From NCBI GenBank assembly GCA_947501445.1, contig CANMVS010000008.1, forward strand, positions 124,001-188,000: 64,000 bases of DNA, read 5' to 3'. Numbering within the stretch: position 1 is the stretch's first letter; every line of letters begins with the position of its first letter. A program made the translations under genes and the position numbers. The stretch comes from an uncultured Rhizobiaceae group bacterium. GTDB lineage: Bacteria > Pseudomonadota > Alphaproteobacteria > Rhizobiales > Rhizobiaceae. Positions 1 to 64,000 of the stretch are shown in pieces. The notes beneath the pieces were generated by a model that made no database searches, had not been told where the DNA came from, and saw only the letters and a list, made by a program, of their open reading frames with translations.

Positions 1-3000
1 GAGCTATCCAGCGTCACCGCTTTTTGAATACTTCTGACAAAGTTCGAAAGTGAACCATAAGGCACACCGACGCCTTTTGGTCCGCCGGTTGATCCAGATG
101 TATATATTATATAAGCGAGAACCGATGGTGTTAGTTCGGCTAATCTTTCAATATCCAAGACCGGGCTGGTATTTTGTTCAGATATGGTTGATGTGGTTGC
201 TGTATCGTCGAGCAAAATCAATGTCGACGATAATAGAGGTGTGGTGACAATAATATTATCTACCGACACCGGCAGGTTTGCGGCAAGCGCTTTGATTGTC
301 ACGATGACAGTTGCACCAGAGTCATCTAGCAAAACAGAGTTCCGTTCCTTGGGATAATCGGGATCTAGCGGCAGATAGACCCCACCAGCTTTTAAGATAC
401 CCAATAAAACTACTATTAGATCCTGGTTGCGTGCCAGGCACACGCCAACAACAACCTCAGGTCCTACACCTAATCCGATTAAGTAACGTGCCATACGATT
501 TGAAGCCGCTTCCAGTTCACGGTAGGTAAGTTGGCCACTGTCATCGACAATGGCAACTGACCAGGGATGCAGGGTTGCCTGCTGGCAGAACATGTCAACC
601 ACCGTTTTGTTGCGAGGGTGTTTAACTGCTGTGTCATTGAATTTTGAGATAGTTAAAATGCGTTCATCGTCGCCCATAATCGGCACATCCGCAATTTTCG
701 TACCGGGGTTTGTCGCCAGCAATCGCAATGTCTGATCTGCGAACATGACAATGCGGTCAAGGTGTCGATTGATTGTGGTTTCTTCAAATACTGCGGCATT
801 GAAACGAACATCCAGCTCTATCGGAGTAGTCCACCCCGCTTGGGTGTACAAAATGGACATGCCTCGTTCATGACTCGTCAACCCTTGTACTTGAGCAGGT
901 TGATTTTCAATTGACGGACCTCGGCGTAATATTAGAGCGTTGACAGTCACATCACCGTGCCGATCATCGAGGCCGGTATCGCGAACAATATCACCAATTG
1001 CTACCTTTCCATGTTTCAACGCTTCTTTATGCATGGCAGCGGCATTGAGCAGGCATGCATTGATCGGGGAGCCCGCAGGAAAAGAAATACGAACTGGAAC
1101 TAAATTGACAAAGTTGCCCGGTATTTTCAGCGTTTGTCTTGTTCTGTTGATGTAGGGAACAGAAAATACAACATCTTGTTCGTCGGCAATGCGGGACAGA
1201 TATAGTCCGGTGATGCCAGTTAGAAGTTCTGCCGGCGACAATGTGAGTAACTCAGCTGCAAGTGACAGGGCAGCAACCACCGAATCGGGAAGCACCCGCC
1301 TACGAGATTGAACGTTCCAGGCCAACGTCTTTTGGTGAGGCTGATCAGCTATTGCGTTAATCAGCGGCGCGTCGTGTCCTTCATCAACAAACGTATGCCA
1401 GTAGCTCATGTCTTCATCGTAGGCTGCGGACCAACGATAAAGTTGTTGCTCTTTTAACGACGGCAGGAATTTTCGATCCAGGTCCAGCGGGCGGCTCGGG
1501 TATTGCTTCAAAGTCTCATAATTTTGGCAAATGAGTTCAAAGTACCGAACAGCGGATAGCCCATCGGCAAAAAGATGATGGGCACACTGGGCGACTACAA
1601 CTTCGCTTGGTGTTATGAAAACAGCAAATCCCGCACCGTCGTTTTTTGTTGTCTTCTGTTGATGCCATTCAAGCACCTCAATTGGGCCGGAAGGTGAGGC
1701 CGTAAGCTTGTGCAGATGAATGAGTTCAATGTCCAAGGTTGGGTTTCGGGACACGAATTGAAGTGCATGCTCAGTTACGTTCAGCCAGGCCGACTGACAT
1801 TGCTGGATGGTAGCTTGTATTGCCAACTTTAGGCGATCAGAATTGACATAGGGTGGGCAGTTCAAAACACAAAGATACGTAAAGTTTGTGCCCGATGGAG
1901 CAGCATGCTGGGCAAACCACAACCCCTCCTGATCGCGTGACAGGGGGTATAGCGCTCCTGTAGTTTCAGGTGGATGGTTTATCATGCGTTGAATGGTATT
2001 GGTGGGGTCTAGCAACCTCGCATTTGATACAGAATTCAACCACGACTGCTCGATGGGCAATTCAGGATACTCAGCAATTTGCTTTATTAGTGACAGATAG
2101 AGATTGATCAACGATTTGATGGTGATTTCGTCAAACAAATCTTCGCTATAACTGATAGTGGCTAGATATGTACTATCTTTCAGGTCGAATATAACAGCCA
2201 CATCTGCACCGCGGCCGGGATTGCCTCTGTCTACCTCCTCAACGAGCACATCTCCCAGTCCAGCTGCCAATGAATCCAGTCCGGTTCGCAACTGGCAAAA
2301 TATCTGGAACAGGGGGTCAAACGAAGCATGTCGAGGCGGATCGATTGCCGCAACAACCTCATCAAAGGCTAGCTCACTGTTTTGTAACGCCAAGATCAAT
2401 TGCTGCATTGCAGCTTTCAGATGATGGGCCGCTGAGTCCGAAGGTTCAATCGAATGACGTAATGCAACTGTGTTGGAGAAAAGGCCGATTGTCTCCATAA
2501 AGTCTGGGTGGTGACGGCCCTCCGTCACGGTTCCCAAGACCACATCAGATGAGTGGGTGAGTAGTCCGCAAACAAGCGCGAACCCGGTCTCTAGAACAAC
2601 AAATGGCGTGACGGAACAGTGTTTTGAGAGACTTTCAACCGCCGCTGTAAATTCTTTGCCCATGTGACAAGCTATTTGGCCAGCGCGATCAGATTGTACT
2701 GTCGGGCGAGGTCGATCGAACGGTAAATTTAAGCAAGTTGGTGCACCCGCTAGTGTTTGTCGCCAATAGTTTGTCAGCTTTGTTTTGTGTTCTCTTGTTT
2801 GCCGCGCTGTCTCCCAGGCAGCAAAATCGACATATTGGATTACCGCGGTATTGAACGTTGGTGATTCATCCTCGCAGAATGCTGAATAGGCTGAAGCAAG
2901 GTCGCGCCAAAGAGTAGTTGATGATGTGGCGTCAACTGCGATATGGTGAACACAAATCGAGAGGTACGCTATTTTTGATCGTGTTGTAAAAAGGACCGCT

Positions 3001-5876
3001 CGGAACACCGGGCCACCGAATGGATCAATGGGATTGTTTGCTTCTGCCTTCGCCAATTCACAGGCATCAAAGGGCGTATGGTTTGAGTTGTTGCTGATTT
3101 CCAGCTGCACACTACAGTCTTCTTCTATGACTGGGACGAATCTATTCAGCTTTTTGTCTTCCCGATAACACGTTCTTAGGATCTCATGGCGCGCGACAAT
3201 CCAGGAAATTGTTTTGCTCAGTGCCTTCAAGTTCAGTTGCCCGGTCAATTTGAGAACAATGCTTGCGTTCCCCAATCGAGTACCAGGCATCAATTTTTCG
3301 ATCGCCAAAATCCGTTCTTGGGCTGTCGACAAAGGCAATTCTGCTGATCGGTCAACGCTTTCGATTGGTCTGATGACGGTGTAATCCACCGTAGCGGCTT
3401 GCAGTGAGGTGGCCAGCGCTGAAATTGTTGATGATTCGAATATAGTTTGCAGACTGATATTACGACCGGTGGCTTCGTTGATTTGTCCAACAAGGCGAAT
3501 TGCCTGAAGAGAGTCTAGGCCAATCATAGGTAGTGGAGTAGATGGTTTGATCCTCAAGTGTGGCAGATCAGCGATTTTCGCGATTACTTCCAGAAGCCAG
3601 ACCTCAAATTCGGTATGCGGGTACTGTTCTGGCATTGTGGATATATCTGAGTGCACCTGCCGAGGAGAAACTGGTGTATGGTTGTTAAGAATTTCCTTAG
3701 AAATATCATATGGACTTGAGTAGGCGTTATATTGCTCTGTGTTTTGGATTCTTATCGAATTTAATTCAAGAGGCAGCTCTCCAAATGCGTTGCTTAGTGA
3801 GGTCTTTATCTGAATTGCCCGTTTTGTGAAAATTGATGGTAAACCTGATTCAGGTGCTTCCGGGCTACAGTTGGGATGGTTCGCTACGTTTACTTCTAGC
3901 AACAATCTGCCGTCCAGATTCAGCCGATAGAAACTTTGGACCTTGTCAATCCAATCCACCATCTCCAGATGCGCATTGATAGCGGCTGGCTGCGGCAATG
4001 GACCTGAATCAGTTCTATGTCGGGTGAGCAGTATGCGATCATACAGGCTGACAAGGCCTGAGGCTCGATCCCAGTTCGCCAGCACCGGCAATTCGCCGTT
4101 AAGATACCGCTGTTTGGCCAATGACCGGCGCAACTTACCCGAGGTGGTACGTGGCAGGGATCCTGGCCGCACAAAGACAATTACGGTCGCATCTATCTCA
4201 TGGGCTGCACCAATGGCATGACGGATTGTTGCAACAGCATCATGTACTTCGATATTTTTTGCTGCCTTCCAGTCCAACTCATGCAGCAGCAGCAGTTGCT
4301 CACGCCCTTGTGCTTTAACTCCCACAGCGATAGTGCGATCCGGATCAAGGTAATCCGATGCGCCTGCCGCTGCCCGCTCAATATCATGGGCATAATGATT
4401 CTGACCATGAATGATAATCATGTCTTTGTGCCGGCCACAAAGAAAAAGTTCTCCGTTGACAATAGCGCCGAGATCACCGCTGCGAAGATAGCGCTTGTCA
4501 CCAGGATCGTCGGCAATAGTTGCCCCAAATGTTGTTTCTGTCGCTTCTGGCTCGTTCCAGTAACCACCGGCAATACTTGGACCTGACAGCCAAACCTCAC
4601 CGATCGAACCGTCCCTGCAGACCTGCCGAGAATGCGGGTCAACGATCAGCAGTTCATGATTACTGATCACAGAACCGCAGGAAATCATTTCGACTGTGCG
4701 GTCACCAATAAATTTGCTCTGCTTCCCAACTTCGCTCCTCTTGACAACAAGAGTTCCAGCATTGATGGACCGAGGGTCCACCGGCAACAATTTAGGTCCT
4801 GCCTGTTCCCTCGACCCAGTCGTCAGCAATACCGTCTCGGCCATACCTAACACTTGCTGGAAAGTCTCGATGCGAAAACCGATCGGTGCAAAACACTCTT
4901 CGAAACTTCGCAGAGTGGAATACCGTGTCGGTTCGCCTCCACTGACTACCGACTTGAGGCAGGACAGATCCAGGTCCGCGAATTCCGTTTCATAGGTGGC
5001 GTCCACACACATTTGATAGCCGAAGTTTGGCGCGCAGATATGGGTTGCCCGATAGCGATCAACTGCCTCAAGCCAGCGGAACGGACGTTGTAGAAAAGAT
5101 GCCGGAGACATCAGAATCACCGGACTGCCAGTTACAATTGGCACAATGAGCCCGCAGATTAGACCCATATCATGATGTGGTGGCACCCACACGCACCCTT
5201 TGGACCCGGATTCAATATTAACAACCTCAACAATCCGATGTGCATTGTCGACGACATTGGCATGGCTGATCATCACGCCCTTTGGCAAACCGGTAGAACC
5301 CGACGTATATTGCAAAAAAGCCAGATCATCTGGCTGGACGTTGGGGTCAACCCAGCTCAATCGTGCGGCAAGATCAATTTGATCAATCAAAATTATTTGC
5401 GGAAGCGTGTGCCTTGTACTCGCCCAATCCTGAAGCTGGTTTTGCATCTCTTGCTGCACCAGAATGCAGGTGGCACCCGCATCGGCCATGATTGTTTCAA
5501 GACCGGCCATTTGTTTGGCATTGTGAGGTGGGTAGGCTGGAACTGCAACCATGCCTGCCATCAGACAGCCATAGAAGGAAACTACATAATTTAATCCTGG
5601 AGGGCACAGAATCAGTATTCGATCCCCCTTAATGCAATTGTTCTGTACCGTTGCTGCAACCGCCTGCGCTTTTGCGAATAGATCTGCATAACTGAGTGAA
5701 TCGGTCCTGGAATCTCCGTCGTTTGAATAGGAAAGGAAATCGAAACCGACACAATTGGCATCGGAAACCGCCCTAAGTTTCAGTTTTTCCACCAGGGTCG
5801 TAGCTACGGGGCCTCGATTACGGGTTACGGATTTGTCAATGTCGAAGCCATTGTCATTATTCGTATGCTCCACCAT
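1..5876 (-). CDS. Non-ribosomal peptide synthetase, 5' part (FAAL - ACP - C - C - A...), truncated by left window edge
   Basis: Conceptual translation of the minus strand from ATG at 5876 is open to position 1, so it is missing from the ORF track (no stop in window). N-term FAAL (LAFLQYTSGSTGLPKGVMISH, ...LRSGDLGAIVNGELFLCGRHKDMIIIHGQNHYAHDIE); ACP GLDSLQ (~3510); first C domain HHIAVD (~2955); second C domain HHLFADG (~1575); A-domain start with LTYRELEAASNRMARYL and AYIIYTSGSTGGPKGV. Confidence 0.93.
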   Translation of the reverse strand, partial: MVEHTNNDNGFDIDKSVTRNRGPVATTLVEKLKLRAVSDANCVGFDFLSYSNDGDSRTDSLSYADLFAKAQAVAATVQNNCIKGDRILILCPPGLNYVVSFYGCLMAGMVAVPAYPPHNAKQMAGLETIMADAGATCILVQQEMQNQLQDWASTRHTLPQIILIDQIDLAARLSWVDPNVQPDDLAFLQYTSGSTGLPKGVMISHANVVDNAHRIVEVVNIESGSKGCVWVPPHHDMGLICGLIVPIVTGSPVILMSPASFLQRPFRWLEAVDRYRATHICAPNFGYQMCVDATYETEFADLDLSCLKSVVSGGEPTRYSTLRSFEECFAPIGFRIETFQQVLGMAETVLLTTGSREQAGPKLLPVDPRSINAGTLVVKRSEVGKQSKFIGDRTVEMISCGSVISNHELLIVDPHSRQVCRDGSIGEVWLSGPSIAGGYWNEPEATETTFGATIADDPGDKRYLRSGDLGAIVNGELFLCGRHKDMIIIHGQNHYAHDIERAAAGASDYLDPDRTIAVGVKAQGREQLLLLHELDWKAAKNIEVHDAVATIRHAIGAAHEIDATVIVFVRPGSLPRTTSGKLRRSLAKQRYLNGELPVLANWDRASGLVSLYDRILLTRHRTDSGPLPQPAAINAHLEMVDWIDKVQSFYRLNLDGRLLLEVNVANHPNCSPEAPESGLPSIFTKRAIQIKTSLSNAFGELPLELNSIRIQNTEQYNAYSSPYDISKEILNNHTPVSPRQVHSDISTMPEQYPHTEFEVWLLEVIAKIADLPHLRIKPSTPLPMIGLDSLQAIRLVGQINEATGRNISLQTIFESSTISALATSLQAATVDYTVIRPIESVDRSAELPLSTAQERILAIEKLMPGTRLGNASIVLKLTGQLNLKALSKTISWIVARHEILRTCYREDKKLNRFVPVIEEDCSVQLEISNNSNHTPFDACELAKAEANNPIDPFGGPVFRAVLFTTRSKIAYLSICVHHIAVDATSSTTLWRDLASAYSAFCEDESPTFNTAVIQYVDFAAWETARQTREHKTKLTNYWRQTLAGAPTCLNLPFDRPRPTVQSDRAGQIACHMGKEFTAAVESLSKHCSVTPFVVLETGFALVCGLLTHSSDVVLGTVTEGRHHPDFMETIGLFSNTVALRHSIEPSDSAAHHLKAAMQQLILALQNSELAFDEVVAAIDPPRHASFDPLFQIFCQLRTGLDSLAAGLGDVLVEEVDRGNPGRGADVAVIFDLKDSTYLATISYSEDLFDEITIKSLINLYLSLIKQIAEYPELPIEQSWLNSVSNARLLDPTNTIQRMINHPPETTGALYPLSRDQEGLWFAQHAAPSGTNFTYLCVLNCPPYVNSDRLKLAIQATIQQCQSAWLNVTEHALQFVSRNPTLDIELIHLHKLTASPSGPIEVLEWHQQKTTKNDGAGFAVFITPSEVVVAQCAHHLFADGLSAVRYFELICQNYETLKQYPSRPLDLDRKFLPSLKEQQLYRWSAAYDEDMSYWHTFVDEGHDAPLINAIADQPHQKTLAWNVQSRRRVLPDSVVAALSLAAELLTLSPAELLTGITGLYLSRIADEQDVVFSVPYINRTRQTLKIPGNFVNLVPVRISFPAGSPINACLLNAAAMHKEALKHGKVAIGDIVRDTGLDDRHGDVTVNALILRRGPSIENQPAQVQGLTSHERGMSILYTQAGWTTPIELDVRFNAAVFEETTINRHLDRIVMFADQTLRLLATNPGTKIADVPIMGDDERILTISKFNDTAVKHPRNKTVVDMFCQQATLHPWSVAIVDDSGQLTYRELEAASNRMARYLIGLGVGPEVVVGVCLARNQDLIVVLLGILKAGGVYLPLDPDYPKERNSVLLDDSGATVIVTIKALAANLPVSVDNIIVTTPLLSSTLILLDDTATTSTISEQNTSPVLDIERLAELTPSVLAYIIYTSGSTGGPKGVGVPYGSLSNFVRSIQKAVTLDS

Positions 5877-6189
5877 TTGCCATCTCCAATATTATAAATT
5901 CAAAGTATTAGATTAAAATATGATTTTTAAGTAATTTTTAGATTTAAAGTATATAGTATATATAAATAAACAAAAAATGCTAACTGTATAAATAATAAAT
6001 TTGCGGTTTATATATTTCTCTGTTGAGGTGTTGCATTTTTTTTACGGATACCGTCGTGGAAGAAATTGTGCTCCTGGACGGTGATCACAGTATGCAAAAA
6101 TCTATCAACGCCAGCCGGTATTGGTTTACTGAAGCGTGTGGTCATTCGGTTGTCGGTTTCGAATTTTGGCAAATATGAGTTTGTCCAAA

Positions 6190-6476
6190 GCAAACTGCCC
6201 CACGACATTGTGCGGGTGGCCTACAGTCTGGAATATGGCGTTGATGAAATGGAAATGCACAAGGATGCAATTACGCCGGGGCAAAAGGTTATTCTGGTGG
6301 ACGACCTGATTGCGACCGGTGGCACGGCTGAGGGCGCTGTCAAACTGCTGACCCAGATGGGTGCAGATATTGTTGCCGCCTGTTTTGTAATTGACCTGCC
6401 CGATCTGGGTGGCCGCAAAAAGCTCGAAGAGCTGGGTGTGACCGTGCGCACGCTGGTGGCGTTTGAAGGGGACTGA
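6190..6476 (+). pseudogene. apt: Adenine phosphoribosyltransferase, 3' fragment (5' part missing)
   Basis: [94 protein letters not shown] matches the APRT C-terminal half including the PRPP loop. Upstream of KLPH no APRT-like sequence is present in any frame I read. Confidence 0.85.
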
Positions 6477-6485
6477 ACGCCCGCT

Positions 6486-6953
6486 TTATAGACGCAGCAG
6501 GACGGCACTATTGAAGGTGATGACTGTCTTTCCGTGCTGATTTATGCCTTCAGACTGGCCTTCGACGATCCCCCATTCAGGCTTGGATTTCCTTTGCCGG
6601 GTGGCTGTCGTCGTATTGAAATAGTGGATCGTATCACCGGCAAATACAGGCGCGTACCAGTTCAAATCCCGTAGGCCGGGTGAGGGACCAAACACCGGCA
6701 ATGGTTTGCCCTCAGCTTCGAGTTCAGCAAACCATTTGTCCCGGTATTCCAGGTTTTTTTTCATCCACACGGCAGTTGTGTGCCACCCGGAGGCACAGAG
6801 CGCGCCGAACATTGAATTGCGCGCAGCCTGCGCATCAATATGAAATGGCTGGGGGTCAAATTTTTTGGCGAAGGCAATAATGGCCTGTGCGGTGAACAGG
6901 TAGGTGCCATAGTCAAAACGCCTGCCAACCGGAAATGCGTCAAAAGCACTCAT
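6486..6953 (-). CDS. MaoC-like (hot-dog fold) dehydratase family protein
   Basis: MSAFDAFPVGRRFDYGTYLFTAQAIIAFAKKFDPQPFHID...; tandem with a paralog at 6950-7444. Confidence 0.8.
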   Translation of the reverse strand: MSAFDAFPVGRRFDYGTYLFTAQAIIAFAKKFDPQPFHIDAQAARNSMFGALCASGWHTTAVWMKKNLEYRDKWFAELEAEGKPLPVFGPSPGLRDLNWYAPVFAGDTIHYFNTTTATRQRKSKPEWGIVEGQSEGINQHGKTVITFNSAVLLRL

Positions 6954-7444
6954 ATCTGTTTTGCCTTCACACGCATGCCCAAAAAACACAGATTTTCACT
7001 GGCGGTCACCAGTTCTTCACGCTGATTGAACAGTTCCTGGCGCAGTTTTACCAAACCGATACCGGGGCGGGAGTTAAGGGCACGCGCCGTCAAAACCGTG
7101 GATGTGCCATGCAGCACGTCACCGGCCAATACAGGTCGTTTCCACTCCACAAAATCAACACTGGGCGCCCCTTGCGACGTCGAATCTGATAGGTAGCCAT
7201 CGAAGATCATCCGCATCATGATGCTGCAGATATGCCACCCCGACGCGGCAAGCCCGCCAAGAAGGCTGGCTTTTCCTGCTGCTTCATCAAGATGCATGCG
7301 CTGTGGATCGAATTCCTGCGCGAAATCGATGATCTCCTGCGCATTGACCTGATAGGGGCCGAGCCTGAAGGTTTTGCCCGGCAGGAAATCTTCGAAGGCA
7401 TAGGACTTGTCCTTCGAAGTATGATTTGGTGTGTCAGCGTTCAT
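6950..7444 (-). CDS. MaoC-like (hot-dog fold) dehydratase family protein
   Basis: FEDFLPGKTFRLGPYQVNAQEIIDFAQEFDPQRMHLDEAAGKASLLGGLAASGWH; overlaps start of next CDS. Confidence 0.82.
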   Translation of the reverse strand: MNADTPNHTSKDKSYAFEDFLPGKTFRLGPYQVNAQEIIDFAQEFDPQRMHLDEAAGKASLLGGLAASGWHICSIMMRMIFDGYLSDSTSQGAPSVDFVEWKRPVLAGDVLHGTSTVLTARALNSRPGIGLVKLRQELFNQREELVTASENLCFLGMRVKAKQI

Positions 7445-7662
7445 AATGATCTTATGGCGTGTTCGGTCCGTGTGATCAATATGGTTTGCATGTCACAGCG
7501 TGATGCCGTCTTTGTTTTTTGGTCGCATGTCAATCTGCAACGGATCAAAGTCCTGATAACATGCCAAAATATATTGGCGGCCCGAGGTAAGCCAGCACTG
7601 CAAGTATAAGCAGCCCGCGTACGCACGCGGCGTGGAACCGCCGCCACAATATCCAGCTGGTA

Positions 7663-8766
7663 TCAGGTGTTGAACTTGAACAGCATCACATCGCCATCCT
7701 GGACGACATATTCCTTGCCTTCATCGCGGGCCTTTCCGGCTTCACGTGCAGCCACTTCGCCGCCCAGCGCATCAAAGTCCTCATAGGCGATTGTCTGCGC
7801 GCGAATAAAGCCCCGTTCAAAGTCGGTATGGATGACACCAGCGGCCTGGGGCGCTTTGTAGCCCTTGGGTACTGTCCATGCCCGCGTTTCCTTCGGACCG
7901 GCTGTAAAGTAGGTAATCAGGTCAAGGAGTGTGTATCCAGCACGGATCAGCTTGTCGAGGCCAGGTTCCTGCAGGCCCAGTTCCGAAAGGAACTCGGTTG
8001 CCTCTTCCATATCGAGTTGTGCAAGTTGGGCTTCAATTTCTGCGGATATGACAACGTGTTGGGCATTTTGCTCATCTGCCATGGTCGCAACAGCTGCTGC
8101 AAAGGCATTGCCGGTGGCCGCATCGGCCTCCTCGACGTTACAGACATACAGAACCGGCTTTGAGGTAAGCAGGTTGAGCGATTGCAGCAGGCGAAGGTCT
8201 TCCGTTGCAATGCCGTTCAGCAGATGGCGAACCGCTTTGCCTTCCTGCAACAGCGCCAAAGCCTGTTCCATCATTGGTAGAAGCAGTGCTGCTTCCTTGT
8301 CCTTGCCGGTCGCTCTTTTGCGATACTGATCGGTACGCCTCTCGAGGCTCTCAAGATCTGCCAGCATCAGCTCTGTTTCGACGGTATCGGCGTCGGCGAC
8401 CGGGTCAATACGACCCTCGACATGGGTTATATCTTCGTCTTCGAAACAACGCAGAACGTGCACAATTGCATCCACCTCGCGAATATTGGCAAGAAACTGG
8501 TTTCCCAATCCTTCACCTTTGGATGCACCGCGCACAAGACCGGCAATATCAACAAATGAGATACGGGTCGGGATGATTTCCTTCGAACCGGCAATTTGCG
8601 CAATACGTGCCAGCCGGTCATCGGGTACCGCCACTTCGCCGGTATTGGGCTCAATGGTGCAGAATGGATAATTGGCTGCCTGGGCGGCGGCGGTTTTGGT
8701 CAATGCATTAAACAGCGTTGACTTGCCAACATTGGGAAGGCCGACAATTCCGCATTTGAAACCCAT
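7663..8766 (-). CDS. ychF: Redox-regulated ATPase YchF (Obg family GTPase)
   Basis: MGFKCGIVGLPNVGKSTLFNALTKTAAAQAANYPFCTIEPNTG...; TGS domain C-term. Confidence 0.96.
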   Translation of the reverse strand: MGFKCGIVGLPNVGKSTLFNALTKTAAAQAANYPFCTIEPNTGEVAVPDDRLARIAQIAGSKEIIPTRISFVDIAGLVRGASKGEGLGNQFLANIREVDAIVHVLRCFEDEDITHVEGRIDPVADADTVETELMLADLESLERRTDQYRKRATGKDKEAALLLPMMEQALALLQEGKAVRHLLNGIATEDLRLLQSLNLLTSKPVLYVCNVEEADAATGNAFAAAVATMADEQNAQHVVISAEIEAQLAQLDMEEATEFLSELGLQEPGLDKLIRAGYTLLDLITYFTAGPKETRAWTVPKGYKAPQAAGVIHTDFERGFIRAQTIAYEDFDALGGEVAAREAGKARDEGKEYVVQDGDVMLFKFNT

Positions 8767-8771
8767 GACGA

Positions 8772-9485
8772 TTAATCCTTGTTACCAAAGAGTTTCTTCA
8801 ACATCCCGGCCATTGGTCCGCTCTGCGGCAGTTTTGCCTGTTGGTGCGATCGGGCAGCGTGAATGTGAGAAGAAGCTTTTTTTGTTTTTTGTTTGCGCTC
8901 TGGCGCAGGGGCAGATCCGTTGCCTGTCGCCAGTGCGATTTTGTTGAGAAAACTGGATGCGTCGCCCTTTGTCAGCAAATCGCAATGATCGCCAATGGCG
9001 TCCAGCATGGGATCAAGCCAGGCACCATCTGATTTGGCAAAATCGCCCAGAACGTGGGAATTGACCCTTTCTTTTGCGCCCGGGTGGCCAATGCCCAGTC
9101 GCAGACGCCGATAGTCTTTTCCGCAATGGGCATCAATGGACTTAATGCCATTGTGCCCGCCTGAGCCGCCGCCTGTTTTGATCCGGGCTTTGCCTGGCAT
9201 CAGATCCAGCTCGTCGTAGATCACGATGAGATCGGCGCAAGACAATTTGTAGAAGCGCATGGCTTCTCCAACCGCATCACCGGAAAGGTTCATGAATGTT
9301 TGAGGCTTGATCAGCAGGGTCTTTTCACCCGCCAATTCACCCTCGGCTATCTCTGCCTTGAATTTTTTGGACCAGGGGGAAAAGGAATGGCGGCGGGCAA
9401 TTGCATCCGCCGCCATGAAGCCAATGTTATGGCGCTGTTTGGCGTAACGGGGACCGGGATTGCCAAGGCCAGCAATAAGCAGCAT
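8772..9485 (-). CDS. pth: Peptidyl-tRNA hydrolase
   Basis: [30 protein letters not shown]...QTFMNLSG...[13 protein letters not shown]. Confidence 0.96.
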
Positions 9486-9518
9486 TGCGCCGGTCTCCGT
9501 TCTACAAAAAGGAGGCGA

Positions 9519-10169
9519 TTATTCTTCGCCTGCTTCTTCTGCTGGTGTTTCGTCATCAGTTGCTTCATCTTCGTCCGAAGCGGCATTATCTTCGCTCTTC
9601 AGACCGGCAGGTGATGCAATTGTTGCAATGGTGAAATCACGATCAGTAATCGTGGGCTCAGCACCTTCAGGCAAATTGATGTTTGAAATATGGATGCCAT
9701 CACCCAGATCCAATCCGGTCAGATCGGCAACGAATGCCTCCGGAATGTCATTTGCCGGGCAGTTGATTTCAACTGTATGGCGCACAATGTTCAACACGCC
9801 ACCGCGGCTGATACCAGGGCATTCATCTTCGTTTTCGAAATGGACGGGAACATCAACTGTCACCATTGTATTTTTCGAAATGCGAAGGAAATCCACATGC
9901 ATGGTAAAATCGCGTACAGGATCGAGTTGATAATCCTTCGGCAGAACGCGGTGTTTTTGACCATCAACATCGATCGTAGCGATGGTGGTCATGAAACCGC
10001 CGGCATGGATTTTCATCGTCACTTCCTTGTAGGGAAGGGCGATGGATAGTGGGGGCTTGTTGTCACCGTAGATGACAGCTGGTATTTTACCGTTGCGGCG
10101 AAGTTCGCGGGCAGACCCCTTACCGACCCGTTCGCGCGCCTCGGCATGAAGCTCATAGCTATTGCTCAT
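9519..10169 (-). CDS. rplY: 50S ribosomal protein L25/general stress protein Ctc
   Basis: [35 protein letters not shown]...; acidic C-term tail; synteny with pth. Confidence 0.95.
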
Positions 10170-10372
10170 GGCTTGTCCTTTCGAGGTTTTGTATGGAGTG
10201 TTTTCCGGGTTTTAGTGGCCCGTAAAAACATCGAGCGGCCAAAGCCGCCCCATCCGCGTTGCCTCCAAGGGTGTCTACGCGGACGCGCGCTGTATAACCG
10301 ACGCTTTGATGGGATGCAAGAGCCGATGTTGGTAGCTATTGCCTGCAGGCTCCGCAATACAGATACAGAAAA

Positions 10373-10398
10373 ACCGGACGGAATTGGGTCCGTCCGGT
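10373..10398 (-). terminator. Intrinsic terminator downstream of the YHS-domain gene
   Basis: Perfect 10-bp stem ACCGGACGGA / TCCGTCCGGT followed on the minus strand by TTTTT. Confidence 0.7.
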
Positions 10399-10444
10399 TG
10401 CTTGCAAGACACAGGTTAACGCAAGACGAGGGTTGGGCTCGACC

Positions 10445-10924
10445 TTACTGTGCCTGCAGTTCTGCTGGGGTCTTGTCTTCAATCGTTGTCCAGTTCGTAT
10501 CAGCTGCGACAATCAGGTTGGCGCGATCTGCTTCCCAACGCTTCTGGATGCCAGGGGCAAGATTGAGGTAAAGTTTGTTGTCGACGATGCGCCACAATTC
10601 CGGGTCGCCATCAAATTTGAAACCCATGGCTGTCCCGAAGGCGCAATAGCCGCCGTAGGCTGGTGCAAATGCTTCCGGATCAGCGACAAATGCGGCTTTG
10701 TTTTCTTCACTTGAAAAACGATAGGTCGCGCCATCATATTCGGCTGTGATCTGGAAATCACCGGGTGTTGGTTTGCCATTTGTGAAATAGGCGACTGGAT
10801 CGTAGCCACGCAGTGCAAGACCCGTGCTTGTGGCATTCACATCAACGCCAGCGGCAAATGAGGAAACAAATAGTGTTGCGGATATGGCGGCTCCGGCCAA
10901 TGTTGTCAAAATCGCTTTCAGCAT
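10445..10924 (-). CDS. Exported YHS domain-containing protein
   Basis: MLKAILTTLAGAAISATLFVSSFAAG signal peptide; GLALRGYDPVAYFTNGKPTPGDFQITAEYDGATYRFSSEENKAAF. Confidence 0.85.
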   Translation of the reverse strand: MLKAILTTLAGAAISATLFVSSFAAGVDVNATSTGLALRGYDPVAYFTNGKPTPGDFQITAEYDGATYRFSSEENKAAFVADPEAFAPAYGGYCAFGTAMGFKFDGDPELWRIVDNKLYLNLAPGIQKRWEADRANLIVAADTNWTTIEDKTPAELQAQ

Positions 10925-11129
10925 TTCACACTCCTGCATTGTTATAAAACTGTTTCACCTGGATCCAGAGAGCTGTTTGCCGCTCTGGTCTGCAGTGGTT
11001 GTACAGTTAGGAACCAATTGGTACAAAACAAATGAATGTGACTATGACTTGATTGAAATTCCGGTCTGCGCTTCTATGAATATTAATAGGTACGCCTGCC
11101 GTGTACCTTTGAATTGGAAATGCCGAACA

Positions 11130-11717
11130 ATGGCCAGACCTCGCGAATTCGAAATGGACGCAGCACTTGATGGTGCAATGCAGATATTCTGGCGTCTTGG
11201 CTATGCAGCAACCAACCTGCCGGACCTGTTGACGGCTATGGGACTGACACGTGGTTCCTTTTACAAGGCATTTGGTGACAAACATTCAGCCTATCTGGCA
11301 GCACTGGATCACTATGATCAGGTTCATATAGGTGCCGCTGTTGCCCTGTTGGAGGATCGCTCGCTGGGTGATGGAACCGCCCGTGTCTTAAAATTGTTCG
11401 GCAATAGTGCACCCAAGGCCAAATCAAGTCTGCGCGGCTGTTTCGTTTGCAATGCCATGGTTGAGCTCGCGCCACACGATGCCATTGTGGCAAAAAAAAC
11501 CTGCGCCATGTCCTGCCGGTTGGAAAAGGCATTCTATCAGGCGCTTTGTGATGTGTCGGCTTTGCAGGGTGACGCGGATGTTTCGAAAAAACGCAAGGCG
11601 GCCATTATAACCCGTTTGTATTTTGGCGGACAGGCGATGAGCAAAACCGGAGAGGACGATTCAAACTGGAAAATCCTGCTGGGTGAGTTGCTTGGTTTCA
11701 AAACTGCCGATACCTGA
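11130..11717 (+). CDS. TetR/AcrR family transcriptional regulator
   Basis: MARPREFEMDAALDGAMQIFWRLGYAATNLPDLLTAMGLTRGSFYKAFGDKHSAYLAAL. Confidence 0.9.
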   Translation: MARPREFEMDAALDGAMQIFWRLGYAATNLPDLLTAMGLTRGSFYKAFGDKHSAYLAALDHYDQVHIGAAVALLEDRSLGDGTARVLKLFGNSAPKAKSSLRGCFVCNAMVELAPHDAIVAKKTCAMSCRLEKAFYQALCDVSALQGDADVSKKRKAAIITRLYFGGQAMSKTGEDDSNWKILLGELLGFKTADT

Positions 11718-11760
11718 AGGCTGGCTGGTTTGAGTGTGGCCGGTTGCATACGCTCCGGTT

Positions 11761-12795
11761 TCACCGCAGTTGTACTTTGTGTCCGGTTGCAATGGAATCA
11801 AGTGCAGCCATGATCAGCTGCAGTGCGTTATAGCCCGCAAGACCATCCAGCTTTTCACTTTGGCTGCTTCCGATGGCATGCATCAGATGATCAACACACA
11901 CTTGCGGGCCGTCGTAATCGGCTTCACAAGGTATTACACGGGTTCCCTTGGCATTCTTCAATTTAACCTGAATGGTGTCTGAAGGCTCACCCAGATTGAG
12001 ATCTTTGTTCACAGGATCAAAAGTATAGGCCACACCCGACGGTCCATAGACGGTTTCATGGGAGTAACTGGGCGTTCCCTCCGGCAGTCCCCAGTTGATC
12101 CCGATCGTCAGAAAATGACCACCGGCAAACCTTACCTGAATCTCTGCTGTGTCTATCCCGAGATCGTCCACCGACACCAATCGTTTCTTGTTACCACCAA
12201 ATATCGTTCCGAAGGCCGTTACGCTTTCCGGTTCGGCGTCGACGAAGAAGCGGGCAAGATCAAAAAGATGGCCGGACATGTCGTGAATTGGTCCACCACT
12301 CAGCTTTCTGCTGTGCATGGCCAGTTTTGGACGAACCTCACGCATCTCCATAAAGCGAATGAACAACGGGCTGCCAATAAGACCGTCATCAATAAGTTTC
12401 TTGATAATCCTGTAGCGGGACAAGCCACGGTATTGATGGCTGATATGCAGGTTGATGCCATTGTCTCTGGCCGCAGCCATCATTGCTTGCGCGTCGTCCA
12501 GGCTCAACGCCATGGGCTTTTCGCATAAAATCTGTTTGCCCAGCCGGGCAGCCGCTACAGCAATCGTGCTATGATAGTTGGCGGGCGTGCAGATACTCAC
12601 CACGTCAATGTCGCGGTGCTGCAGTGTGCTGCGCCAGTCATTGTATGGGCTGGCCCCAAAGGTCTGAGCCAGCGTCTGACGGCGAGCCGGGTCGACATCA
12701 CACACGGCGCTCACACGGCAGTCGTCGCGCGCGTGCCAGGCAGCGGCATGTTTGCTGCCCATGTCACCACAGCCGATGATTGCGACATTCAACAC
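11761..12795 (-). CDS. Gfo/Idh/MocA family oxidoreductase
   Basis: MLNVAIIGCGDMGSKHAAAWHARDDCRVSAVCDVD... CEKPMALSLDDAQAM. Confidence 0.93.
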   Translation of the reverse strand: MLNVAIIGCGDMGSKHAAAWHARDDCRVSAVCDVDPARRQTLAQTFGASPYNDWRSTLQHRDIDVVSICTPANYHSTIAVAAARLGKQILCEKPMALSLDDAQAMMAAARDNGINLHISHQYRGLSRYRIIKKLIDDGLIGSPLFIRFMEMREVRPKLAMHSRKLSGGPIHDMSGHLFDLARFFVDAEPESVTAFGTIFGGNKKRLVSVDDLGIDTAEIQVRFAGGHFLTIGINWGLPEGTPSYSHETVYGPSGVAYTFDPVNKDLNLGEPSDTIQVKLKNAKGTRVIPCEADYDGPQVCVDHLMHAIGSSQSEKLDGLAGYNALQLIMAALDSIATGHKVQLR

Positions 12796-13604
12796 GACGA
12801 TTTTCCCAAACGTGCAATATGCCGGGAAAGATAGGCGCCGTTGATCGTGCAGGCCAGGTCGGCGTCATCGGCATTGTCCTGTTCTGCCGTTAGCCAGATG
12901 TGGCTCCTGCCCTGACGGTCAAGCCAGTTCCAGGCTGCAGAAAAGTCGATGACGCCTTCGCCAAGATGGCACGTATTCTGACCAGGCTGGCTGGATGCAA
13001 AATCCTTGAAATGTAGCACTTTGACGGCATCTGCCAGATCGTCCAGCAATGCGGTCAGGTCCTCGCCCGCCTTTGCAGCCCAACCCAGATCCAGCGCAAA
13101 ACCGAGCGTATCAGATCCGTTTTTTCTGACCCGCTCCCAAATTCGCTGGCTGTTGCGAAACTCCCAGTCGTGATTGTGATAGAGCAGTTGTATCCCAGCC
13201 TGGGCACATCTTTCCGCAAACCCGTTCAACTGATCAATAGCCACATTGAGCGCAGCGTCCTGTGGCTCGTTCAGCCCGGAGTAGAGCAGATAGGGCACGC
13301 CAAGCGCCGACAAAAACTCAAGTGCAGCCTCGAAGTCGGCCCTTTCGTTCTCGGCCTGACCGAGGTCGCCCAGATTGCCACCGATGTGGCTTGCATTGAT
13401 CTGTATCTGGTGGCGATCCAGCAATTGCTGCAATTCACGGTGGCCGACTTGTCGCAATCGGCGAAAGCCAATCTCGAGGCCATCAAACCCGTTGGATTTT
13501 GCCTGTGCAAATATTTGGTCAAAACGATCATGTTGCGGGTCACCCCAGGTGATCGTCTGCAATGAAGCTTTGAACAACTGATCCTCCGTTGCATCCAAGT
13601 ACAA
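12789..13604 (-). CDS. Sugar phosphate isomerase/epimerase (xylose isomerase-like TIM barrel)
   Basis: FDGLEIGFRRL...LLYHNHDWEF...LGFALDLGWAAKAGEDL...VLHFKDF. Confidence 0.88.
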   Translation of the reverse strand: MYLDATEDQLFKASLQTITWGDPQHDRFDQIFAQAKSNGFDGLEIGFRRLRQVGHRELQQLLDRHQIQINASHIGGNLGDLGQAENERADFEAALEFLSALGVPYLLYSGLNEPQDAALNVAIDQLNGFAERCAQAGIQLLYHNHDWEFRNSQRIWERVRKNGSDTLGFALDLGWAAKAGEDLTALLDDLADAVKVLHFKDFASSQPGQNTCHLGEGVIDFSAAWNWLDRQGRSHIWLTAEQDNADDADLACTINGAYLSRHIARLGKSSC

Positions 13605-13661
13605 TAGAAACCATCATAGCGGTTCATTTTTCGCAATTGGATAAACAAATCAAACAATCAG

Positions 13662-14480
13662 TTGGACAAAACAAACATGATATATTTTGCTGGATGCTCG
13701 GTGTTTCGTTGCAACCACATCTTGGAACATCATGGTGTTATTGACCGCCCTATCAAAGCCTGGACCTTGAATTTTGCAGCCAGCGGATGTTTTTCGTGGT
13801 CGGTTGACGGCAGTACTCCACGCACTGTCGAAGGCCCCGTTGCCTTCTGGACCTGGCCTGGGCCTCACTACTGTTACGGCCCGTCAGATGTGCGCGGATG
13901 GGATCACTATTATATCTCGTGGCTGGGCCACAGAGCGCGGGATTGGCAGGCTAAAGGGTTGCATCCAAGATGTGATCCCGCACAGGCGATAAAACCAATC
14001 AGTGACCCTTTGAACTTTCGGCTGGCGTTCGAGGATATGTTGGATGTACTGGCTGGTCGCGGGCGCGAAGATCCCTTTGTCGTGCATAAACTTGAAGGTT
14101 TGTTGCTGCTGTTGCATTCCCAAAACGGGGCCGCTTCTTCCAGTCATGGCCGACGGGAACGCGTGGAGGCAGTTGTTGACGCAGTTCGCGCCCAACCGGA
14201 AAGGGACTGGGACTTTCAGGCAGAGGCCAGACACACAGGTATTGGCGTGATTCATTTTCGACGTTTGTGGAAAACACTAACCGGGACATCACCGGTTTCG
14301 TTCGTTAACAAGGCAAGAGTTGAGCGCGCGGTCAATCTATTGTGTCGCGAAGACATGGGGATTAACGAAATATCTGAACGTGTTGGCTACGGGGACCCTG
14401 GATATTTCTCCCGTACGTTTCGAAAAATCCACAATATGTCACCTGGAAGCTATAGAGCGGCCTATAGAGAGCTGGAGTAG
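13662..14480 (+). CDS. AraC family transcriptional regulator (divergent from sugar-metabolism pair)
   Basis: C-terminal AraC HTH: INEISERVGYGDPGYFSRTFRKIHNMSPGSYRAAYRE. Confidence 0.9.
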   Translation: MDKTNMIYFAGCSVFRCNHILEHHGVIDRPIKAWTLNFAASGCFSWSVDGSTPRTVEGPVAFWTWPGPHYCYGPSDVRGWDHYYISWLGHRARDWQAKGLHPRCDPAQAIKPISDPLNFRLAFEDMLDVLAGRGREDPFVVHKLEGLLLLLHSQNGAASSSHGRRERVEAVVDAVRAQPERDWDFQAEARHTGIGVIHFRRLWKTLTGTSPVSFVNKARVERAVNLLCREDMGINEISERVGYGDPGYFSRTFRKIHNMSPGSYRAAYRELE

Positions 14481-14622
14481 GGCCAGACTTCATTGCAATC
14501 CTCACCCATTTGACCACCCGACAGAATTGCTGCCAACCACGTCCTCGAAACGGATGTTTCCTGTTATCACGACCGGTGCCAAATCAAACTTGGTGTCAGC
14601 CAATCCTTATCCTCAACAGATC

Positions 14623-15555
14623 CTAGTCAAACAGGCTGGATACAGATTCTTCTGTTGCGGTTCGCGAAATTGCCTCGCCGATCAGATTGGCAGTCGAGAT
14701 AACCCGAATGTTGTGGGCATTTTGCACTGCGCTGGTTGGCTGGATGGAATCCGTGATGACCAATTCCTTGAGTTTTGATGAGGTCACCCGTGCAACGGCA
14801 CCACCAGAAAGCACACCGTGGGTGATATAGGCTGTTACGCTGGTCGCACCGTTTGCAAGCAGCGATTCAGCCGCGTTACACAATGTTCCACCCGAATCAA
14901 CGATGTCATCAATCAATATGCAGTCTTTGCCAGCGACATCCCCGATCACATTCATCACCTCTGATTCGCCCGGCCGGTCGCGACGCTTGTCGACAATGGC
15001 CAATAGCGAATCCAGACGTTTCGCAAGAGCGCGTGCCCGCACCACACCACCGGTGTCAGGTGAGACGACCATGACATTGGTAACGTCGTAGTTTTCCTTG
15101 ATGTCACGGGCAAGAATGGGAACAGCAAACAGGTTGTCAGTTGGAATATCGAAGAAACCCTGGATCTGGCCAGCATGCAAATCAAGGGTCAGAACCCGAT
15201 TGGCTCCGGCCTCGGTGATCAGATTTGCAACCAGCTTCGCCGATATGGGGGTACGGGGGCCAGGTTTGCGATCCTGACGTGCATAACCAAAATAGGGAAT
15301 AACGGCTGTGATGCGTCTGGCGGATGAACGCCGGGCCGCGTCGATCATGATCAGCAGTTCCATCAGGTGATCATTTGCCGGATATGCGGTTGACTGAATG
15401 ATGAAGAGATCTTCACCCCGCACATTTTCCTTGATCTCGACAAATATTTCCTGATCAGCAAAGCGCCGAACGGTTGCATTTCCCAGAGGAATATTCAGGT
15501 AATTGCAGATCGATTCTGCCAGGACCCGGTTCGAATTGCCCGCAAAAAGTTTCAT
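14623..15555 (-). CDS. prs: Ribose-phosphate pyrophosphokinase
   Basis: [41 protein letters not shown]...[15 protein letters not shown]. Confidence 0.97.
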
Positions 15556-15686
15556 TGCGCGTTGCCTGTGCTGGTATGCCTGATGGGCGGCGTTTTACCG
15601 GCCCTACGCACGAATGCAATAGCTGTTCGCAGCAATTGTTGGATTTACCCATGATTTAACGCAAGATTCAGCAAACAGCGTCAGAT

Positions 15687-16325
15687 TCAGCCCGAACTCG
15701 TCCGCCAGAACAGGTATTCTTCGATTGTGCGGGTAGCAATGGATTCCATCGTTGCAGCTTCAATCGCATTCCACGGGTCACTGGCTGTTCCCTGAATGAC
15801 TTCCTGGCCCCTGATTCGGTGCAACCGGTTTCCCTGACTGTCCAGCACGTCCCAGACAAAGGCGACGGTCGTCTTGTCGCCATCGGCAAAAGCCGAAAAA
15901 TAGCCTTTTAGAATATGGCCACCATCAGCATCGGTTGCTTTAACAATGGTCAGCCCGCGTGCCCGCGCGACAGTGCCCAATTGTTTGGACAAGGGCTGCA
16001 CAGCGGTCACCGGGGCACCAATGACCGGTGTGAAACTCAATGTCGCCGAGGGTTGCGCGGTTAAACTGGATGTATTTGTAACCGTCTGACTGACTGAACG
16101 TATTTCACCCTGCGCAGGTGCCAGTGTCTGCTGTTGCACGGTTGTCGTATCAACAGCGCCGGTTATTTCAACAGGCGCCGGTTCACCCGGCGTTTCGCCG
16201 GCGTTTGGTATATCCGCTCGCGGTGTCGAAATCCCGTCCGCATTCAACGTCCTGGGCGCGTTGCAACCGGATATGGCCAACGTGACAATGATTGTAACTA
16301 TCGTTGCAACAATCTTCGACGGCAA
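15687..16325 (-). CDS. Putative lipoprotein, uncharacterised
   Basis: N-term IVATIVTIIVTLAISGCNAPRTL lipobox. Confidence 0.75.
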   Translation of the reverse strand: MPSKIVATIVTIIVTLAISGCNAPRTLNADGISTPRADIPNAGETPGEPAPVEITGAVDTTTVQQQTLAPAQGEIRSVSQTVTNTSSLTAQPSATLSFTPVIGAPVTAVQPLSKQLGTVARARGLTIVKATDADGGHILKGYFSAFADGDKTTVAFVWDVLDSQGNRLHRIRGQEVIQGTASDPWNAIEAATMESIATRTIEEYLFWRTSSG

Positions 16326-16352
16326 GCTGTGGCATCTCCCATTGTGCCAGCG

Positions 16353-17522
16353 CTATCGGACGATAAGGTCGAGGTTGTGTGCCGATAATGCGGCTGGTTT
16401 ATCCTCGGTGGTTAAATAGGTATGTCCGAGCGTCATGGCTGTGTTTGATTCAGAATCTGCAATAATCATATGCACGAAGAGTGACATATCAGCCTTAATT
16501 AATTGTTCATTGCCCGAGTAGAACATCTCCCGCTCCATCCAACTGGGTGTAAAACGGGCTCCCAGTGAATACCCGCAGGCGTTTAGTCGATGTCGGGTCA
16601 GCCCTCTTTCCTCCATTACCCTTGCATGGGTAGCGAAGACATCGCCAAAATTATGACCGGGACGCAGAACTTTTTCAATTTCTTCCAGCGCGTCGCGACA
16701 AACATCATATAGTTCAAGGTGGCGTTCCGTCGGTTTTCCGATAATGACGGTACGCATCATGGCAGCATGGTAATGGGCATAAGTACCCGCCCATTCGAGC
16801 GTCAGTTGATCATTGTCATCAAGGATGCGCCTTCCGGCTTTATACCGGCAAAGAAGTGCATCATTGCCAGATCCGATGATATATTCATTGGCAGGATAAT
16901 CGCCACCGCCTGCAAAGACAGCGCCCTGCATTGCTGCCAGAATATCGGCCTCACTTCCACCGGGTTTGATCAAGAGCAGGGCCGCACTCAATGCATCGTC
17001 GGCCAGAGAGGCCGCGGTCCTGATGTAGTCAATTTCAGCAGGGCTCTTGATCAGACGCAGACCGGATATCAGACCTGAAGCATCCTGCAGATCGCCAAAT
17101 GACTGCAACTGATTGTCCAGTTTTTTGCAATTGGAGCCGGTCAGCCCATGCGTGTCATATTCGACACCGATCTTACAGCCCAGCAGATCCATGTCATCGA
17201 GCAGGTTTTTCAGTTCCATCGTCGGATCGGCGTTGGCGCGGTCAGTCCATACGGAAATATTCTCAATGATTGAGGTATGACGGGCCTGCCGCATGTCTGC
17301 AGAGCGGGTAAGCAATGCCATCGTGCCATCGCTTTTGACAACAAGTGACTGAAAGAAGCAGAATCCAAACGTGTCATAGCCTGTAAGCCAATACATGCTT
17401 TCCTGAGCGAACAGCAGCATGGCATCCAGATTATTATCCTGCATTGCATCAATCAGGCGCCGCATTCGCCAGTTAAATTCTTCCTTGTCAAAATGTTGAG
17501 CCAATTTAACCTCCGTCGACAA
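16353..17522 (-). CDS. M24 family metallopeptidase (Xaa-Pro peptidase/creatinase fold)
   Basis: MRRLIDAMQDNNLDAMLLFAQESMYWLTGYDTFGFCFFQ...; GNDALLCRYKAGRRILDDNDQLTLEWAGTYAHYHAAMMRT. Confidence 0.87.
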   Translation of the reverse strand: MSTEVKLAQHFDKEEFNWRMRRLIDAMQDNNLDAMLLFAQESMYWLTGYDTFGFCFFQSLVVKSDGTMALLTRSADMRQARHTSIIENISVWTDRANADPTMELKNLLDDMDLLGCKIGVEYDTHGLTGSNCKKLDNQLQSFGDLQDASGLISGLRLIKSPAEIDYIRTAASLADDALSAALLLIKPGGSEADILAAMQGAVFAGGGDYPANEYIIGSGNDALLCRYKAGRRILDDNDQLTLEWAGTYAHYHAAMMRTVIIGKPTERHLELYDVCRDALEEIEKVLRPGHNFGDVFATHARVMEERGLTRHRLNACGYSLGARFTPSWMEREMFYSGNEQLIKADMSLFVHMIIADSESNTAMTLGHTYLTTEDKPAALSAHNLDLIVR

Positions 17523-18306
17523 TGCTTATGGCAGAAATCTGCCGCCCGTAGTCGGGTTCTTTATTGTGGGTTGTACGCCTGTAGGAAAAGAATTTTTCCT
17601 CATCCGCATAGGTGCAGTGACCTGAGCCATGTGCAGTTACGCCGGCCAGAATCAGTCGGTTCAATGTGTAGTTCTGCAGGTCGAAAAGATGATGTCCATC
17701 GCGTTCAGAAGGTGTGAAAAAGGCGGTGCTTCCGGGGTCAAGTTCAACAAACCGATCTATGAACTCCGGGCCCACTTCGTAATTGGCACCGCTTATGGAG
17801 GGACCAACACAGGCCAGGATATGGCTTCGCGTGGCCCCCAGTTTTTCCATCTGTTCAATCGTGCATTCGGCGACGCCATCCAATGCGCCACGCCAACCGG
17901 CATGGGCTGCACCCACTACGCCTGCCTGCGGATCGGCGAACAGGATGGGGCCGCAATCTGCCGTCAGGACACCGATCACCAGACCGGGTGTCCCGGTCAC
18001 AATGGCATCGGCTTTCGGACGGTCCGCGGAAAATGGTTCTTCGACGGTGACAACTGTCGTTGAATGTATTTGGTGAGATGTAACCAGTTGACCGGGTGGT
18101 TGTTTGAACCAATGGCACACCCGATTGCGATTTTCGACAATGTGCTGCGGTTGATCATCTGAGCCAAGGCCGACATTCAAACCGGAGTAAATACCCTCCG
18201 AAACGCCACCCAGTCGCGTAAAAAATCCGTGACGAATATTGCTATCCGCACAGGCCCGCTCCAAAAGATGGCTGGTGATTGGTTCAGGTCGCCCCAGGTC
18301 AAGCAT
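17506..18306 (-). CDS. pgeF: Polyphenol oxidase/laccase-domain family protein (YfiH/PgeF)
   Basis: GFFTRLGGVSEGIYSGLNVGLGSDD...TADCGPILFADPQAGVVGAAHAGWRGALDGV. Confidence 0.92.
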   Translation of the reverse strand: MLDLGRPEPITSHLLERACADSNIRHGFFTRLGGVSEGIYSGLNVGLGSDDQPQHIVENRNRVCHWFKQPPGQLVTSHQIHSTTVVTVEEPFSADRPKADAIVTGTPGLVIGVLTADCGPILFADPQAGVVGAAHAGWRGALDGVAECTIEQMEKLGATRSHILACVGPSISGANYEVGPEFIDRFVELDPGSTAFFTPSERDGHHLFDLQNYTLNRLILAGVTAHGSGHCTYADEEKFFSYRRTTHNKEPDYGRQISAISIVDGG

Positions 18307-18361
18307 GGCTGGCCTCTCAGCTTGTCATCCGGCGGGATGGTGATCAAAGTCGACGGGTCTG

Positions 18362-19453
18362 TCAATCATTGGATTTGAAGGGTGGAATGGGTGTTTTACT
18401 ACTATTCATACACAACACTTTGAAAAGGTTGCCCATTTGTCCATTTTCGACACCTGCGAGTCTTGCAACATCCTGTTCGATTGCCTGCTGAACCGTGCGG
18501 TCCTTGCCCGCACCAAGAGCGCCAGCGCGCTCAAGAAGGCCCAGACTCAGCAGGAAATCACCCTGTGTCATCGGATCAAAGACATTGATACCCTGTGCCA
18601 AGGCCGCGTCACCCAGAACCGCAAAATCCACATGGCTGGTAAGGTCACTGGTGCCGGGAAGGTGCAGGATATCGACGAATTTGTGGTCGCAGACAGCCTG
18701 GAGTGTATCTCCAAAATCACTTTTCAGATGACCGTAGTCCAGCAGCAGGGCAACGCCGCCATTGTCTGACAGCCGTGAGGCTATCGTACTGACGATGGCT
18801 GTCCGTGCCGGTGCATATTCAAATATGGCATTGTGTATAGGCGCGCTATTGGGAAGCAGGTCGCGATCAATTGTTTTCACGCCAACCTGCATCTCAAGCA
18901 TACCGGAGTTATCCAGCCCAATGACCCGTTCGCGAAAACCCTGCGCAGTGTTGATGAACTGACGGGTTGGAATGGCATCAAGCAACTCGTTTGCAACCAG
19001 GAGCATAAAGCCGTCAGGAACTGTTTCCAGCCTGTCATGCCAGGTAGTTTTAATGGGAGCCTTGCCAAGCGTTTTGCGCTGCTGCTCCTGCAGACGCCCG
19101 CTTGTTTCAACCAGATGGAACGATGCGGCATCAGCAAATCCAGGCGCCAGCTTGCTGATGACCCGCTGAACGTCGCTCGCCAATGTGCCACGCCCGGGTC
19201 CTATTTCCACCAGATTAACGACTTTGGGCTGTGCATGGGCTTTCCAGGCCAATATCAAAAAGACTGCGATGATCTCGCCGAAAAGCTGACTGATTTCCGG
19301 CGCTGTCGTGAAGTCGCCCTTCACGCCAAATGGGTTTTGTTTCTGATAGTAACCGTGATCCCGGTCATTGAGACATATGGAAAAATAATCTGCAACACTC
19401 ATTGGGCCGTTGGCATTTATCAAACGGGCAATTTTCTGGCCGAGTGGCGTCAC
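18362..19453 (-). CDS. SAM-dependent methyltransferase, NDUFAF7/MidA-like family
   Basis: [43 protein letters not shown]...[15 protein letters not shown]. Confidence 0.92.
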
Positions 19454-20307
19454 TGCTCTTGTCCGTTTTGCAACGGTTCGCGCGCGGTGGCCGTGCGTGC
19501 GGTTGCTATGGCTGCAAGACCAATTGCCAGCATTGGCAACGAAAGGATCATGCCCATGGTCAGCCAGTCACCATACAGATAGCCGATATGCGCATCAGGT
19601 TCGCGAAAAAACTCAACGAGGATGCGACACAAAGCATAGCCCGCAACAAAAGTGCCGCAGACAACCCGTGGTTTGGCAAGTTTGCCAAATCGGAAAATCA
19701 GTACCATCAGAACCAGAAACAAAATCGGGCCTTCCAGCACAGCTTCGTAGAGCTGGCTTGGGTGTCTGGGTTCGGACCCACCGTTTGGAAAGACAACCGC
19801 CCAGGCCACATCGCTGGTTCGACCCCAAAGTTCGGCATTGATGAAATTGGCAATACGCCCCAAAAACAGGCCAATGGGTGCGGCCGCAGCTATGACATCA
19901 AAGAGGCTCCAGACCACAATACCCCTTTTGCGGGCGAAGAAAATCATCGCAATGGTTGTGCCCAGCAATCCGCCATGAAATGACATGCCGCCATTCCAGA
20001 TTTCGAAAATGCGCAACGGGTTGCCGGCAAAGGCGGCGAAATCATAAAACAGAATGTAACCAAGCCGTCCGCCCAGCACGATGCCCAGCGCCGCCCAGAT
20101 AAGAAAATCATCGATATCAACACTACTCATGGCCGGTTGGCGATTGTGCCAGAGGCGTTCGTTGCCAGCAATCGCGCGGGCATAGCGCCATGCCAGTAAT
20201 ATGCCGACCACATAGGCCAACCCGTACCAGTGCACCGAAAGCGGGCCAACCGAAAACAGCACCGGGTCAATATTTGGAAATGGCATCGCGGCCTGTACAG
20301 AATTCAT
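19450..20307 (-). CDS. lgt: Prolipoprotein diacylglyceryl transferase
   Basis: [31 protein letters not shown]...[14 protein letters not shown]. Confidence 0.96.
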
Positions 20308-20451
20308 TTTGAGTGGACCAATATTGTGTATGTGACGGGCGGGACCATGACGATGGTGGTGGCGTGGGTCAAGGGTTGCATCGCTTCGATTTAGTGCTTA
20401 CCTGATGTGTTGTTACATACAGACAGTTTTCAGCAGTAGCGAGGCGATAAA

Positions 20452-20766
20452 ATGACAAACGGTCCAAATCGTATTCTGGATGATTTTGCAAAGCTGATGA
20501 CAGATGCCGCCGGTGCAGCGCAGGGTGTGCGTTCTGAGGTGGAGACGGCCTTTCGTTCCCAGGCTGAACGGGTTTTGAATTCCATGGATGTTGTTCAGCG
20601 CGAAGAGTTTGAAGCTGTGCGCGATATGGCGGTCAAAGCACGTGACGAAAACGATGCGCTTTTGCAGCGTGTCGATGCGCTTGAAAAACGTCTTGAAGCG
20701 GCTGGTGGCACGCCAAAAGCCAAAACGGGCGGCAAAACAACCGCAACCACAGCGAAATCCAAATAA
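20452..20766 (+). CDS. Accessory factor UbiK family protein
   Basis: NRILDDFAKLMTDAAGAAQGVRSEVETAFRSQAERVLNSMDVVQREEFEAVRDMAVKARDENDALLQRV. Confidence 0.85.
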   Translation: MTNGPNRILDDFAKLMTDAAGAAQGVRSEVETAFRSQAERVLNSMDVVQREEFEAVRDMAVKARDENDALLQRVDALEKRLEAAGGTPKAKTGGKTTATTAKSK

Positions 20767-21093
20767 TTTTTTTTGGTTAACAATTCGTTACCCGGCGGCG
20801 CCAAAAGCCCTTTTGCCTGAATCAGTTACGGGGCAGGTTTCATGAACTGATTCAGCAGCTTTCCACACCGTATTTTGCGTAGATCTTAAAAAGGGCTGGC
20901 GCTGCGAATCTCGCGTTATAGACTGATTTTAAAAGATGATTCGAAACCAGTTACGACAGCCTGTGTTGGTTGGTCGTAGAGAGCTTCGTTTTAGCGTGTA
21001 GTCAGTATGAGTAGCATCCGGGTTCAATTGTGTGGGCGCGGCAACGGTTGGTTGTGTCTGTTATTTGCTAGATTCGGACGGAAAAGGTGCGGC

Positions 21094-21594
21094 ATGAGCC
21101 TGATGGAAATGGAATACGAGCGGCAGGTTAATCCTGTGGACATGATTGAATATGTCGCGGCCAATAATGATTGGGCATTTGAGCGCTCCGGTGAAGACGA
21201 AATCGCCATGACAGTGCAGGGCCAGTGGTCTGACTACCATGTGTCCTTTTCCTGGATGGAGGATTTCGAGGCTCTTCACCTGGCCTGTGCCTTTGACATC
21301 AAAGTACCGGACAATCGGGTCAATGAAGTTGTCAAACTCCTCTACCTTCTCAATGGTCAGATCCTGATGGGTCATTTTGATTTCTGGCAGCAGGAAGATG
21401 TGGTCATTTTTCGCCAGTCGCTGTTGCTGGCCGGTGGTGCTGAACCGACAAATCAGCAGGTCGAGGTGCTCTTGTCCAGCGCACTTGATACCTGTGAACT
21501 CTATTTTCAGGCTTTCCAGTTCGTGATCTGGTCTGGTATGGATGCCAAATCAGCGACCGAAACTGTTCTGTTCGAAACTGTGGGAGAGGCCTGA
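21094..21594 (+). CDS. YbjN domain-containing protein
   Basis: NPVDMIEYVAANNDWAFERSGEDEIAMTVQGQWSDYHVSFSWMEDFEALHLACAF. Confidence 0.88.
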   Translation: MSLMEMEYERQVNPVDMIEYVAANNDWAFERSGEDEIAMTVQGQWSDYHVSFSWMEDFEALHLACAFDIKVPDNRVNEVVKLLYLLNGQILMGHFDFWQQEDVVIFRQSLLLAGGAEPTNQQVEVLLSSALDTCELYFQAFQFVIWSGMDAKSATETVLFETVGEA

Positions 21595-21599
21595 ACCCA

Positions 21600-22415
21600 A
21601 TGACATCCGATGCTGTTGTTCTGATTGGTGCCGGCAATATGGGCGGCGCAATGATGCGCGGCTGGATTGCATCTGGTATTGAACCATCCTCCATTCACGT
21701 CGTCGATCCGTCTCCTGCGCCGGCCATGGCGTCCTATTTGAGTGATAGTGGCATCAATCACCATCCTGCCGTGCCGGATGGATTGGTGGCATCGGCGCTT
21801 GTTATCGCCATCAAACCGCAGATGATGGGGCGGGTACTGCCGGGTTTGAAACCGCTGGTGGACGAGCAAACCGTTTGTATTTCGATTGCAGCGGGTACAA
21901 CACTGGGGCAACTGCAGCAGTTGCTCGGTGATTGTTCCATTGTCAGGGCCATGCCAAATACACCGGCCATGGTGGGACGCGGTATCACCGCGGCCGTTAT
22001 CAATTCCAGGGTTAGCGAAGAACAAAGACTTCTGGCTGATCGCCTGCTGAAGACCAGCGGACCGGTTGAATGGCTTGATCGTGAAGCCTTGATCGATGTC
22101 GTAACGGCGGTGTCTGGCAGTGGTCCGGCCTATGTCTTTCATCTGGTTGAATGTATGGCTGCCGCCGGGCATAAAGCCGGTCTGGATGCAGATGTGGCCA
22201 TGCGGCTTGCCCGTGCCACTGTGTCGGGGGCAGGTGAGCTGATGCACCAGTCCGGTGATGGCGCGGAAATCTTGCGCAAAAATGTGACATCACCTGGAGG
22301 CACTACCGCGGCAGCGCTTGCGATTTTGATGCGTGAAGATGGGTTGCAGGCAATATTCGATCAGGCCATTGAAGCTGCCAAACAGCGTTCTATTGAACTG
22401 GCCAGCGAAGCTTAA
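21600..22415 (+). CDS. proC: Pyrroline-5-carboxylate reductase
   Basis: VVLIGAGNMGGAMMRGWIASG...; TAVSGSGPAYVFHLVE; TSPGGTTAAAL. Confidence 0.96.
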   Translation: MTSDAVVLIGAGNMGGAMMRGWIASGIEPSSIHVVDPSPAPAMASYLSDSGINHHPAVPDGLVASALVIAIKPQMMGRVLPGLKPLVDEQTVCISIAAGTTLGQLQQLLGDCSIVRAMPNTPAMVGRGITAAVINSRVSEEQRLLADRLLKTSGPVEWLDREALIDVVTAVSGSGPAYVFHLVECMAAAGHKAGLDADVAMRLARATVSGAGELMHQSGDGAEILRKNVTSPGGTTAAALAILMREDGLQAIFDQAIEAAKQRSIELASEA

Positions 22416-22417
22416 AG

Positions 22418-22514
22418 CCATTCCGGTTTTGACGGAATCGGCAAAACCTGAATGCATCAACAAAATCAAAGGCCGACACCGTTGTCCCGTTTCTGATAAA
22501 ACGTGAAACGGTCT
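22418..22514 (-). repeat. RIME-like two-palindrome intergenic repeat, copy 1
   Basis: ATTCCGGTTTTGACGGAATCGGCAAAACCTGAATGCATCAACAAAATCAAAGGCCGACACCGTTGTCCCGTTTCTGATAAAACGTGAAACGGTC. Confidence 0.9.
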
Positions 22515-22532
22515 AGAAAGAAGCTTGAGGAT

Positions 22533-22874
22533 ATGTCTGAAGAAATTTCATGGGCAGATTTTGATAAAGTGGAAATTCGCGTCGGCACCATCGTCGGTGC
22601 CGAACCATTTCCCGAGGCGCGCAAGCCTGCCATCCGGCTAAAAGTTGATTTCGGCGCTGACCTGGGCATACGCAAATCATCGGCACAGATCACCAAACAC
22701 TATGAGCCACAGGAACTGATCGGCAAGCAGGTGATGGCGGTGGTCAATTTCCCACCGCGTCAGATTGGACCGATGATGTCAGAAGTTCTCGTTTTGGGAT
22801 TTCCCGATGATGAGGGCGAAGTGGTGCTGGCGGCAATTGACAAGAACGTTCCCAATGGCGGGCGCTTGTTTTAA
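22533..22874 (+). CDS. tRNA-binding protein (CsaA-like)
   Basis: ISWADFDKVEIRVGTIVGAEPFPEARKPAIRLKVDFGADLGIRKSSAQITKHY. Confidence 0.92.
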   Translation: MSEEISWADFDKVEIRVGTIVGAEPFPEARKPAIRLKVDFGADLGIRKSSAQITKHYEPQELIGKQVMAVVNFPPRQIGPMMSEVLVLGFPDDEGEVVLAAIDKNVPNGGRLF

Positions 22875-22904
22875 AAGCCGTACGACTTGCGAGCATGGTC
22901 GCCT

Positions 22905-24287
22905 TCAGGTCGGTATGCGAATGACGGCCTGCAATCCACCCAACTCACTGTCAGACAGGGTAATATCACCACCGTGGCTGCGCGCAATGTCACGGGCGAT
23001 AGACAATCCAAGACCTGTCCCGCTCTCATCCTGATTGCGGGCTTCATCAAGCCGGAAGAAGGGTTTGAAGACGTCCTCGCGCGATTTCGCCGGGATGCCT
23101 GGCCCATCATCATCAATAACAACGGTGAGCCATCCGGTGCGGATTGTCGCCTGAATCCTGACGGTTTGAGCGTGTCTCCATGCATTGGAGGCGAGATTTG
23201 TGACCAGCCTTGAAAAAGCATTGGGTCTGACCTTGACCAGTGGGGCTCCGGTAATGGCAGCGGTGAGGGTGCGGCCATGCAGTCGCGCATCTTCTTCGAG
23301 TTTGGCAAACAGGATATCCAGGTCCATGTCACCCACATCTTCCTGGGCTTCGCCGCGTGCAAAGGAAAGGTATCCTTCAAGCATCGACTGCATGTCCGAG
23401 ATATCTTCGTTCAGATGGGCTGTCTCTGTTTCATTGCCCACGAGCGCCAGTTGCAGCCTGAAACGGGTGAGGATGGTTCGCAGGTCATGGCTGACACCCG
23501 TCAGCATGGCTGTTCGTTGCTCGATCTGTCTTTCGATACGTTCGCGCATGCGAATGAATGCCAGACCGGCACGACGTATTTCATCAGCCCCGCGTGGTCG
23601 AAATTCATCGGGCATTTTTTGCCCGCGACCAAAACTCTCGGCTGCTTCGGTCAGTGAAAGGATTGGCCTGATCTGGCCGCGCAGGAACAGGATGGCAATT
23701 GCCAGCAGGACAAGCGAGGTTCCAAGCATCCACAACAAAAATATGTGCGTATTGGATGCATAGGCCTGGCTGCGTTTGGCAAATACACGCAGAACCTTGT
23801 CGTCCAGCAGGATGCGAATTTCAACCAGATTGGAATCGCCAACGGTGTCAATCCAGTAGGGTCGCTTGATCTGGCGGGTTATTTCTTCGCTGAGAATTGA
23901 ATCCAGGATCGAAAAAAACGGTTTGGAGCGCGGCGGGGGCAGAGAGCCTTCCGGCTCGATCGCAATATTGAGCTCCAGCCGTTCGCGGGCGATGCGGGTT
24001 ATTTCGTCGTAGTTACTATCCTGCGGGTAGGTATCGATGACATCGATTATGGCAGCAATATCGCGGGTAACGGCTGTGGAAAGGCGCTGCGTCACCGTTT
24101 GCCAATGCCGTTCCATGAATACGAAGGCAATAACAGACTGCAAGATTACCATCGGCAGGATGATGATAAGCAATGTACGACCATATAGACCTGTCGGAAT
24201 CCGCCGGGTGAACCAACGGGTCAGACGTCGGTAACCTTTTGGCGGGTAACGCTCATATTCGCGCCGGATCGTTTCAATTGTCGTCAT
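22905..24287 (-). CDS. Two-component sensor histidine kinase (EnvZ-like)
   Basis: HAMP region; TGVSHDLRTILTRFRLQLAL H-box; VIDDDGPGIPAKSREDVFKPFFRLDEARNQDESGTGLGLSI. Confidence 0.95.
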   Translation of the reverse strand: MTTIETIRREYERYPPKGYRRLTRWFTRRIPTGLYGRTLLIIILPMVILQSVIAFVFMERHWQTVTQRLSTAVTRDIAAIIDVIDTYPQDSNYDEITRIARERLELNIAIEPEGSLPPPRSKPFFSILDSILSEEITRQIKRPYWIDTVGDSNLVEIRILLDDKVLRVFAKRSQAYASNTHIFLLWMLGTSLVLLAIAILFLRGQIRPILSLTEAAESFGRGQKMPDEFRPRGADEIRRAGLAFIRMRERIERQIEQRTAMLTGVSHDLRTILTRFRLQLALVGNETETAHLNEDISDMQSMLEGYLSFARGEAQEDVGDMDLDILFAKLEEDARLHGRTLTAAITGAPLVKVRPNAFSRLVTNLASNAWRHAQTVRIQATIRTGWLTVVIDDDGPGIPAKSREDVFKPFFRLDEARNQDESGTGLGLSIARDIARSHGGDITLSDSELGGLQAVIRIPT

Positions 24288-24359
24288 TGCCAGGTCCTGA
24301 TCACAGTCAGAAGGGTTCAGACCCCCACTTCGGGATTCGTCTGACTGTATGAGACCATT

Positions 24360-25058
24360 CTATTCGACACTGAGGCGGTATCCAATGCCCCTTACGGTCT
24401 GAAGCCACATTGGATTGGCCGGATCTTCCTCGATTTTGCGACGCAGGCGGTTAATCTGTACGTCAATTGTGCGTTCACCGATATCGATGTCAGCACCCAC
24501 CAGTTCATGCCGCGGGATCGTATCGCCCGGGCGTTCGGCAAAATGAACCATGATTTCCTGTTCACGGTCGGTAAGACGCACCACCTCGGCGCCCTTTTTC
24601 AGTTCCCGGCGGGCCAGTCCGAATGTGTAGGGTCCAAATACAATCTGTTCAATCTTGGGGATCTCGGGCGGTCCGCCGCGTTTGAGTATATTGTTGATCC
24701 GCAGAACCAGTTCACGCGGATCAAACGGTTTTGCCAGATAATCATCAGCGCCTGCTTCCAGTCCCTCCAGCCGGCTGTTGATTTCCGCCAGAGCGGTGAG
24801 CATCAGGACTGGTACATCACGAATTTCGCGCAGGGATTTGGTCAGATCCACACCGGTTTCACCTGGCATCATAACGTCGACCACCAGCAGATCGAACTCA
24901 AGACCTTCAAGTTTGCGCCGTGCCTCCAGTGCATCAGCTGCTGTGGTGATACGAAATCCCTGCTCGCTGAGATAGCGGTTCAGCAGGTCACGAATACGCG
25001 TGTCATCATCGACCACCAGCAGGTGCGCTGCATTATCGGATAATATATCAGCTGACAT
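24360..25058 (-). CDS. OmpR-family response regulator
   Basis: HLLVVDDDTRIRDLLNRYLSEQGFRITTAADALEARR...LVVDVMMPGETG; winged-helix C-term. Confidence 0.95.
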   Translation of the reverse strand: MSADILSDNAAHLLVVDDDTRIRDLLNRYLSEQGFRITTAADALEARRKLEGLEFDLLVVDVMMPGETGVDLTKSLREIRDVPVLMLTALAEINSRLEGLEAGADDYLAKPFDPRELVLRINNILKRGGPPEIPKIEQIVFGPYTFGLARRELKKGAEVVRLTDREQEIMVHFAERPGDTIPRHELVGADIDIGERTIDVQINRLRRKIEEDPANPMWLQTVRGIGYRLSVE

Positions 25059-25251
25059 GCAGCCTCCCTCTTCGAAACGAATCCACAGGTAGCAGCCTAC
25101 CGTCAGCCAGGGTTGCAACCGCGCGGGACACAGCACTGTGTCACCTTGTGTATGGATCGGTGTCACCGGTGTGTGGTTTGTCCTGTCGTATCAGGCACAC
25201 AATCGAAGACATCCGGTTTCACAAACCCTGCAATTCCGACCGCCAACAGGC

Positions 25252-25752
25252 CTAATCCGAATCGACCATGCCCTGAAGAAATTTCTTGATCAGTATTTGC
25301 TCGCCCGGATCTATCCCATTTAGTGCTTTGGTTATGCGGCGAGACTGTGGCCTTGCAAGCTCTAAAGCCAATTCTCTTCCCTTTTGGGTTGGATATAGGC
25401 ATCTTTGACGTCTGTCTTCGGTGCCTTCGACCTGTTGAACAAATCCAGATTCGATCAACTGCTTAAGCACACGGGCCAGGCTCTGCTTGGTTATCTTGAG
25501 GGTTTCCAGCAAATCGGCGACTGAAAGACCCGGACGTCGATTGACGAAATGCACAACCCGGTGGTGCGCTCTCCCGAAACCTGATTTGGACAAGATCACG
25601 TCCGGATCCGAGGTGAAATCGCGATAGGCAAAAAACAGCAATTCGATAATATTGAAGTCGATACCTTCACCATCTGACATGGGGCAGGTAACAGTGTCGT
25701 TGTCCGGTACTTTTCTTGCCCGTTCCGACGGCATGGAAGCATGTCCTTTCAT
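25252..25752 (-). CDS. MarR family transcriptional regulator
   Basis: VADLLETLKITKQSLARVLKQLIESGFVQQVEGTEDRRQRCLYPTQKGREL. Confidence 0.92.
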   Translation of the reverse strand: MKGHASMPSERARKVPDNDTVTCPMSDGEGIDFNIIELLFFAYRDFTSDPDVILSKSGFGRAHHRVVHFVNRRPGLSVADLLETLKITKQSLARVLKQLIESGFVQQVEGTEDRRQRCLYPTQKGRELALELARPQSRRITKALNGIDPGEQILIKKFLQGMVDSD

Positions 25753-25952
25753 TTATGTCAGCTTTATTGACATAATTTGATGCTATTGATAGCCTTCCGG
25801 GGCGTCAAGGATGTAAAACCTTCAATCAAGCCCGGTCATAGCGTTTTGGCAGTCAAATCCCTGTTTTGCGATCTCTGGATTTCTTTGGGCGTTTTTCCTA
25901 TCTGACAAAGTACATTTTACACAGTGAGCGCGTTGGCGCTGGAGGTTACGCT

Positions 25953-26843
25953 ATGGCATCGGTCCCATTCGATCAGCTCGAGGGCCATATCTGGTACAAC
26001 GGCACATTCGTGCCCTGGAAGGATGCAACGTTACACGTACTGTCCCATGGTTTGCACTATGGCAGTTCTGTTTTTGAGGGCGAACGCGCCTATGGAGGGG
26101 AAATTTTCAAGCTGCGTGAGCATACGGTGCGTCTTCACCGCTCGGCGCAACTGCTTGGGTTTGAAATTCCCTATACCATTGAAGAGATTGATGACGCCTG
26201 CAATGCGTTGCTGAAGATGCAGGGTTTTGAAGACGCCTATGTGCGTCCTGTCGCTTGGCGTGGCAGCGAGATGATGGGTGTATCCGCCCAGAATAATCGC
26301 ATCAATCTGGCGATTGCGATCTGGCAGTGGCCCTCTTATTTCAAACCGGAAGAGCGCCTCAAGGGAATTCGGCTGGATATGGCTACCTATCGTCGGCCTG
26401 ATCCGGCGACGATCCCGAGCGAATCCAAGGCAGCCGGTCTTTATATGATTTGCACTTTGTCCAAACATGAAGCTGAAGACAAAGGCTATGCCGATGCTCT
26501 GATGCTGGATTGGCGCGGCCGCGTTGCGGAGGCAACCGGTGCAAATGTGTTTTTCGTCAAAGATGGTGTCATCCACACACCAACGCCGGATTGTTTTCTC
26601 GACGGGATCACCCGAAGAACCGTTATCGGACTTGCAAAGAAGCGCGGCTATGAAGTGATCGAACGCGCCATCCTGCCCGAAGAGATGAACGACTTTGAAG
26701 AATGTTTTCTGACCGGAACTGCGGCTGAGGTAACACCGGTGTCGGAAATCGCTGACTATCGTTTCACCGTTGGTGAAATTTCGAAGAACCTGGTGAACGA
26801 CTACATGCAACTGGTTCAACCGGCAAAACAGGCGGCTGAATAG
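25953..26843 (+). CDS. ilvE: Branched-chain amino acid aminotransferase
   Basis: GHIWYNGTFVPWKDATLHVLSHGLHYGSSVFEGERAYGGEIFKL...; EATGANVFFVKDG. Confidence 0.94.
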   Translation: MASVPFDQLEGHIWYNGTFVPWKDATLHVLSHGLHYGSSVFEGERAYGGEIFKLREHTVRLHRSAQLLGFEIPYTIEEIDDACNALLKMQGFEDAYVRPVAWRGSEMMGVSAQNNRINLAIAIWQWPSYFKPEERLKGIRLDMATYRRPDPATIPSESKAAGLYMICTLSKHEAEDKGYADALMLDWRGRVAEATGANVFFVKDGVIHTPTPDCFLDGITRRTVIGLAKKRGYEVIERAILPEEMNDFEECFLTGTAAEVTPVSEIADYRFTVGEISKNLVNDYMQLVQPAKQAAE

Positions 26844-26934
26844 GCGCAACCGGTTGATTTGCACTTTGTGAAGGGCGTGCTTGTTGGCATGCCCTTTCAT
26901 CTGCCTGGTTAACCTAGATATGCGTATATTCACC

Positions 26935-27036
26935 TGGACCGTTTCACGATTTGTCAAAAACGAGACAACGGTGTTGGTCTTCAATTTTGTTGATGCATTC
27001 AGGTTTTGCCGATCCCGTCAAAATCTGCATTGCTCT
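26935..27036 (+). repeat. RIME-like two-palindrome intergenic repeat, copy 2
   Basis: GGACCGTTTCACGATTTGTCAAAAACGAGACAACGGTGTTGGTC...GTTGATGCATTCAGGTTTTGCCGATCCCGTCAAAATCTGCATTGCTC. Confidence 0.9.
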
Positions 27037-27099
27037 AAAGCCCTATTGTGCGAAGGCCTTATAATACCAAGGCCTGTTGGAAGAAAGTGATGGAATTTT

Positions 27100-27747
27100 A
27101 TGGGACAAATTCAGGCAGGCGTCGTACCGGTGACGGCATTCCAGCAAAATTGCACCATTTTGTTCGACGATGAAACACGGCGCGGTGTTGTTGTTGACCC
27201 GGGTGGTGATGTGCCCAATATCGTCGACGTCCTTTCCAAAAACAATATTCAGATTGACGCCATATGGCTGACCCATGGGCATATTGATCATGCCGGTGGT
27301 GCGATGGACCTGAAAGATACGCTGAAGGTGGATATCATCGGGTCACACCGCGATGACAAACCGCTGCTGAATGGTCTTGAAGGGCAGGCGGATATGTTTG
27401 GCCTGGATGGGCAGGTACGCAATGTCACACCGGACAAATGGCTGGTGGAGGGGGATTGCGTATCGTTCTCGGGACATGATTTTGAGGTCTATCATTGCCC
27501 CGGCCATGCCCCCGGTCATGTGATTTTCTACAATCGCGCCGCCGGATTTGCCCATCTGGGTGACGTGCTGTTTCACGGCTCGATTGGCAGAACAGATTTA
27601 CCCGGCGGTGACCATGATCAATTGCTGGCCTCCATCCGTGACAAGGTACTGCCGCTTGGCGACGATGTCGGTTTCATTTGCGGTCACGGGCCCGGTGGTC
27701 GGATTGGAGAGGAACGCCTGACCAACCCGTTTCTCAAGGGCCTCTAA
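27100..27747 (+). CDS. MBL fold metallo-hydrolase (glyoxalase II-like)
   Basis: QNCTILFDDETRRGVVVDPGGDVPNIVD...WLTHGHIDHAGG...YHCPGHAPGHVIF. Confidence 0.92.
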   Translation: MGQIQAGVVPVTAFQQNCTILFDDETRRGVVVDPGGDVPNIVDVLSKNNIQIDAIWLTHGHIDHAGGAMDLKDTLKVDIIGSHRDDKPLLNGLEGQADMFGLDGQVRNVTPDKWLVEGDCVSFSGHDFEVYHCPGHAPGHVIFYNRAAGFAHLGDVLFHGSIGRTDLPGGDHDQLLASIRDKVLPLGDDVGFICGHGPGGRIGEERLTNPFLKGL

Positions 27748-27841
27748 ACCGTTTCACGTTTTATCAGAAACAGGGCAACGGTGTCGGCCTGTTTCTTGTT
27801 GATGCATTCAGGTGTTGTCGATTCAATTAAAACCTGAATGC
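27747..27841 (+). repeat. RIME-like two-palindrome intergenic repeat, copy 3
   Basis: ACCGTTTCACGTTTTATCAGAAACAGGGCAACGGTGTCGGCC...GTTGATGCATTCAGGTGTTGTCGATTCAATTAAAACCTGAATG, immediately at the stop codon of the MBL gene. Confidence 0.88.
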
Positions 27842-27843
27842 CG

Positions 27844-28407
27844 TTAACGCGGGACACAAAAATGATCGAGACCATCATAGCCACGGAACGTGCCGGTTGC
27901 CGGTTTGAATGAACGGTATTTTTGTGCGCAGTAGCGATACCATCCATCACTCCATGGCTCCAGATTCTGTGCCTGTGTATAGGTGGGGCCGGGGGCGGGA
28001 GGGTAATAATCGGACCCTGCACCCGGGGCCTGCGGCGCATAACCTGGTGCGGGAATTTCACGATAGTTTCGCCGGGCTGGTGGGTTGCTCAAAAGTGCAC
28101 CGGTTATCAATGCACCAGCCGCCAACCCCAGCACACCCAATACCAACGCATCATCGTTGTTGTCCTGTCTGGCAATAGGCCTGTTCTTGTGCCCGTGTTT
28201 GTGGTGACGTTTGCCATGCCGGTTGTAGTGGCGACGGCCACCGCGTTCATTGTTCCAGCCATCATCACCCCAGGCTCCGCCCCAGGCGCCACCGCCATCG
28301 CGGTACTGGCGGTTGCCCCAATCCTGTGCGCTGGCTTGTGCGATGGGAGCAAGTGTCGTGGCGGTCAAAGCAAGTGTTGCGATCAGTGCGGTTGTATATT
28401 TGCCCAT
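27844..28407 (-). CDS. Exported BA14K-like protein
   Basis: Signal peptide; C-term WCSDGW-like WSDGWYRYCAQKYRSFKPATGTFRGYDGLDHFC typical of BA14K-like proteins. Confidence 0.78.
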   Translation of the reverse strand: MGKYTTALIATLALTATTLAPIAQASAQDWGNRQYRDGGGAWGGAWGDDGWNNERGGRRHYNRHGKRHHKHGHKNRPIARQDNNDDALVLGVLGLAAGALITGALLSNPPARRNYREIPAPGYAPQAPGAGSDYYPPAPGPTYTQAQNLEPWSDGWYRYCAQKYRSFKPATGTFRGYDGLDHFCVPR

Positions 28408-28574
28408 TTGAGGATTCCCTGTAGGTTCATTGCATCCTTACCCACACCCTAAAGAGACAAGCCTGAACGCAATCTGAACGGCCATTCCGCTACCGGCCAC
28501 AAAAGAGAATGTGCCTGCAGTGGACTGCTTCCATGAAAATGAAAGCACGCCAGCCACAGGCAGCAATATTAACT

Positions 28575-28675
28575 GGACCGTTTCACGTTTTGTCAGAAAC
28601 GGGACAACGGTGTCGGCCGCAGATTTTGTTGATGCATTCAGGTTTCGCCGATACCGTCACAACCTCAATTGCTCC
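28575..28675 (+). repeat. RIME-like two-palindrome intergenic repeat, copy 4
   Basis: GGACCGTTTCACGTTTTGTCAGAAACGGGACAACGGTGTCGGCC...GTTGATGCATTCAGGTTTCGCCGATACCGTCACAACCTCAATTGCTCC. Confidence 0.9.
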
Positions 28676-28713
28676 AAGCGAACAGATAACCTTCTCAGAA
28701 CGCACGGCCGGGA

Positions 28714-29013
28714 TCACCGTGCCAGAGCATTGCCCAGCATGGCACCGGCGGCAAAACCGATTATGCCGAGTGCTGCACCATTGCCCTTGTGTTTGTGCAC
28801 AACGACCGGCGGTTTGTGTTTATGGTACCCACGCGGGTAGGCTACACGCGGTTTGTTTTTGTAGTACCCGTGACCGCCTTTGTGAACATAGTGGTTGCCG
28901 CTCGGCGGATGCCCATATTTGTTGGCAGCTACAGCGCCACTTATCGGTGCCAATGCGATTGCAAAAAGGGCTGTGCCGCCAATGGCGGCTTTCGTCAGAA
29001 TATTCATCTTCAT
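28714..29013 (-). CDS. Small exported His/Lys/Gly-rich protein
   Basis: MKMNILTKAAIGGTALFAIALAPISGAVAANKYGHPPSGNHYVHKGGHGYYKNKPRVAYPRGYHKHKPPVVVHKHKG...GFAAGAMLGNALAR. Confidence 0.7.
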   Translation of the reverse strand: MKMNILTKAAIGGTALFAIALAPISGAVAANKYGHPPSGNHYVHKGGHGYYKNKPRVAYPRGYHKHKPPVVVHKHKGNGAALGIIGFAAGAMLGNALAR

Positions 29014-29142
29014 GCTCCTTAATTTATAACTCAGGAGGCTATGTTTGCCTCTGATCTGGTCTCAAATTAGTGTTGGCTGGATGAACGAAAACTGAATGGA
29101 AGTCTTTGAAATATTAAATAAATTTAATGTTGTCGGCTCAAG

Positions 29143-29170
29143 TCATTACCCGGCCCTGGCCGGGTAATGA
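29143..29170. terminator. Perfect 13-bp inverted repeat downstream of csp
   Basis: TCATTACCCGGCC-CT-GGCCGGGTAATGA; no long U tract. Confidence 0.5.
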
Positions 29171-29193
29171 TCTTAACAAGCATTGATGCTGAT

Positions 29194-29409
29194 TTATCCC
29201 AAAACAGTCAGGCTAACTGCCTTTGGGCCTTTGCCGCGACCATCGGGTTCGGTTTCAAAACTCACCTTCTGGTTTTCTTCCAGATATTCCAGGCCCGAAT
29301 CCTTGAGTGCTGAAATGTGCACAAAGATATCGGACTCGCCGGAATCAGGTTTGATGAAGCCAAAGCCCTTGTCGGTATTGAAGAATTTTACAGTGCCTGT
29401 CTCGGCCAT
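29194..29409 (-). CDS. cspA: Cold-shock protein
   Basis: MAETGTVKFFNTDKGFGFIKPDSGESDIFVHISALKDSGLEYLEENQKVSFE. Confidence 0.95.
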   Translation of the reverse strand: MAETGTVKFFNTDKGFGFIKPDSGESDIFVHISALKDSGLEYLEENQKVSFETEPDGRGKGPKAVSLTVLG

Positions 29410-29776
29410 GCTGTCAGGTCCTCTTTTGTCCGCTGGCATAGTGCCCGCGCGTCTACGAATTTATCCGCTTATGACGGATAAGGCAGGCAGTTCTTGAAAT
29501 TAGCGGAAAGGCCCTTGTTATCGTGATGCGTGTCGACATTCATTGAATCGATCTGTTTGCCCATCACCCGGAATTTTATGCGTCTCCGGTCCGCATAGCT
29601 ATAAATAGGTTTCCCGTGTTCGCAAATTGCCCGAACGCGCGATAGATTGCGGCAGCGAGTTAAAATAATCAAGAAAAAGTTTTATGACTGTTTTGTCTCA
29701 ATGTTCTCATGGATTTCCATAGGAAATGCTGCAGGGTTGGCCTTGCCAATTCAGGTCTATATTGAGCTGGGATGAT

Positions 29777-30721
29777 CTAAACCTTGATGGTCTGTGCCCG
29801 TTTCTCCAGGAATTGGGGTATTAATTCAACGGCGAGCATTGCAGCGAAGATGAGCAGGCAGCCGAGGTAGCCGAATCCCGGCACAGTCTCACCCAGCAAC
29901 AGAGCCCCGAACATGGCAGCGAACAGTGCTTCGGATGACAGGAAAATGGCTGCCTGCGCCGAACTTGTGTAGCGCTGCGCAATGACCTGCAGGGTAAAGG
30001 CAAGACCACTGGCAAAAATTCCGGCGTAGAGAATTTCCGGCAGTGCCTGTTGGATCGGTTCCCACCGGATGGGTTCAAAGACAAGCGCTGCGCCAAGCCC
30101 CAATACAGCACACAGGGTGAATTGAACGAGTGAGAGTGTCAGCGGTCTGCCGGTTCGTGTTCCGTAGACGCCGATAAGTACAACCTGGCTTGCCCAAAAG
30201 AGAGCGCATACTATGGTCAAAGCATCCCCCACATTGAGCGCGGCGAGTGTTCCTCCACTCAACAGCCAGATGCCTGCAAAGGCCATAAGAGCCGCCGGCC
30301 AGACAACCGGATGTGGTTTTTGCCGCAGGAATATGACCAGCAAAAATGGGACAAACACGACGTATAGTCCTGTCAGGAATCCTGAATTGGTCACTGTTGT
30401 GGTCAATAGTCCCACCTGCTGGGCGGTCATGCCGGTAAACAGAGCCAGACCAATCCACAAAAAACCGGTCAAATCAGCAGTGCTCAATGCATGGCTGGCC
30501 TGGCGTGATTCACGTAAGGCGAAAGGCAGGACCACCAGCGCCGCCAGAACAAATCGAAGGCCGATAAACAACATCGGACCAACGGCGTCCATTGCAGTGC
30601 TTTGCGCAACAAAACCCATGCCCCAAACAGCACCGGCGATCAATAAAAGCAGATTTGCCTTTACGCGACTCATTTTTATCATCTCCGTGCCATCAGTTAC
30701 TGACAATTCTGGCACTGTCAA
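29777..30721 (-). CDS. DMT superfamily (EamA) transporter
   Basis: LLLIAGAVWGMGFVAQSTAMDAVGPMLFIGLRFVLAALVVLP...; 10 TM-like hydrophobic segments. Confidence 0.92.
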   Translation of the reverse strand: MTVPELSVTDGTEMIKMSRVKANLLLLIAGAVWGMGFVAQSTAMDAVGPMLFIGLRFVLAALVVLPFALRESRQASHALSTADLTGFLWIGLALFTGMTAQQVGLLTTTVTNSGFLTGLYVVFVPFLLVIFLRQKPHPVVWPAALMAFAGIWLLSGGTLAALNVGDALTIVCALFWASQVVLIGVYGTRTGRPLTLSLVQFTLCAVLGLGAALVFEPIRWEPIQQALPEILYAGIFASGLAFTLQVIAQRYTSSAQAAIFLSSEALFAAMFGALLLGETVPGFGYLGCLLIFAAMLAVELIPQFLEKRAQTIKV

Positions 30722-30910
30722 AACCGTGACATGTCTAACTTTTCAGGCGTTTAACGTGTCAAATTCGGTGTCCGTTTAAGGACAGAAGAATCAGTGGATG
30801 AAACGAAATCGGGCTCTGTTCCCTGCCGATGTTCTGCTGAGTGATTATCAGTCGGCTTCATGTGGAGCAAGGGACTAATTGGTCGTGCCCATGGCGCTCA
30901 ATGTGTCTGG

Positions 30911-31411
30911 TCACAGACCTTTGAGGTATCGCGTGATTCGAGCCCGATTTGCTCCATAATCCTGGCCACCAACTTGTGCGCCAGCATAGATGAGCAATCC
31001 ACTTTGCCCACCATCAAGTGGAACCGCGCTGATCAATACAAAATCCGGAAAACGAAATATTGGCGAATATGTAATGTAGCGCCTTTGAGTGGGGTCTTGT
31101 TTGTCATCAATGCGCCGTGCAAGTGAATCCACTCTTTCAATATTGACGGACAAGCGCCTGATCAGGACCTCGGGTTGTTCGTTGTATCGCGGAAGTACGA
31201 CATCACAGTCTGCTCGCATTCCTTCACTACAGGCAAGAGCATCGTTGGCGCTCACGCTTCGTTTTAATGAAGCGATTTCCTGTGGGCCGCGGTCCGCTGA
31301 TCCAGCATACATTTCCCAGAAGTTTTCCCGTCCATAGGCCAGAAAGAATACAACAGCAGCGGCGACAAACCCCACCACCAGCACCAGTAACAACTGCGAC
31401 CAGCTCATCAA
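30911..31411 (-). CDS. Membrane-anchored hypothetical protein
   Basis: Single N-terminal TM: LLLVLVVGFVAAAVVFFLAYG; ORF continuity. Confidence 0.6.
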   Translation of the reverse strand: MMSWSQLLLVLVVGFVAAAVVFFLAYGRENFWEMYAGSADRGPQEIASLKRSVSANDALACSEGMRADCDVVLPRYNEQPEVLIRRLSVNIERVDSLARRIDDKQDPTQRRYITYSPIFRFPDFVLISAVPLDGGQSGLLIYAGAQVGGQDYGANRARITRYLKGL

Positions 31412-31427
31412 CCATTCCTTATTTTTA

Positions 31428-32549
31428 TTATTGACGACTCACCCGCAAGATAGCGCCGTTCGCCTCATCTGTCAGGAGTAGTAATGAACCATCAGGCGCT
31501 GTTTTTACTTCCCGCAGGCGGCCATATTGACCTTCCAGCATATTTTCTGTTCCAACAATGGTTCCCTTGTCATCACGATCAACGCGAACCAGCATCTGGT
31601 CCTTGAGCGCGGTGACGAGTAAATCACCGTCCCACTCGGGGAACATGGACCCCCGATACACAGCCAAACCACCCGGGGCTATGGATGGATCCCAGTAATA
31701 AAGCGGTTGCTCGTAGCCGGACGCCTGTGTGCCAACCCCTATCTTCGCGCCGGAATAGTGACGCCCGTAGGATATAACCGGCCAGCCATAGTTCTTGCCT
31801 GGTTCAGGTTGATTGATCTCATCGCCTCCACGGGCACCATGTTCCACCGCAAATAACGTTCCGGTTTTCCGATCGATATCCATGCCCTGCGGATTGCGAT
31901 GACCTTTCGACCAGATTTGCGGCAATGCCTGCTGATTGTCGGCGTACGGATTGTCGGCCGGGATTGAGCCATCCGCCATGATGCGAAGGATTGCACCTGC
32001 ATGGTCCTGCAGATCCTGCGCGCGTTCACTTTCGCCGCGATCACCAATTGAGAAAAACAGGCTGCCATCTGCGGCAACAGCAATGCGTGAGCCAAAATGC
32101 TGTCCCCGGGCGGTTTTCTTATCCATCGAAAAGATAGTTTCAGCATCTTCAAGATAGGCTTGCGACGCATTGCGAACCAGGCGCGCGCGGGCGATTGCAG
32201 TTCCCGCGCGGCCGTTGTTCAGTGCCGAATAGGAAAAATAGATGATGCCGCTTTCAACAAAATCCGCCGATAGGGCAACATCGAGAAGTCCGCCCTGTCC
32301 GCCAACGCCAATCGGCGGCAAACCAGAAAGTGCCGGGGACAAAACGCCATCCATGACAATGCGCATTCTGCCCGGTCTCTCGGTGACCAGATATGCGCCG
32401 TCAGGAAGCATCTCAATGCCCCAGGGATTTTCCAGACCGGTGACGATTGTTTCGACGCGAATGGGCACTTTTTCGGTTTCTGCAAGCTCAGCTGCACAGA
32501 CGGGAACAACCAACAGGGTCACAAGCAGAAGGGAAATGAGTCTTTTCAT
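31428..32549 (-). CDS. PQQ-dependent sugar dehydrogenase (aldose sugar dehydrogenase family)
   Basis: ETIVTGLENPWGIEMLPDGAYLVTERPGRMRIV...QHFGSRIAVAADGSLFFSIGDRGE...GKNYGWPVISYGRHYSG. Confidence 0.93.
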   Translation of the reverse strand: MKRLISLLLVTLLVVPVCAAELAETEKVPIRVETIVTGLENPWGIEMLPDGAYLVTERPGRMRIVMDGVLSPALSGLPPIGVGGQGGLLDVALSADFVESGIIYFSYSALNNGRAGTAIARARLVRNASQAYLEDAETIFSMDKKTARGQHFGSRIAVAADGSLFFSIGDRGESERAQDLQDHAGAILRIMADGSIPADNPYADNQQALPQIWSKGHRNPQGMDIDRKTGTLFAVEHGARGGDEINQPEPGKNYGWPVISYGRHYSGAKIGVGTQASGYEQPLYYWDPSIAPGGLAVYRGSMFPEWDGDLLVTALKDQMLVRVDRDDKGTIVGTENMLEGQYGRLREVKTAPDGSLLLLTDEANGAILRVSRQ

Positions 32550-32779
32550 GGCACCACATCAAAAATCTGGTTTATTTGCGTAACAGCTTCATTGCCAACG
32601 CCACGCGCCAATGCAGGTACCGGTTGTTTGTTTTGCGGCATAGGATGGGCCTGTGCCTCGGCGACGAGATGAACCAGCATGGCAATGCAGGTAATTAGTG
32701 CAAATGCTGTCAGTTTCAAACGTCGCCGTGCGCTTTTGGCACTGCGCTGCAGTTCAAGTGAATCAATATCGAGTTTCAT
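32546..32779 (-). CDS. Small membrane/exported hypothetical protein
   Basis: MKLDIDSLELQRSAKSARRRLKLTAFALITCIAMLVHLVAEAQA..., start overlaps end of next gene. Confidence 0.5.
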   Translation of the reverse strand: MKLDIDSLELQRSAKSARRRLKLTAFALITCIAMLVHLVAEAQAHPMPQNKQPVPALARGVGNEAVTQINQIFDVVP

Positions 32780-32936
32780 TTTTCGCCCCTTGATGACCTT
32801 TTGATCAGGCTTTGCAGGAAGCGCCTTCAACTGGACGGCAGCGCGACAAAATTCGGGCGAGACTGGACAGTTCTCGTGGTCAAATTGTGACAAATGTTAA
32901 CGAAAGGTTACTGGAGCGGTGTGACCGGCGGAACCA

Positions 32937-33755
32937 TCAGTTTTTGGTCCGGTCTGGTGTTTTGTCGAATTTTCTCACAATATTGGTCGGTGCTATCTCC
33001 GGTCTTGCCAATATGAAGCCCTGCACCAGATTGGCACCAGCGCCCCAGGCAAGATCCAATTGCCAGTCTTTCTCAAGTCCTTCAACGACAACTGATGCAC
33101 CTGAGTGCTGAAAGCGTTTGACTGCGTCCTTGAGTGCCTGAAAACCGGATTGGCTTTGCATGAGCCGCGTTGACCATGCGGCGTCGAGTTTGACAATGTC
33201 GGGATTTAGCAACGCTATTCGCCGCATATCAGAAGCGTCGGACCCGAAATCGTCCACTGCTATTTTGAAACCATGTTCACGCAGTGTGCTGCTCAAAAAT
33301 ACCAGGGAGCCTGCATTGGTGCTTTGATGTTCGGTCAACTCGCAGACGATCTGGTTTGCTGAATATCGGCTTTCTGTGGCCGCTTTTGTGAACATATTCA
33401 ATTGTTTAAGCGCGGCCCGATTGTCGGGATAGATGCCTGGATCAAAATTCAGAAACAGCAGCATGTCATCGGCCGGTTCCAGTGATGCATTTTGCAGATG
33501 AATCTGCCGGCAAATGCCATCAACGGCTGGTTTTTCTTCCATGCCGATCCGCGCAAAAAATTCGCTGGGGCTGAAAGGCCGGTCATTCATGAACAGACGA
33601 AGGAGCCCTTCCATCCCGCGCAAGACAGGCTGGCCACTTTGAGATTGCGCAAAGATGGGCTGCAAGGCTGTTTTAAGAATGAATGGTCCATACGAAGCGG
33701 TAAATGATCCGTCACTCTCAGGCAAAATACGACCGTTATCGGTCTCTTTCGTCAT
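32937..33755 (-). CDS. EAL domain-containing protein
   Basis: LQPIFAQSQSGQPVLRGMEGLLRL...; VCELTEHQSTN; FKIAVDDFGSDASDMRRIALLNPDIVKLD; SVVVEGLEK (degenerate catalytic residues). Confidence 0.85.
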   Translation of the reverse strand: MTKETDNGRILPESDGSFTASYGPFILKTALQPIFAQSQSGQPVLRGMEGLLRLFMNDRPFSPSEFFARIGMEEKPAVDGICRQIHLQNASLEPADDMLLFLNFDPGIYPDNRAALKQLNMFTKAATESRYSANQIVCELTEHQSTNAGSLVFLSSTLREHGFKIAVDDFGSDASDMRRIALLNPDIVKLDAAWSTRLMQSQSGFQALKDAVKRFQHSGASVVVEGLEKDWQLDLAWGAGANLVQGFILARPEIAPTNIVRKFDKTPDRTKN

Positions 33756-33832
33756 GATTGGCCCTCAAAAGCTGCGGAAAAGGCTCGCAATGGACATTTA
33801 GCGTCCCGACTGTCTTGAACTTCACTTCGTGA

Positions 33833-35107
<1,275 letters not shown>

Positions 35108-35252
35108 CATATCATGCAGGCGCTGGTTGCAGCGCCTGCATCCCCGCATCCCGTTCGCGCGGTACGATACCATCAGGCAAACACCCGATTGTGAAAACCT
35201 ATGAATTGCCTGCTTTCTCAAGCCTCCTATTATTGCGCGAAACGGAGGAATA

Positions 35253-36227
35253 TTGGTGGCCAACATAATTCGAAAGCCTGCATGGGCGCTCAGTGAAAGT
35301 CTTGCGACGCCTGAAGATGTTTTTTTGAACCGGCGACAACTCATAAAAGGCTGGGGCATGGCGGGGCTGGGACTGGCTGCCGCTGCGACCCTCAAACCTG
35401 GACGCGGCTTTGCTGCGCAGGATGCCACAGCAGACCTATATCCGGCGAAACGCAACCCCGCCTATACGATTGACGGTGACATCACACCGGAAGATATCAA
35501 CGCCACCTACAACAACTTTTATGAATTCGGCTCGCATAAGCAGATATGGAAAGCTGCCCAGGCGCTGAAGACAGACCCCTGGGACATTGAAATCGGCGGT
35601 TTGGTGGAAGAACCAATGACCATCGGATTTGAGGATCTCCTGCGCCGCATGTCTCTTGAGGAGCGCCTCTACAGGCACAGATGTGTCGAAGCATGGTCGA
35701 TGACCGTCCCGTGGACCGGGTTTGCACTGGCTGATCTGGTGGCTATGGCAAAACCGCTTTCTTCGGCCAAATACATACAGTTCGAAACGTTTCTCGACCC
35801 GGATGTGGCGACCGGTCAAAAACAAAGCTGGTATCCCTGGCCCTATGTTGAAGGTGTCACCATCGAGGAAGCTGCCAATGATCTGGGCTTCATGGTAACG
35901 GGTGCCTACGGGCACCCAATGCAGAAACAGTTCGGCGCGCCACTTCGATTGGCTTTGCCATGGAAATACGGTTTCAAGTCGATAAAATCCATTCGCCGCA
36001 TCCATTTTACCGACAAAAGGCCCGTCAGCTTCTGGGAAACCGTTGGCCCTGGTGAATATGGTTTCTGGGCAAATGTGAACCCTGGTGTTCCGCACGCGCG
36101 ATGGAGCCAGAAACAGGAAAAGGTTCTGCAAACCGGCCTGTATATCCCCACACAGATGTTCAATGGATACAGTGACCAGGTCGCTCACCTGTACAAGGAC
36201 ATGAAGGGCCAACAGCTTTACATGTAA
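35253..36227 (+). CDS. msrP: Protein-methionine-sulfoxide reductase catalytic subunit MsrP (Tat-exported)
   Basis: Twin-arginine NRRQLIKGWGMAGLGLAAAATL; TPEDINATYNNFYEFGSHKQ...HRCVEAWSMTVPWTGFAL. Confidence 0.93.
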   Translation: MVANIIRKPAWALSESLATPEDVFLNRRQLIKGWGMAGLGLAAAATLKPGRGFAAQDATADLYPAKRNPAYTIDGDITPEDINATYNNFYEFGSHKQIWKAAQALKTDPWDIEIGGLVEEPMTIGFEDLLRRMSLEERLYRHRCVEAWSMTVPWTGFALADLVAMAKPLSSAKYIQFETFLDPDVATGQKQSWYPWPYVEGVTIEEAANDLGFMVTGAYGHPMQKQFGAPLRLALPWKYGFKSIKSIRRIHFTDKRPVSFWETVGPGEYGFWANVNPGVPHARWSQKQEKVLQTGLYIPTQMFNGYSDQVAHLYKDMKGQQLYM

Positions 36228-36309
36228 GGCCCCCGGGCACAACGAGGCTTCATCACCAACGGCGCTTTTTCATCTTCCCGGTTGAGGAAATTGGGAAAGC
36301 GCTGCAATA

Positions 36310-37365
36310 CTATATATGCGACAGTTCGGTGACCTTGCGCTCGTCCTCAGCATTGCCGGTGTTAACAGTGGTTGCCGGTTCGATCAGCATTACCTCGCAA
36401 ACCCCATTGAGTGCGACAGGGCAATGTTCCACACCACGCGGAACAATGATGAACTCACCCTCGTTCACATATTCGTCCCGATCACGGAACTTCATCAACA
36501 GTTGGCCCTTGTGCACAAAGAACAGTTCATCTTCGACCTTGTGGTAATGCCAGACAAATGCGCCTTCAAATTTGGCCAGCTTGATCTGCATATTGTTAAC
36601 CTGTCCGGCAACCTTTGGGTTCCAGGTTTCGGCAAACTGCGCAAAGGACCGGGCAAGGTTTCTGGGACTATGGGGCGAAAGATGATTGTTCACGCCAGCC
36701 ACATCTCTTTGAATGGACCGAAGCTGGGTTTCCAGTTTCGGACTGTCTGCAGGATAGTCGCCATCCAATGCAGCTGTGCCGATGGTAAATCCGGCAGCGC
36801 CGGATCTTCGCACATTTTCGATGCGGTCGCGACTGCCAATTGAACCCGCCATGATGACCGGTTTGTCCACCGCTGCGCAGACGGCGGCCATTAATCCGGT
36901 AACATTCTCGGTTGACCGATAGGCCAAAAGGTCCAATCCATCAACGCCGTCACGCAAGGCCAGCGCTTGCGCACTGTCGACAATTTCGTCAATTGAACCT
37001 GCCAGGACACTTGGGTGCCCTTCTATGCGACCGGGAAACGGAAAATACTGAATAGGTGTTCCTGCCAGGATAGGCAAAACCGCATCCACATTTGTTCCAC
37101 CCAATAGAACATCAACGCCGATATCCAATGCTGCCCTGGCAGACGCCACCTCACTGTCCCTGTCCAGGGACACCACCTCAAGGTAACTGGTTGCACCACC
37201 GGCCTTTATGGCTTCATTGAGTTTCTGCAATCGGGCAACAGGCAGGCCAACATCCTTAAATCCGATGTGGTGCACACCCGCGGCCAGTGCTGTTTTCAAA
37301 TGTTGCTCGGCGTCTTCCACGGTTTTATCGTTGCGTGTGAGCATAAAAATGAAACGCAGACCCAT
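36310..37365 (-). CDS. TIM-barrel (phosphate-binding barrel-like) domain fused to C-terminal cupin
   Basis: N-term FKDVGLPVARLQKLNEAIKAGGATSYLEVVSLD...KPVIMAGSIGSRDRIENVRRSGAAGFTIGTAAL; C-term FEGAFVWHYHKVEDELFFVHKGQLLMKFRDRDEYVNEGEFIIVPRGVEHCPV. Confidence 0.75.
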   Translation of the reverse strand: MGLRFIFMLTRNDKTVEDAEQHLKTALAAGVHHIGFKDVGLPVARLQKLNEAIKAGGATSYLEVVSLDRDSEVASARAALDIGVDVLLGGTNVDAVLPILAGTPIQYFPFPGRIEGHPSVLAGSIDEIVDSAQALALRDGVDGLDLLAYRSTENVTGLMAAVCAAVDKPVIMAGSIGSRDRIENVRRSGAAGFTIGTAALDGDYPADSPKLETQLRSIQRDVAGVNNHLSPHSPRNLARSFAQFAETWNPKVAGQVNNMQIKLAKFEGAFVWHYHKVEDELFFVHKGQLLMKFRDRDEYVNEGEFIIVPRGVEHCPVALNGVCEVMLIEPATTVNTGNAEDERKVTELSHI

Positions 37366-37749
37366 AAAACTATCTCCATTTGTCACCGTACAGTTACCGG
37401 ATTTGCACAATAGTGTGCCGTCCCGGGACTGGCTACATTGGCTGCACCCTGTCTTGCAAAAGCCGATCAACGGGCATAGCCCGGCTGTGATGTTCATCGG
37501 ATAAGAATAGCAGAGCAGCGCATGTGATAAACCTGTTTGTTCCAGGGTTTGTCAAGAATTAGACCTGCGCCACGATGGGATTTAGCCAGATTTTTTACAC
37601 TGGCTCCCTGCGTCATTGATTATGCGCTGCTTGTCGTGCTTCCTCATGAAACGAATTTGCCTAAAACCTGATCAATCCGGCCTGCCTTCGCGATGATCGC
37701 ACTGAAATCGTCTGCAGCTTGAAGGGCGGACGCAAGGTTTCATTTTCAC

Positions 37750-37886
37750 AAAAAAAAACGGGCTAGAGATTTCTCTCAGGCCCGTAGAGCAGAAGGTTCG
37801 TATGTCGAACCTCCAGAGGGGAACACAGCCAACGTAGATGAAACTGGGAGGAAGAGCTCATCTATGCTCGTTGGCTGTTCTAGATA
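37750..37886 (-). ncRNA. Probable trans-acting sRNA with CUUCCUCCC anti-Shine-Dalgarno loop and intrinsic terminator
   Basis: Minus strand: ACAGCCAACG...AGATGAGCTCTTCCTCCCAGTTTCATCT...CGTTGGCTGT stem-loop; AGGTTCGACATACGAACCT stem-loop; CGGGCCTGAGAGAAATCTCTAGCCCGTTTTTTTTT terminator. No ORF. Confidence 0.65.
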
Positions 37887-38120
37887 TGTTAATTCGTATC
37901 GGCTTTTGCAAGGGGAAGCATTGCATGGCAGCTATGCATAAAGTGCAGGGCTTGAGCGATTGATGTTATAAAGGCAGCATATCCAGCCTTTACGAGAAAG
38001 TTCCGGCACGCTTTACCGGTTATCGATCTGACGATTTTTCCGCCGTAATGTCATGTTTCCTTGATGGTTGGCTTCTGAGCCATCTGCATCCGGTGTTTGT
38101 TCCTGGCGAGGTAGGGTTTG

Positions 38121-38168
38121 GAGCAATTCAGGTTTTGACGGAATCGGCAAAACCTGAATGTATCAACA
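38121..38168 (-). repeat. RIME-like repeat, partial copy 5 (one palindrome only)
   Basis: GAGCAATTCAGGTTTTGACGGAATCGGCAAAACCTGAATGTATCAACA. Confidence 0.88.
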
Positions 38169-38218
38169 TACCATTGTTCGGGTGGATAGGGCAGCGGTAA
38201 CCACAGGTGTACGCTGCT

Positions 38219-40078
38219 CTATCGGATTGGCGGGTTTGGCACCGGCTCAACATTACAGATGTCAGATGCACAAGCCGGAAGATCCGGTGTGGCAATCAGC
38301 AGATCGTTGCCCTGGGTTGCTGCCTGGCCGCCAGTCTGACACGTGCCTGCGTAAATATCCCGATTTGGAAAAGGTAGACCATATCCGTCCGTCAGCGTCT
38401 CCAGAAATGCAACGATTTGATCCTCTTCTTTATCGGTCAGACCAAGGTTGCCGATTGTCGTATCCATATTGTTCGGCACTTCGGGCATCGGCCAGCAATC
38501 AACCCTTTCAGTTGTCCCCGCAGGACAATGGCCAGACGTAACAGGATAAGCATGAAGATCGCGCGTATTGTAAAAGTGAACCAGCTGTTTCAGGCTTTTG
38601 ATATAGCCATTGTGAAAGAATGCTTTCTGATAATACGGTACTGGCTCGCCATTGCCGTCAACGCGGCCTGCTTCAGTCGTCGGACACTGTTTTGGCGTCA
38701 TCGCAACATTGCGCGCTGAAACGGTCCTCATTGCTCCGTCGAAAGCCGGCGCCTTGTCGGTCCAACTGTTATTGGGATTGACGCCATTGACGTTTCTGAG
38801 AAAACTGGCGAGACCAAGATCGCGGAACCCAAACCCTGCAGCATTTGGCACAAAGCCAGTCGGATCCGGTGTTGTCTCGTAATAGAATGGCAATCTCGGA
38901 TTGAGTGGAAGGCCCAGATTCGCAAACGTAAAGTCCGTGAACAAGGGCGTCAAATCAGCAGGGTCACCGCCATCGGTTGCCCCATCCTTCAAAAGTGTTG
39001 TGGTCCCATCCAAATGGCACGAATTGCAATTCGCTTTGCCGCGAAAGAGCACGTATCCGGCCTGTTCTTCCTTGCTTAGTTGGTAATCGCCAGCCAAAAA
39101 GGCATCAAATTTGGAAGAGAAGGCATCAACGTCCGGTGAGTTTTGATAGAATGATAACGATTGACCCCAATGTTGATAAGCTGTGTTGGACTTGGCGCGG
39201 GCTTCCGGGCTCAGCGGAACCGGCGTCGGGTTATTGGCATGTGCTTGCGCACCGATCGGAATTGAGCAAACCTTTTCGGTGTCTTCCGGCCAGTGAAAAT
39301 CCAAAGAGCCTTCACCCCAAATATCCTCGAAAAGAGGGCGGTATGCGGCTTGCGACAACCGGTAGATAACGCAGGCGGTGTCGGGAAATCCCATTTCATC
39401 GGCACTAACGGGCGGATCGGTCGCCTGTTCCGCATTGGGGTTCTGTAACGCTTGGCCAGTCGCCCGGCCATCCCAAAAATTTCCGCCATAAAAGTCGCCT
39501 TGTGTTCGGTTATATTGCAGCACAGGTGAGCGTGACGCATAGGTGTAGCGCATCGGCGTGCGGACAACAGTGCGACCGTGGAACGACCCTGGATAGGCGG
39601 ACATTGTGAGATTGACGGAAGGAATGGATCCACCAAATCCAGCGTAGGGCATATGGCAGAAAGCGCAGGCCTGATTGCCACCGACTGACATTGACTCGTC
39701 ATAATTCATCAGCTCGCCAAGCAGGCTGCGTGCCTGATAGCCGTTTCCAACGATTGTTGGCGGGTTGCCGGCCCGCTTGATTGGACCAAGTGCCTTCAAT
39801 TCGTCCAGCGCGCGATTGAATGCAACACGAATTTCGGCGCGAACGCGTTCGATCTCAGCGTCAAGATCGCCTGGCAAGATCCCTGATGGATAGGGATCGT
39901 ATAGCCCGACCTGAACCGTATCGTTTGGCGTTGACGTGTCCTGAGAAGTCGCGGGAGTCGTGCTAACCGATCCCAGAATGCCGGCAACAGCAATCAAATC
40001 AAAAATTTTCCGCTTCACTCGATCCTCCAGTTGATTGTGGCTTCGCTTTGTCTGTGGCGATGCGCTTGATTGTTCCAA
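38219..40078 (-). CDS. Exported di-heme cytochrome c peroxidase/MauG-superfamily-like protein
   Basis: Two CXXCH motifs: CAFCHMPYAGFGG and CNSCHLDG; signal peptide VKRKIFDLIAVAGILGSVSTTPATSQ. Confidence 0.85.
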   Translation of the reverse strand: MEQSSASPQTKRSHNQLEDRVKRKIFDLIAVAGILGSVSTTPATSQDTSTPNDTVQVGLYDPYPSGILPGDLDAEIERVRAEIRVAFNRALDELKALGPIKRAGNPPTIVGNGYQARSLLGELMNYDESMSVGGNQACAFCHMPYAGFGGSIPSVNLTMSAYPGSFHGRTVVRTPMRYTYASRSPVLQYNRTQGDFYGGNFWDGRATGQALQNPNAEQATDPPVSADEMGFPDTACVIYRLSQAAYRPLFEDIWGEGSLDFHWPEDTEKVCSIPIGAQAHANNPTPVPLSPEARAKSNTAYQHWGQSLSFYQNSPDVDAFSSKFDAFLAGDYQLSKEEQAGYVLFRGKANCNSCHLDGTTTLLKDGATDGGDPADLTPLFTDFTFANLGLPLNPRLPFYYETTPDPTGFVPNAAGFGFRDLGLASFLRNVNGVNPNNSWTDKAPAFDGAMRTVSARNVAMTPKQCPTTEAGRVDGNGEPVPYYQKAFFHNGYIKSLKQLVHFYNTRDLHAYPVTSGHCPAGTTERVDCWPMPEVPNNMDTTIGNLGLTDKEEDQIVAFLETLTDGYGLPFPNRDIYAGTCQTGGQAATQGNDLLIATPDLPACASDICNVEPVPNPPIR

Positions 40079-40102
40079 GAGCCCGAGGCGCTGGGCTGGG
40101 TG

Positions 40103-42292
40103 CTACGGGAGAACGATTTCAATGGTCTGCATCATCCCCTGGTCTTCGTGATCAAGAATATGACAATGGATAACAAATCGGCCAATATAGCGCCGATACT
40201 TCATCCGCACCCGGATCGTGTAGGCCTCTTCGGGCGACTTCTTTGGGTTTTTGACCCAGATCGTGTCCTTCCAGACACCCTTCAATCCGGCATATTGATT
40301 ATCAATCTCACCGGTGAAATCATCGACGTTATCGGGGTCTGAAACGTCCTTACCATTCGGATCAAGTACTTCAACAATCTGGAATGGGTTGACGTGGATA
40401 TGGTGCGGATGTCCCTCCCAGGTCGAGGACAGCACCCAATCCTCCACATCGCCAAGCTTCAGGAACCGGGTATCATTTGGGTCGAATGTTTTTCCGTTGA
40501 TCTCATAGCGGACAGGATTTGTTGTAATGTCGATGTTGAAAACCACGTGTTGTGTGTGTTCTGCTTCGGCATCGAGTAGCGAGGTGTGGGCAGCGAAGGC
40601 AGCAAGGCTCAACCCGTCTTCAAGATCGTTGATGACACGAGCAACCATATCGCCCGAGATATTTTCACGAGCCGCGGTGCTGAGTGCGTCCATAAGCGCT
40701 TCGCGTTGAGTGCCTTCGGACACGTCAACACCCGCATCCACTTCGACCAGCGCCAGCAGTTCCCCGTCATGGGGTGTGGCAATGTCCATGCCGCCACCAA
40801 CCGGGTCGCGATCATCGATAAGGCAGTATCGCCCCGCCAAAGGGAAACTCACAAGTGCATCCCACCGGTAACCTGGCTGCATCACCGCATTGTCCCGCGT
40901 GCGCACACGATCCATGGTAAGGCCGTCAGCAGCAACGAGATGCAGCGGCACCCCGGGTCCGCGGCAGGCTGCGGCTATTGTATCAGCGTTGCCGCCATTC
41001 GCGCCTTGCAAAGCCGCCTCGTCGAGGGCAGCGATCTTGAGATTCACCGTATCGCGAACACCGGCATGGATCATCCGCCAGCGCTCAAACTGACCTGATA
41101 CCGCCCCCTTCAGGACCGGAAGGTTACTGCCATTGATTGACGTATGGCGTCCTGACGCATTCCACACGCCACCACCGAATGTGTTTGGACCATTCGTGTC
41201 GAGATATTGCTCGATAACGCCCACCTGCCCATCATCACAGACCCAGGCGCCAAGCGGGTCGTCCGGCGGATCGGTCTTGATCCGTCCATCTTCACCCTCG
41301 CAGGCATAGGCAAATTGTTGAAACAACATGACGCGCTCTTTGAACGGCTGACTGTCAGTCGGAAGCAAAAGCACGTCCAGATCACCAGGAAAATCATGGC
41401 CCGGCATCCGGTCTCCACGAACGATGAGCGCCCCGGCCATGCCACTGGAGACCTGCAGTGCGGTCGATCCATGTAGATGCGGGTGATACCAGAACGTGCC
41501 TGCAGGATGATCCGACGGAATAGCATACTCATGCTCGAAACTGGCACCTGGATCGAACCGCAGGAATATATTGTCGCTGTTGCCACTTGGGCTTACCCAA
41601 AGGCCGTGAACGTGCATATTTGTGCTGTTGAAGCAGTGTGGAATGTTGAGACTGTGAGCAACTGCAGTGTGACCGCCATGATCACAACTAGGGTCATTGG
41701 AGGGGAGGTCGTTGCTCAAGTGGAGCCGGAGTGTATCGCCGGGACGTGTTTCTATGGTCGGCCCAACAAGCGTTGCTGCAGTAGCTTCGCCGGCCAGGTA
41801 ACTCCGCAGGCGCACCCGATCGGCTCTTTGTGTCGAAGCATTCCACAGTCTGCTATCTCGATAATTGACTGTAAGTGCAACCTGAAGATCTTTCGAGCCC
41901 CTGACAGCGTCGAGATCCTGTGCTCCGGTCGTTCGTCCAACAATGGGTGGATTGACTAACGTTGTACCCGCTCCGCCTGTGACGGTTTGCGAAAACGAAG
42001 GCGCACCAGCGACCACCGAGCCAAACAGGAACACAACCAGTCTCAAAAAGGCTTTGCGATGTCCCACTGATTTGGCTCCGATCCGAGGAACCTGATCATC
42101 GTGGCCAGCATGTCCGGTAGGGGGAGAGTTGAATGGGGCCGCGGCTGCAAGAGTGCGAGCAGACCTTGCGATCAGAAAGATTATGCCACAAAACCAAAAC
42201 AAGAAAGTCAATTGATGGAAGCAATGACGCCATTTTGGGGTCACGTTATGATATGCACGCGCAGTCGTACAAGAAGGCATCGCAGGCCCCAC
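40103..42292 (-). CDS. Multicopper oxidase
   Basis: All four copper motifs: HVHGLWVS, FWYHPHLHGS, HPHHIHVNPFQ, HCHILDHEDQGMM. Confidence 0.93.
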   Translation of the reverse strand: MGPAMPSCTTARAYHNVTPKWRHCFHQLTFLFWFCGIIFLIARSARTLAAAAPFNSPPTGHAGHDDQVPRIGAKSVGHRKAFLRLVVFLFGSVVAGAPSFSQTVTGGAGTTLVNPPIVGRTTGAQDLDAVRGSKDLQVALTVNYRDSRLWNASTQRADRVRLRSYLAGEATAATLVGPTIETRPGDTLRLHLSNDLPSNDPSCDHGGHTAVAHSLNIPHCFNSTNMHVHGLWVSPSGNSDNIFLRFDPGASFEHEYAIPSDHPAGTFWYHPHLHGSTALQVSSGMAGALIVRGDRMPGHDFPGDLDVLLLPTDSQPFKERVMLFQQFAYACEGEDGRIKTDPPDDPLGAWVCDDGQVGVIEQYLDTNGPNTFGGGVWNASGRHTSINGSNLPVLKGAVSGQFERWRMIHAGVRDTVNLKIAALDEAALQGANGGNADTIAAACRGPGVPLHLVAADGLTMDRVRTRDNAVMQPGYRWDALVSFPLAGRYCLIDDRDPVGGGMDIATPHDGELLALVEVDAGVDVSEGTQREALMDALSTAARENISGDMVARVINDLEDGLSLAAFAAHTSLLDAEAEHTQHVVFNIDITTNPVRYEINGKTFDPNDTRFLKLGDVEDWVLSSTWEGHPHHIHVNPFQIVEVLDPNGKDVSDPDNVDDFTGEIDNQYAGLKGVWKDTIWVKNPKKSPEEAYTIRVRMKYRRYIGRFVIHCHILDHEDQGMMQTIEIVLP

Positions 42293-42390
42293 ACTTAGGA
42301 TCTTCCAACTGACATTGCTAAGAACGCTACATCATGACTACAAGACAATAGCAGTATTCACTTAGAAGGTATCCCGCAGGTGCCCTGTGT

Positions 42391-42431
42391 GTCATTGGCT
42401 CAATGTCTCAAGTTTGTTGTTTCTGCGTCTC
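42391..42431 (-). promoter_or_regulatory. 41-bp regulon motif, site 1 (upstream of multicopper oxidase operon)
   Basis: GAGACGCAGAAACAACAAACTTGAGACATTGAGCCAATGAC, then 17 nt to GATACC. Confidence 0.82.
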
Positions 42432-42468
42432 TGATAGAGCAAACGAGCACCGTTGGGTTGGTCGGAAT

Positions 42469-42509
42469 GAGACGGAGCAGCAACGAAGTTGAGATGCCCG
42501 GCCAATGAC
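42469..42509 (+). promoter_or_regulatory. 41-bp regulon motif, site 2 (upstream of Cys-rich pair E1-E2)
   Basis: GAGACGGAGCAGCAACGAAGTTGAGATGCCCGGCCAATGAC. Confidence 0.82.
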
Positions 42510-42662
42510 ACGTTTTAGTGTCCGCATTATGCTTCCAGCACCTTTTGTCCTACTGAAGAGCGACGGTCGCACGTTCAATCGAATAGGAAAGGTTTTTCTC
42601 ACGCTTTGCGTAGGAGAATTGCCGTAGTAGCGCGAGCCTCGACCAGAACGGAGTTGTAATTG

Positions 42663-43001
42663 ATGGATGTTCAACACGCAATTCGGGCAGCATGTATCAG
42701 CGTTTTGTTTTTGTTGGGTATCGCGGGCGCTGCCACTGCAAATTCAATCCAAACCTTCGTTTGCAAAAGCCCTACCTGCACGAAAACATTCCACAATGCC
42801 AAAGGCCCGGAGGCCTCGCTTGAAGCTTATTGCGAATCAAGTACCGGAGAGATTAAAAGGCCGAGCTCTCTAACATGCTCAACACCTGCAGTATTCGCAA
42901 TTTGCAACGTGATGTCCATATCAGTTTCTCCAAAAAACAGCCTGGTTTGCGTGTGTTTCCGTAAGAAGGAGATGACATTCAAGTCAACGATTAGGTGTTA
43001 G
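42663..43001 (+). CDS. Small exported Cys-rich protein, subfamily E (E1)
   Basis: Signal peptide; SIQTFVCKSPTCTKTFHNAKGPEASLEAYCE...SLTCSTPAVFAIC...CVCFRKKEMTFKSTIRC; 8 Cys in mature part; paralog of next CDS. Confidence 0.8.
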   Translation: MDVQHAIRAACISVLFLLGIAGAATANSIQTFVCKSPTCTKTFHNAKGPEASLEAYCESSTGEIKRPSSLTCSTPAVFAICNVMSISVSPKNSLVCVCFRKKEMTFKSTIRC

Positions 43002-43045
43002 TAGACAGCGCGCTGAGAGAATTTGGACAGAACGGAGTATATCAA

Positions 43046-43366
43046 GTGAAAATTCGAAGAATATTTCATGTTGCATGTGTCGCTATATTCGCGATCTGCG
43101 GAATGGCGGGTCATGGATACTCAGATTCAATTTATACGTTTGTCTGCAAGAAGACAAAATGCGAAAAAACGTTCAAAAAAGCCAAGGGGCCGGCAGTTCA
43201 AATCGCGGCATTTTGCGAATTGCAGGCTGGAAAAGAGCAAAGATCAAAATCAATAACATGCACAACGCCTGCTGTTTTTGCAGGATGTCAGACATTCGGT
43301 GCAACAGCATCATGTACGTGCGGGAGAAAAACAAGGATGACTATTAAGGTGGCGGTAACGTGCTAG
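43046..43366 (+). CDS. Small exported Cys-rich protein, subfamily E (E2), GTG start
   Basis: VKIRRIFHVACVAIFAICGMAGHGYSDSIYTFVCKKTKCEKTFKKAKGPAVQIAAFCELQAGKEQRSKSITCTTPAVFAGCQTFGATASCTCGRKTRMTIKVAVTC. Confidence 0.8.
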   Translation: MKIRRIFHVACVAIFAICGMAGHGYSDSIYTFVCKKTKCEKTFKKAKGPAVQIAAFCELQAGKEQRSKSITCTTPAVFAGCQTFGATASCTCGRKTRMTIKVAVTC

Positions 43367-43390
43367 CAGCCTGCTAGAACCTGGTGCGGA

Positions 43391-43467
43391 TCAGGATTAC
43401 GGTGTCAGCCTTTGGTCTTGTCAATGCATTCAGGTTCTACCGATTCCTTCAGAGCCTGAATTGCGCC
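43391..43467 (+). repeat. RIME-like repeat, degenerate copy 6
   Basis: TTACGGTGTCAGCC...GTCAATGCATTCAGGTTCTACCGATTCCTTCAGAGCCTGAATTGCGCC. Confidence 0.78.
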
Positions 43468-43561
43468 GGTAGGTGAATGTGATGGAGTTGAGGTGTCTGA
43501 TTCCAGATGGAACAGATTTTGCAACATTTACATCAGCCGGAGACCGGCAAAATCATATGCC

Positions 43562-44728
43562 TTATCTCGGTCCGAGAATTATTGTCGGATTGTCAGGCAG
43601 TTGTTCCTGGGCGGTATTGAGAGTCTGGAGATCTTTGACGATGGTCAATGCGCGATAACTGAAATCATTTTCTGGCGCTCCCAGTTCCTGTTGGCGTATC
43701 CAGTAGACCCGGTTGTCAATTTTTGCCGAGATTGAACCGCGACCCATGCGCGAGCCAGCTTCGACCTTGAAGATTGGAACACTGCGTCCGTTTCGCGTCG
43801 TCAGCGTAGGGGTCCATGGATCTTCTCGAGCAAACTGATCTCTCACGATCTCTCCTAAAAAGTGAATGATCCCGTTTGGCGAACGAAGTGTTAGGCCGGT
43901 GCCCTGTGCATTAAACAGACTGCGGCCAACAAGGCCGGTGCGGGTGAAGCTAATATCAACCTTTCCATCCTCGTTGCCTTCGACCTTTGCGTTGGTGATT
44001 GACAGGGCCTCAGAAAATGCTCTGAATTGCGTATATGTGCACCTGCTCGTGGCATCATTGCTCAGCTTAACGAGAATGTCGGTCCCGGAGTAGCGCGATT
44101 GTTGGTCAACTTTGGCTGAATGTCGATCAATTTTGCAAGTGATCTCCCCAAATGAATTCTCAAAGTTCTGGCATATTCCGCGATGTGCGCTGGAAAGCGT
44201 TTGATATCGTTTTTTGCAAATGTCGTGTGCGCTGAACACAACATCATTATAATCATCGAGTGTTACAACGATTGCTTTTACGAGCAACGACATCAGCAGG
44301 TGGATGTGGGCTCCATCACGGCTTTCGATTAGAAACGCAAAAAGTTGCGGCGTTACCTGAGTATGCATTGCCCGCGTAAAATCCCGAGTTTCGAGCGAGG
44401 ATGCGTTTGCACTTCTATCGCGACCGACATTTGCCGAAAGGCTTGCGTTGAGCGGCGACCATGATGACGCGTCGAGCGGTATGTTGGCACTGCCCGATGG
44501 CGACAAACCAACAGATGTTCCCGCAGAGTAATCACCCAGCACCGAATAGTAATTCGGGTAGCCCTTGGCGGATCGGATGACATTGGTGAGAAGCAGGTTG
44601 TTTGATGCCTGTTCGAGACCAACATTGTAGTAAACACCGCTGCTGCCTACCATGTTTTGGCATCCGGCAAGTATCAAGGACGCGAAAGCCAAACCGATCA
44701 GGTTAGCGGATGCCATGCCGACTCTCAT
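43562..44728 (-). CDS. Putative outer-membrane lipoprotein, uncharacterised
   Basis: LIGLAFASLILAGCQNMVGSSGVYYNVGLEQASNNLLLTNVIRSAKGYPNYYSVLGDYSAG; lipobox LAGC. Confidence 0.8.
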   Translation of the reverse strand: MRVGMASANLIGLAFASLILAGCQNMVGSSGVYYNVGLEQASNNLLLTNVIRSAKGYPNYYSVLGDYSAGTSVGLSPSGSANIPLDASSWSPLNASLSANVGRDRSANASSLETRDFTRAMHTQVTPQLFAFLIESRDGAHIHLLMSLLVKAIVVTLDDYNDVVFSAHDICKKRYQTLSSAHRGICQNFENSFGEITCKIDRHSAKVDQQSRYSGTDILVKLSNDATSRCTYTQFRAFSEALSITNAKVEGNEDGKVDISFTRTGLVGRSLFNAQGTGLTLRSPNGIIHFLGEIVRDQFAREDPWTPTLTTRNGRSVPIFKVEAGSRMGRGSISAKIDNRVYWIRQQELGAPENDFSYRALTIVKDLQTLNTAQEQLPDNPTIILGPR

Positions 44729-45075
44729 TTTTTTATTGTACATTCAAATGCTCTTTCAACCTGGGTTCCACGCTCACGGCAATGCTCGGCCAGCCGGTTG
44801 AACATCGACCCGGATGCGAAAATTGCTCTTCCTCATCATCTACCGGCAGTCGCTCAGCTCAAACTCGGCAAAATGGCAATGTTCCCGAGTACCCAGAAAG
44901 GAATGGATAGTGGGGACTCAAAAAAGCAAGGCTGCTGATGGTGTTTTGATCGATAGCCTCCGTTCCCATCCCTACGACCAATAAATCAGCACGCACTGAA
45001 GAACGACCGGCCGTTTTGCAGCCACAGTCCATCAGTAGAAATCTGTATGAGTATTAGCCCGTCAATGCCGTGGCT

Positions 45076-45116
45076 GTCATTGGCTCTGCATCTCAAGTTT
45101 GTTGTCGCTTTGTCTC
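45076..45116 (-). promoter_or_regulatory. 41-bp regulon motif, site 3 (upstream of lipoprotein gene)
   Basis: GAGACAAAGCGACAACAAACTTGAGATGCAGAGCCAATGAC, then 17 nt to GCTAATAC. Confidence 0.85.
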
Positions 45117-45192
45117 GTACGGTCGGTGTGGACAGCTCTGAAATTCAGGTCGAAATGTTATCCAATGCTGGTGACCCAAGCTGGGGTATGCA

Positions 45193-46272
45193 TCACAGCC
45201 GATGCTGGCGCATCCAGTGATGAATGAGGTGCTGTTTGCCGCCGACAGCCTTTGCGTTTGACGGCACAGCACCCATCGCCAGGCAATCATTTGGCGCTAT
45301 ATCGAACCGTTGACGAAAACGGCGATGGAAATTGCTTGCATCAATGTAGCCCCATCGGGAGGCGACGGACTTGACCAGACCACGGGCTGGCGCAGCCGCG
45401 CACAGCTCAAGCAGGCACCGGTCGAGGCGACGCCCAGAGATATAATGCTCAACGCCTCCGTCCTCACGGAACCGGCGATAAAGCGAGGCACGTGAAAGAC
45501 CGAAGTGCCTGCACAAATTTGCCGTATTCAGGTCAGGATCGGCCAAGTGCGTTTCGATATGGTCGCGCATTGCGAGATTCAAAGTGGCTTCAGTATTTTG
45601 TAGAACTGTGTCCTCCTTGCGTCCAAGCAGAAACCTCTGAATCAGACCGGCGAATCCATAGGAGAGATCCTCTATCTCCTGCAAATCGCCATCAGCATGC
45701 ACTGTATCGAGTGCGTCCAATGCTGTTTCCAGCAAACGCGCTTGCGGTTTTGAACGCGGGAGCGAAACATAATGCGGATCTCGCGATGGATCATACCCGA
45801 CAAAGTCATGTGGAATCAGAACACCGTTGCCAACAACATCTGTAGTCGATGTCGTGTAGCATTGCGACATATCGATCAAATGAAGTTTTCCCTCATTTAT
45901 CTCTGTTGCAATATCGCCGACAACGCCGCGTCCCTCGCCTTTGGCATAGCGTTCAAAAAGGAGGTAGTTGCAATCGAATTCGTTGATCTTTTTCGGATCG
46001 CGGGACAATACCAGCGGCGTAAACCGTACCTTGGTGATGATGAGCCGACTGGCTAATTGAAAGTCAGCCTCTGCGGAAAACTGCTGCGGTTCTGTCTTGA
46101 TACGAACATCGTAGAATGCACGTCCCAAGTCACGCCATTCTTCCAGTGAATACTGCGACACTGCATTGTTCCCCAAAACGTGCAACTTCTCATTCGAGCA
46201 TAAAGTTTTTTCCAGCAAGAGTCCATTTACTGCAATCTCCACTTGGCGGAGCAGCACCGATTTGAAGAACAT
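45193..46272 (-). CDS. AraC family transcriptional regulator (candidate regulator of the locus)
   Basis: NTANLCRHFGLSRASLYRRFREDGGVEHYISGRRLDRCLLEL...VASRWGYIDASNFHRRFRQRFDIAPNDCLA. Confidence 0.92.
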   Translation of the reverse strand: MFFKSVLLRQVEIAVNGLLLEKTLCSNEKLHVLGNNAVSQYSLEEWRDLGRAFYDVRIKTEPQQFSAEADFQLASRLIITKVRFTPLVLSRDPKKINEFDCNYLLFERYAKGEGRGVVGDIATEINEGKLHLIDMSQCYTTSTTDVVGNGVLIPHDFVGYDPSRDPHYVSLPRSKPQARLLETALDALDTVHADGDLQEIEDLSYGFAGLIQRFLLGRKEDTVLQNTEATLNLAMRDHIETHLADPDLNTANLCRHFGLSRASLYRRFREDGGVEHYISGRRLDRCLLELCAAAPARGLVKSVASRWGYIDASNFHRRFRQRFDIAPNDCLAMGAVPSNAKAVGGKQHLIHHWMRQHRL

Positions 46273-46464
46273 ATTTCCGTTTGTGTATGAGAATACTTAT
46301 CATACCGGGAACGGGGAGCCCTTATTCCGCAGCACCTCGGGCACAGATTGTTGCGTTGGCGAGAGCGTACGAAGTGTTGGATGGCTTGCACTGGAGTTCG
46401 ATCCGCACTTGGCACTCGCCCATGGCTGGGTGAAACGGCCAAGCTCAACGTGGCCAGCAATGCT

Positions 46465-46505
46465 GAGACGAACCGACAATAAACTTGAGACATTCACCCA
46501 ACGAC
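46465..46505 (+). promoter_or_regulatory. 41-bp regulon motif, site 4 (upstream of A1)
   Basis: GAGACGAACCGACAATAAACTTGAGACATTCACCCAACGAC, then 16 nt to GCTACGAT. Confidence 0.85.
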
Positions 46506-46611
46506 AGGCCAAGCATCCTTTGCTACGATCACGCTAATTGCCGTTGTAATCATGAAGATGGCCTGAAGCATTCACTACCCATGACCCGAATTGCAACTAG
46601 AGGATTATAGG

Positions 46612-46986
46612 ATGAAGACAACCCCTGTCATTTTAAGCCTCGCAATCATCGGCTTCAACCTCGCGGCGGCGACAATTTCGCCCGGGCCGGCCAATGCAGC
46701 TATAACAAAATACGACTGCACGAGCGGCTCGTGCAGCTACCGATATACACAGAAGCCTATGGGAACGCGCGAGTATCGGGGATTTTGTTATGGACATGTC
46801 CCGAAGTATGTCACTGGTTCAGCTAAAGGAAAACAGAAATGTACAGCAGGCAAAAGCCCAATGACATGTACAGTTACTGCTTATACGGTTAGCTATGACT
46901 ACGGGCACGGCAGCTGTTCGTGCACAAATTGGAGTCTGACCAAAAAAATAGATGCGAAAATTGAGTTATTATGCCCTGATGGCTGA
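46612..46986 (+). CDS. Small exported Cys-rich CTNW protein, subfamily A (A1)
   Basis: Signal peptide; ITKYDCTSGSCSYRYTQKPMGTREYRGFCYG...SPMTCT...SCSCTNWSLTKKIDAKIELLCP; 8 Cys. Confidence 0.85.
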   Translation: MKTTPVILSLAIIGFNLAAATISPGPANAAITKYDCTSGSCSYRYTQKPMGTREYRGFCYGHVPKYVTGSAKGKQKCTAGKSPMTCTVTAYTVSYDYGHGSCSCTNWSLTKKIDAKIELLCPDG

Positions 46987-47416
46987 GGTCAGTCTGCCTC
47001 ATAGAGACTGACGCGACAAGATTGCAGCCATCACGGTTGGGATCCGTGGGACCAACAAGACCCTTGGACGGTTCGGCTGCCCGATGGCCATTCAAACGAA
47101 TCGGTCCAAAAAATTGAACATAATTGTCGAGCAAGATCACAGGTATATCATACGACGCGTTCGACCGTTTTGCGGTCTTAAATCTTCCTGATCGGCATCA
47201 GCCACGTTGGAGGGCATCAGGGTCGCCAACATGATCCGCAAGGGACAACTGGGCTCTGCACTTTACGGGCACAAGCAGTTCGCGGCACCTGCAGGTTAAA
47301 TCTGTCCGAAGATTGGGCCGCTCTGACTTGTGCAATATTCACAGCAGAATCCTTCTGAAAGTTCACTCAAATGGAGAATGCTGATTGAAGACCGGCGATG
47401 ATGGAGAATAACCGCG

Positions 47417-47836
47417 ATGATGATCGATACCAATCGAATGCGTGCCGCTACGGTGCGAATTGCACTGGTGAGTTTCGTATCTGCCGGGCTCGCCGGACCC
47501 ATGTCTGTTGACGTGATTGCCAGCCCGGTCAAGTGGACCTGCAACTGCATTGCCTCTGGGCCGAATAAGACGGATACCTGCAAGTGTAAGAATCGATCCT
47601 ACGACCTGCCAAAATCCGGAACCAAAACATTTCGTGCTACATGCAAGGGTTGGGTGGACGGGGCGCCCTCAATGAGGTTGAGTCCGTCTTTTGTTGATGT
47701 CATGAGAGGTAAGAACGTCACGTGCACGATCTCATCGAATTTCAATTGGGGTTTTGTATCAAAGCAATGCACAAACTGGGGCACATCAAACAGAAACAAG
47801 GTCACCATGTCGATTCAATGCCGTGGACCGGACTAA
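47417..47836 (+). CDS. Small exported Cys-rich CTNW protein, subfamily B (B1)
   Basis: Signal peptide; VKWTCNCIASGPNKTDTCKCKNRSYDLPKSGTKTFRATCKGW...GKNVTCT...KQCTNWGTSNRNKVTMSIQC. Confidence 0.85.
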   Translation: MMIDTNRMRAATVRIALVSFVSAGLAGPMSVDVIASPVKWTCNCIASGPNKTDTCKCKNRSYDLPKSGTKTFRATCKGWVDGAPSMRLSPSFVDVMRGKNVTCTISSNFNWGFVSKQCTNWGTSNRNKVTMSIQCRGPD

Positions 47837-48003
47837 CAGGGGCTTACGAAAATCCGGTCGGCAATCGTAGAGATTGCATCGGGCTTCTTCGCATCGACCC
47901 GCAACTTCCGGATTCACTGCGACCCAGCTCGGCCGGCAGGGGAGTTCGACGAAAATACGAATTTGAACCTGGTGATGGTGCCGAAATAATGTTCGAAGCA
48001 CAT

Positions 48004-48104
48004 GGACTGTTTCACGTTTTGCCGAAAACCGGATAACGGTGTCGGCTTTTGACTTTGTTGATGTATTCAGGTTTTGCCGCACCCGTCAAAACCTGAATTG
48101 CTCT
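48004..48104 (+). repeat. RIME-like repeat, copy 7
   Basis: GGACTGTTTCACGTTTTGCCGAAAACCGGATAACGGTGTCGGC...GTTGATGTATTCAGGTTTTGCCGCACCCGTCAAAACCTGAATTGCTC. Confidence 0.9.
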
Positions 48105-48453
48105 AAGGACACTTGATTTGGATCTTCGCATCGACTTTCTTGGTCACGCTCCAGTTGGTACAAGAACAGCTTTCGTATTTTCCAGGCGTCCAGACCGAAG
48201 TGCAGGTCATCGGTTTCTTTCCGGGAGTGCAAGTTGAACCACCTTTATAAGACGGTGATCCATAGTTGCTTGGGTTTTTTCCGTAGCACTTGTTGCGATA
48301 TTCCCTTGTCCCCATCGGTTTTTGTGTGTACCGGTAGTTGCATTGGGCCGCTTCGCAGTTGTAGTTTTTGTACGCTGCGTGGGCCGTGGTATTGGCAATA
48401 ACAGCGGCGGCAAAACCGAGAACCATTACATAAATCTTCACATCACTCTCCAT
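48103..48453 (-). CDS. Small exported Cys-rich CTNW protein, subfamily A (A2)
   Basis: YKNYNCEAAQCNYRYTQKPMGTREYRNKCYGKN...KPMTCTSVW...SCSCTNWSVTKKVDAKIQIKCP. Confidence 0.85.
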   Translation of the reverse strand: MESDVKIYVMVLGFAAAVIANTTAHAAYKNYNCEAAQCNYRYTQKPMGTREYRNKCYGKNPSNYGSPSYKGGSTCTPGKKPMTCTSVWTPGKYESCSCTNWSVTKKVDAKIQIKCP

Positions 48454-48569
48454 GGGGTTTGCCAGACGCGTTCGGCTTGATGTATCTGCCTCAACCGAGA
48501 CACGCGTCGGCGTTTGATCGGATGCCCTGCCGGCTTAAATCCAAACAGAACCGGAAAGAACCGCCGTCG

Positions 48570-48989
48570 CTAGTAGCCATAGCCGCTGCATTGCAGCGAC
48601 ATTTTCACTGGATTCCTCTGTGCCGTGCCCCAGTTTGTGCATTGTTTCTGACGATAGTCCGGATGATTTGAACCCGCCGTACAGGTTACATTTTTACCCC
48701 TGAGTACATTCGTGAATTTCGCAACGGTTCTTTTGCTCGGATCCCCCTTGACGCCACCTTTGCAGTAGCCGCGGAACGTCATGGTACCTGATCGTGGCAG
48801 ATCATAGGAATAACCATCACAGGTGCAGTTGTATTTCGTTTCGGTGCCGGGAACCACGCAGTTGCACGTCCAGCGAACCGGGGCAGCAGTTGCGTTTCCC
48901 GACATGGGCACCACAAGGCCAATAAGCGCGAAACTCAGAAGCGTGAATCGTGCAGATAAATGGCAGAATCCTATGGTGGTGTTACTCAT
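48570..48989 (-). CDS. Small exported Cys-rich CTNW protein, subfamily B (B2)
   Basis: APVRWTCNCVVPGTETKYNCTCDGYSYDLPRSGTMTFRGYCKGGVKGDPSKRTVAKFTNVLRGKNVTCT...KQCTNWGTAQRNPVKMSLQC. Confidence 0.85.
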   Translation of the reverse strand: MSNTTIGFCHLSARFTLLSFALIGLVVPMSGNATAAPVRWTCNCVVPGTETKYNCTCDGYSYDLPRSGTMTFRGYCKGGVKGDPSKRTVAKFTNVLRGKNVTCTAGSNHPDYRQKQCTNWGTAQRNPVKMSLQCSGYGY

Positions 48990-49088
48990 TGTTGTTGCAC
49001 TCCTGTCATTCTTATCTCGATATTTGGTGAAGTGGGATTCACCGGATCCGGTGCCGTAACGCACACTCAAGAATTCAGTGTCGATCTG

Positions 49089-49460
49089 CTAACACGTCAG
49101 TTTGATGGTGATTGTATCTTTCTTGGCTACGGACCAGTTGGTGCAGGATCGCGTTTTATAAGTTCCATATTTGCCCTGACCGGTGTACCAAATTGTACAA
49201 GTCGTATTTTTACCCTTCTTCGGAAAATCAATGAGAGGTAAACGGCCGTTACCCGAGTCACAAACACCGCGGATTTCCTTGGTTGCGAGCTTGCCTAAAG
49301 TCCAGTTATGAGTGCACGAGGATTGCTTGCAATTGTACAATTGATAGGTAGCAGCCATCGCAGGATTGCCGCCGCCAATTGCGGAAAGAAAATAGACCGC
49401 GACTGCACCGAACAAGATCGTGGTCGACAGCGGCAGGAAATCTCTGACTGAGGTGTTCAT
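49089..49460 (-). CDS. Small exported Cys-rich CTNW protein, subfamily D
   Basis: TYQLYNCKQSSCTHNWTLGKLATKEIRGVCDSG...GKNTTCTIWYTGQGKYGTYKTRSCTNWSVAKKDTITIKLTC; 6 Cys. Confidence 0.82.
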   Translation of the reverse strand: MNTSVRDFLPLSTTILFGAVAVYFLSAIGGGNPAMAATYQLYNCKQSSCTHNWTLGKLATKEIRGVCDSGNGRLPLIDFPKKGKNTTCTIWYTGQGKYGTYKTRSCTNWSVAKKDTITIKLTC

Positions 49461-49476
49461 CTCATTTGTTTCCTTT

Positions 49477-50160
49477 TTACTCGGCGGCAAAGCCGTCTAG
49501 ATACCGTTCGATGTCGCCATAAATCGGATTGTTGTCCTCATCTTGAATCACAACCCAATATTGGCCGCCCGTCTCGTCTTGCCCCTCTGCTTCTTCTTCT
49601 TGAGACGGCAGATCACTCAAATAAAGAAAACCGGAGTCATGGTGTTTGTAGAGAGAGGCACAGCTCAAGTCGCCCATGGTTCCCAGGCATAGGGCGCCGT
49701 CCTCACCGATCGTCCAGTTTGGAGGAAATTGCGGTCCGCTCGCCACAAAGTCACCGTCCTTCAGGGGGCTTTCCAGCCAAACATGCGCACGATTGGGTTG
49801 ATTGCCGAAGCACAACACCAGGAACTGCACATCTTCTGTGTTGAATGTCTTGAGAATATCGCTCCAACCTTGGGTGAGCGCAACGTCATCATAATTTTCG
49901 GGAAGAGATTCTTCGGAAAAACTGCCGATCAACACGCATTTTTCATACAGGTGCGAAGCACTTATACGCTCGAGCGGCGCTCCTGTATCATGGATCAAGC
50001 TCGCCTGTTCCGTCCCACCCTGTACCGCTTCATCGCCACCGGCTTTTTCCTGGGCAAGCACAATGGATGTCCCTGTTGCAATCATGGCAACAGTTGCGAT
50101 TGCTCCAAACCGCAGTCCATATTTTATCCTTGCGGTCCTGTGGGTGATCGATTTCATCAA
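49477..50160 (-). CDS. Exported acidic protein, subfamily C (C1), uncharacterised
   Basis: Signal peptide; HDTGAPLERISASHLYEKCVLIGSFSEESLPENYDDVALTQGWSDILKTFNTEDVQFLVLCFGNQPNRAHVWLE...; paralog at 51434. Confidence 0.8.
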   Translation of the reverse strand: MMKSITHRTARIKYGLRFGAIATVAMIATGTSIVLAQEKAGGDEAVQGGTEQASLIHDTGAPLERISASHLYEKCVLIGSFSEESLPENYDDVALTQGWSDILKTFNTEDVQFLVLCFGNQPNRAHVWLESPLKDGDFVASGPQFPPNWTIGEDGALCLGTMGDLSCASLYKHHDSGFLYLSDLPSQEEEAEGQDETGGQYWVVIQDEDNNPIYGDIERYLDGFAAE

Positions 50161-50315
50161 ACTTTCCTTCCAAATCTGTGACGAGCGGTTTGATTCAGTT
50201 TTGCGGTTTGGAATCCAGAGGCAGTAACCATCAAAAGCATACCAAATTCATCATTTGCGCGTTTCATGGTTCGAAAAAGATCCGCGCCCCTGTTTAGCAG
50301 GTGGGTGCGCAGTGC

Positions 50316-50356
50316 GTCATTGGCGCTGCGTCTCAAGTTTGTGGTCATCTGGTTCC
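50316..50356 (-). promoter_or_regulatory. 41-bp regulon motif, site 5 (upstream of C1-D-B2-A2)
   Basis: GGAACCAGATGACCACAAACTTGAGACGCAGCGCCAATGAC, then 17 nt to GCTAAACA. Confidence 0.83.
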
Positions 50357-50442
50357 GCGCGCCGAGACAATTCTTGATTTCAATCTATGGGCGGTTGGAT
50401 ATTCGCGCCGCCGTGCATGATTGCGCTTCAGTCCACCGCTTT

Positions 50443-50544
50443 GGAGTAATTCAAGTTTTGACGGGATAGGCAAAACCTGAATGCATCAACAAAATCAAAG
50501 AGCAAAACCGTTATCCCGTTTCTGACAAAACGTGAAACGGTCTG
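50443..50544 (-). repeat. RIME-like repeat, copy 8
   Basis: GAGTAATTCAAGTTTTGACGGGATAGGCAAAACCTGAATGCATCAACAAAATCAAAGAGCAAAACCGTTATCCCGTTTCTGACAAAACGTGAAACGGTC. Confidence 0.9.
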
Positions 50545-50812
50545 GTGGACGGACCATCCTTGGATATTCGCCCGTATTGGGACTTGTACAGTTGTGATCG
50601 GCAGAGAATTCGTCGATTGATGTCAAACTGCGGTGGCGGCTTTTTCCTGCGATCCTTCAAATAGAAAATTCAGGACTGTGACCGTGTTCGTTCCATATGG
50701 CATCCTGGTTCGACCAAAGGCGTTCAAGCGCAATCTTCTGTCTTGGGAAATCTATTCGAGCGTAATTGCTCAAATCTCCTTGAAGGGAGTAGGCAAGTTG
50801 CCGCGAAGCGCT

Positions 50813-50853
50813 GATACGGAACGACAACAAGTTTGAGATGATGCGCCAACGAC
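50813..50853 (+). promoter_or_regulatory. 41-bp regulon motif, site 6 (upstream of A3-C2-B3psi)
   Basis: GATACGGAACGACAACAAGTTTGAGATGATGCGCCAACGAC, then 17 nt to GCTAAAGT. Confidence 0.85.
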
Positions 50854-50979
50854 GAGCCCGGTGCCCATATGCTAAAGTACAGGCAGTATTCGATAATATT
50901 ACGGGGCCATTTCTTTCGAAGCGACACTTGCGTGAATAAGCCGTGGTTCGTCGGCTCGGAGCCACAAAAGGAAGTTGTA

Positions 50980-51321
50980 ATGAAATTTTCCGCTCTCATT
51001 CTATCCTGCGCCGCCTTGGTAGCCACGAATATTCCCGCAAATTCCGCAGTAACGAAGTACGACTGCAAATCAGAACAATGTAACTATCGCTATAGCCAAA
51101 AGCCGATGGGAACACGAGAGTATTGGAGCCAGTGCGTCGGGAAAAATATTGATTATACCAGGCATGCCGGGCGCGCGAGTTGCCAATCGTCGGTCAAACC
51201 TATGACCTGTACGGTATCAATCTCAAAATGGTCGGGTTACGATTCATGCTCTTGTACGAACTGGAGCCTGACAAAAAAGGTAGACGCAAAGATAAGTATT
51301 CACTGTCCTCGCCTTCCATAG
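50980..51321 (+). CDS. Small exported Cys-rich CTNW protein, subfamily A (A3)
   Basis: VTKYDCKSEQCNYRYSQKPMGTREYWSQCVGKN...KPMTCTVS...DSCSCTNWSLTKKVDAKISIHCP. Confidence 0.85.
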   Translation: MKFSALILSCAALVATNIPANSAVTKYDCKSEQCNYRYSQKPMGTREYWSQCVGKNIDYTRHAGRASCQSSVKPMTCTVSISKWSGYDSCSCTNWSLTKKVDAKISIHCPRLP

Positions 51322-51433
51322 AATTGCGCGAAGGCGAAACTGGGATAAAACAATTACAGCGCAAATATCACGGCTGAGTTATGATTTGTCAGGCTGAAAG
51401 CAGGTTGGTTTCCACGCGCAGAAAGGAATCTGG

Positions 51434-52111
51434 ATGATATCGGACACCGGCAAGTCGTCGTCTAATCACAGATTCAAACTTGGATCCATTGTAACAGCGG
51501 CCATGATCGCGTTAGGCTCACCCCCAGTAGCGGCTCAGGATAACACGTCGCGCGATGGCGTTGCACAGAATGCGGTCAAACCGGATACCTTGAAACACGA
51601 TACCGGAGCGCAGCTCGATCAGATTGATGCATCCCATCTTTATGAAACATGTATTTTGATCGCTGATTTTTCGGAAGGTGTTATGCCCGATGACTATGAT
51701 GACGTGGCGATCGCCAGTGGTTGGGAAGGAATCCTCAAAGCGTTCAACACTGAGGATGTGCAATTTCTGGCGTTATGCTTTGGCAATCAACCCAACCGCG
51801 CACATGTCTGGCTGGAAACCCCCTCGGAGAACGGTGATTTCGTGGCAAGCGGGCCACAGTTTCCACCGAACTGGACGATAGGCGACGATGGTACCTTGTG
51901 CCTTGGAACTTTGGGTTCCATGAGTTGTGTAACACTCTTCAAGCACCACGGTTCCGGCTTGCTTTATCTGAGCGATCCAACGTCTGAAGACGAAACCCTG
52001 GAAACTGAAGATGAGAAAGGTGGCGAATATTGGGTCATGCTCCAGGAGGAAGACGGCACATCGCTTTTCGCCGATATTGAACATCACCTGGATGGCAGGT
52101 TGGCCGAGTGA
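51434..52111 (+). CDS. Exported acidic protein, subfamily C (C2), uncharacterised
   Basis: Paralog of 49477-50160: HDTGAQLDQIDASHLYETCILIADFSEGVMPDDYDDVAIASGWEGILKAFNTEDVQFLALCFGNQPNRAHVWLETPSENGDFVASGPQFPPNWTIGDDGTLCLGT. Confidence 0.8.
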   Translation: MISDTGKSSSNHRFKLGSIVTAAMIALGSPPVAAQDNTSRDGVAQNAVKPDTLKHDTGAQLDQIDASHLYETCILIADFSEGVMPDDYDDVAIASGWEGILKAFNTEDVQFLALCFGNQPNRAHVWLETPSENGDFVASGPQFPPNWTIGDDGTLCLGTLGSMSCVTLFKHHGSGLLYLSDPTSEDETLETEDEKGGEYWVMLQEEDGTSLFADIEHHLDGRLAE

Positions 52112-52147
52112 CCTTTGGTTCGCTCAAAAGACAATAAGCCTACATCA

Positions 52148-52560
52148 ATAACGAAGACCACCAGATAATTTTGCCATTTATCTGCACGAATTGCGCTTCT
52201 GAGTTTCGCGTTCATCGGGTTCGGTTTGCCGATGTCGGTCACCACAATTGCTGCCCCGGTTCGCTGGCTTTGCAAATTCGAAATTTCTGGAAAGTCAGGA
52301 ATCTATTCTTGCAATTGCCCGTTTTTCTGCAGCCTGCCAAAGCCAGGTCCGAAAACTTTCGCGGCTGCTGTGATGGTAAAGTAAAAGGGTTCCCTGACAA
52401 GCAAGGGAGCCCCACATTCATTTACGCTACTGGGTAGCAATCTTGGGAGGCCCGGCAATAGGCCAGCAATTGGTATGTCTACCGACAATGCACCAGTTGG
52501 GGCGCAGTCCAGCGAAACAGCGTTTCGATGAATGTTGAATGCCATGGGCCGGAACATTAA
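52148..52560 (+). pseudogene. Decayed subfamily B Cys-rich gene (B3psi)
   Basis: Frame 1: HLSARIALLSFAFIGFGLPMSVTTIAAPVRWLCKFEISGKSGIYSCNC...LPKPGPKTF; shifted frame: FRGCCDGKVKGFPDKQG; final segment RQCTSWGAVQRNSVSMNVECHGPEH*. Matches B2 segment by segment, with start loss, an in-frame TAA and frameshifts. Confidence 0.85.
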
Positions 52561-52595
52561 TGCATGCGTCAGCTTGATATTGGTTCTTTGCGATT

Positions 52596-52697
52596 GGACC
52601 GTTTCACGTTTTGTCAAAACCGCGATAACGGTGTAGGTCTTTGGTTTTGTTGATGCATTCAGGTTTTGCCGATTCCATCACAACCTGAATTGCTCAA
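52596..52697 (+). repeat. RIME-like repeat, copy 9
   Basis: GGACCGTTTCACGTTTTGTCAAAACCGCGATAACGGTGTAGGTC...GTTGATGCATTCAGGTTTTGCCGATTCCATCACAACCTGAATTGCTC. Confidence 0.9.
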
Positions 52698-52775
52698 ACA
52701 GGTAATTGATCTGAAGGGCTGTGTTTATGCGCGTTTGGAAGAACAGCCAGATCAATAATTGTGTTTGAATTTATA

Positions 52776-53672
52776 TCAGAATTTCCAGTTACGTGCCTTG
52801 GAAATGAGAAAATCACGGAAAGCCTTTAACTTGGCAGAGCCGCGCAATTCTTCCGGGTAGCAGAAAAAACACGAGAAGGACGGCACGTCGGAATCGATAT
52901 CCAATTGCACCAGACCGGCATCATGGCCAACCATATAATCCGGCAGCATGGCAATGCCTATGCCCAGTTGCGTTGCCCGTTTGATGGACGGCATATTGTT
53001 GATCTGTAGCTGTGGTGCCCGTGGATTATTGGCTGTGCGGCCGGCGACTTCCAGCCAGTTGACATCAAGCAGGTAATTGGGCGCTGGTTCACCGAAAGTG
53101 ATAATGCGGTGATTGTCGAAATCACCCACATGTTCGGGTTTGCCGTAACGGTTGAGGTAGGATGGTGCTGCATAGACGTGCATGTGAACTGTAAAGAGTT
53201 TACGCTGAATAAGATCGGGTTGCTGCGGTTGGCGAAGCCGAATAGCGCAATCGGCATGGCGCATCGTCACATCAAGCTCTTCATTGTCGAGCAGCAATTG
53301 CACTTCGATGTCCGGGTAGAGTTCAGTAAATTCCTGCATTCGGTCTGTCAGCCAGCCCGACCCCAGTCCCACGGTTGTGGTTACGCGAAGTTTGCCGGAG
53401 GGCGTGTCCGTGGTCTCGGAAAGACGAACCCGAACAGCCTCAAGCTTGAGCAGCACATCATGGGCCGTGCGATAGAGAAGCTCTCCCTGCTCGGTCATGA
53501 TCAGGCCGCGCGCATGGCGGTGAAACAGCGGAATGCCGATATCCTGTTCCAGGGCGCTGACCTGTCGTGAGATCGCCGATTGGGACAGATGGAGTTTCTC
53601 GGCTGCATGGGTAAATGACCCGGCTTCCGCTGCCGCGTGAAAAATACGCAACTTATCCCAATCCAGAGGCAT
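52776..53672 (-). CDS. lsrB: LysR family transcriptional regulator (LsrB/VtlR-like)
   Basis: MPLDWDKLRIFHAAAEAGSFTHAAEKLHLSQSAISRQVSALEQDIGIPLFHRHARG...; position next to trxB-lrp as in rhizobial lsrB/vtlR loci. Confidence 0.85.
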   Translation of the reverse strand: MPLDWDKLRIFHAAAEAGSFTHAAEKLHLSQSAISRQVSALEQDIGIPLFHRHARGLIMTEQGELLYRTAHDVLLKLEAVRVRLSETTDTPSGKLRVTTTVGLGSGWLTDRMQEFTELYPDIEVQLLLDNEELDVTMRHADCAIRLRQPQQPDLIQRKLFTVHMHVYAAPSYLNRYGKPEHVGDFDNHRIITFGEPAPNYLLDVNWLEVAGRTANNPRAPQLQINNMPSIKRATQLGIGIAMLPDYMVGHDAGLVQLDIDSDVPSFSCFFCYPEELRGSAKLKAFRDFLISKARNWKF

Positions 53673-53726
53673 TGTGTGTCTCCCAGAAAGACTGCCGATC
53701 AGTCGGCAGTCTGTTTCTTTTGTATT

Positions 53727-54692
53727 CTATTCAGCGGCAGCAGCGACCGGTTCCAGCGCCGCCAGATAGTGCTCCGCCTCAAGGGCGGCCATACAGCCCA
53801 TACCGGCAGCCGTGACCGCCTGACGGTAAATATCGTCGGTTACATCGCCAGCAGCATACACACCGGCGACATCCGTTGCGGTTGAATCGGCAGCGGTCCA
53901 CAAATACCCGTTTGGCTTCTGTTTCAGTTTGCCTTTAAACAGAGAGACAGAAGGTGCATGGCCGATTGCAATGAATACACCATGTGTCGCCAATTGTGAC
54001 ACGTCCCCGGTTTTCAGGTTTTTCAGCCGCACACCGGTAACAGATGGAGGTTTTGTTTCTTCGCCGGTGATTTCCTCAAGCTGGCTATCCCAGATGATGT
54101 CGACATTGTCCTTAGCCAGCAGGCGTTGCTGCAGAATCTTTTCTGCCCGAAGACTGTCGCGTCTGTGTACAAGTGTGACCTTTGCCGCCAGATTGGACAG
54201 ATAGAGCGCCTCTTCGACGGCTGTATTGCCACCGCCTACGACGACGACTTCCTTGCCGCGATAGAAAAATCCATCGCAGGTCGCACAGGCTGAAACGCCA
54301 AAACCCATAAATGTCTGTTCTGTCTCAATCCCCAACCATTTGGCCTGGGCGCCGGTGGCGATAACAAGCGAGTCACAGGTATATTCCTGACCTGAATCGG
54401 TTTTGAGACGGAACGGACGAACATCCAGATCCACCTCTGTCACAAGATCATTGACAATGTCAGCGCCGACATTCTGAGCCTGCTGGAGCATTTGCTCCAT
54501 CATCCAGGGTCCCTGAACTGTTTCAGCGTATCCGGGATAATTTTCCACATCCGTGGTGATCATTAATTGACCACCTTGCTCCATACCGGCAATCAAAACT
54601 GGTTCCAGCAATGCGCGTGCGGCGTAAATTGCCGCTGTGTATCCTGCGGGTCCTGAACCGATGATCAGGACACGTGCATGGCGGGTTGTCAT
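53727..54692 (-). CDS. trxB: Thioredoxin-disulfide reductase
   Basis: RVLIIGSGPAGYTAAIYAARALLEPVLIAGMEQGGQLMITTDVENYPG...CATCDGFFYRGKEVVVVGGG. Confidence 0.96.
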   Translation of the reverse strand: MTTRHARVLIIGSGPAGYTAAIYAARALLEPVLIAGMEQGGQLMITTDVENYPGYAETVQGPWMMEQMLQQAQNVGADIVNDLVTEVDLDVRPFRLKTDSGQEYTCDSLVIATGAQAKWLGIETEQTFMGFGVSACATCDGFFYRGKEVVVVGGGNTAVEEALYLSNLAAKVTLVHRRDSLRAEKILQQRLLAKDNVDIIWDSQLEEITGEETKPPSVTGVRLKNLKTGDVSQLATHGVFIAIGHAPSVSLFKGKLKQKPNGYLWTAADSTATDVAGVYAAGDVTDDIYRQAVTAAGMGCMAALEAEHYLAALEPVAAAAE

Positions 54693-54966
54693 AGTCGGAT
54701 TTCCTTTATTGCTGCAAATTGCAAACGTGCCACTCACCTTTCACAAGGTGTGTTGTGTGGCATTTGGCCCAATGTACGTAGTCGTACAAGTCACTTTCAA
54801 GTGGATAGAGGCATTTTCACACAGCTGTGCACCATTCACGTCACGAACCAGCAATATGGCTGTCATGATTGTCAAGCGTGCGAAATTATCTTGCGCGTAC
54901 GCGCAACAACTGATCCTATGTTCTGATGTAATGCGTCGCCAGCGGCTAACCGGGAATCTGTCCAAC

Positions 54967-55464
54967 ATGCCTATTCGTATGGAACTTGATGATATTGACC
55001 TGAAAATACTTCGGGAACTGCAGCGCGACGGGCGCATCACCAATGTTGACCTTTCTGAGCGTGTGGGGATATCAGCACCGCCCTGTTTGCGGCGATTGCG
55101 CAAACTGGAGGAAGCCGGGATCATTGAAGGTTACAGGGCGATGCTCAATGGACCGTCGCTTGGATTTGATCTCGTTGCATTCTGCATGATTGGTCTGACC
55201 CTGCAGTCCGAGGTTAACCTGCGCGCTTTTGCGGACAGGACACTTGAATGGCCGATTGTTCGTCAATCCTGGATGGTGTCGGGCGAATCGGATTTTCTGT
55301 TGCACTGTGTGGCAAGAGATCTTCTGACGTTTCAGGATTTCGTTATTGATCAACTGACTGCGGCAGAAAATGTCGACACAGTGCGAACCATGTTGACCAT
55401 TCGCCAGATCAAGAATGAAGGTGCCATTGATATGTCAGGGGCACCCGCTTCGCATCAACCCTGA
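54967..55464 (+). CDS. lrp: Lrp/AsnC family transcriptional regulator
   Basis: MELDDIDLKILRELQRDGRITNVDLSERVGISAPPCLRRLRKLEEAGIIEGYRAML. Confidence 0.93.
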   Translation: MPIRMELDDIDLKILRELQRDGRITNVDLSERVGISAPPCLRRLRKLEEAGIIEGYRAMLNGPSLGFDLVAFCMIGLTLQSEVNLRAFADRTLEWPIVRQSWMVSGESDFLLHCVARDLLTFQDFVIDQLTAAENVDTVRTMLTIRQIKNEGAIDMSGAPASHQP

Positions 55465-56507
55465 TCCCACAGTTTTTGATAGACTGCATTGATGCCCATA
55501 ACCTCACCGTCCAGAGCAAACCTGCCTGCGGCTCTTTCGCGTGCGTTGTTTGATTTCAAAGCCAATTCAAGCGGGCTGTCAAACAGACGTTTGACCGCAG
55601 CGGCAATTTCAGTTGCCTGCGGTTTTGTCACCAGTGTGCCGGCTTCATTTGCACCAATAAAGGATGAGAAATATCCGGTGTCTGTCGCGACAATGGGCAC
55701 CGCACTTGCCATGGCCTCAAGCGGGGTCAGTCCAAATCCCTCGTAACGCGGGCAGGCGACAAGCAGTGACAGGCTGCGAACAATGGCAGGCAGATTGCCC
55801 GGCTTGATCTCGCCGGTGAACATGATGCGCTCGCTCAGTCCTGCTTTTTCAATGCGCTCGCGCAATTGCGTCTCAAAACTGCGGTGTTCGGCTTTTGCTT
55901 TTCCAATGATCAATGCAGTCAGATCGGGAAATTGGGGCAGGATGTCTATCATCGCATCCACAAAAATGTCGGTGCCCTTTTCAGGTCGAATACGCCCGAT
56001 GGTCGCAACACCCATTGAACCAGGCCAACCGGTGTTCTTCCAGTCATTTGCCAGGTCATTTGATGGATGAAAGATTTCCGTATCGACGCCATGCTGCACA
56101 ACGGCCCGGACGTGTGGAACCAGCGAGGCCGCAATATCAGTGGTCGCAATGACTGCATCCATGCGGGAGATCAACCACTTTGGCAAGGTGGAGTGATGTC
56201 TTTGTGCGGCAGATGTAAATACTATTTTAATTGGCCGTCGCAGGATATCACGGACCCATAGAGCCGCACGCATTTCATTGTTACGACGCACATGCCAGAT
56301 GATGTGTGAGCGTCCACGTGGCGGCCTGCGCGATAGTTTGATCGCCTGTCTTATCGTGATGGGGGCCGGACCACCGGGCAACGCGTTGCCGGCAAGCATC
56401 ACATTATACTGTGATGCCTGCTTGCGAATGACCGCGGCCGCTGTTGCCGATACACCGGTAAAATTCCGGTGCATATTGGTCACGATCAGTTCCGGTTCAT
56501 TGGACAT
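55455..56507 (-). CDS. Glycosyltransferase family 4
   Basis: VATIGRIRPEKGTDIFVDAMIDILPQFPDLTALIIGKAKAEHRSFETQLRERIEKAGLSERIMFTGE...YEGFGLTPLEAMASAVPIVATDTG. Confidence 0.93.
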   Translation of the reverse strand: MSNEPELIVTNMHRNFTGVSATAAAVIRKQASQYNVMLAGNALPGGPAPITIRQAIKLSRRPPRGRSHIIWHVRRNNEMRAALWVRDILRRPIKIVFTSAAQRHHSTLPKWLISRMDAVIATTDIAASLVPHVRAVVQHGVDTEIFHPSNDLANDWKNTGWPGSMGVATIGRIRPEKGTDIFVDAMIDILPQFPDLTALIIGKAKAEHRSFETQLRERIEKAGLSERIMFTGEIKPGNLPAIVRSLSLLVACPRYEGFGLTPLEAMASAVPIVATDTGYFSSFIGANEAGTLVTKPQATEIAAAVKRLFDSPLELALKSNNARERAAGRFALDGEVMGINAVYQKLWDQG

Positions 56508-56547
56508 GGTCTTTGGATCTAAGAGGTCCTGGTTCGGCCTGTGGCAA

Positions 56548-57027
56548 TCAACCCCAGCTGACAGCAAGAATCTCGTATGCCTTGGCACCACCGGGCGCAT
56601 TGACCTCAATGCTGTCGCCGACCTGTTTGCTTATCAGTGCCCGGGCAATGGGTGAGGACAGGGAAATGCGACCCTGTTTCACATCGGCTTCCTGATCGCC
56701 GACGATCTGATAGGTCTTTTCCTCTTCGGTATCCTCATCGACCATCTTTACGATCGCACCGAACTTGATCGTATCTCCAGACATTTTGCTCAGGTCGATA
56801 ACTTCGGCGCGTGCCGTCAGGTCTTCGAGTTCGCCGATGCGTCCTTCATTGTGGCTCTGCGCCTCTTTGGCCGCATGGTATTCAGCGTTTTCCGACAAAT
56901 CACCGTGGGCTCTTGCTTCTGCTATCGCCTCGATAATACGAGGTCGTTCCTGCTGCTGGCGCGTGCGCAATTCTTCGACGAGATTGGCAAACCCGCTCTG
57001 AGTCATTGGGACTTTTTCAACCATGTC
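56548..57027 (-). CDS. greA: Transcription elongation factor GreA
   Basis: [53 protein letters not shown]. Confidence 0.95.
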
Positions 57028-57201
57028 CTTCTCCATCTTTCTTGGCGCTTTCCACCTTGGGATAGGGTGCGAAAGCGCAAAAGAAAACGGCCCCCGAACC
57101 CTCCGGCCCGGAACCGCTTTAATCACAATTGGATAAATATAGCAGCAATTGGTGCAATTTATCCAGTTTTTTCACAACAATACTAACGCTGCAGCGACAC
57201 T

Positions 57202-57304
57202 GGAACAATTCAGGTTTTGAGGGAATCGGCAAAACCTGAATGCATCAACAAAATCAAAGGCCGATGCCATTGTTCCGTTTCTGAAAAAAACGTGAAACGG
57301 TCCT
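57202..57304 (-). repeat. RIME-like repeat, copy 10
   Basis: GGAACAATTCAGGTTTTGAGGGAATCGGCAAAACCTGAATGCATCAACAAAATCAAAGGCCGATGCCATTGTTCCGTTTCTGAAAAAAACGTGAAACGGTCC. Confidence 0.9.
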
Positions 57305-57310
57305 GGTAAA

Positions 57311-58525
57311 TCAACCGGAATTGGTGGTCAGCATGTCTGCTGGAAGATTGGGCGGGCGATAGTCATCGCGCCCTTTCAATCGGGCCGTGACACTTTCATG
57401 TATCAGTGAATCCGGTGGAATTGAACGCGGCTCTCCGCGTGGCAGATAGTAGTTCCCCAGGCGGGCCTGTTTTGTGGTGCCACCCGGCCGAACCCTGCGT
57501 GGCAGGTACTCCAGAATTTTCCAACCCGGCGTCATCGAGTCATTGGCATTGGCAATCGGCGAGGGGGGCATATAGGTGCTTGTGCTGCCCTTGCGTTGGT
57601 GTCCAAGCACCAGCGTATTGATATTCTGGGTAATATATTTGATCCCCAGCGCCTTGGTTTCTTCGATCATCCAGTGAAGCGGTATTTTGGCCAGGGCACT
57701 TTTGTTCTCGGGATAACCGCCGCCAATGTCACAATGGACGCCGCTAAACCAGACTTCGTTGATGTCCTGCGGCTTTGACCGCCGGTCTGAAAACGGATTG
57801 CCCCAGTAGGGCTGATCCTTCGGCCAAAGATAGGGTGAAAACATGGTGCGGCGTTCGTCAATTGCGACAGCGTGACGGACCGATTCAACCATGATGTTTT
57901 TGTCCGTGAAGACCATGGTATCGAGTTGCGGCAGGCCATTTTTGCCCGCTTCGATCATGGAGGCCACAGTATCAAACAGGCCAAGACAACGAATGGTTGG
58001 CCTTTGCGGTTTCAACATACGTTCAAACAGACGCAATTCTCCAAAGGGGTTTTCCTCCCCTTCACCCTTTTCAAGTTCTTTTCCATGCGGTATCTGCTTG
58101 TAGGCCTGGTAGGCATAATCAAGCAAATTGAGGTTCTTGGCGTCCAGCAGACCTAACGCGCGAATGAACCCGGCAAGCACCCGGGCTGTATAGGCACCCC
58201 TGCTGAAACCGAAAATGTATATTTTGTCGCCGACGCTTTTTGCACCGGCGTTCGTTGGACCCTGATAATGCTCGACAAGAAACCGGTAAGCCTGTTTAAC
58301 ATTCTGGTCGTTGCCCCAGCCCGTCGCCAACCCCCAGATTTCGGCAGTATTTCGCCATACACGTGACCAGGAATCCTGTGCCCCGAAAGTGCCAACACCC
58401 GGATCATAATAGACAACCTGACTGTCATCCTTTTTCAGCGTTCCATATAGCCGGACGATATTTGATCTGTTCTGGGAAATCTCATTTGAGGTTCCATCCA
58501 GCAAAATGATGATGTTTTTGGCCAT
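57311..58525 (-). CDS. DUF2235 domain-containing protein
   Basis: KNIIILLDGTSNEISQNRSNIVRLYGTLKKDDSQVVYYDPGVGTFG...IYIFGFSRGAYTARVLAGFI. Confidence 0.93.
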   Translation of the reverse strand: MAKNIIILLDGTSNEISQNRSNIVRLYGTLKKDDSQVVYYDPGVGTFGAQDSWSRVWRNTAEIWGLATGWGNDQNVKQAYRFLVEHYQGPTNAGAKSVGDKIYIFGFSRGAYTARVLAGFIRALGLLDAKNLNLLDYAYQAYKQIPHGKELEKGEGEENPFGELRLFERMLKPQRPTIRCLGLFDTVASMIEAGKNGLPQLDTMVFTDKNIMVESVRHAVAIDERRTMFSPYLWPKDQPYWGNPFSDRRSKPQDINEVWFSGVHCDIGGGYPENKSALAKIPLHWMIEETKALGIKYITQNINTLVLGHQRKGSTSTYMPPSPIANANDSMTPGWKILEYLPRRVRPGGTTKQARLGNYYLPRGEPRSIPPDSLIHESVTARLKGRDDYRPPNLPADMLTTNSG

Positions 58526-58682
58526 GGCAACAATCCCGAAACATTGCGACAGGGTCTACAACTATTATCGATGGCTGCCAGGTGCAACAACAACAACAGC
58601 CGGTGCCTTCCAATAGCGTTTTACCAGGGTCTGCTTTGAAGCTGACCCTGGCAATCGTCTGATAATTATAAATCAGGACGTT

Positions 58683-61600
58683 CTATTCGGCAAAATAGGC
58701 CTGCAGCGGTTTGACCTCCAGATTGCCGGCTGTCAGTGCTGCAATGGCCTTGGCAGCGAATTTCGCACCGGACATTGTTGTGTAATAGGGGATTTTTTGC
58801 ATAAGCGCGGCCCGGCGCAGGGACTTGGAATCTGACATCGCCTTGGCACCGGAGGTCGTATTGATCACCAGGTGGATTTGCCTGTTGCGAATGGCGTCTT
58901 CGACGTGAGGTCGCCCTTCGAGAACCTTGTTGATCTTGGTGGCTTCAATGCCGTTTTGCTCCAGATAGCGCGCTGTACCACCGGTCGCCATGATGGAAAA
59001 TCCGGCGCCGGTCAGGATTCTGGCAGCAGGCAGAACCCGTTCCTTGTCATCATCACGCACCGAAATGAATACCGTACCATCCCGCGGCAGTTCCACGCCG
59101 GCGCCAAGCTGTGCCTTGGCGAAAGCAAGGGCGTAATCGGTGTCGAGACCGATAACTTCACCTGTCGAGCGCATTTCCGGACCAAGTAGGGTGTCGACAC
59201 CGGGAAACCGGGCAAACGGAAAGACTGCTTCCTTGACCGCTATGTGTTGGAGCTTTCTCGGGTCCGGGCGCGCGCCATAGGCGGCAATGGCCTCGTCCAG
59301 ATTTTCGCCAGCCATGATACGGGCGGCAATCTTGGCAATCGGCGCGCCGATCGTTTTTGCAACGAAGGGAACCGTACGTGATGCACGCGGATTGACTTCG
59401 ATAATGTAGATTTCACCATCCTTGATGGCATATTGCACATTCATCAATCCACCGACATTAAGTGCCCGTGCCAGCACGGCTGTCTGTTCTTCCAGAGAAT
59501 CAACCAATTGCGGGGAAAGCGAATAGACCGGCAATGTGCAGGCACTGTCGCCAGAATGGATGCCCGCCTCTTCAATATGCTCCATAATGCCGCATACAAA
59601 GACATTTTCACCGTCGCACAGGCAATCCACATCCACCTCAATGGCATTGGTCAGATAGCTGTCAAACAGCAGCGGATTTGTTCCCAGCAGCGTGTTGATC
59701 TGACCGGTCTTGTCATTGGGATAACGTGCCTTGATATCTTCAGGCACAAGTTCAGGAACCGTACCCAGAAGATAGTTTGACAGGCTGTTTTCGTCGCGAA
59801 TGATCTGCATGGCCCTGCCACCCAGCACATAGGACGGGCGTACTACCAGCGGGAAACCGATTTCGGTTGCGACCAGCCGTGATTGCTCGACCGAATGGGC
59901 AATGCCGTTTTTGGGTTGCAGCAAATCAAGTTTTTTCAGCAGCTTTTGAAAACGGTCCCGGTCTTCCGCAAGATCTATGGCATCCGGTTCAGTTCCCAGA
60001 ATATTGATGCCTGCAGCTTCCAGAGCGTTGGCAAGCTTGAGCGGCGTTTGCCCACCAAATTGCACGATGACCCCGTGGAGCGTGCCTCTTTGCTGTTCCG
60101 TATGAAGGACTTCAAGAACATCCTCTGTCGTCAGTGATTCAAAATAGAGACGATCGGAAGTGTCGTAATCGGTTGAAACGGTTTCGGGGTTGCAATTGAT
60201 CATGATGGATTCATAACCGGCATCATCAAGTGCAAATGCTGCATGGCAACAGCAGTAGTCGAATTCGATCCCCTGACCGATCCGGTTTGGTCCACCTCCC
60301 AAGATCACAACTTTTTTGCGATCAGAGACGTTTGCTTCTGAACGCAATTCGCCAGCGAAGGGGACCTCGTAGGTGGAGTACATATAGGCCGTCGGTGATG
60401 CGAATTCAGCAGCGCAGGTGTCGATGCGCTTGTAGATCGGATGCACGTCCAGTGTCTGACGCAGGGCGGCGATTTCGCGTTCGCGCTGGCCGGTCAGGGA
60501 CGCAAGTCTTGCATCGGAAAAGCCCATCGCCTTGACCATGCGCAAATTGTCCTGATCCTGTGGCACGCCATGTTCGCGGATACGGTCCTCCATATCCAGA
60601 ATTTCCTTGAACTGGGCAATGAACCAGGGATCAATTCTGCAGCTTTCATGCACGGCTTCTTCGCTGGCCCCCATACGCAGCGCCTGAGTGACCATGCGCA
60701 AACGGTCTGGTGTCGGTGTACCAAGTGCTGCACGAATGGCATTTTTGTCGTCGCCTTCGCCGATGCCCGGAATTTCGATCTCATCAAGACCGGTGAGGCC
60801 GGTTTCCAGACCGCGCAGCGCCTTTTGCAGCGATTCGGCAAAAGTGCGGCCAATCGCCATCACTTCACCGACCGATTTCATCGAGGTTGTCAGCAAAGGC
60901 GAAGCGCCTGGAAATTTTTCGAAGGCGAAGCGGGGAATTTTTGTGACTACATAGTCGATGGACGGTTCAAAGGACGCCGGTGTCGCGCCGCCGGTAATAT
61001 CATTGTCCAGTTCATCCAGCGTATAACCAACAGCAAGTTTTGCCGCGATCTTGGCAATGGGGAAACCGGTTGCCTTGGAGGCGAGCGCCGATGAACGGGA
61101 CACGCGTGGGTTCATTTCAATAACGACCAGACGTCCATCTGCAGGATTGACGGCAAATTGAACGTTGGAACCGCCTGTCTCGACGCCGATTTCGCGCAGA
61201 ACCGCAATCGAGGCGTTGCGCATGATCTGGTATTCTTTGTCGGTTAGTGTAAGCGCTGGCGCTACAGTGATTGAATCGCCCGTATGGACACCCATCGGAT
61301 CGATATTTTCAATCGAACAGATGATGATGCAATTGTCGGCTTTGTCACGCACCACCTCCATTTCATATTCTTTCCAACCCAGAACCGATTCCTCGACCAG
61401 CACCTCGGTTGTTGGGGATGCATCAAGCCCGGCTTCAATGATTTCCATAAACTCTGAGCGGTTGTAGGCAATACCACCGCCCGTTCCGCCCAGTGTAAAG
61501 GATGGCCGCATGATCGCAGGCAGGCCCACGTGGTCCAGCGCCTGGGCAGCAACACCTAATGCGTGGGCTATATAGCGTTGTTTGCGGTCTGTTTCGCCAA

Positions 61601-62171
61601 GCTGCCATTCTGTTTCGAGTGCGTCCAGTGCTTTGTCCAGCGCATCACCGGTAAACTGCTCCTTGAGTGCATTGCGCTTGGCCTCATGGTCATTGCGGTC
61701 CAGCTCTTTCACATCGGTGGCGTTGGCCAGTTTGGATCTTGGTGTTTCCAGATTGATGCGCGCCATGGCTTCGCGGAACAATGCCCGATCTTCGGCCATG
61801 TCGATTGCGTCCGGCTTGGCGCCAATCATTTCGACATTGTAGCGCTCCAGAATACCCATGCGGCGCAATGACAGTGCCGTATTCAGCGCAGTCTGGCCAC
61901 CCATTGTCGGCAGCAGCGCATCGGGCCGTTCCTTGGCGATGATTTTGGCGACCACCTCTGGCGTTATCGGCTCGACATAGGTTGCATCGGCAAGGTCAGG
62001 GTCGGTCATGATTGTGGCCGGATTGGAATTGACCAGAATTATCCGGTAGCCCTCTTCTTTCAGCGCCTTGCAGGCCTGGGTGCCGGAATAGTCAAATTCA
62101 CAGGCTTGACCGATGACAATCGGTCCGGCACCGATGATGAGGATCGACTTGATATCATGGCGTTTTGGCAT
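58683..62171 (-). CDS. carB: Carbamoyl-phosphate synthase large subunit
   Basis: [58 protein letters not shown]... Confidence 0.98.
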
Positions 62172-62445
62172 GTGTTTTCATCCGGCGAGCAGGCAGCACG
62201 ATAGCCCCGGACACATGGGGTGCGTGCAGCATTCGTTATGTGGGCTAAGGCGGCCTTATAAGACAAAGGAAGATGAAGGGAAACCCCGTGTGAAATGGTT
62301 TTTGACACTTTCAACAAGCATGCGGCCATTACACAATTCAAACATCTGCATTTTGTTGGAGGCCTGTTGTGAATATCGGGCATCAGGTGAGCGCAAAAAC
62401 CCCGGAAATGATCAAGGTTGACGGGGAAGTTGCGGAACAGGGATA

Positions 62446-62682
62446 TCAGTCATCCAGGTCCTGGGTATCGATTTCAAACTCAGATGCGTCATAGCTACGC
62501 ACGCCTTTGGCAATGGCATAGCAGGCCAGTGAAACCGATAGCGGAATTTCCACATTCCGGCCATCACGATTGCCTTTTTCATAATATTGGATGACACGCT
62601 TCTTCAATCCCAGGGACATTGCAGCGTCCCTCTGGTTAAGGCCAAGTGCCTTTCGCCAACGTTTGAAGTCTTCCGGTTTCAA
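62446..62682 (-). CDS. Small HTH (Cro/CI-like) protein
   Basis: MKPEDFKRWRKALGLNQRDAAMSLGLKKRVIQYYEKGNRDGRNVEIPLSVSLACYAIAKG. Confidence 0.8.
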   Translation of the reverse strand: MKPEDFKRWRKALGLNQRDAAMSLGLKKRVIQYYEKGNRDGRNVEIPLSVSLACYAIAKGVRSYDASEFEIDTQDLDD

Positions 62683-62846
62683 TGCCCATGACCTGTTTTA
62701 ATATCGAGCCTTTGGCTGAATTATTGTGACAATTTATTGTATATATGTGACAGAGATTAGAATGCATCAGCAGTAAACCACTTGTGAGTATGACGGATGT
62801 GTTTACAGGCGGGTGATGGCACATACGCATGAGTGGAGATGTATGA

Positions 62847-63779
62847 ATGCGCTGGAAAGGCCGCAGGCAAAGCAGCAATATTGAAGACCGTCGCGGGGCA
62901 GCACCAAGACCGAGGCGCGCAAACCCGTTTGGCCGTGGTGGCAAGATGCGACTGCCGATGGGAAAGGGAGGCGTTGGCAAGGCTTCCGGCGGCGGCATCT
63001 CGATGATCATTCTGCTTGTCGTCGGCTATGTTATCCTCAAGATGATGGGTATTGACCCGGCACTGTTGCTCGGTGAAGGGGGCGGTCTGTCGCAGCAGCA
63101 AACCTATGTACCGGGAAACGAACAGGTGGTACCACAGCGTCAGGACGAATTGTCTCAATTTGTCGCGACTGTTCTGGCTGAGACCGAAGATACCTGGGGC
63201 GGAATTTTCAGATCCAGTGGCGTGACCTATCGTGAGCCTACCCTGGTATTGTTTTCCGGACAGGTTCAGTCCAATTGCGGATTTGCCAGTGCAGCCGCCG
63301 GTCCGTTCTATTGCCCGACGGACAGGAAAATCTACATCGACCTGTCGTTCTACGATGAATTGGCCAATCGGTTCGGCGCTGCCGGTGATTTTGCCCAGGC
63401 CTATGTCCTGGCCCATGAAGTCGGTCACCACGTGCAAAACCTTATTGGTGTGCTGCCGCGTTTTAATGAAATGCGCCGTGAGTTGAGCAAAACCGATGAA
63501 AACAAAATGTCAGTCCGGGTGGAGCTTCAGGCGGATTGTTTTGCTGGCATTTGGGCTCATTACACCGATCAGAAAGGATTGCTTGAGGGCGGCGATCTGG
63601 AGGAGGCCTTGCGTGCCGCCCAGCAGATCGGTGATGATACACTCCAACGCAATGCTCAGGGGTATGTGGTGCCAGACAGTTTTAACCACGGCACATCGCA
63701 ACAGCGAATGGACTGGTTTTCCAGGGGGTATGAAACCGGCCGCATGGATGAATGTGATACATTCAGCAATCCGGTGTAG
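62847..63779 (+). CDS. Neutral zinc metallopeptidase (YpfJ family)
   Basis: MRWKGRRQSSNIEDRRG...VLAHEVGHHVQNLIGVLPRF...LQADCFAGIWAHY. Confidence 0.94.
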   Translation: MRWKGRRQSSNIEDRRGAAPRPRRANPFGRGGKMRLPMGKGGVGKASGGGISMIILLVVGYVILKMMGIDPALLLGEGGGLSQQQTYVPGNEQVVPQRQDELSQFVATVLAETEDTWGGIFRSSGVTYREPTLVLFSGQVQSNCGFASAAAGPFYCPTDRKIYIDLSFYDELANRFGAAGDFAQAYVLAHEVGHHVQNLIGVLPRFNEMRRELSKTDENKMSVRVELQADCFAGIWAHYTDQKGLLEGGDLEEALRAAQQIGDDTLQRNAQGYVVPDSFNHGTSQQRMDWFSRGYETGRMDECDTFSNPV

Positions 63780-63819
63780 CGCCTCATAGCGAAGGAACCT
63801 GGAACTATCCGTTCACGAT

Positions 63820-64000
63820 TTACGCCGCTTTGATCTGGCGTGCCTTTTCGACAAGCACCTGCGCCTGGCGAATGGACGCGTAGTCAATAAGCCGACCGTC
63901 AAGTGAGACAGCGCCTTTTCCGGCCGTGGCTGCCTCCTGCATGGCGGTCAATATACGCCGGGCACGATCGACCTCGTCTGATGCGGGGCTCATCACCTTG
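63820..64000 (-). CDS. HpcH/HpaI aldolase/citrate lyase (malyl-CoA lyase-like), C-terminal part, truncated by right window edge
   Basis: KVMSPASDEVDRARRILTAMQEAATAGKGAVSLDGRLIDYASIRQAQVLVEKARQIKAA*. Confidence 0.75.
   Translation of the reverse strand, partial: KVMSPASDEVDRARRILTAMQEAATAGKGAVSLDGRLIDYASIRQAQVLVEKARQIKAA

What the first reader, a model, noticed from the sequence alone, without database searches (positions are those of the whole stretch)
42391..50853. Six-site gapless 41-bp promoter motif defines a local regulon around an AraC gene
Six intergenic sites align without gaps over 41 bp in the direction of the downstream gene: consensus GAGAC-N5-GACAACAAACTTGAGAYGNNGNGCCAATGAC. Sites: 42391-42431(-), 42469-42509(+), 45076-45116(-), 46465-46505(+), 50316-50356(-), 50813-50853(+). 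Each precedes a different transcription unit: MCO/di-heme peroxidase, E1-E2, lipoprotein, A1(-B1), C1-D-B2-A2, A3-C2-B3psi. At least four sites are followed 16-17 nt later by a GCTA(A/C) -10-like hexamer, so the terminal AATGAC/AACGAC would be the -35. The upstream conserved block would then be a class-II activator site. An AraC-family gene (45193-46272) is in the middle of the locus and is the obvious candidate activator. All genes with the site encode exported proteins.
Basis: partly seen in the sequence, partly recalled or inferred. Interest (0 to 1): 0.93.

Follow-up and report, generated by a model that had tools for sequence, protein, structure and literature searches.

The report
AraC-type regulator's direct-repeat operators
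Six near-identical 41-base switches in front of genes for exported proteins are paired docking sites, most likely for the regulator encoded among them, because the same kind of site sits beside close relatives of that regulator in other bacteria; this is a new but ordinary kind of bacterial gene circuit controlling an unusual family of small secreted proteins.

Summary
The six sites exist exactly as described and are not chance. They share 72% identity against about 26% in their flanks. A genome-wide scan of 6.8 Mb finds only these six plus one more. The seventh lies beside the closest paralogue (48-50% identity) of the AraC protein, on contig C7.

The C7 site has three half-sites. The proximal half runs into a TTGACA-like -35. 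This is the layout of an AraC/XylS dimer at a class-II promoter.

Comparative data tie the site to this AraC. In coral-skeleton MAGs, five AraC copies (40-43% identical) each carry a related site 145-159 bp upstream of araC, pointing away from it, as in the window (193 bp). In one held-out genome the two best genome-wide hits are two of these. The box CAAY of the window clade becomes GCAY in both half-sites of every MAG site. AraC homologues outside this clade lack the site.

It is a new operator/regulon of a known kind. The small Cys-rich exported proteins it controls form an undescribed, rare family.

The parts
42391..42431 (-). Operator 1: distal half-site 42413-42431, proximal half-site 42391-42409; -35 ATGACA, -10-like GATACC; drives MCO and di-haem genes
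42469..42509 (+). Operator 2: half-sites 42469-42487 and 42491-42509; -35 ATGACA, -10-like TATGCT; drives E1-E2
45076..45116 (-). Operator 3: half-sites 45098-45116 (distal) and 45076-45094 (proximal); -35 ATGACA 45075-45080, -10 GCTAAT 45053-45058; drives the lipoprotein gene; lies just after the araC stop codon
46465..46505 (+). Operator 4: half-sites 46465-46483 and 46487-46505; 193 bp upstream of the araC start, pointing away from araC; drives A1. Positional counterpart of the sites in the coral MAGs
50316..50356 (-). Operator 5: half-sites 50338-50356 (degenerate first block GGAAC) and 50316-50334; -10-like GCTAAA; drives C1-D-B2-A2
50813..50853 (+). Operator 6: half-sites 50813-50831 and 50835-50853; -10-like GCTAAA; drives A3-C2-B3 remnant (A3 probably starts at the internal ATG near 50980)
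45193..46272 (-). araC-family regulator gene, the candidate that binds all six operators
   Evidence: PF12833 41.5 bits (cut-off 33.6); nearest NCBIfam equivalog FeaR 88.6 bits, below its 199 cut-off; clade tree
40103..42292 (-). multicopper oxidase gene (HxH and HCHxxxH copper-ligand motifs present); true start may be internal
38219..40078 (-). MauG/CCP-like di-haem protein gene, two CxxCH motifs; same unit as MCO (about 25-nt gap)
42660..43366 (+). E1 and E2, small exported Cys-rich proteins, same family as A/B/D
43562..44743 (-). lipoprotein (LAGC lipobox); 57% identical homologue inside a Cys-rich gene array of relative G003
46591..47836 (+). A1 (46591-46986) and B1 (47417-47836), small exported Cys-rich proteins
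48103..50160 (-). A2, B2, D (Cys-rich) and C1, one operon behind operator 5
50869..52111 (+). A3 (Cys-rich) and C2 (60% identical to C1)
52145..52548 (+). B3 remnant: two fragments of the Cys-rich family interrupted by stops and a frame change

Best explanation
Each 41-bp site is a dimeric operator of the AraC/XylS kind: two 19-bp half-sites, consensus GRGACG-N6-CAAYRA, in direct repeat at 22 bp (two helical turns), the promoter-proximal half running into a weak TTGAC-like -35. The AraC-family protein encoded at 45193-46272 (and probably its paralogue on C7) binds as a tandem dimer, each subunit placing its two HTHs in the two boxes of one half-site, and activates transcription by contacting RNA polymerase at the -35 (class II). 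It thereby switches on six units together: the multicopper oxidase and di-haem pair, the units of small Cys-rich exported proteins with C1/C2, and the lipoprotein. Shown by sequence: sites, repeat, spacing, rarity, linkage and co-variation with this AraC clade. Inferred: binding, activation, the start sites and the signal.
For: Sites exact and conserved against random flanks. Direct repeat at 22 bp: 60/114 matches against about 31 at other offsets; column-shuffle p 0.00015, or 0.0017 over offsets 18-24. The C7 site shows the half-site three times, at 24 and 22 bp. Genome-wide only the six plus C7, which sits about 190 bp past the stop of the AraC paralogue whose first recognition helix (SRASLYRRFR) is identical. 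Model R2 in held-out genome G414: its two best hits are 145-158 bp upstream of two AraC paralogues; a third copy has the site too. Same position and orientation in L096, L097 and in the window. Box 2 is CAAY in both halves of the window sites (one half-site CCAC) and GCAY in both halves of all five MAG sites. Site-bearing AraCs are in one 100/100 clade; AraCs outside it are at background. The -35 matches TTGACA at 3-5 of 6, with -10-like hexamers 16-18 nt on.
Against: No binding, TSS or expression data. The -10 hexamers are weak (3-4 of 6). L096/L097 lack a -10 at the right distance, with TATAAC only 12 nt on. R2 E-values for the G414 sites are modest alone (0.019, 0.12). C7 has no recognisable target gene after its site. 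In G003 the related Cys-rich genes lack this motif, so the gene family is not always under it. G002_C44, placed next to the window pair (support 83/78), shows no site.
Confidence: 0.82

Rival explanations
1. The sites belong to the AraC clade but the protein acts as a repressor (blocking the -35) or as both, rather than as a class-II activator.
For: The proximal half-site overlaps the -35, which would also block RNA polymerase; no expression data.
Against: Weak -35/-10 hexamers suggest a promoter that needs help; tandem half-sites next to the -35 are the usual activator layout in XylS/Pm (PMC5481539).
Confidence: 0.1
2. The site is bound by the C7 AraC paralogue (or by both paralogues), not mainly by the local AraC.
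For: 48-50% identity with an identical first recognition helix; C7 has its own linked site.
Against: The local AraC is surrounded by six sites; one of them holds the same place relative to araC as in the other genomes.
Confidence: 0.25
3. Another regulator (LysR at 52776-53672, the Lrp-like protein encoded near 54637-55464, or a sigma factor) recognises the motif.
For: They lie within 10 kb.
Against: The motif is a direct repeat, not the dyad expected for LysR or Lrp; it is too long for a sigma promoter; it tracks AraC genes in four genomes, including C7 where AraC is the only regulator gene noted next to the site.
Confidence: 0.04
4. Neutral copies of one duplicated segment or a small mobile repeat.
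For: A, B, C and E genes are paralogues, so duplication did happen here.
Against: Flanks are random (25-27%) while the 41-mers are 72% identical; sites precede unrelated genes; no copies elsewhere; the site is kept at about 40% AraC identity.
Confidence: 0.02

Closest known systems
XylS/Pm (AraC/XylS family, TOL plasmid)
   Same: Two direct repeats, each of two boxes read by two HTHs, next to and overlapping the RNA polymerase site; a dimer forms on DNA (PMC5481539).
   Different: Boxes are TGCA-N6-GGTA in 15-bp repeats there; here GRGACG and CAAY (or GCAY) in 19-bp repeats at 22 bp. One promoter there, six in one locus here.
MtlR/PmtlE of Pseudomonas fluorescens (AraC/XylS family)
   Same: Tandem similar 15-bp blocks (-72 to -58 and -50 to -36, 22 bp apart) over at least 37 bp next to the -35 (PMC4514859).
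   Different: Sequence unrelated; single sugar operon; signal known (mannitol).
FeaR (AraC family)
   Same: Nearest named NCBIfam model to the window AraC, match over residues 59-329.
   Different: 88.6 bits, well below the 199 cut-off; the genes controlled are unrelated.

Membership tests
AraC/XylS-family transcription factor | C-terminal domain with two helix-turn-helix motifs | tested here: met
   PF12833 41.5 bits (cut-off 33.6), PF00165 36.3 bits (cut-off 26.6); PDB AraC-family chains matched
AraC/XylS-type class-II operator | Two half-sites in direct repeat about two helical turns apart | tested here: met
   22-bp repeat, p 0.00015; three half-sites at C7
AraC/XylS-type class-II operator | Proximal half-site overlaps or abuts the -35 | tested here: inconclusive
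   -35-like ATGACA etc. at the end of all six with -10-like hexamers 16-18 nt on; start sites not mapped
AraC/XylS-type class-II operator | Site linked to and co-varying with its regulator in other genomes | tested here: met
AraC/XylS-type class-II operator | Binding by, and activation through, the regulator | not testable with these tools
   needs EMSA/DAP-seq and expression data
FeaR | Score above the NCBIfam FeaR equivalog cut-off | tested here: not met
   88.6 bits against 199
XylS/Pm operator | TGCA and GGTA boxes | tested here: not met
   boxes are GRGACG and CAAY/GCAY

The most novel reading that the evidence does not exclude
The regulon is a single export-and-maturation programme: the co-regulated multicopper oxidase and MauG-like di-haem enzyme oxidise residues (for example the conserved CTNW tryptophan or the cysteines) of the small exported Cys-rich proteins, a family expanded to 86 matches in a coral-skeleton relative, and one AraC clade governs such surface and secreted proteins across coral-associated Alphaproteobacteria.
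Probability: 0.08. Interest if true: 0.8.

Novelty: new member of a known kind. Interest (0 to 1): 0.5.

Why it matters
It gives an uncharacterised AraC clade a specific, testable recognition code (GRGACG plus CAAY or GCAY, in tandem) with a natural specificity switch between two sub-clades. It also links a wholly unannotated family of small Cys-rich exported proteins, expanded in a coral-skeleton bacterium, to a lipoprotein, a multicopper oxidase and a di-haem enzyme. That makes the function of this exported set approachable through one regulator.

Tried and rejected
Looked for the motif before the 86 Cys-rich matches of G003: absent; the repeated upstream words there are coding sequence of the neighbouring array gene or duplicated leaders. 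Looked for sites beside more distant AraC homologues (Hoeflea poritis, Nitratireductor, Flavimaribacter, Roseibium, G002, G003): background only. A 200-genome family scan gave one extra hit (G081, E 0.003), which lies inside a predicted ORF without an AraC within several kb. Solved structures for the Cys-rich family: no sequence match; the AlphaFold model (pLDDT 77) gives only weak PliG-like fold matches at E 0.065 or worse, not used. PHROGs and plasmids: nothing. A neutral-duplication origin of the sites was rejected on flank identity.

Full report
CHECK OF THE OBSERVATION. The six 41-bp sites are at the given coordinates and strands, align without gaps, and 19 of 41 columns are invariant. 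Leave-one-out PWMs score each site 33-55 bits while nothing else in the window exceeds 8.4. Identity is 72% inside the sites and 25-27% in the 60 bp upstream. In the whole genome (6.82 Mb, 110 contigs; the window is C8:124001-188000) a profile of the six returns exactly them, then one more site on contig C7 at E 2.3e-5, then nothing better than E 0.19. In 200 genomes of the same family only the own genome and one hit in a predicted ORF were found.

WHAT THE SITE IS. The motif matches itself at an offset of 22 bp: 60 of 114 positions against about 31 at other offsets; shuffling alignment columns reaches this with p 0.00015, or 0.0017 allowing any offset from 18 to 24. It is therefore a direct repeat of two 19-bp half-sites, GRGACG-N6-CAAYRA. 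The C7 site confirms the unit independently: it has three half-sites, at 24 and 22 bp. The last five bases plus the next one form a -35-like hexamer (ATGACA, ACGACA, ATGACG, ACGACG; TTGACG at C7), followed 16-18 nt later by -10-like hexamers of 3-4 matches out of 6. Tandem half-sites running into the -35 are the layout of AraC/XylS dimers at class-II promoters, as described for XylS/Pm (PMC5481539) and MtlR (PMC4514859).

WHICH PROTEIN BINDS IT. The protein at 45193-46272 is an AraC-family regulator (PF12833, PF00165), not a FeaR by the curated cut-off. Its closest paralogue in the genome (48-50%, C7:321814-322776) is the one with the seventh site, about 190 bp after its stop codon; the first recognition helix is identical and the second nearly so. 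The next relatives are in coral-skeleton MAGs (titles; the paper PMC9868349 names samples of this set). L096 and L097 (42%) carry a related direct repeat, 23 bp apart, 153-154 bp upstream of araC on the opposite strand. Such half-site pairs occur only four times in 1.57 Mb of strand-positions, and two of the four are these.

A second model (R2, from the six, C7, L096 and L097) was run on genome G414, which was not used to build it: its two best hits in 4.3 Mb lie 158 bp and 145 bp upstream of two AraC paralogues of this clade (E 0.019 and 0.12), and a third copy has the site at 159 bp. The window has the same arrangement: operator 4 is 193 bp upstream of araC and points away from it. Within L095/L143 the sites are 71-83% identical while flanks are 38-57%. 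The second box reads CAAY in both half-sites of the window sites (one half-site reads CCAC) and GCAY in both half-sites of all five MAG sites: a parallel change, as expected if both halves are read by one evolving protein. In a tree of 20 AraC proteins the seven site-bearing ones fall in one 100/100 clade of eight; the eighth, G002_C44, and all others tested have only background scores.

WHAT IT CONTROLS. The six units encode a multicopper oxidase with its copper-ligand motifs and a MauG-like protein with two CxxCH motifs, a lipoprotein, C1/C2, and eight small exported Cys-rich proteins (A1-3, B1-2, D, E1-2) that form one family with six invariant cysteines. The family reached no Pfam cut-off, and the members tested matched no NCBIfam (A1, E2) or PHROGs (A1) model and no plasmid (A1). 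It occurs in 2 of 398 genomes of the bacterial family and in 1 other of 385 of the class, but G003, a coral-skeleton Rhizobiaceae MAG, gives 86 matches. There two AraC homologues lie among Cys-rich genes, a 57% homologue of the lipoprotein lies inside an array, and a MauG homologue lies between Cys-rich genes. In Hoeflea poritis and G005 more distant AraC homologues are divergent from a multicopper oxidase operon. In the coral MAGs the sites point at a giant DUF4347-like secreted protein, a conserved 270-aa protein and a sulfotransferase-like gene (names by inspection). The common theme is exported or surface proteins, though the last two were not shown to be exported.

MECHANISM AND LIMITS. 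Best reading: the AraC-type protein binds each operator as a tandem dimer and activates six promoters at once. Sites, repeat, rarity, linkage and co-variation are shown; binding, activation, TSSs and the inducing signal are inferred. The C7 paralogue may share the sites. G003 shows that the exported family need not be under this operator. Repression cannot be excluded by sequence.

VERDICT. It is a new operator and regulon of a known kind; the unusual part is the exported protein set.

Noticed in passing
G003 (MAG PL25b_bin.41), e.g. L063 3255-16973, L075, L078: 86 matches to the small exported Cys-rich family in one genome, many in tandem arrays and at contig ends; an undescribed expansion in a coral-skeleton bacterium.
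   Followed up: partly
L019 7700-8190 (contig C7): A Flp-pilin-like gene (7913-8089 +) flanked by an inverted repeat (about 35 bp seen at each end) where the target gene of the C7 site would be expected; looks like an insertion.
   Followed up: no
L097 (JANQQD010000130.1): Contig titled Anaerolineae but near-identical to an alphaproteobacterial MAG locus (L096): probably a binning error.
   Followed up: no
L095 3-1343 (-): Start of a giant exported protein (LEPRFMFD motif, DUF4347-like) behind a site of this AraC clade, cut by the contig end.
   Followed up: no
L096 8832-9635 (-) and L143 425-1249 (-): Homologous roughly 270-aa proteins with a Gly/Ala-rich hydrophobic segment, divergent from araC behind the site; the L096 protein matches no Pfam model.
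   Followed up: partly
L027 5516-6478 (+): LuxR-type regulator gene beside two AraC homologues and Cys-rich genes in G003.
   Followed up: no
window 52145-52548 (+): Remnant of a further Cys-rich gene (B3) with internal stops and a frame change.
   Followed up: partly
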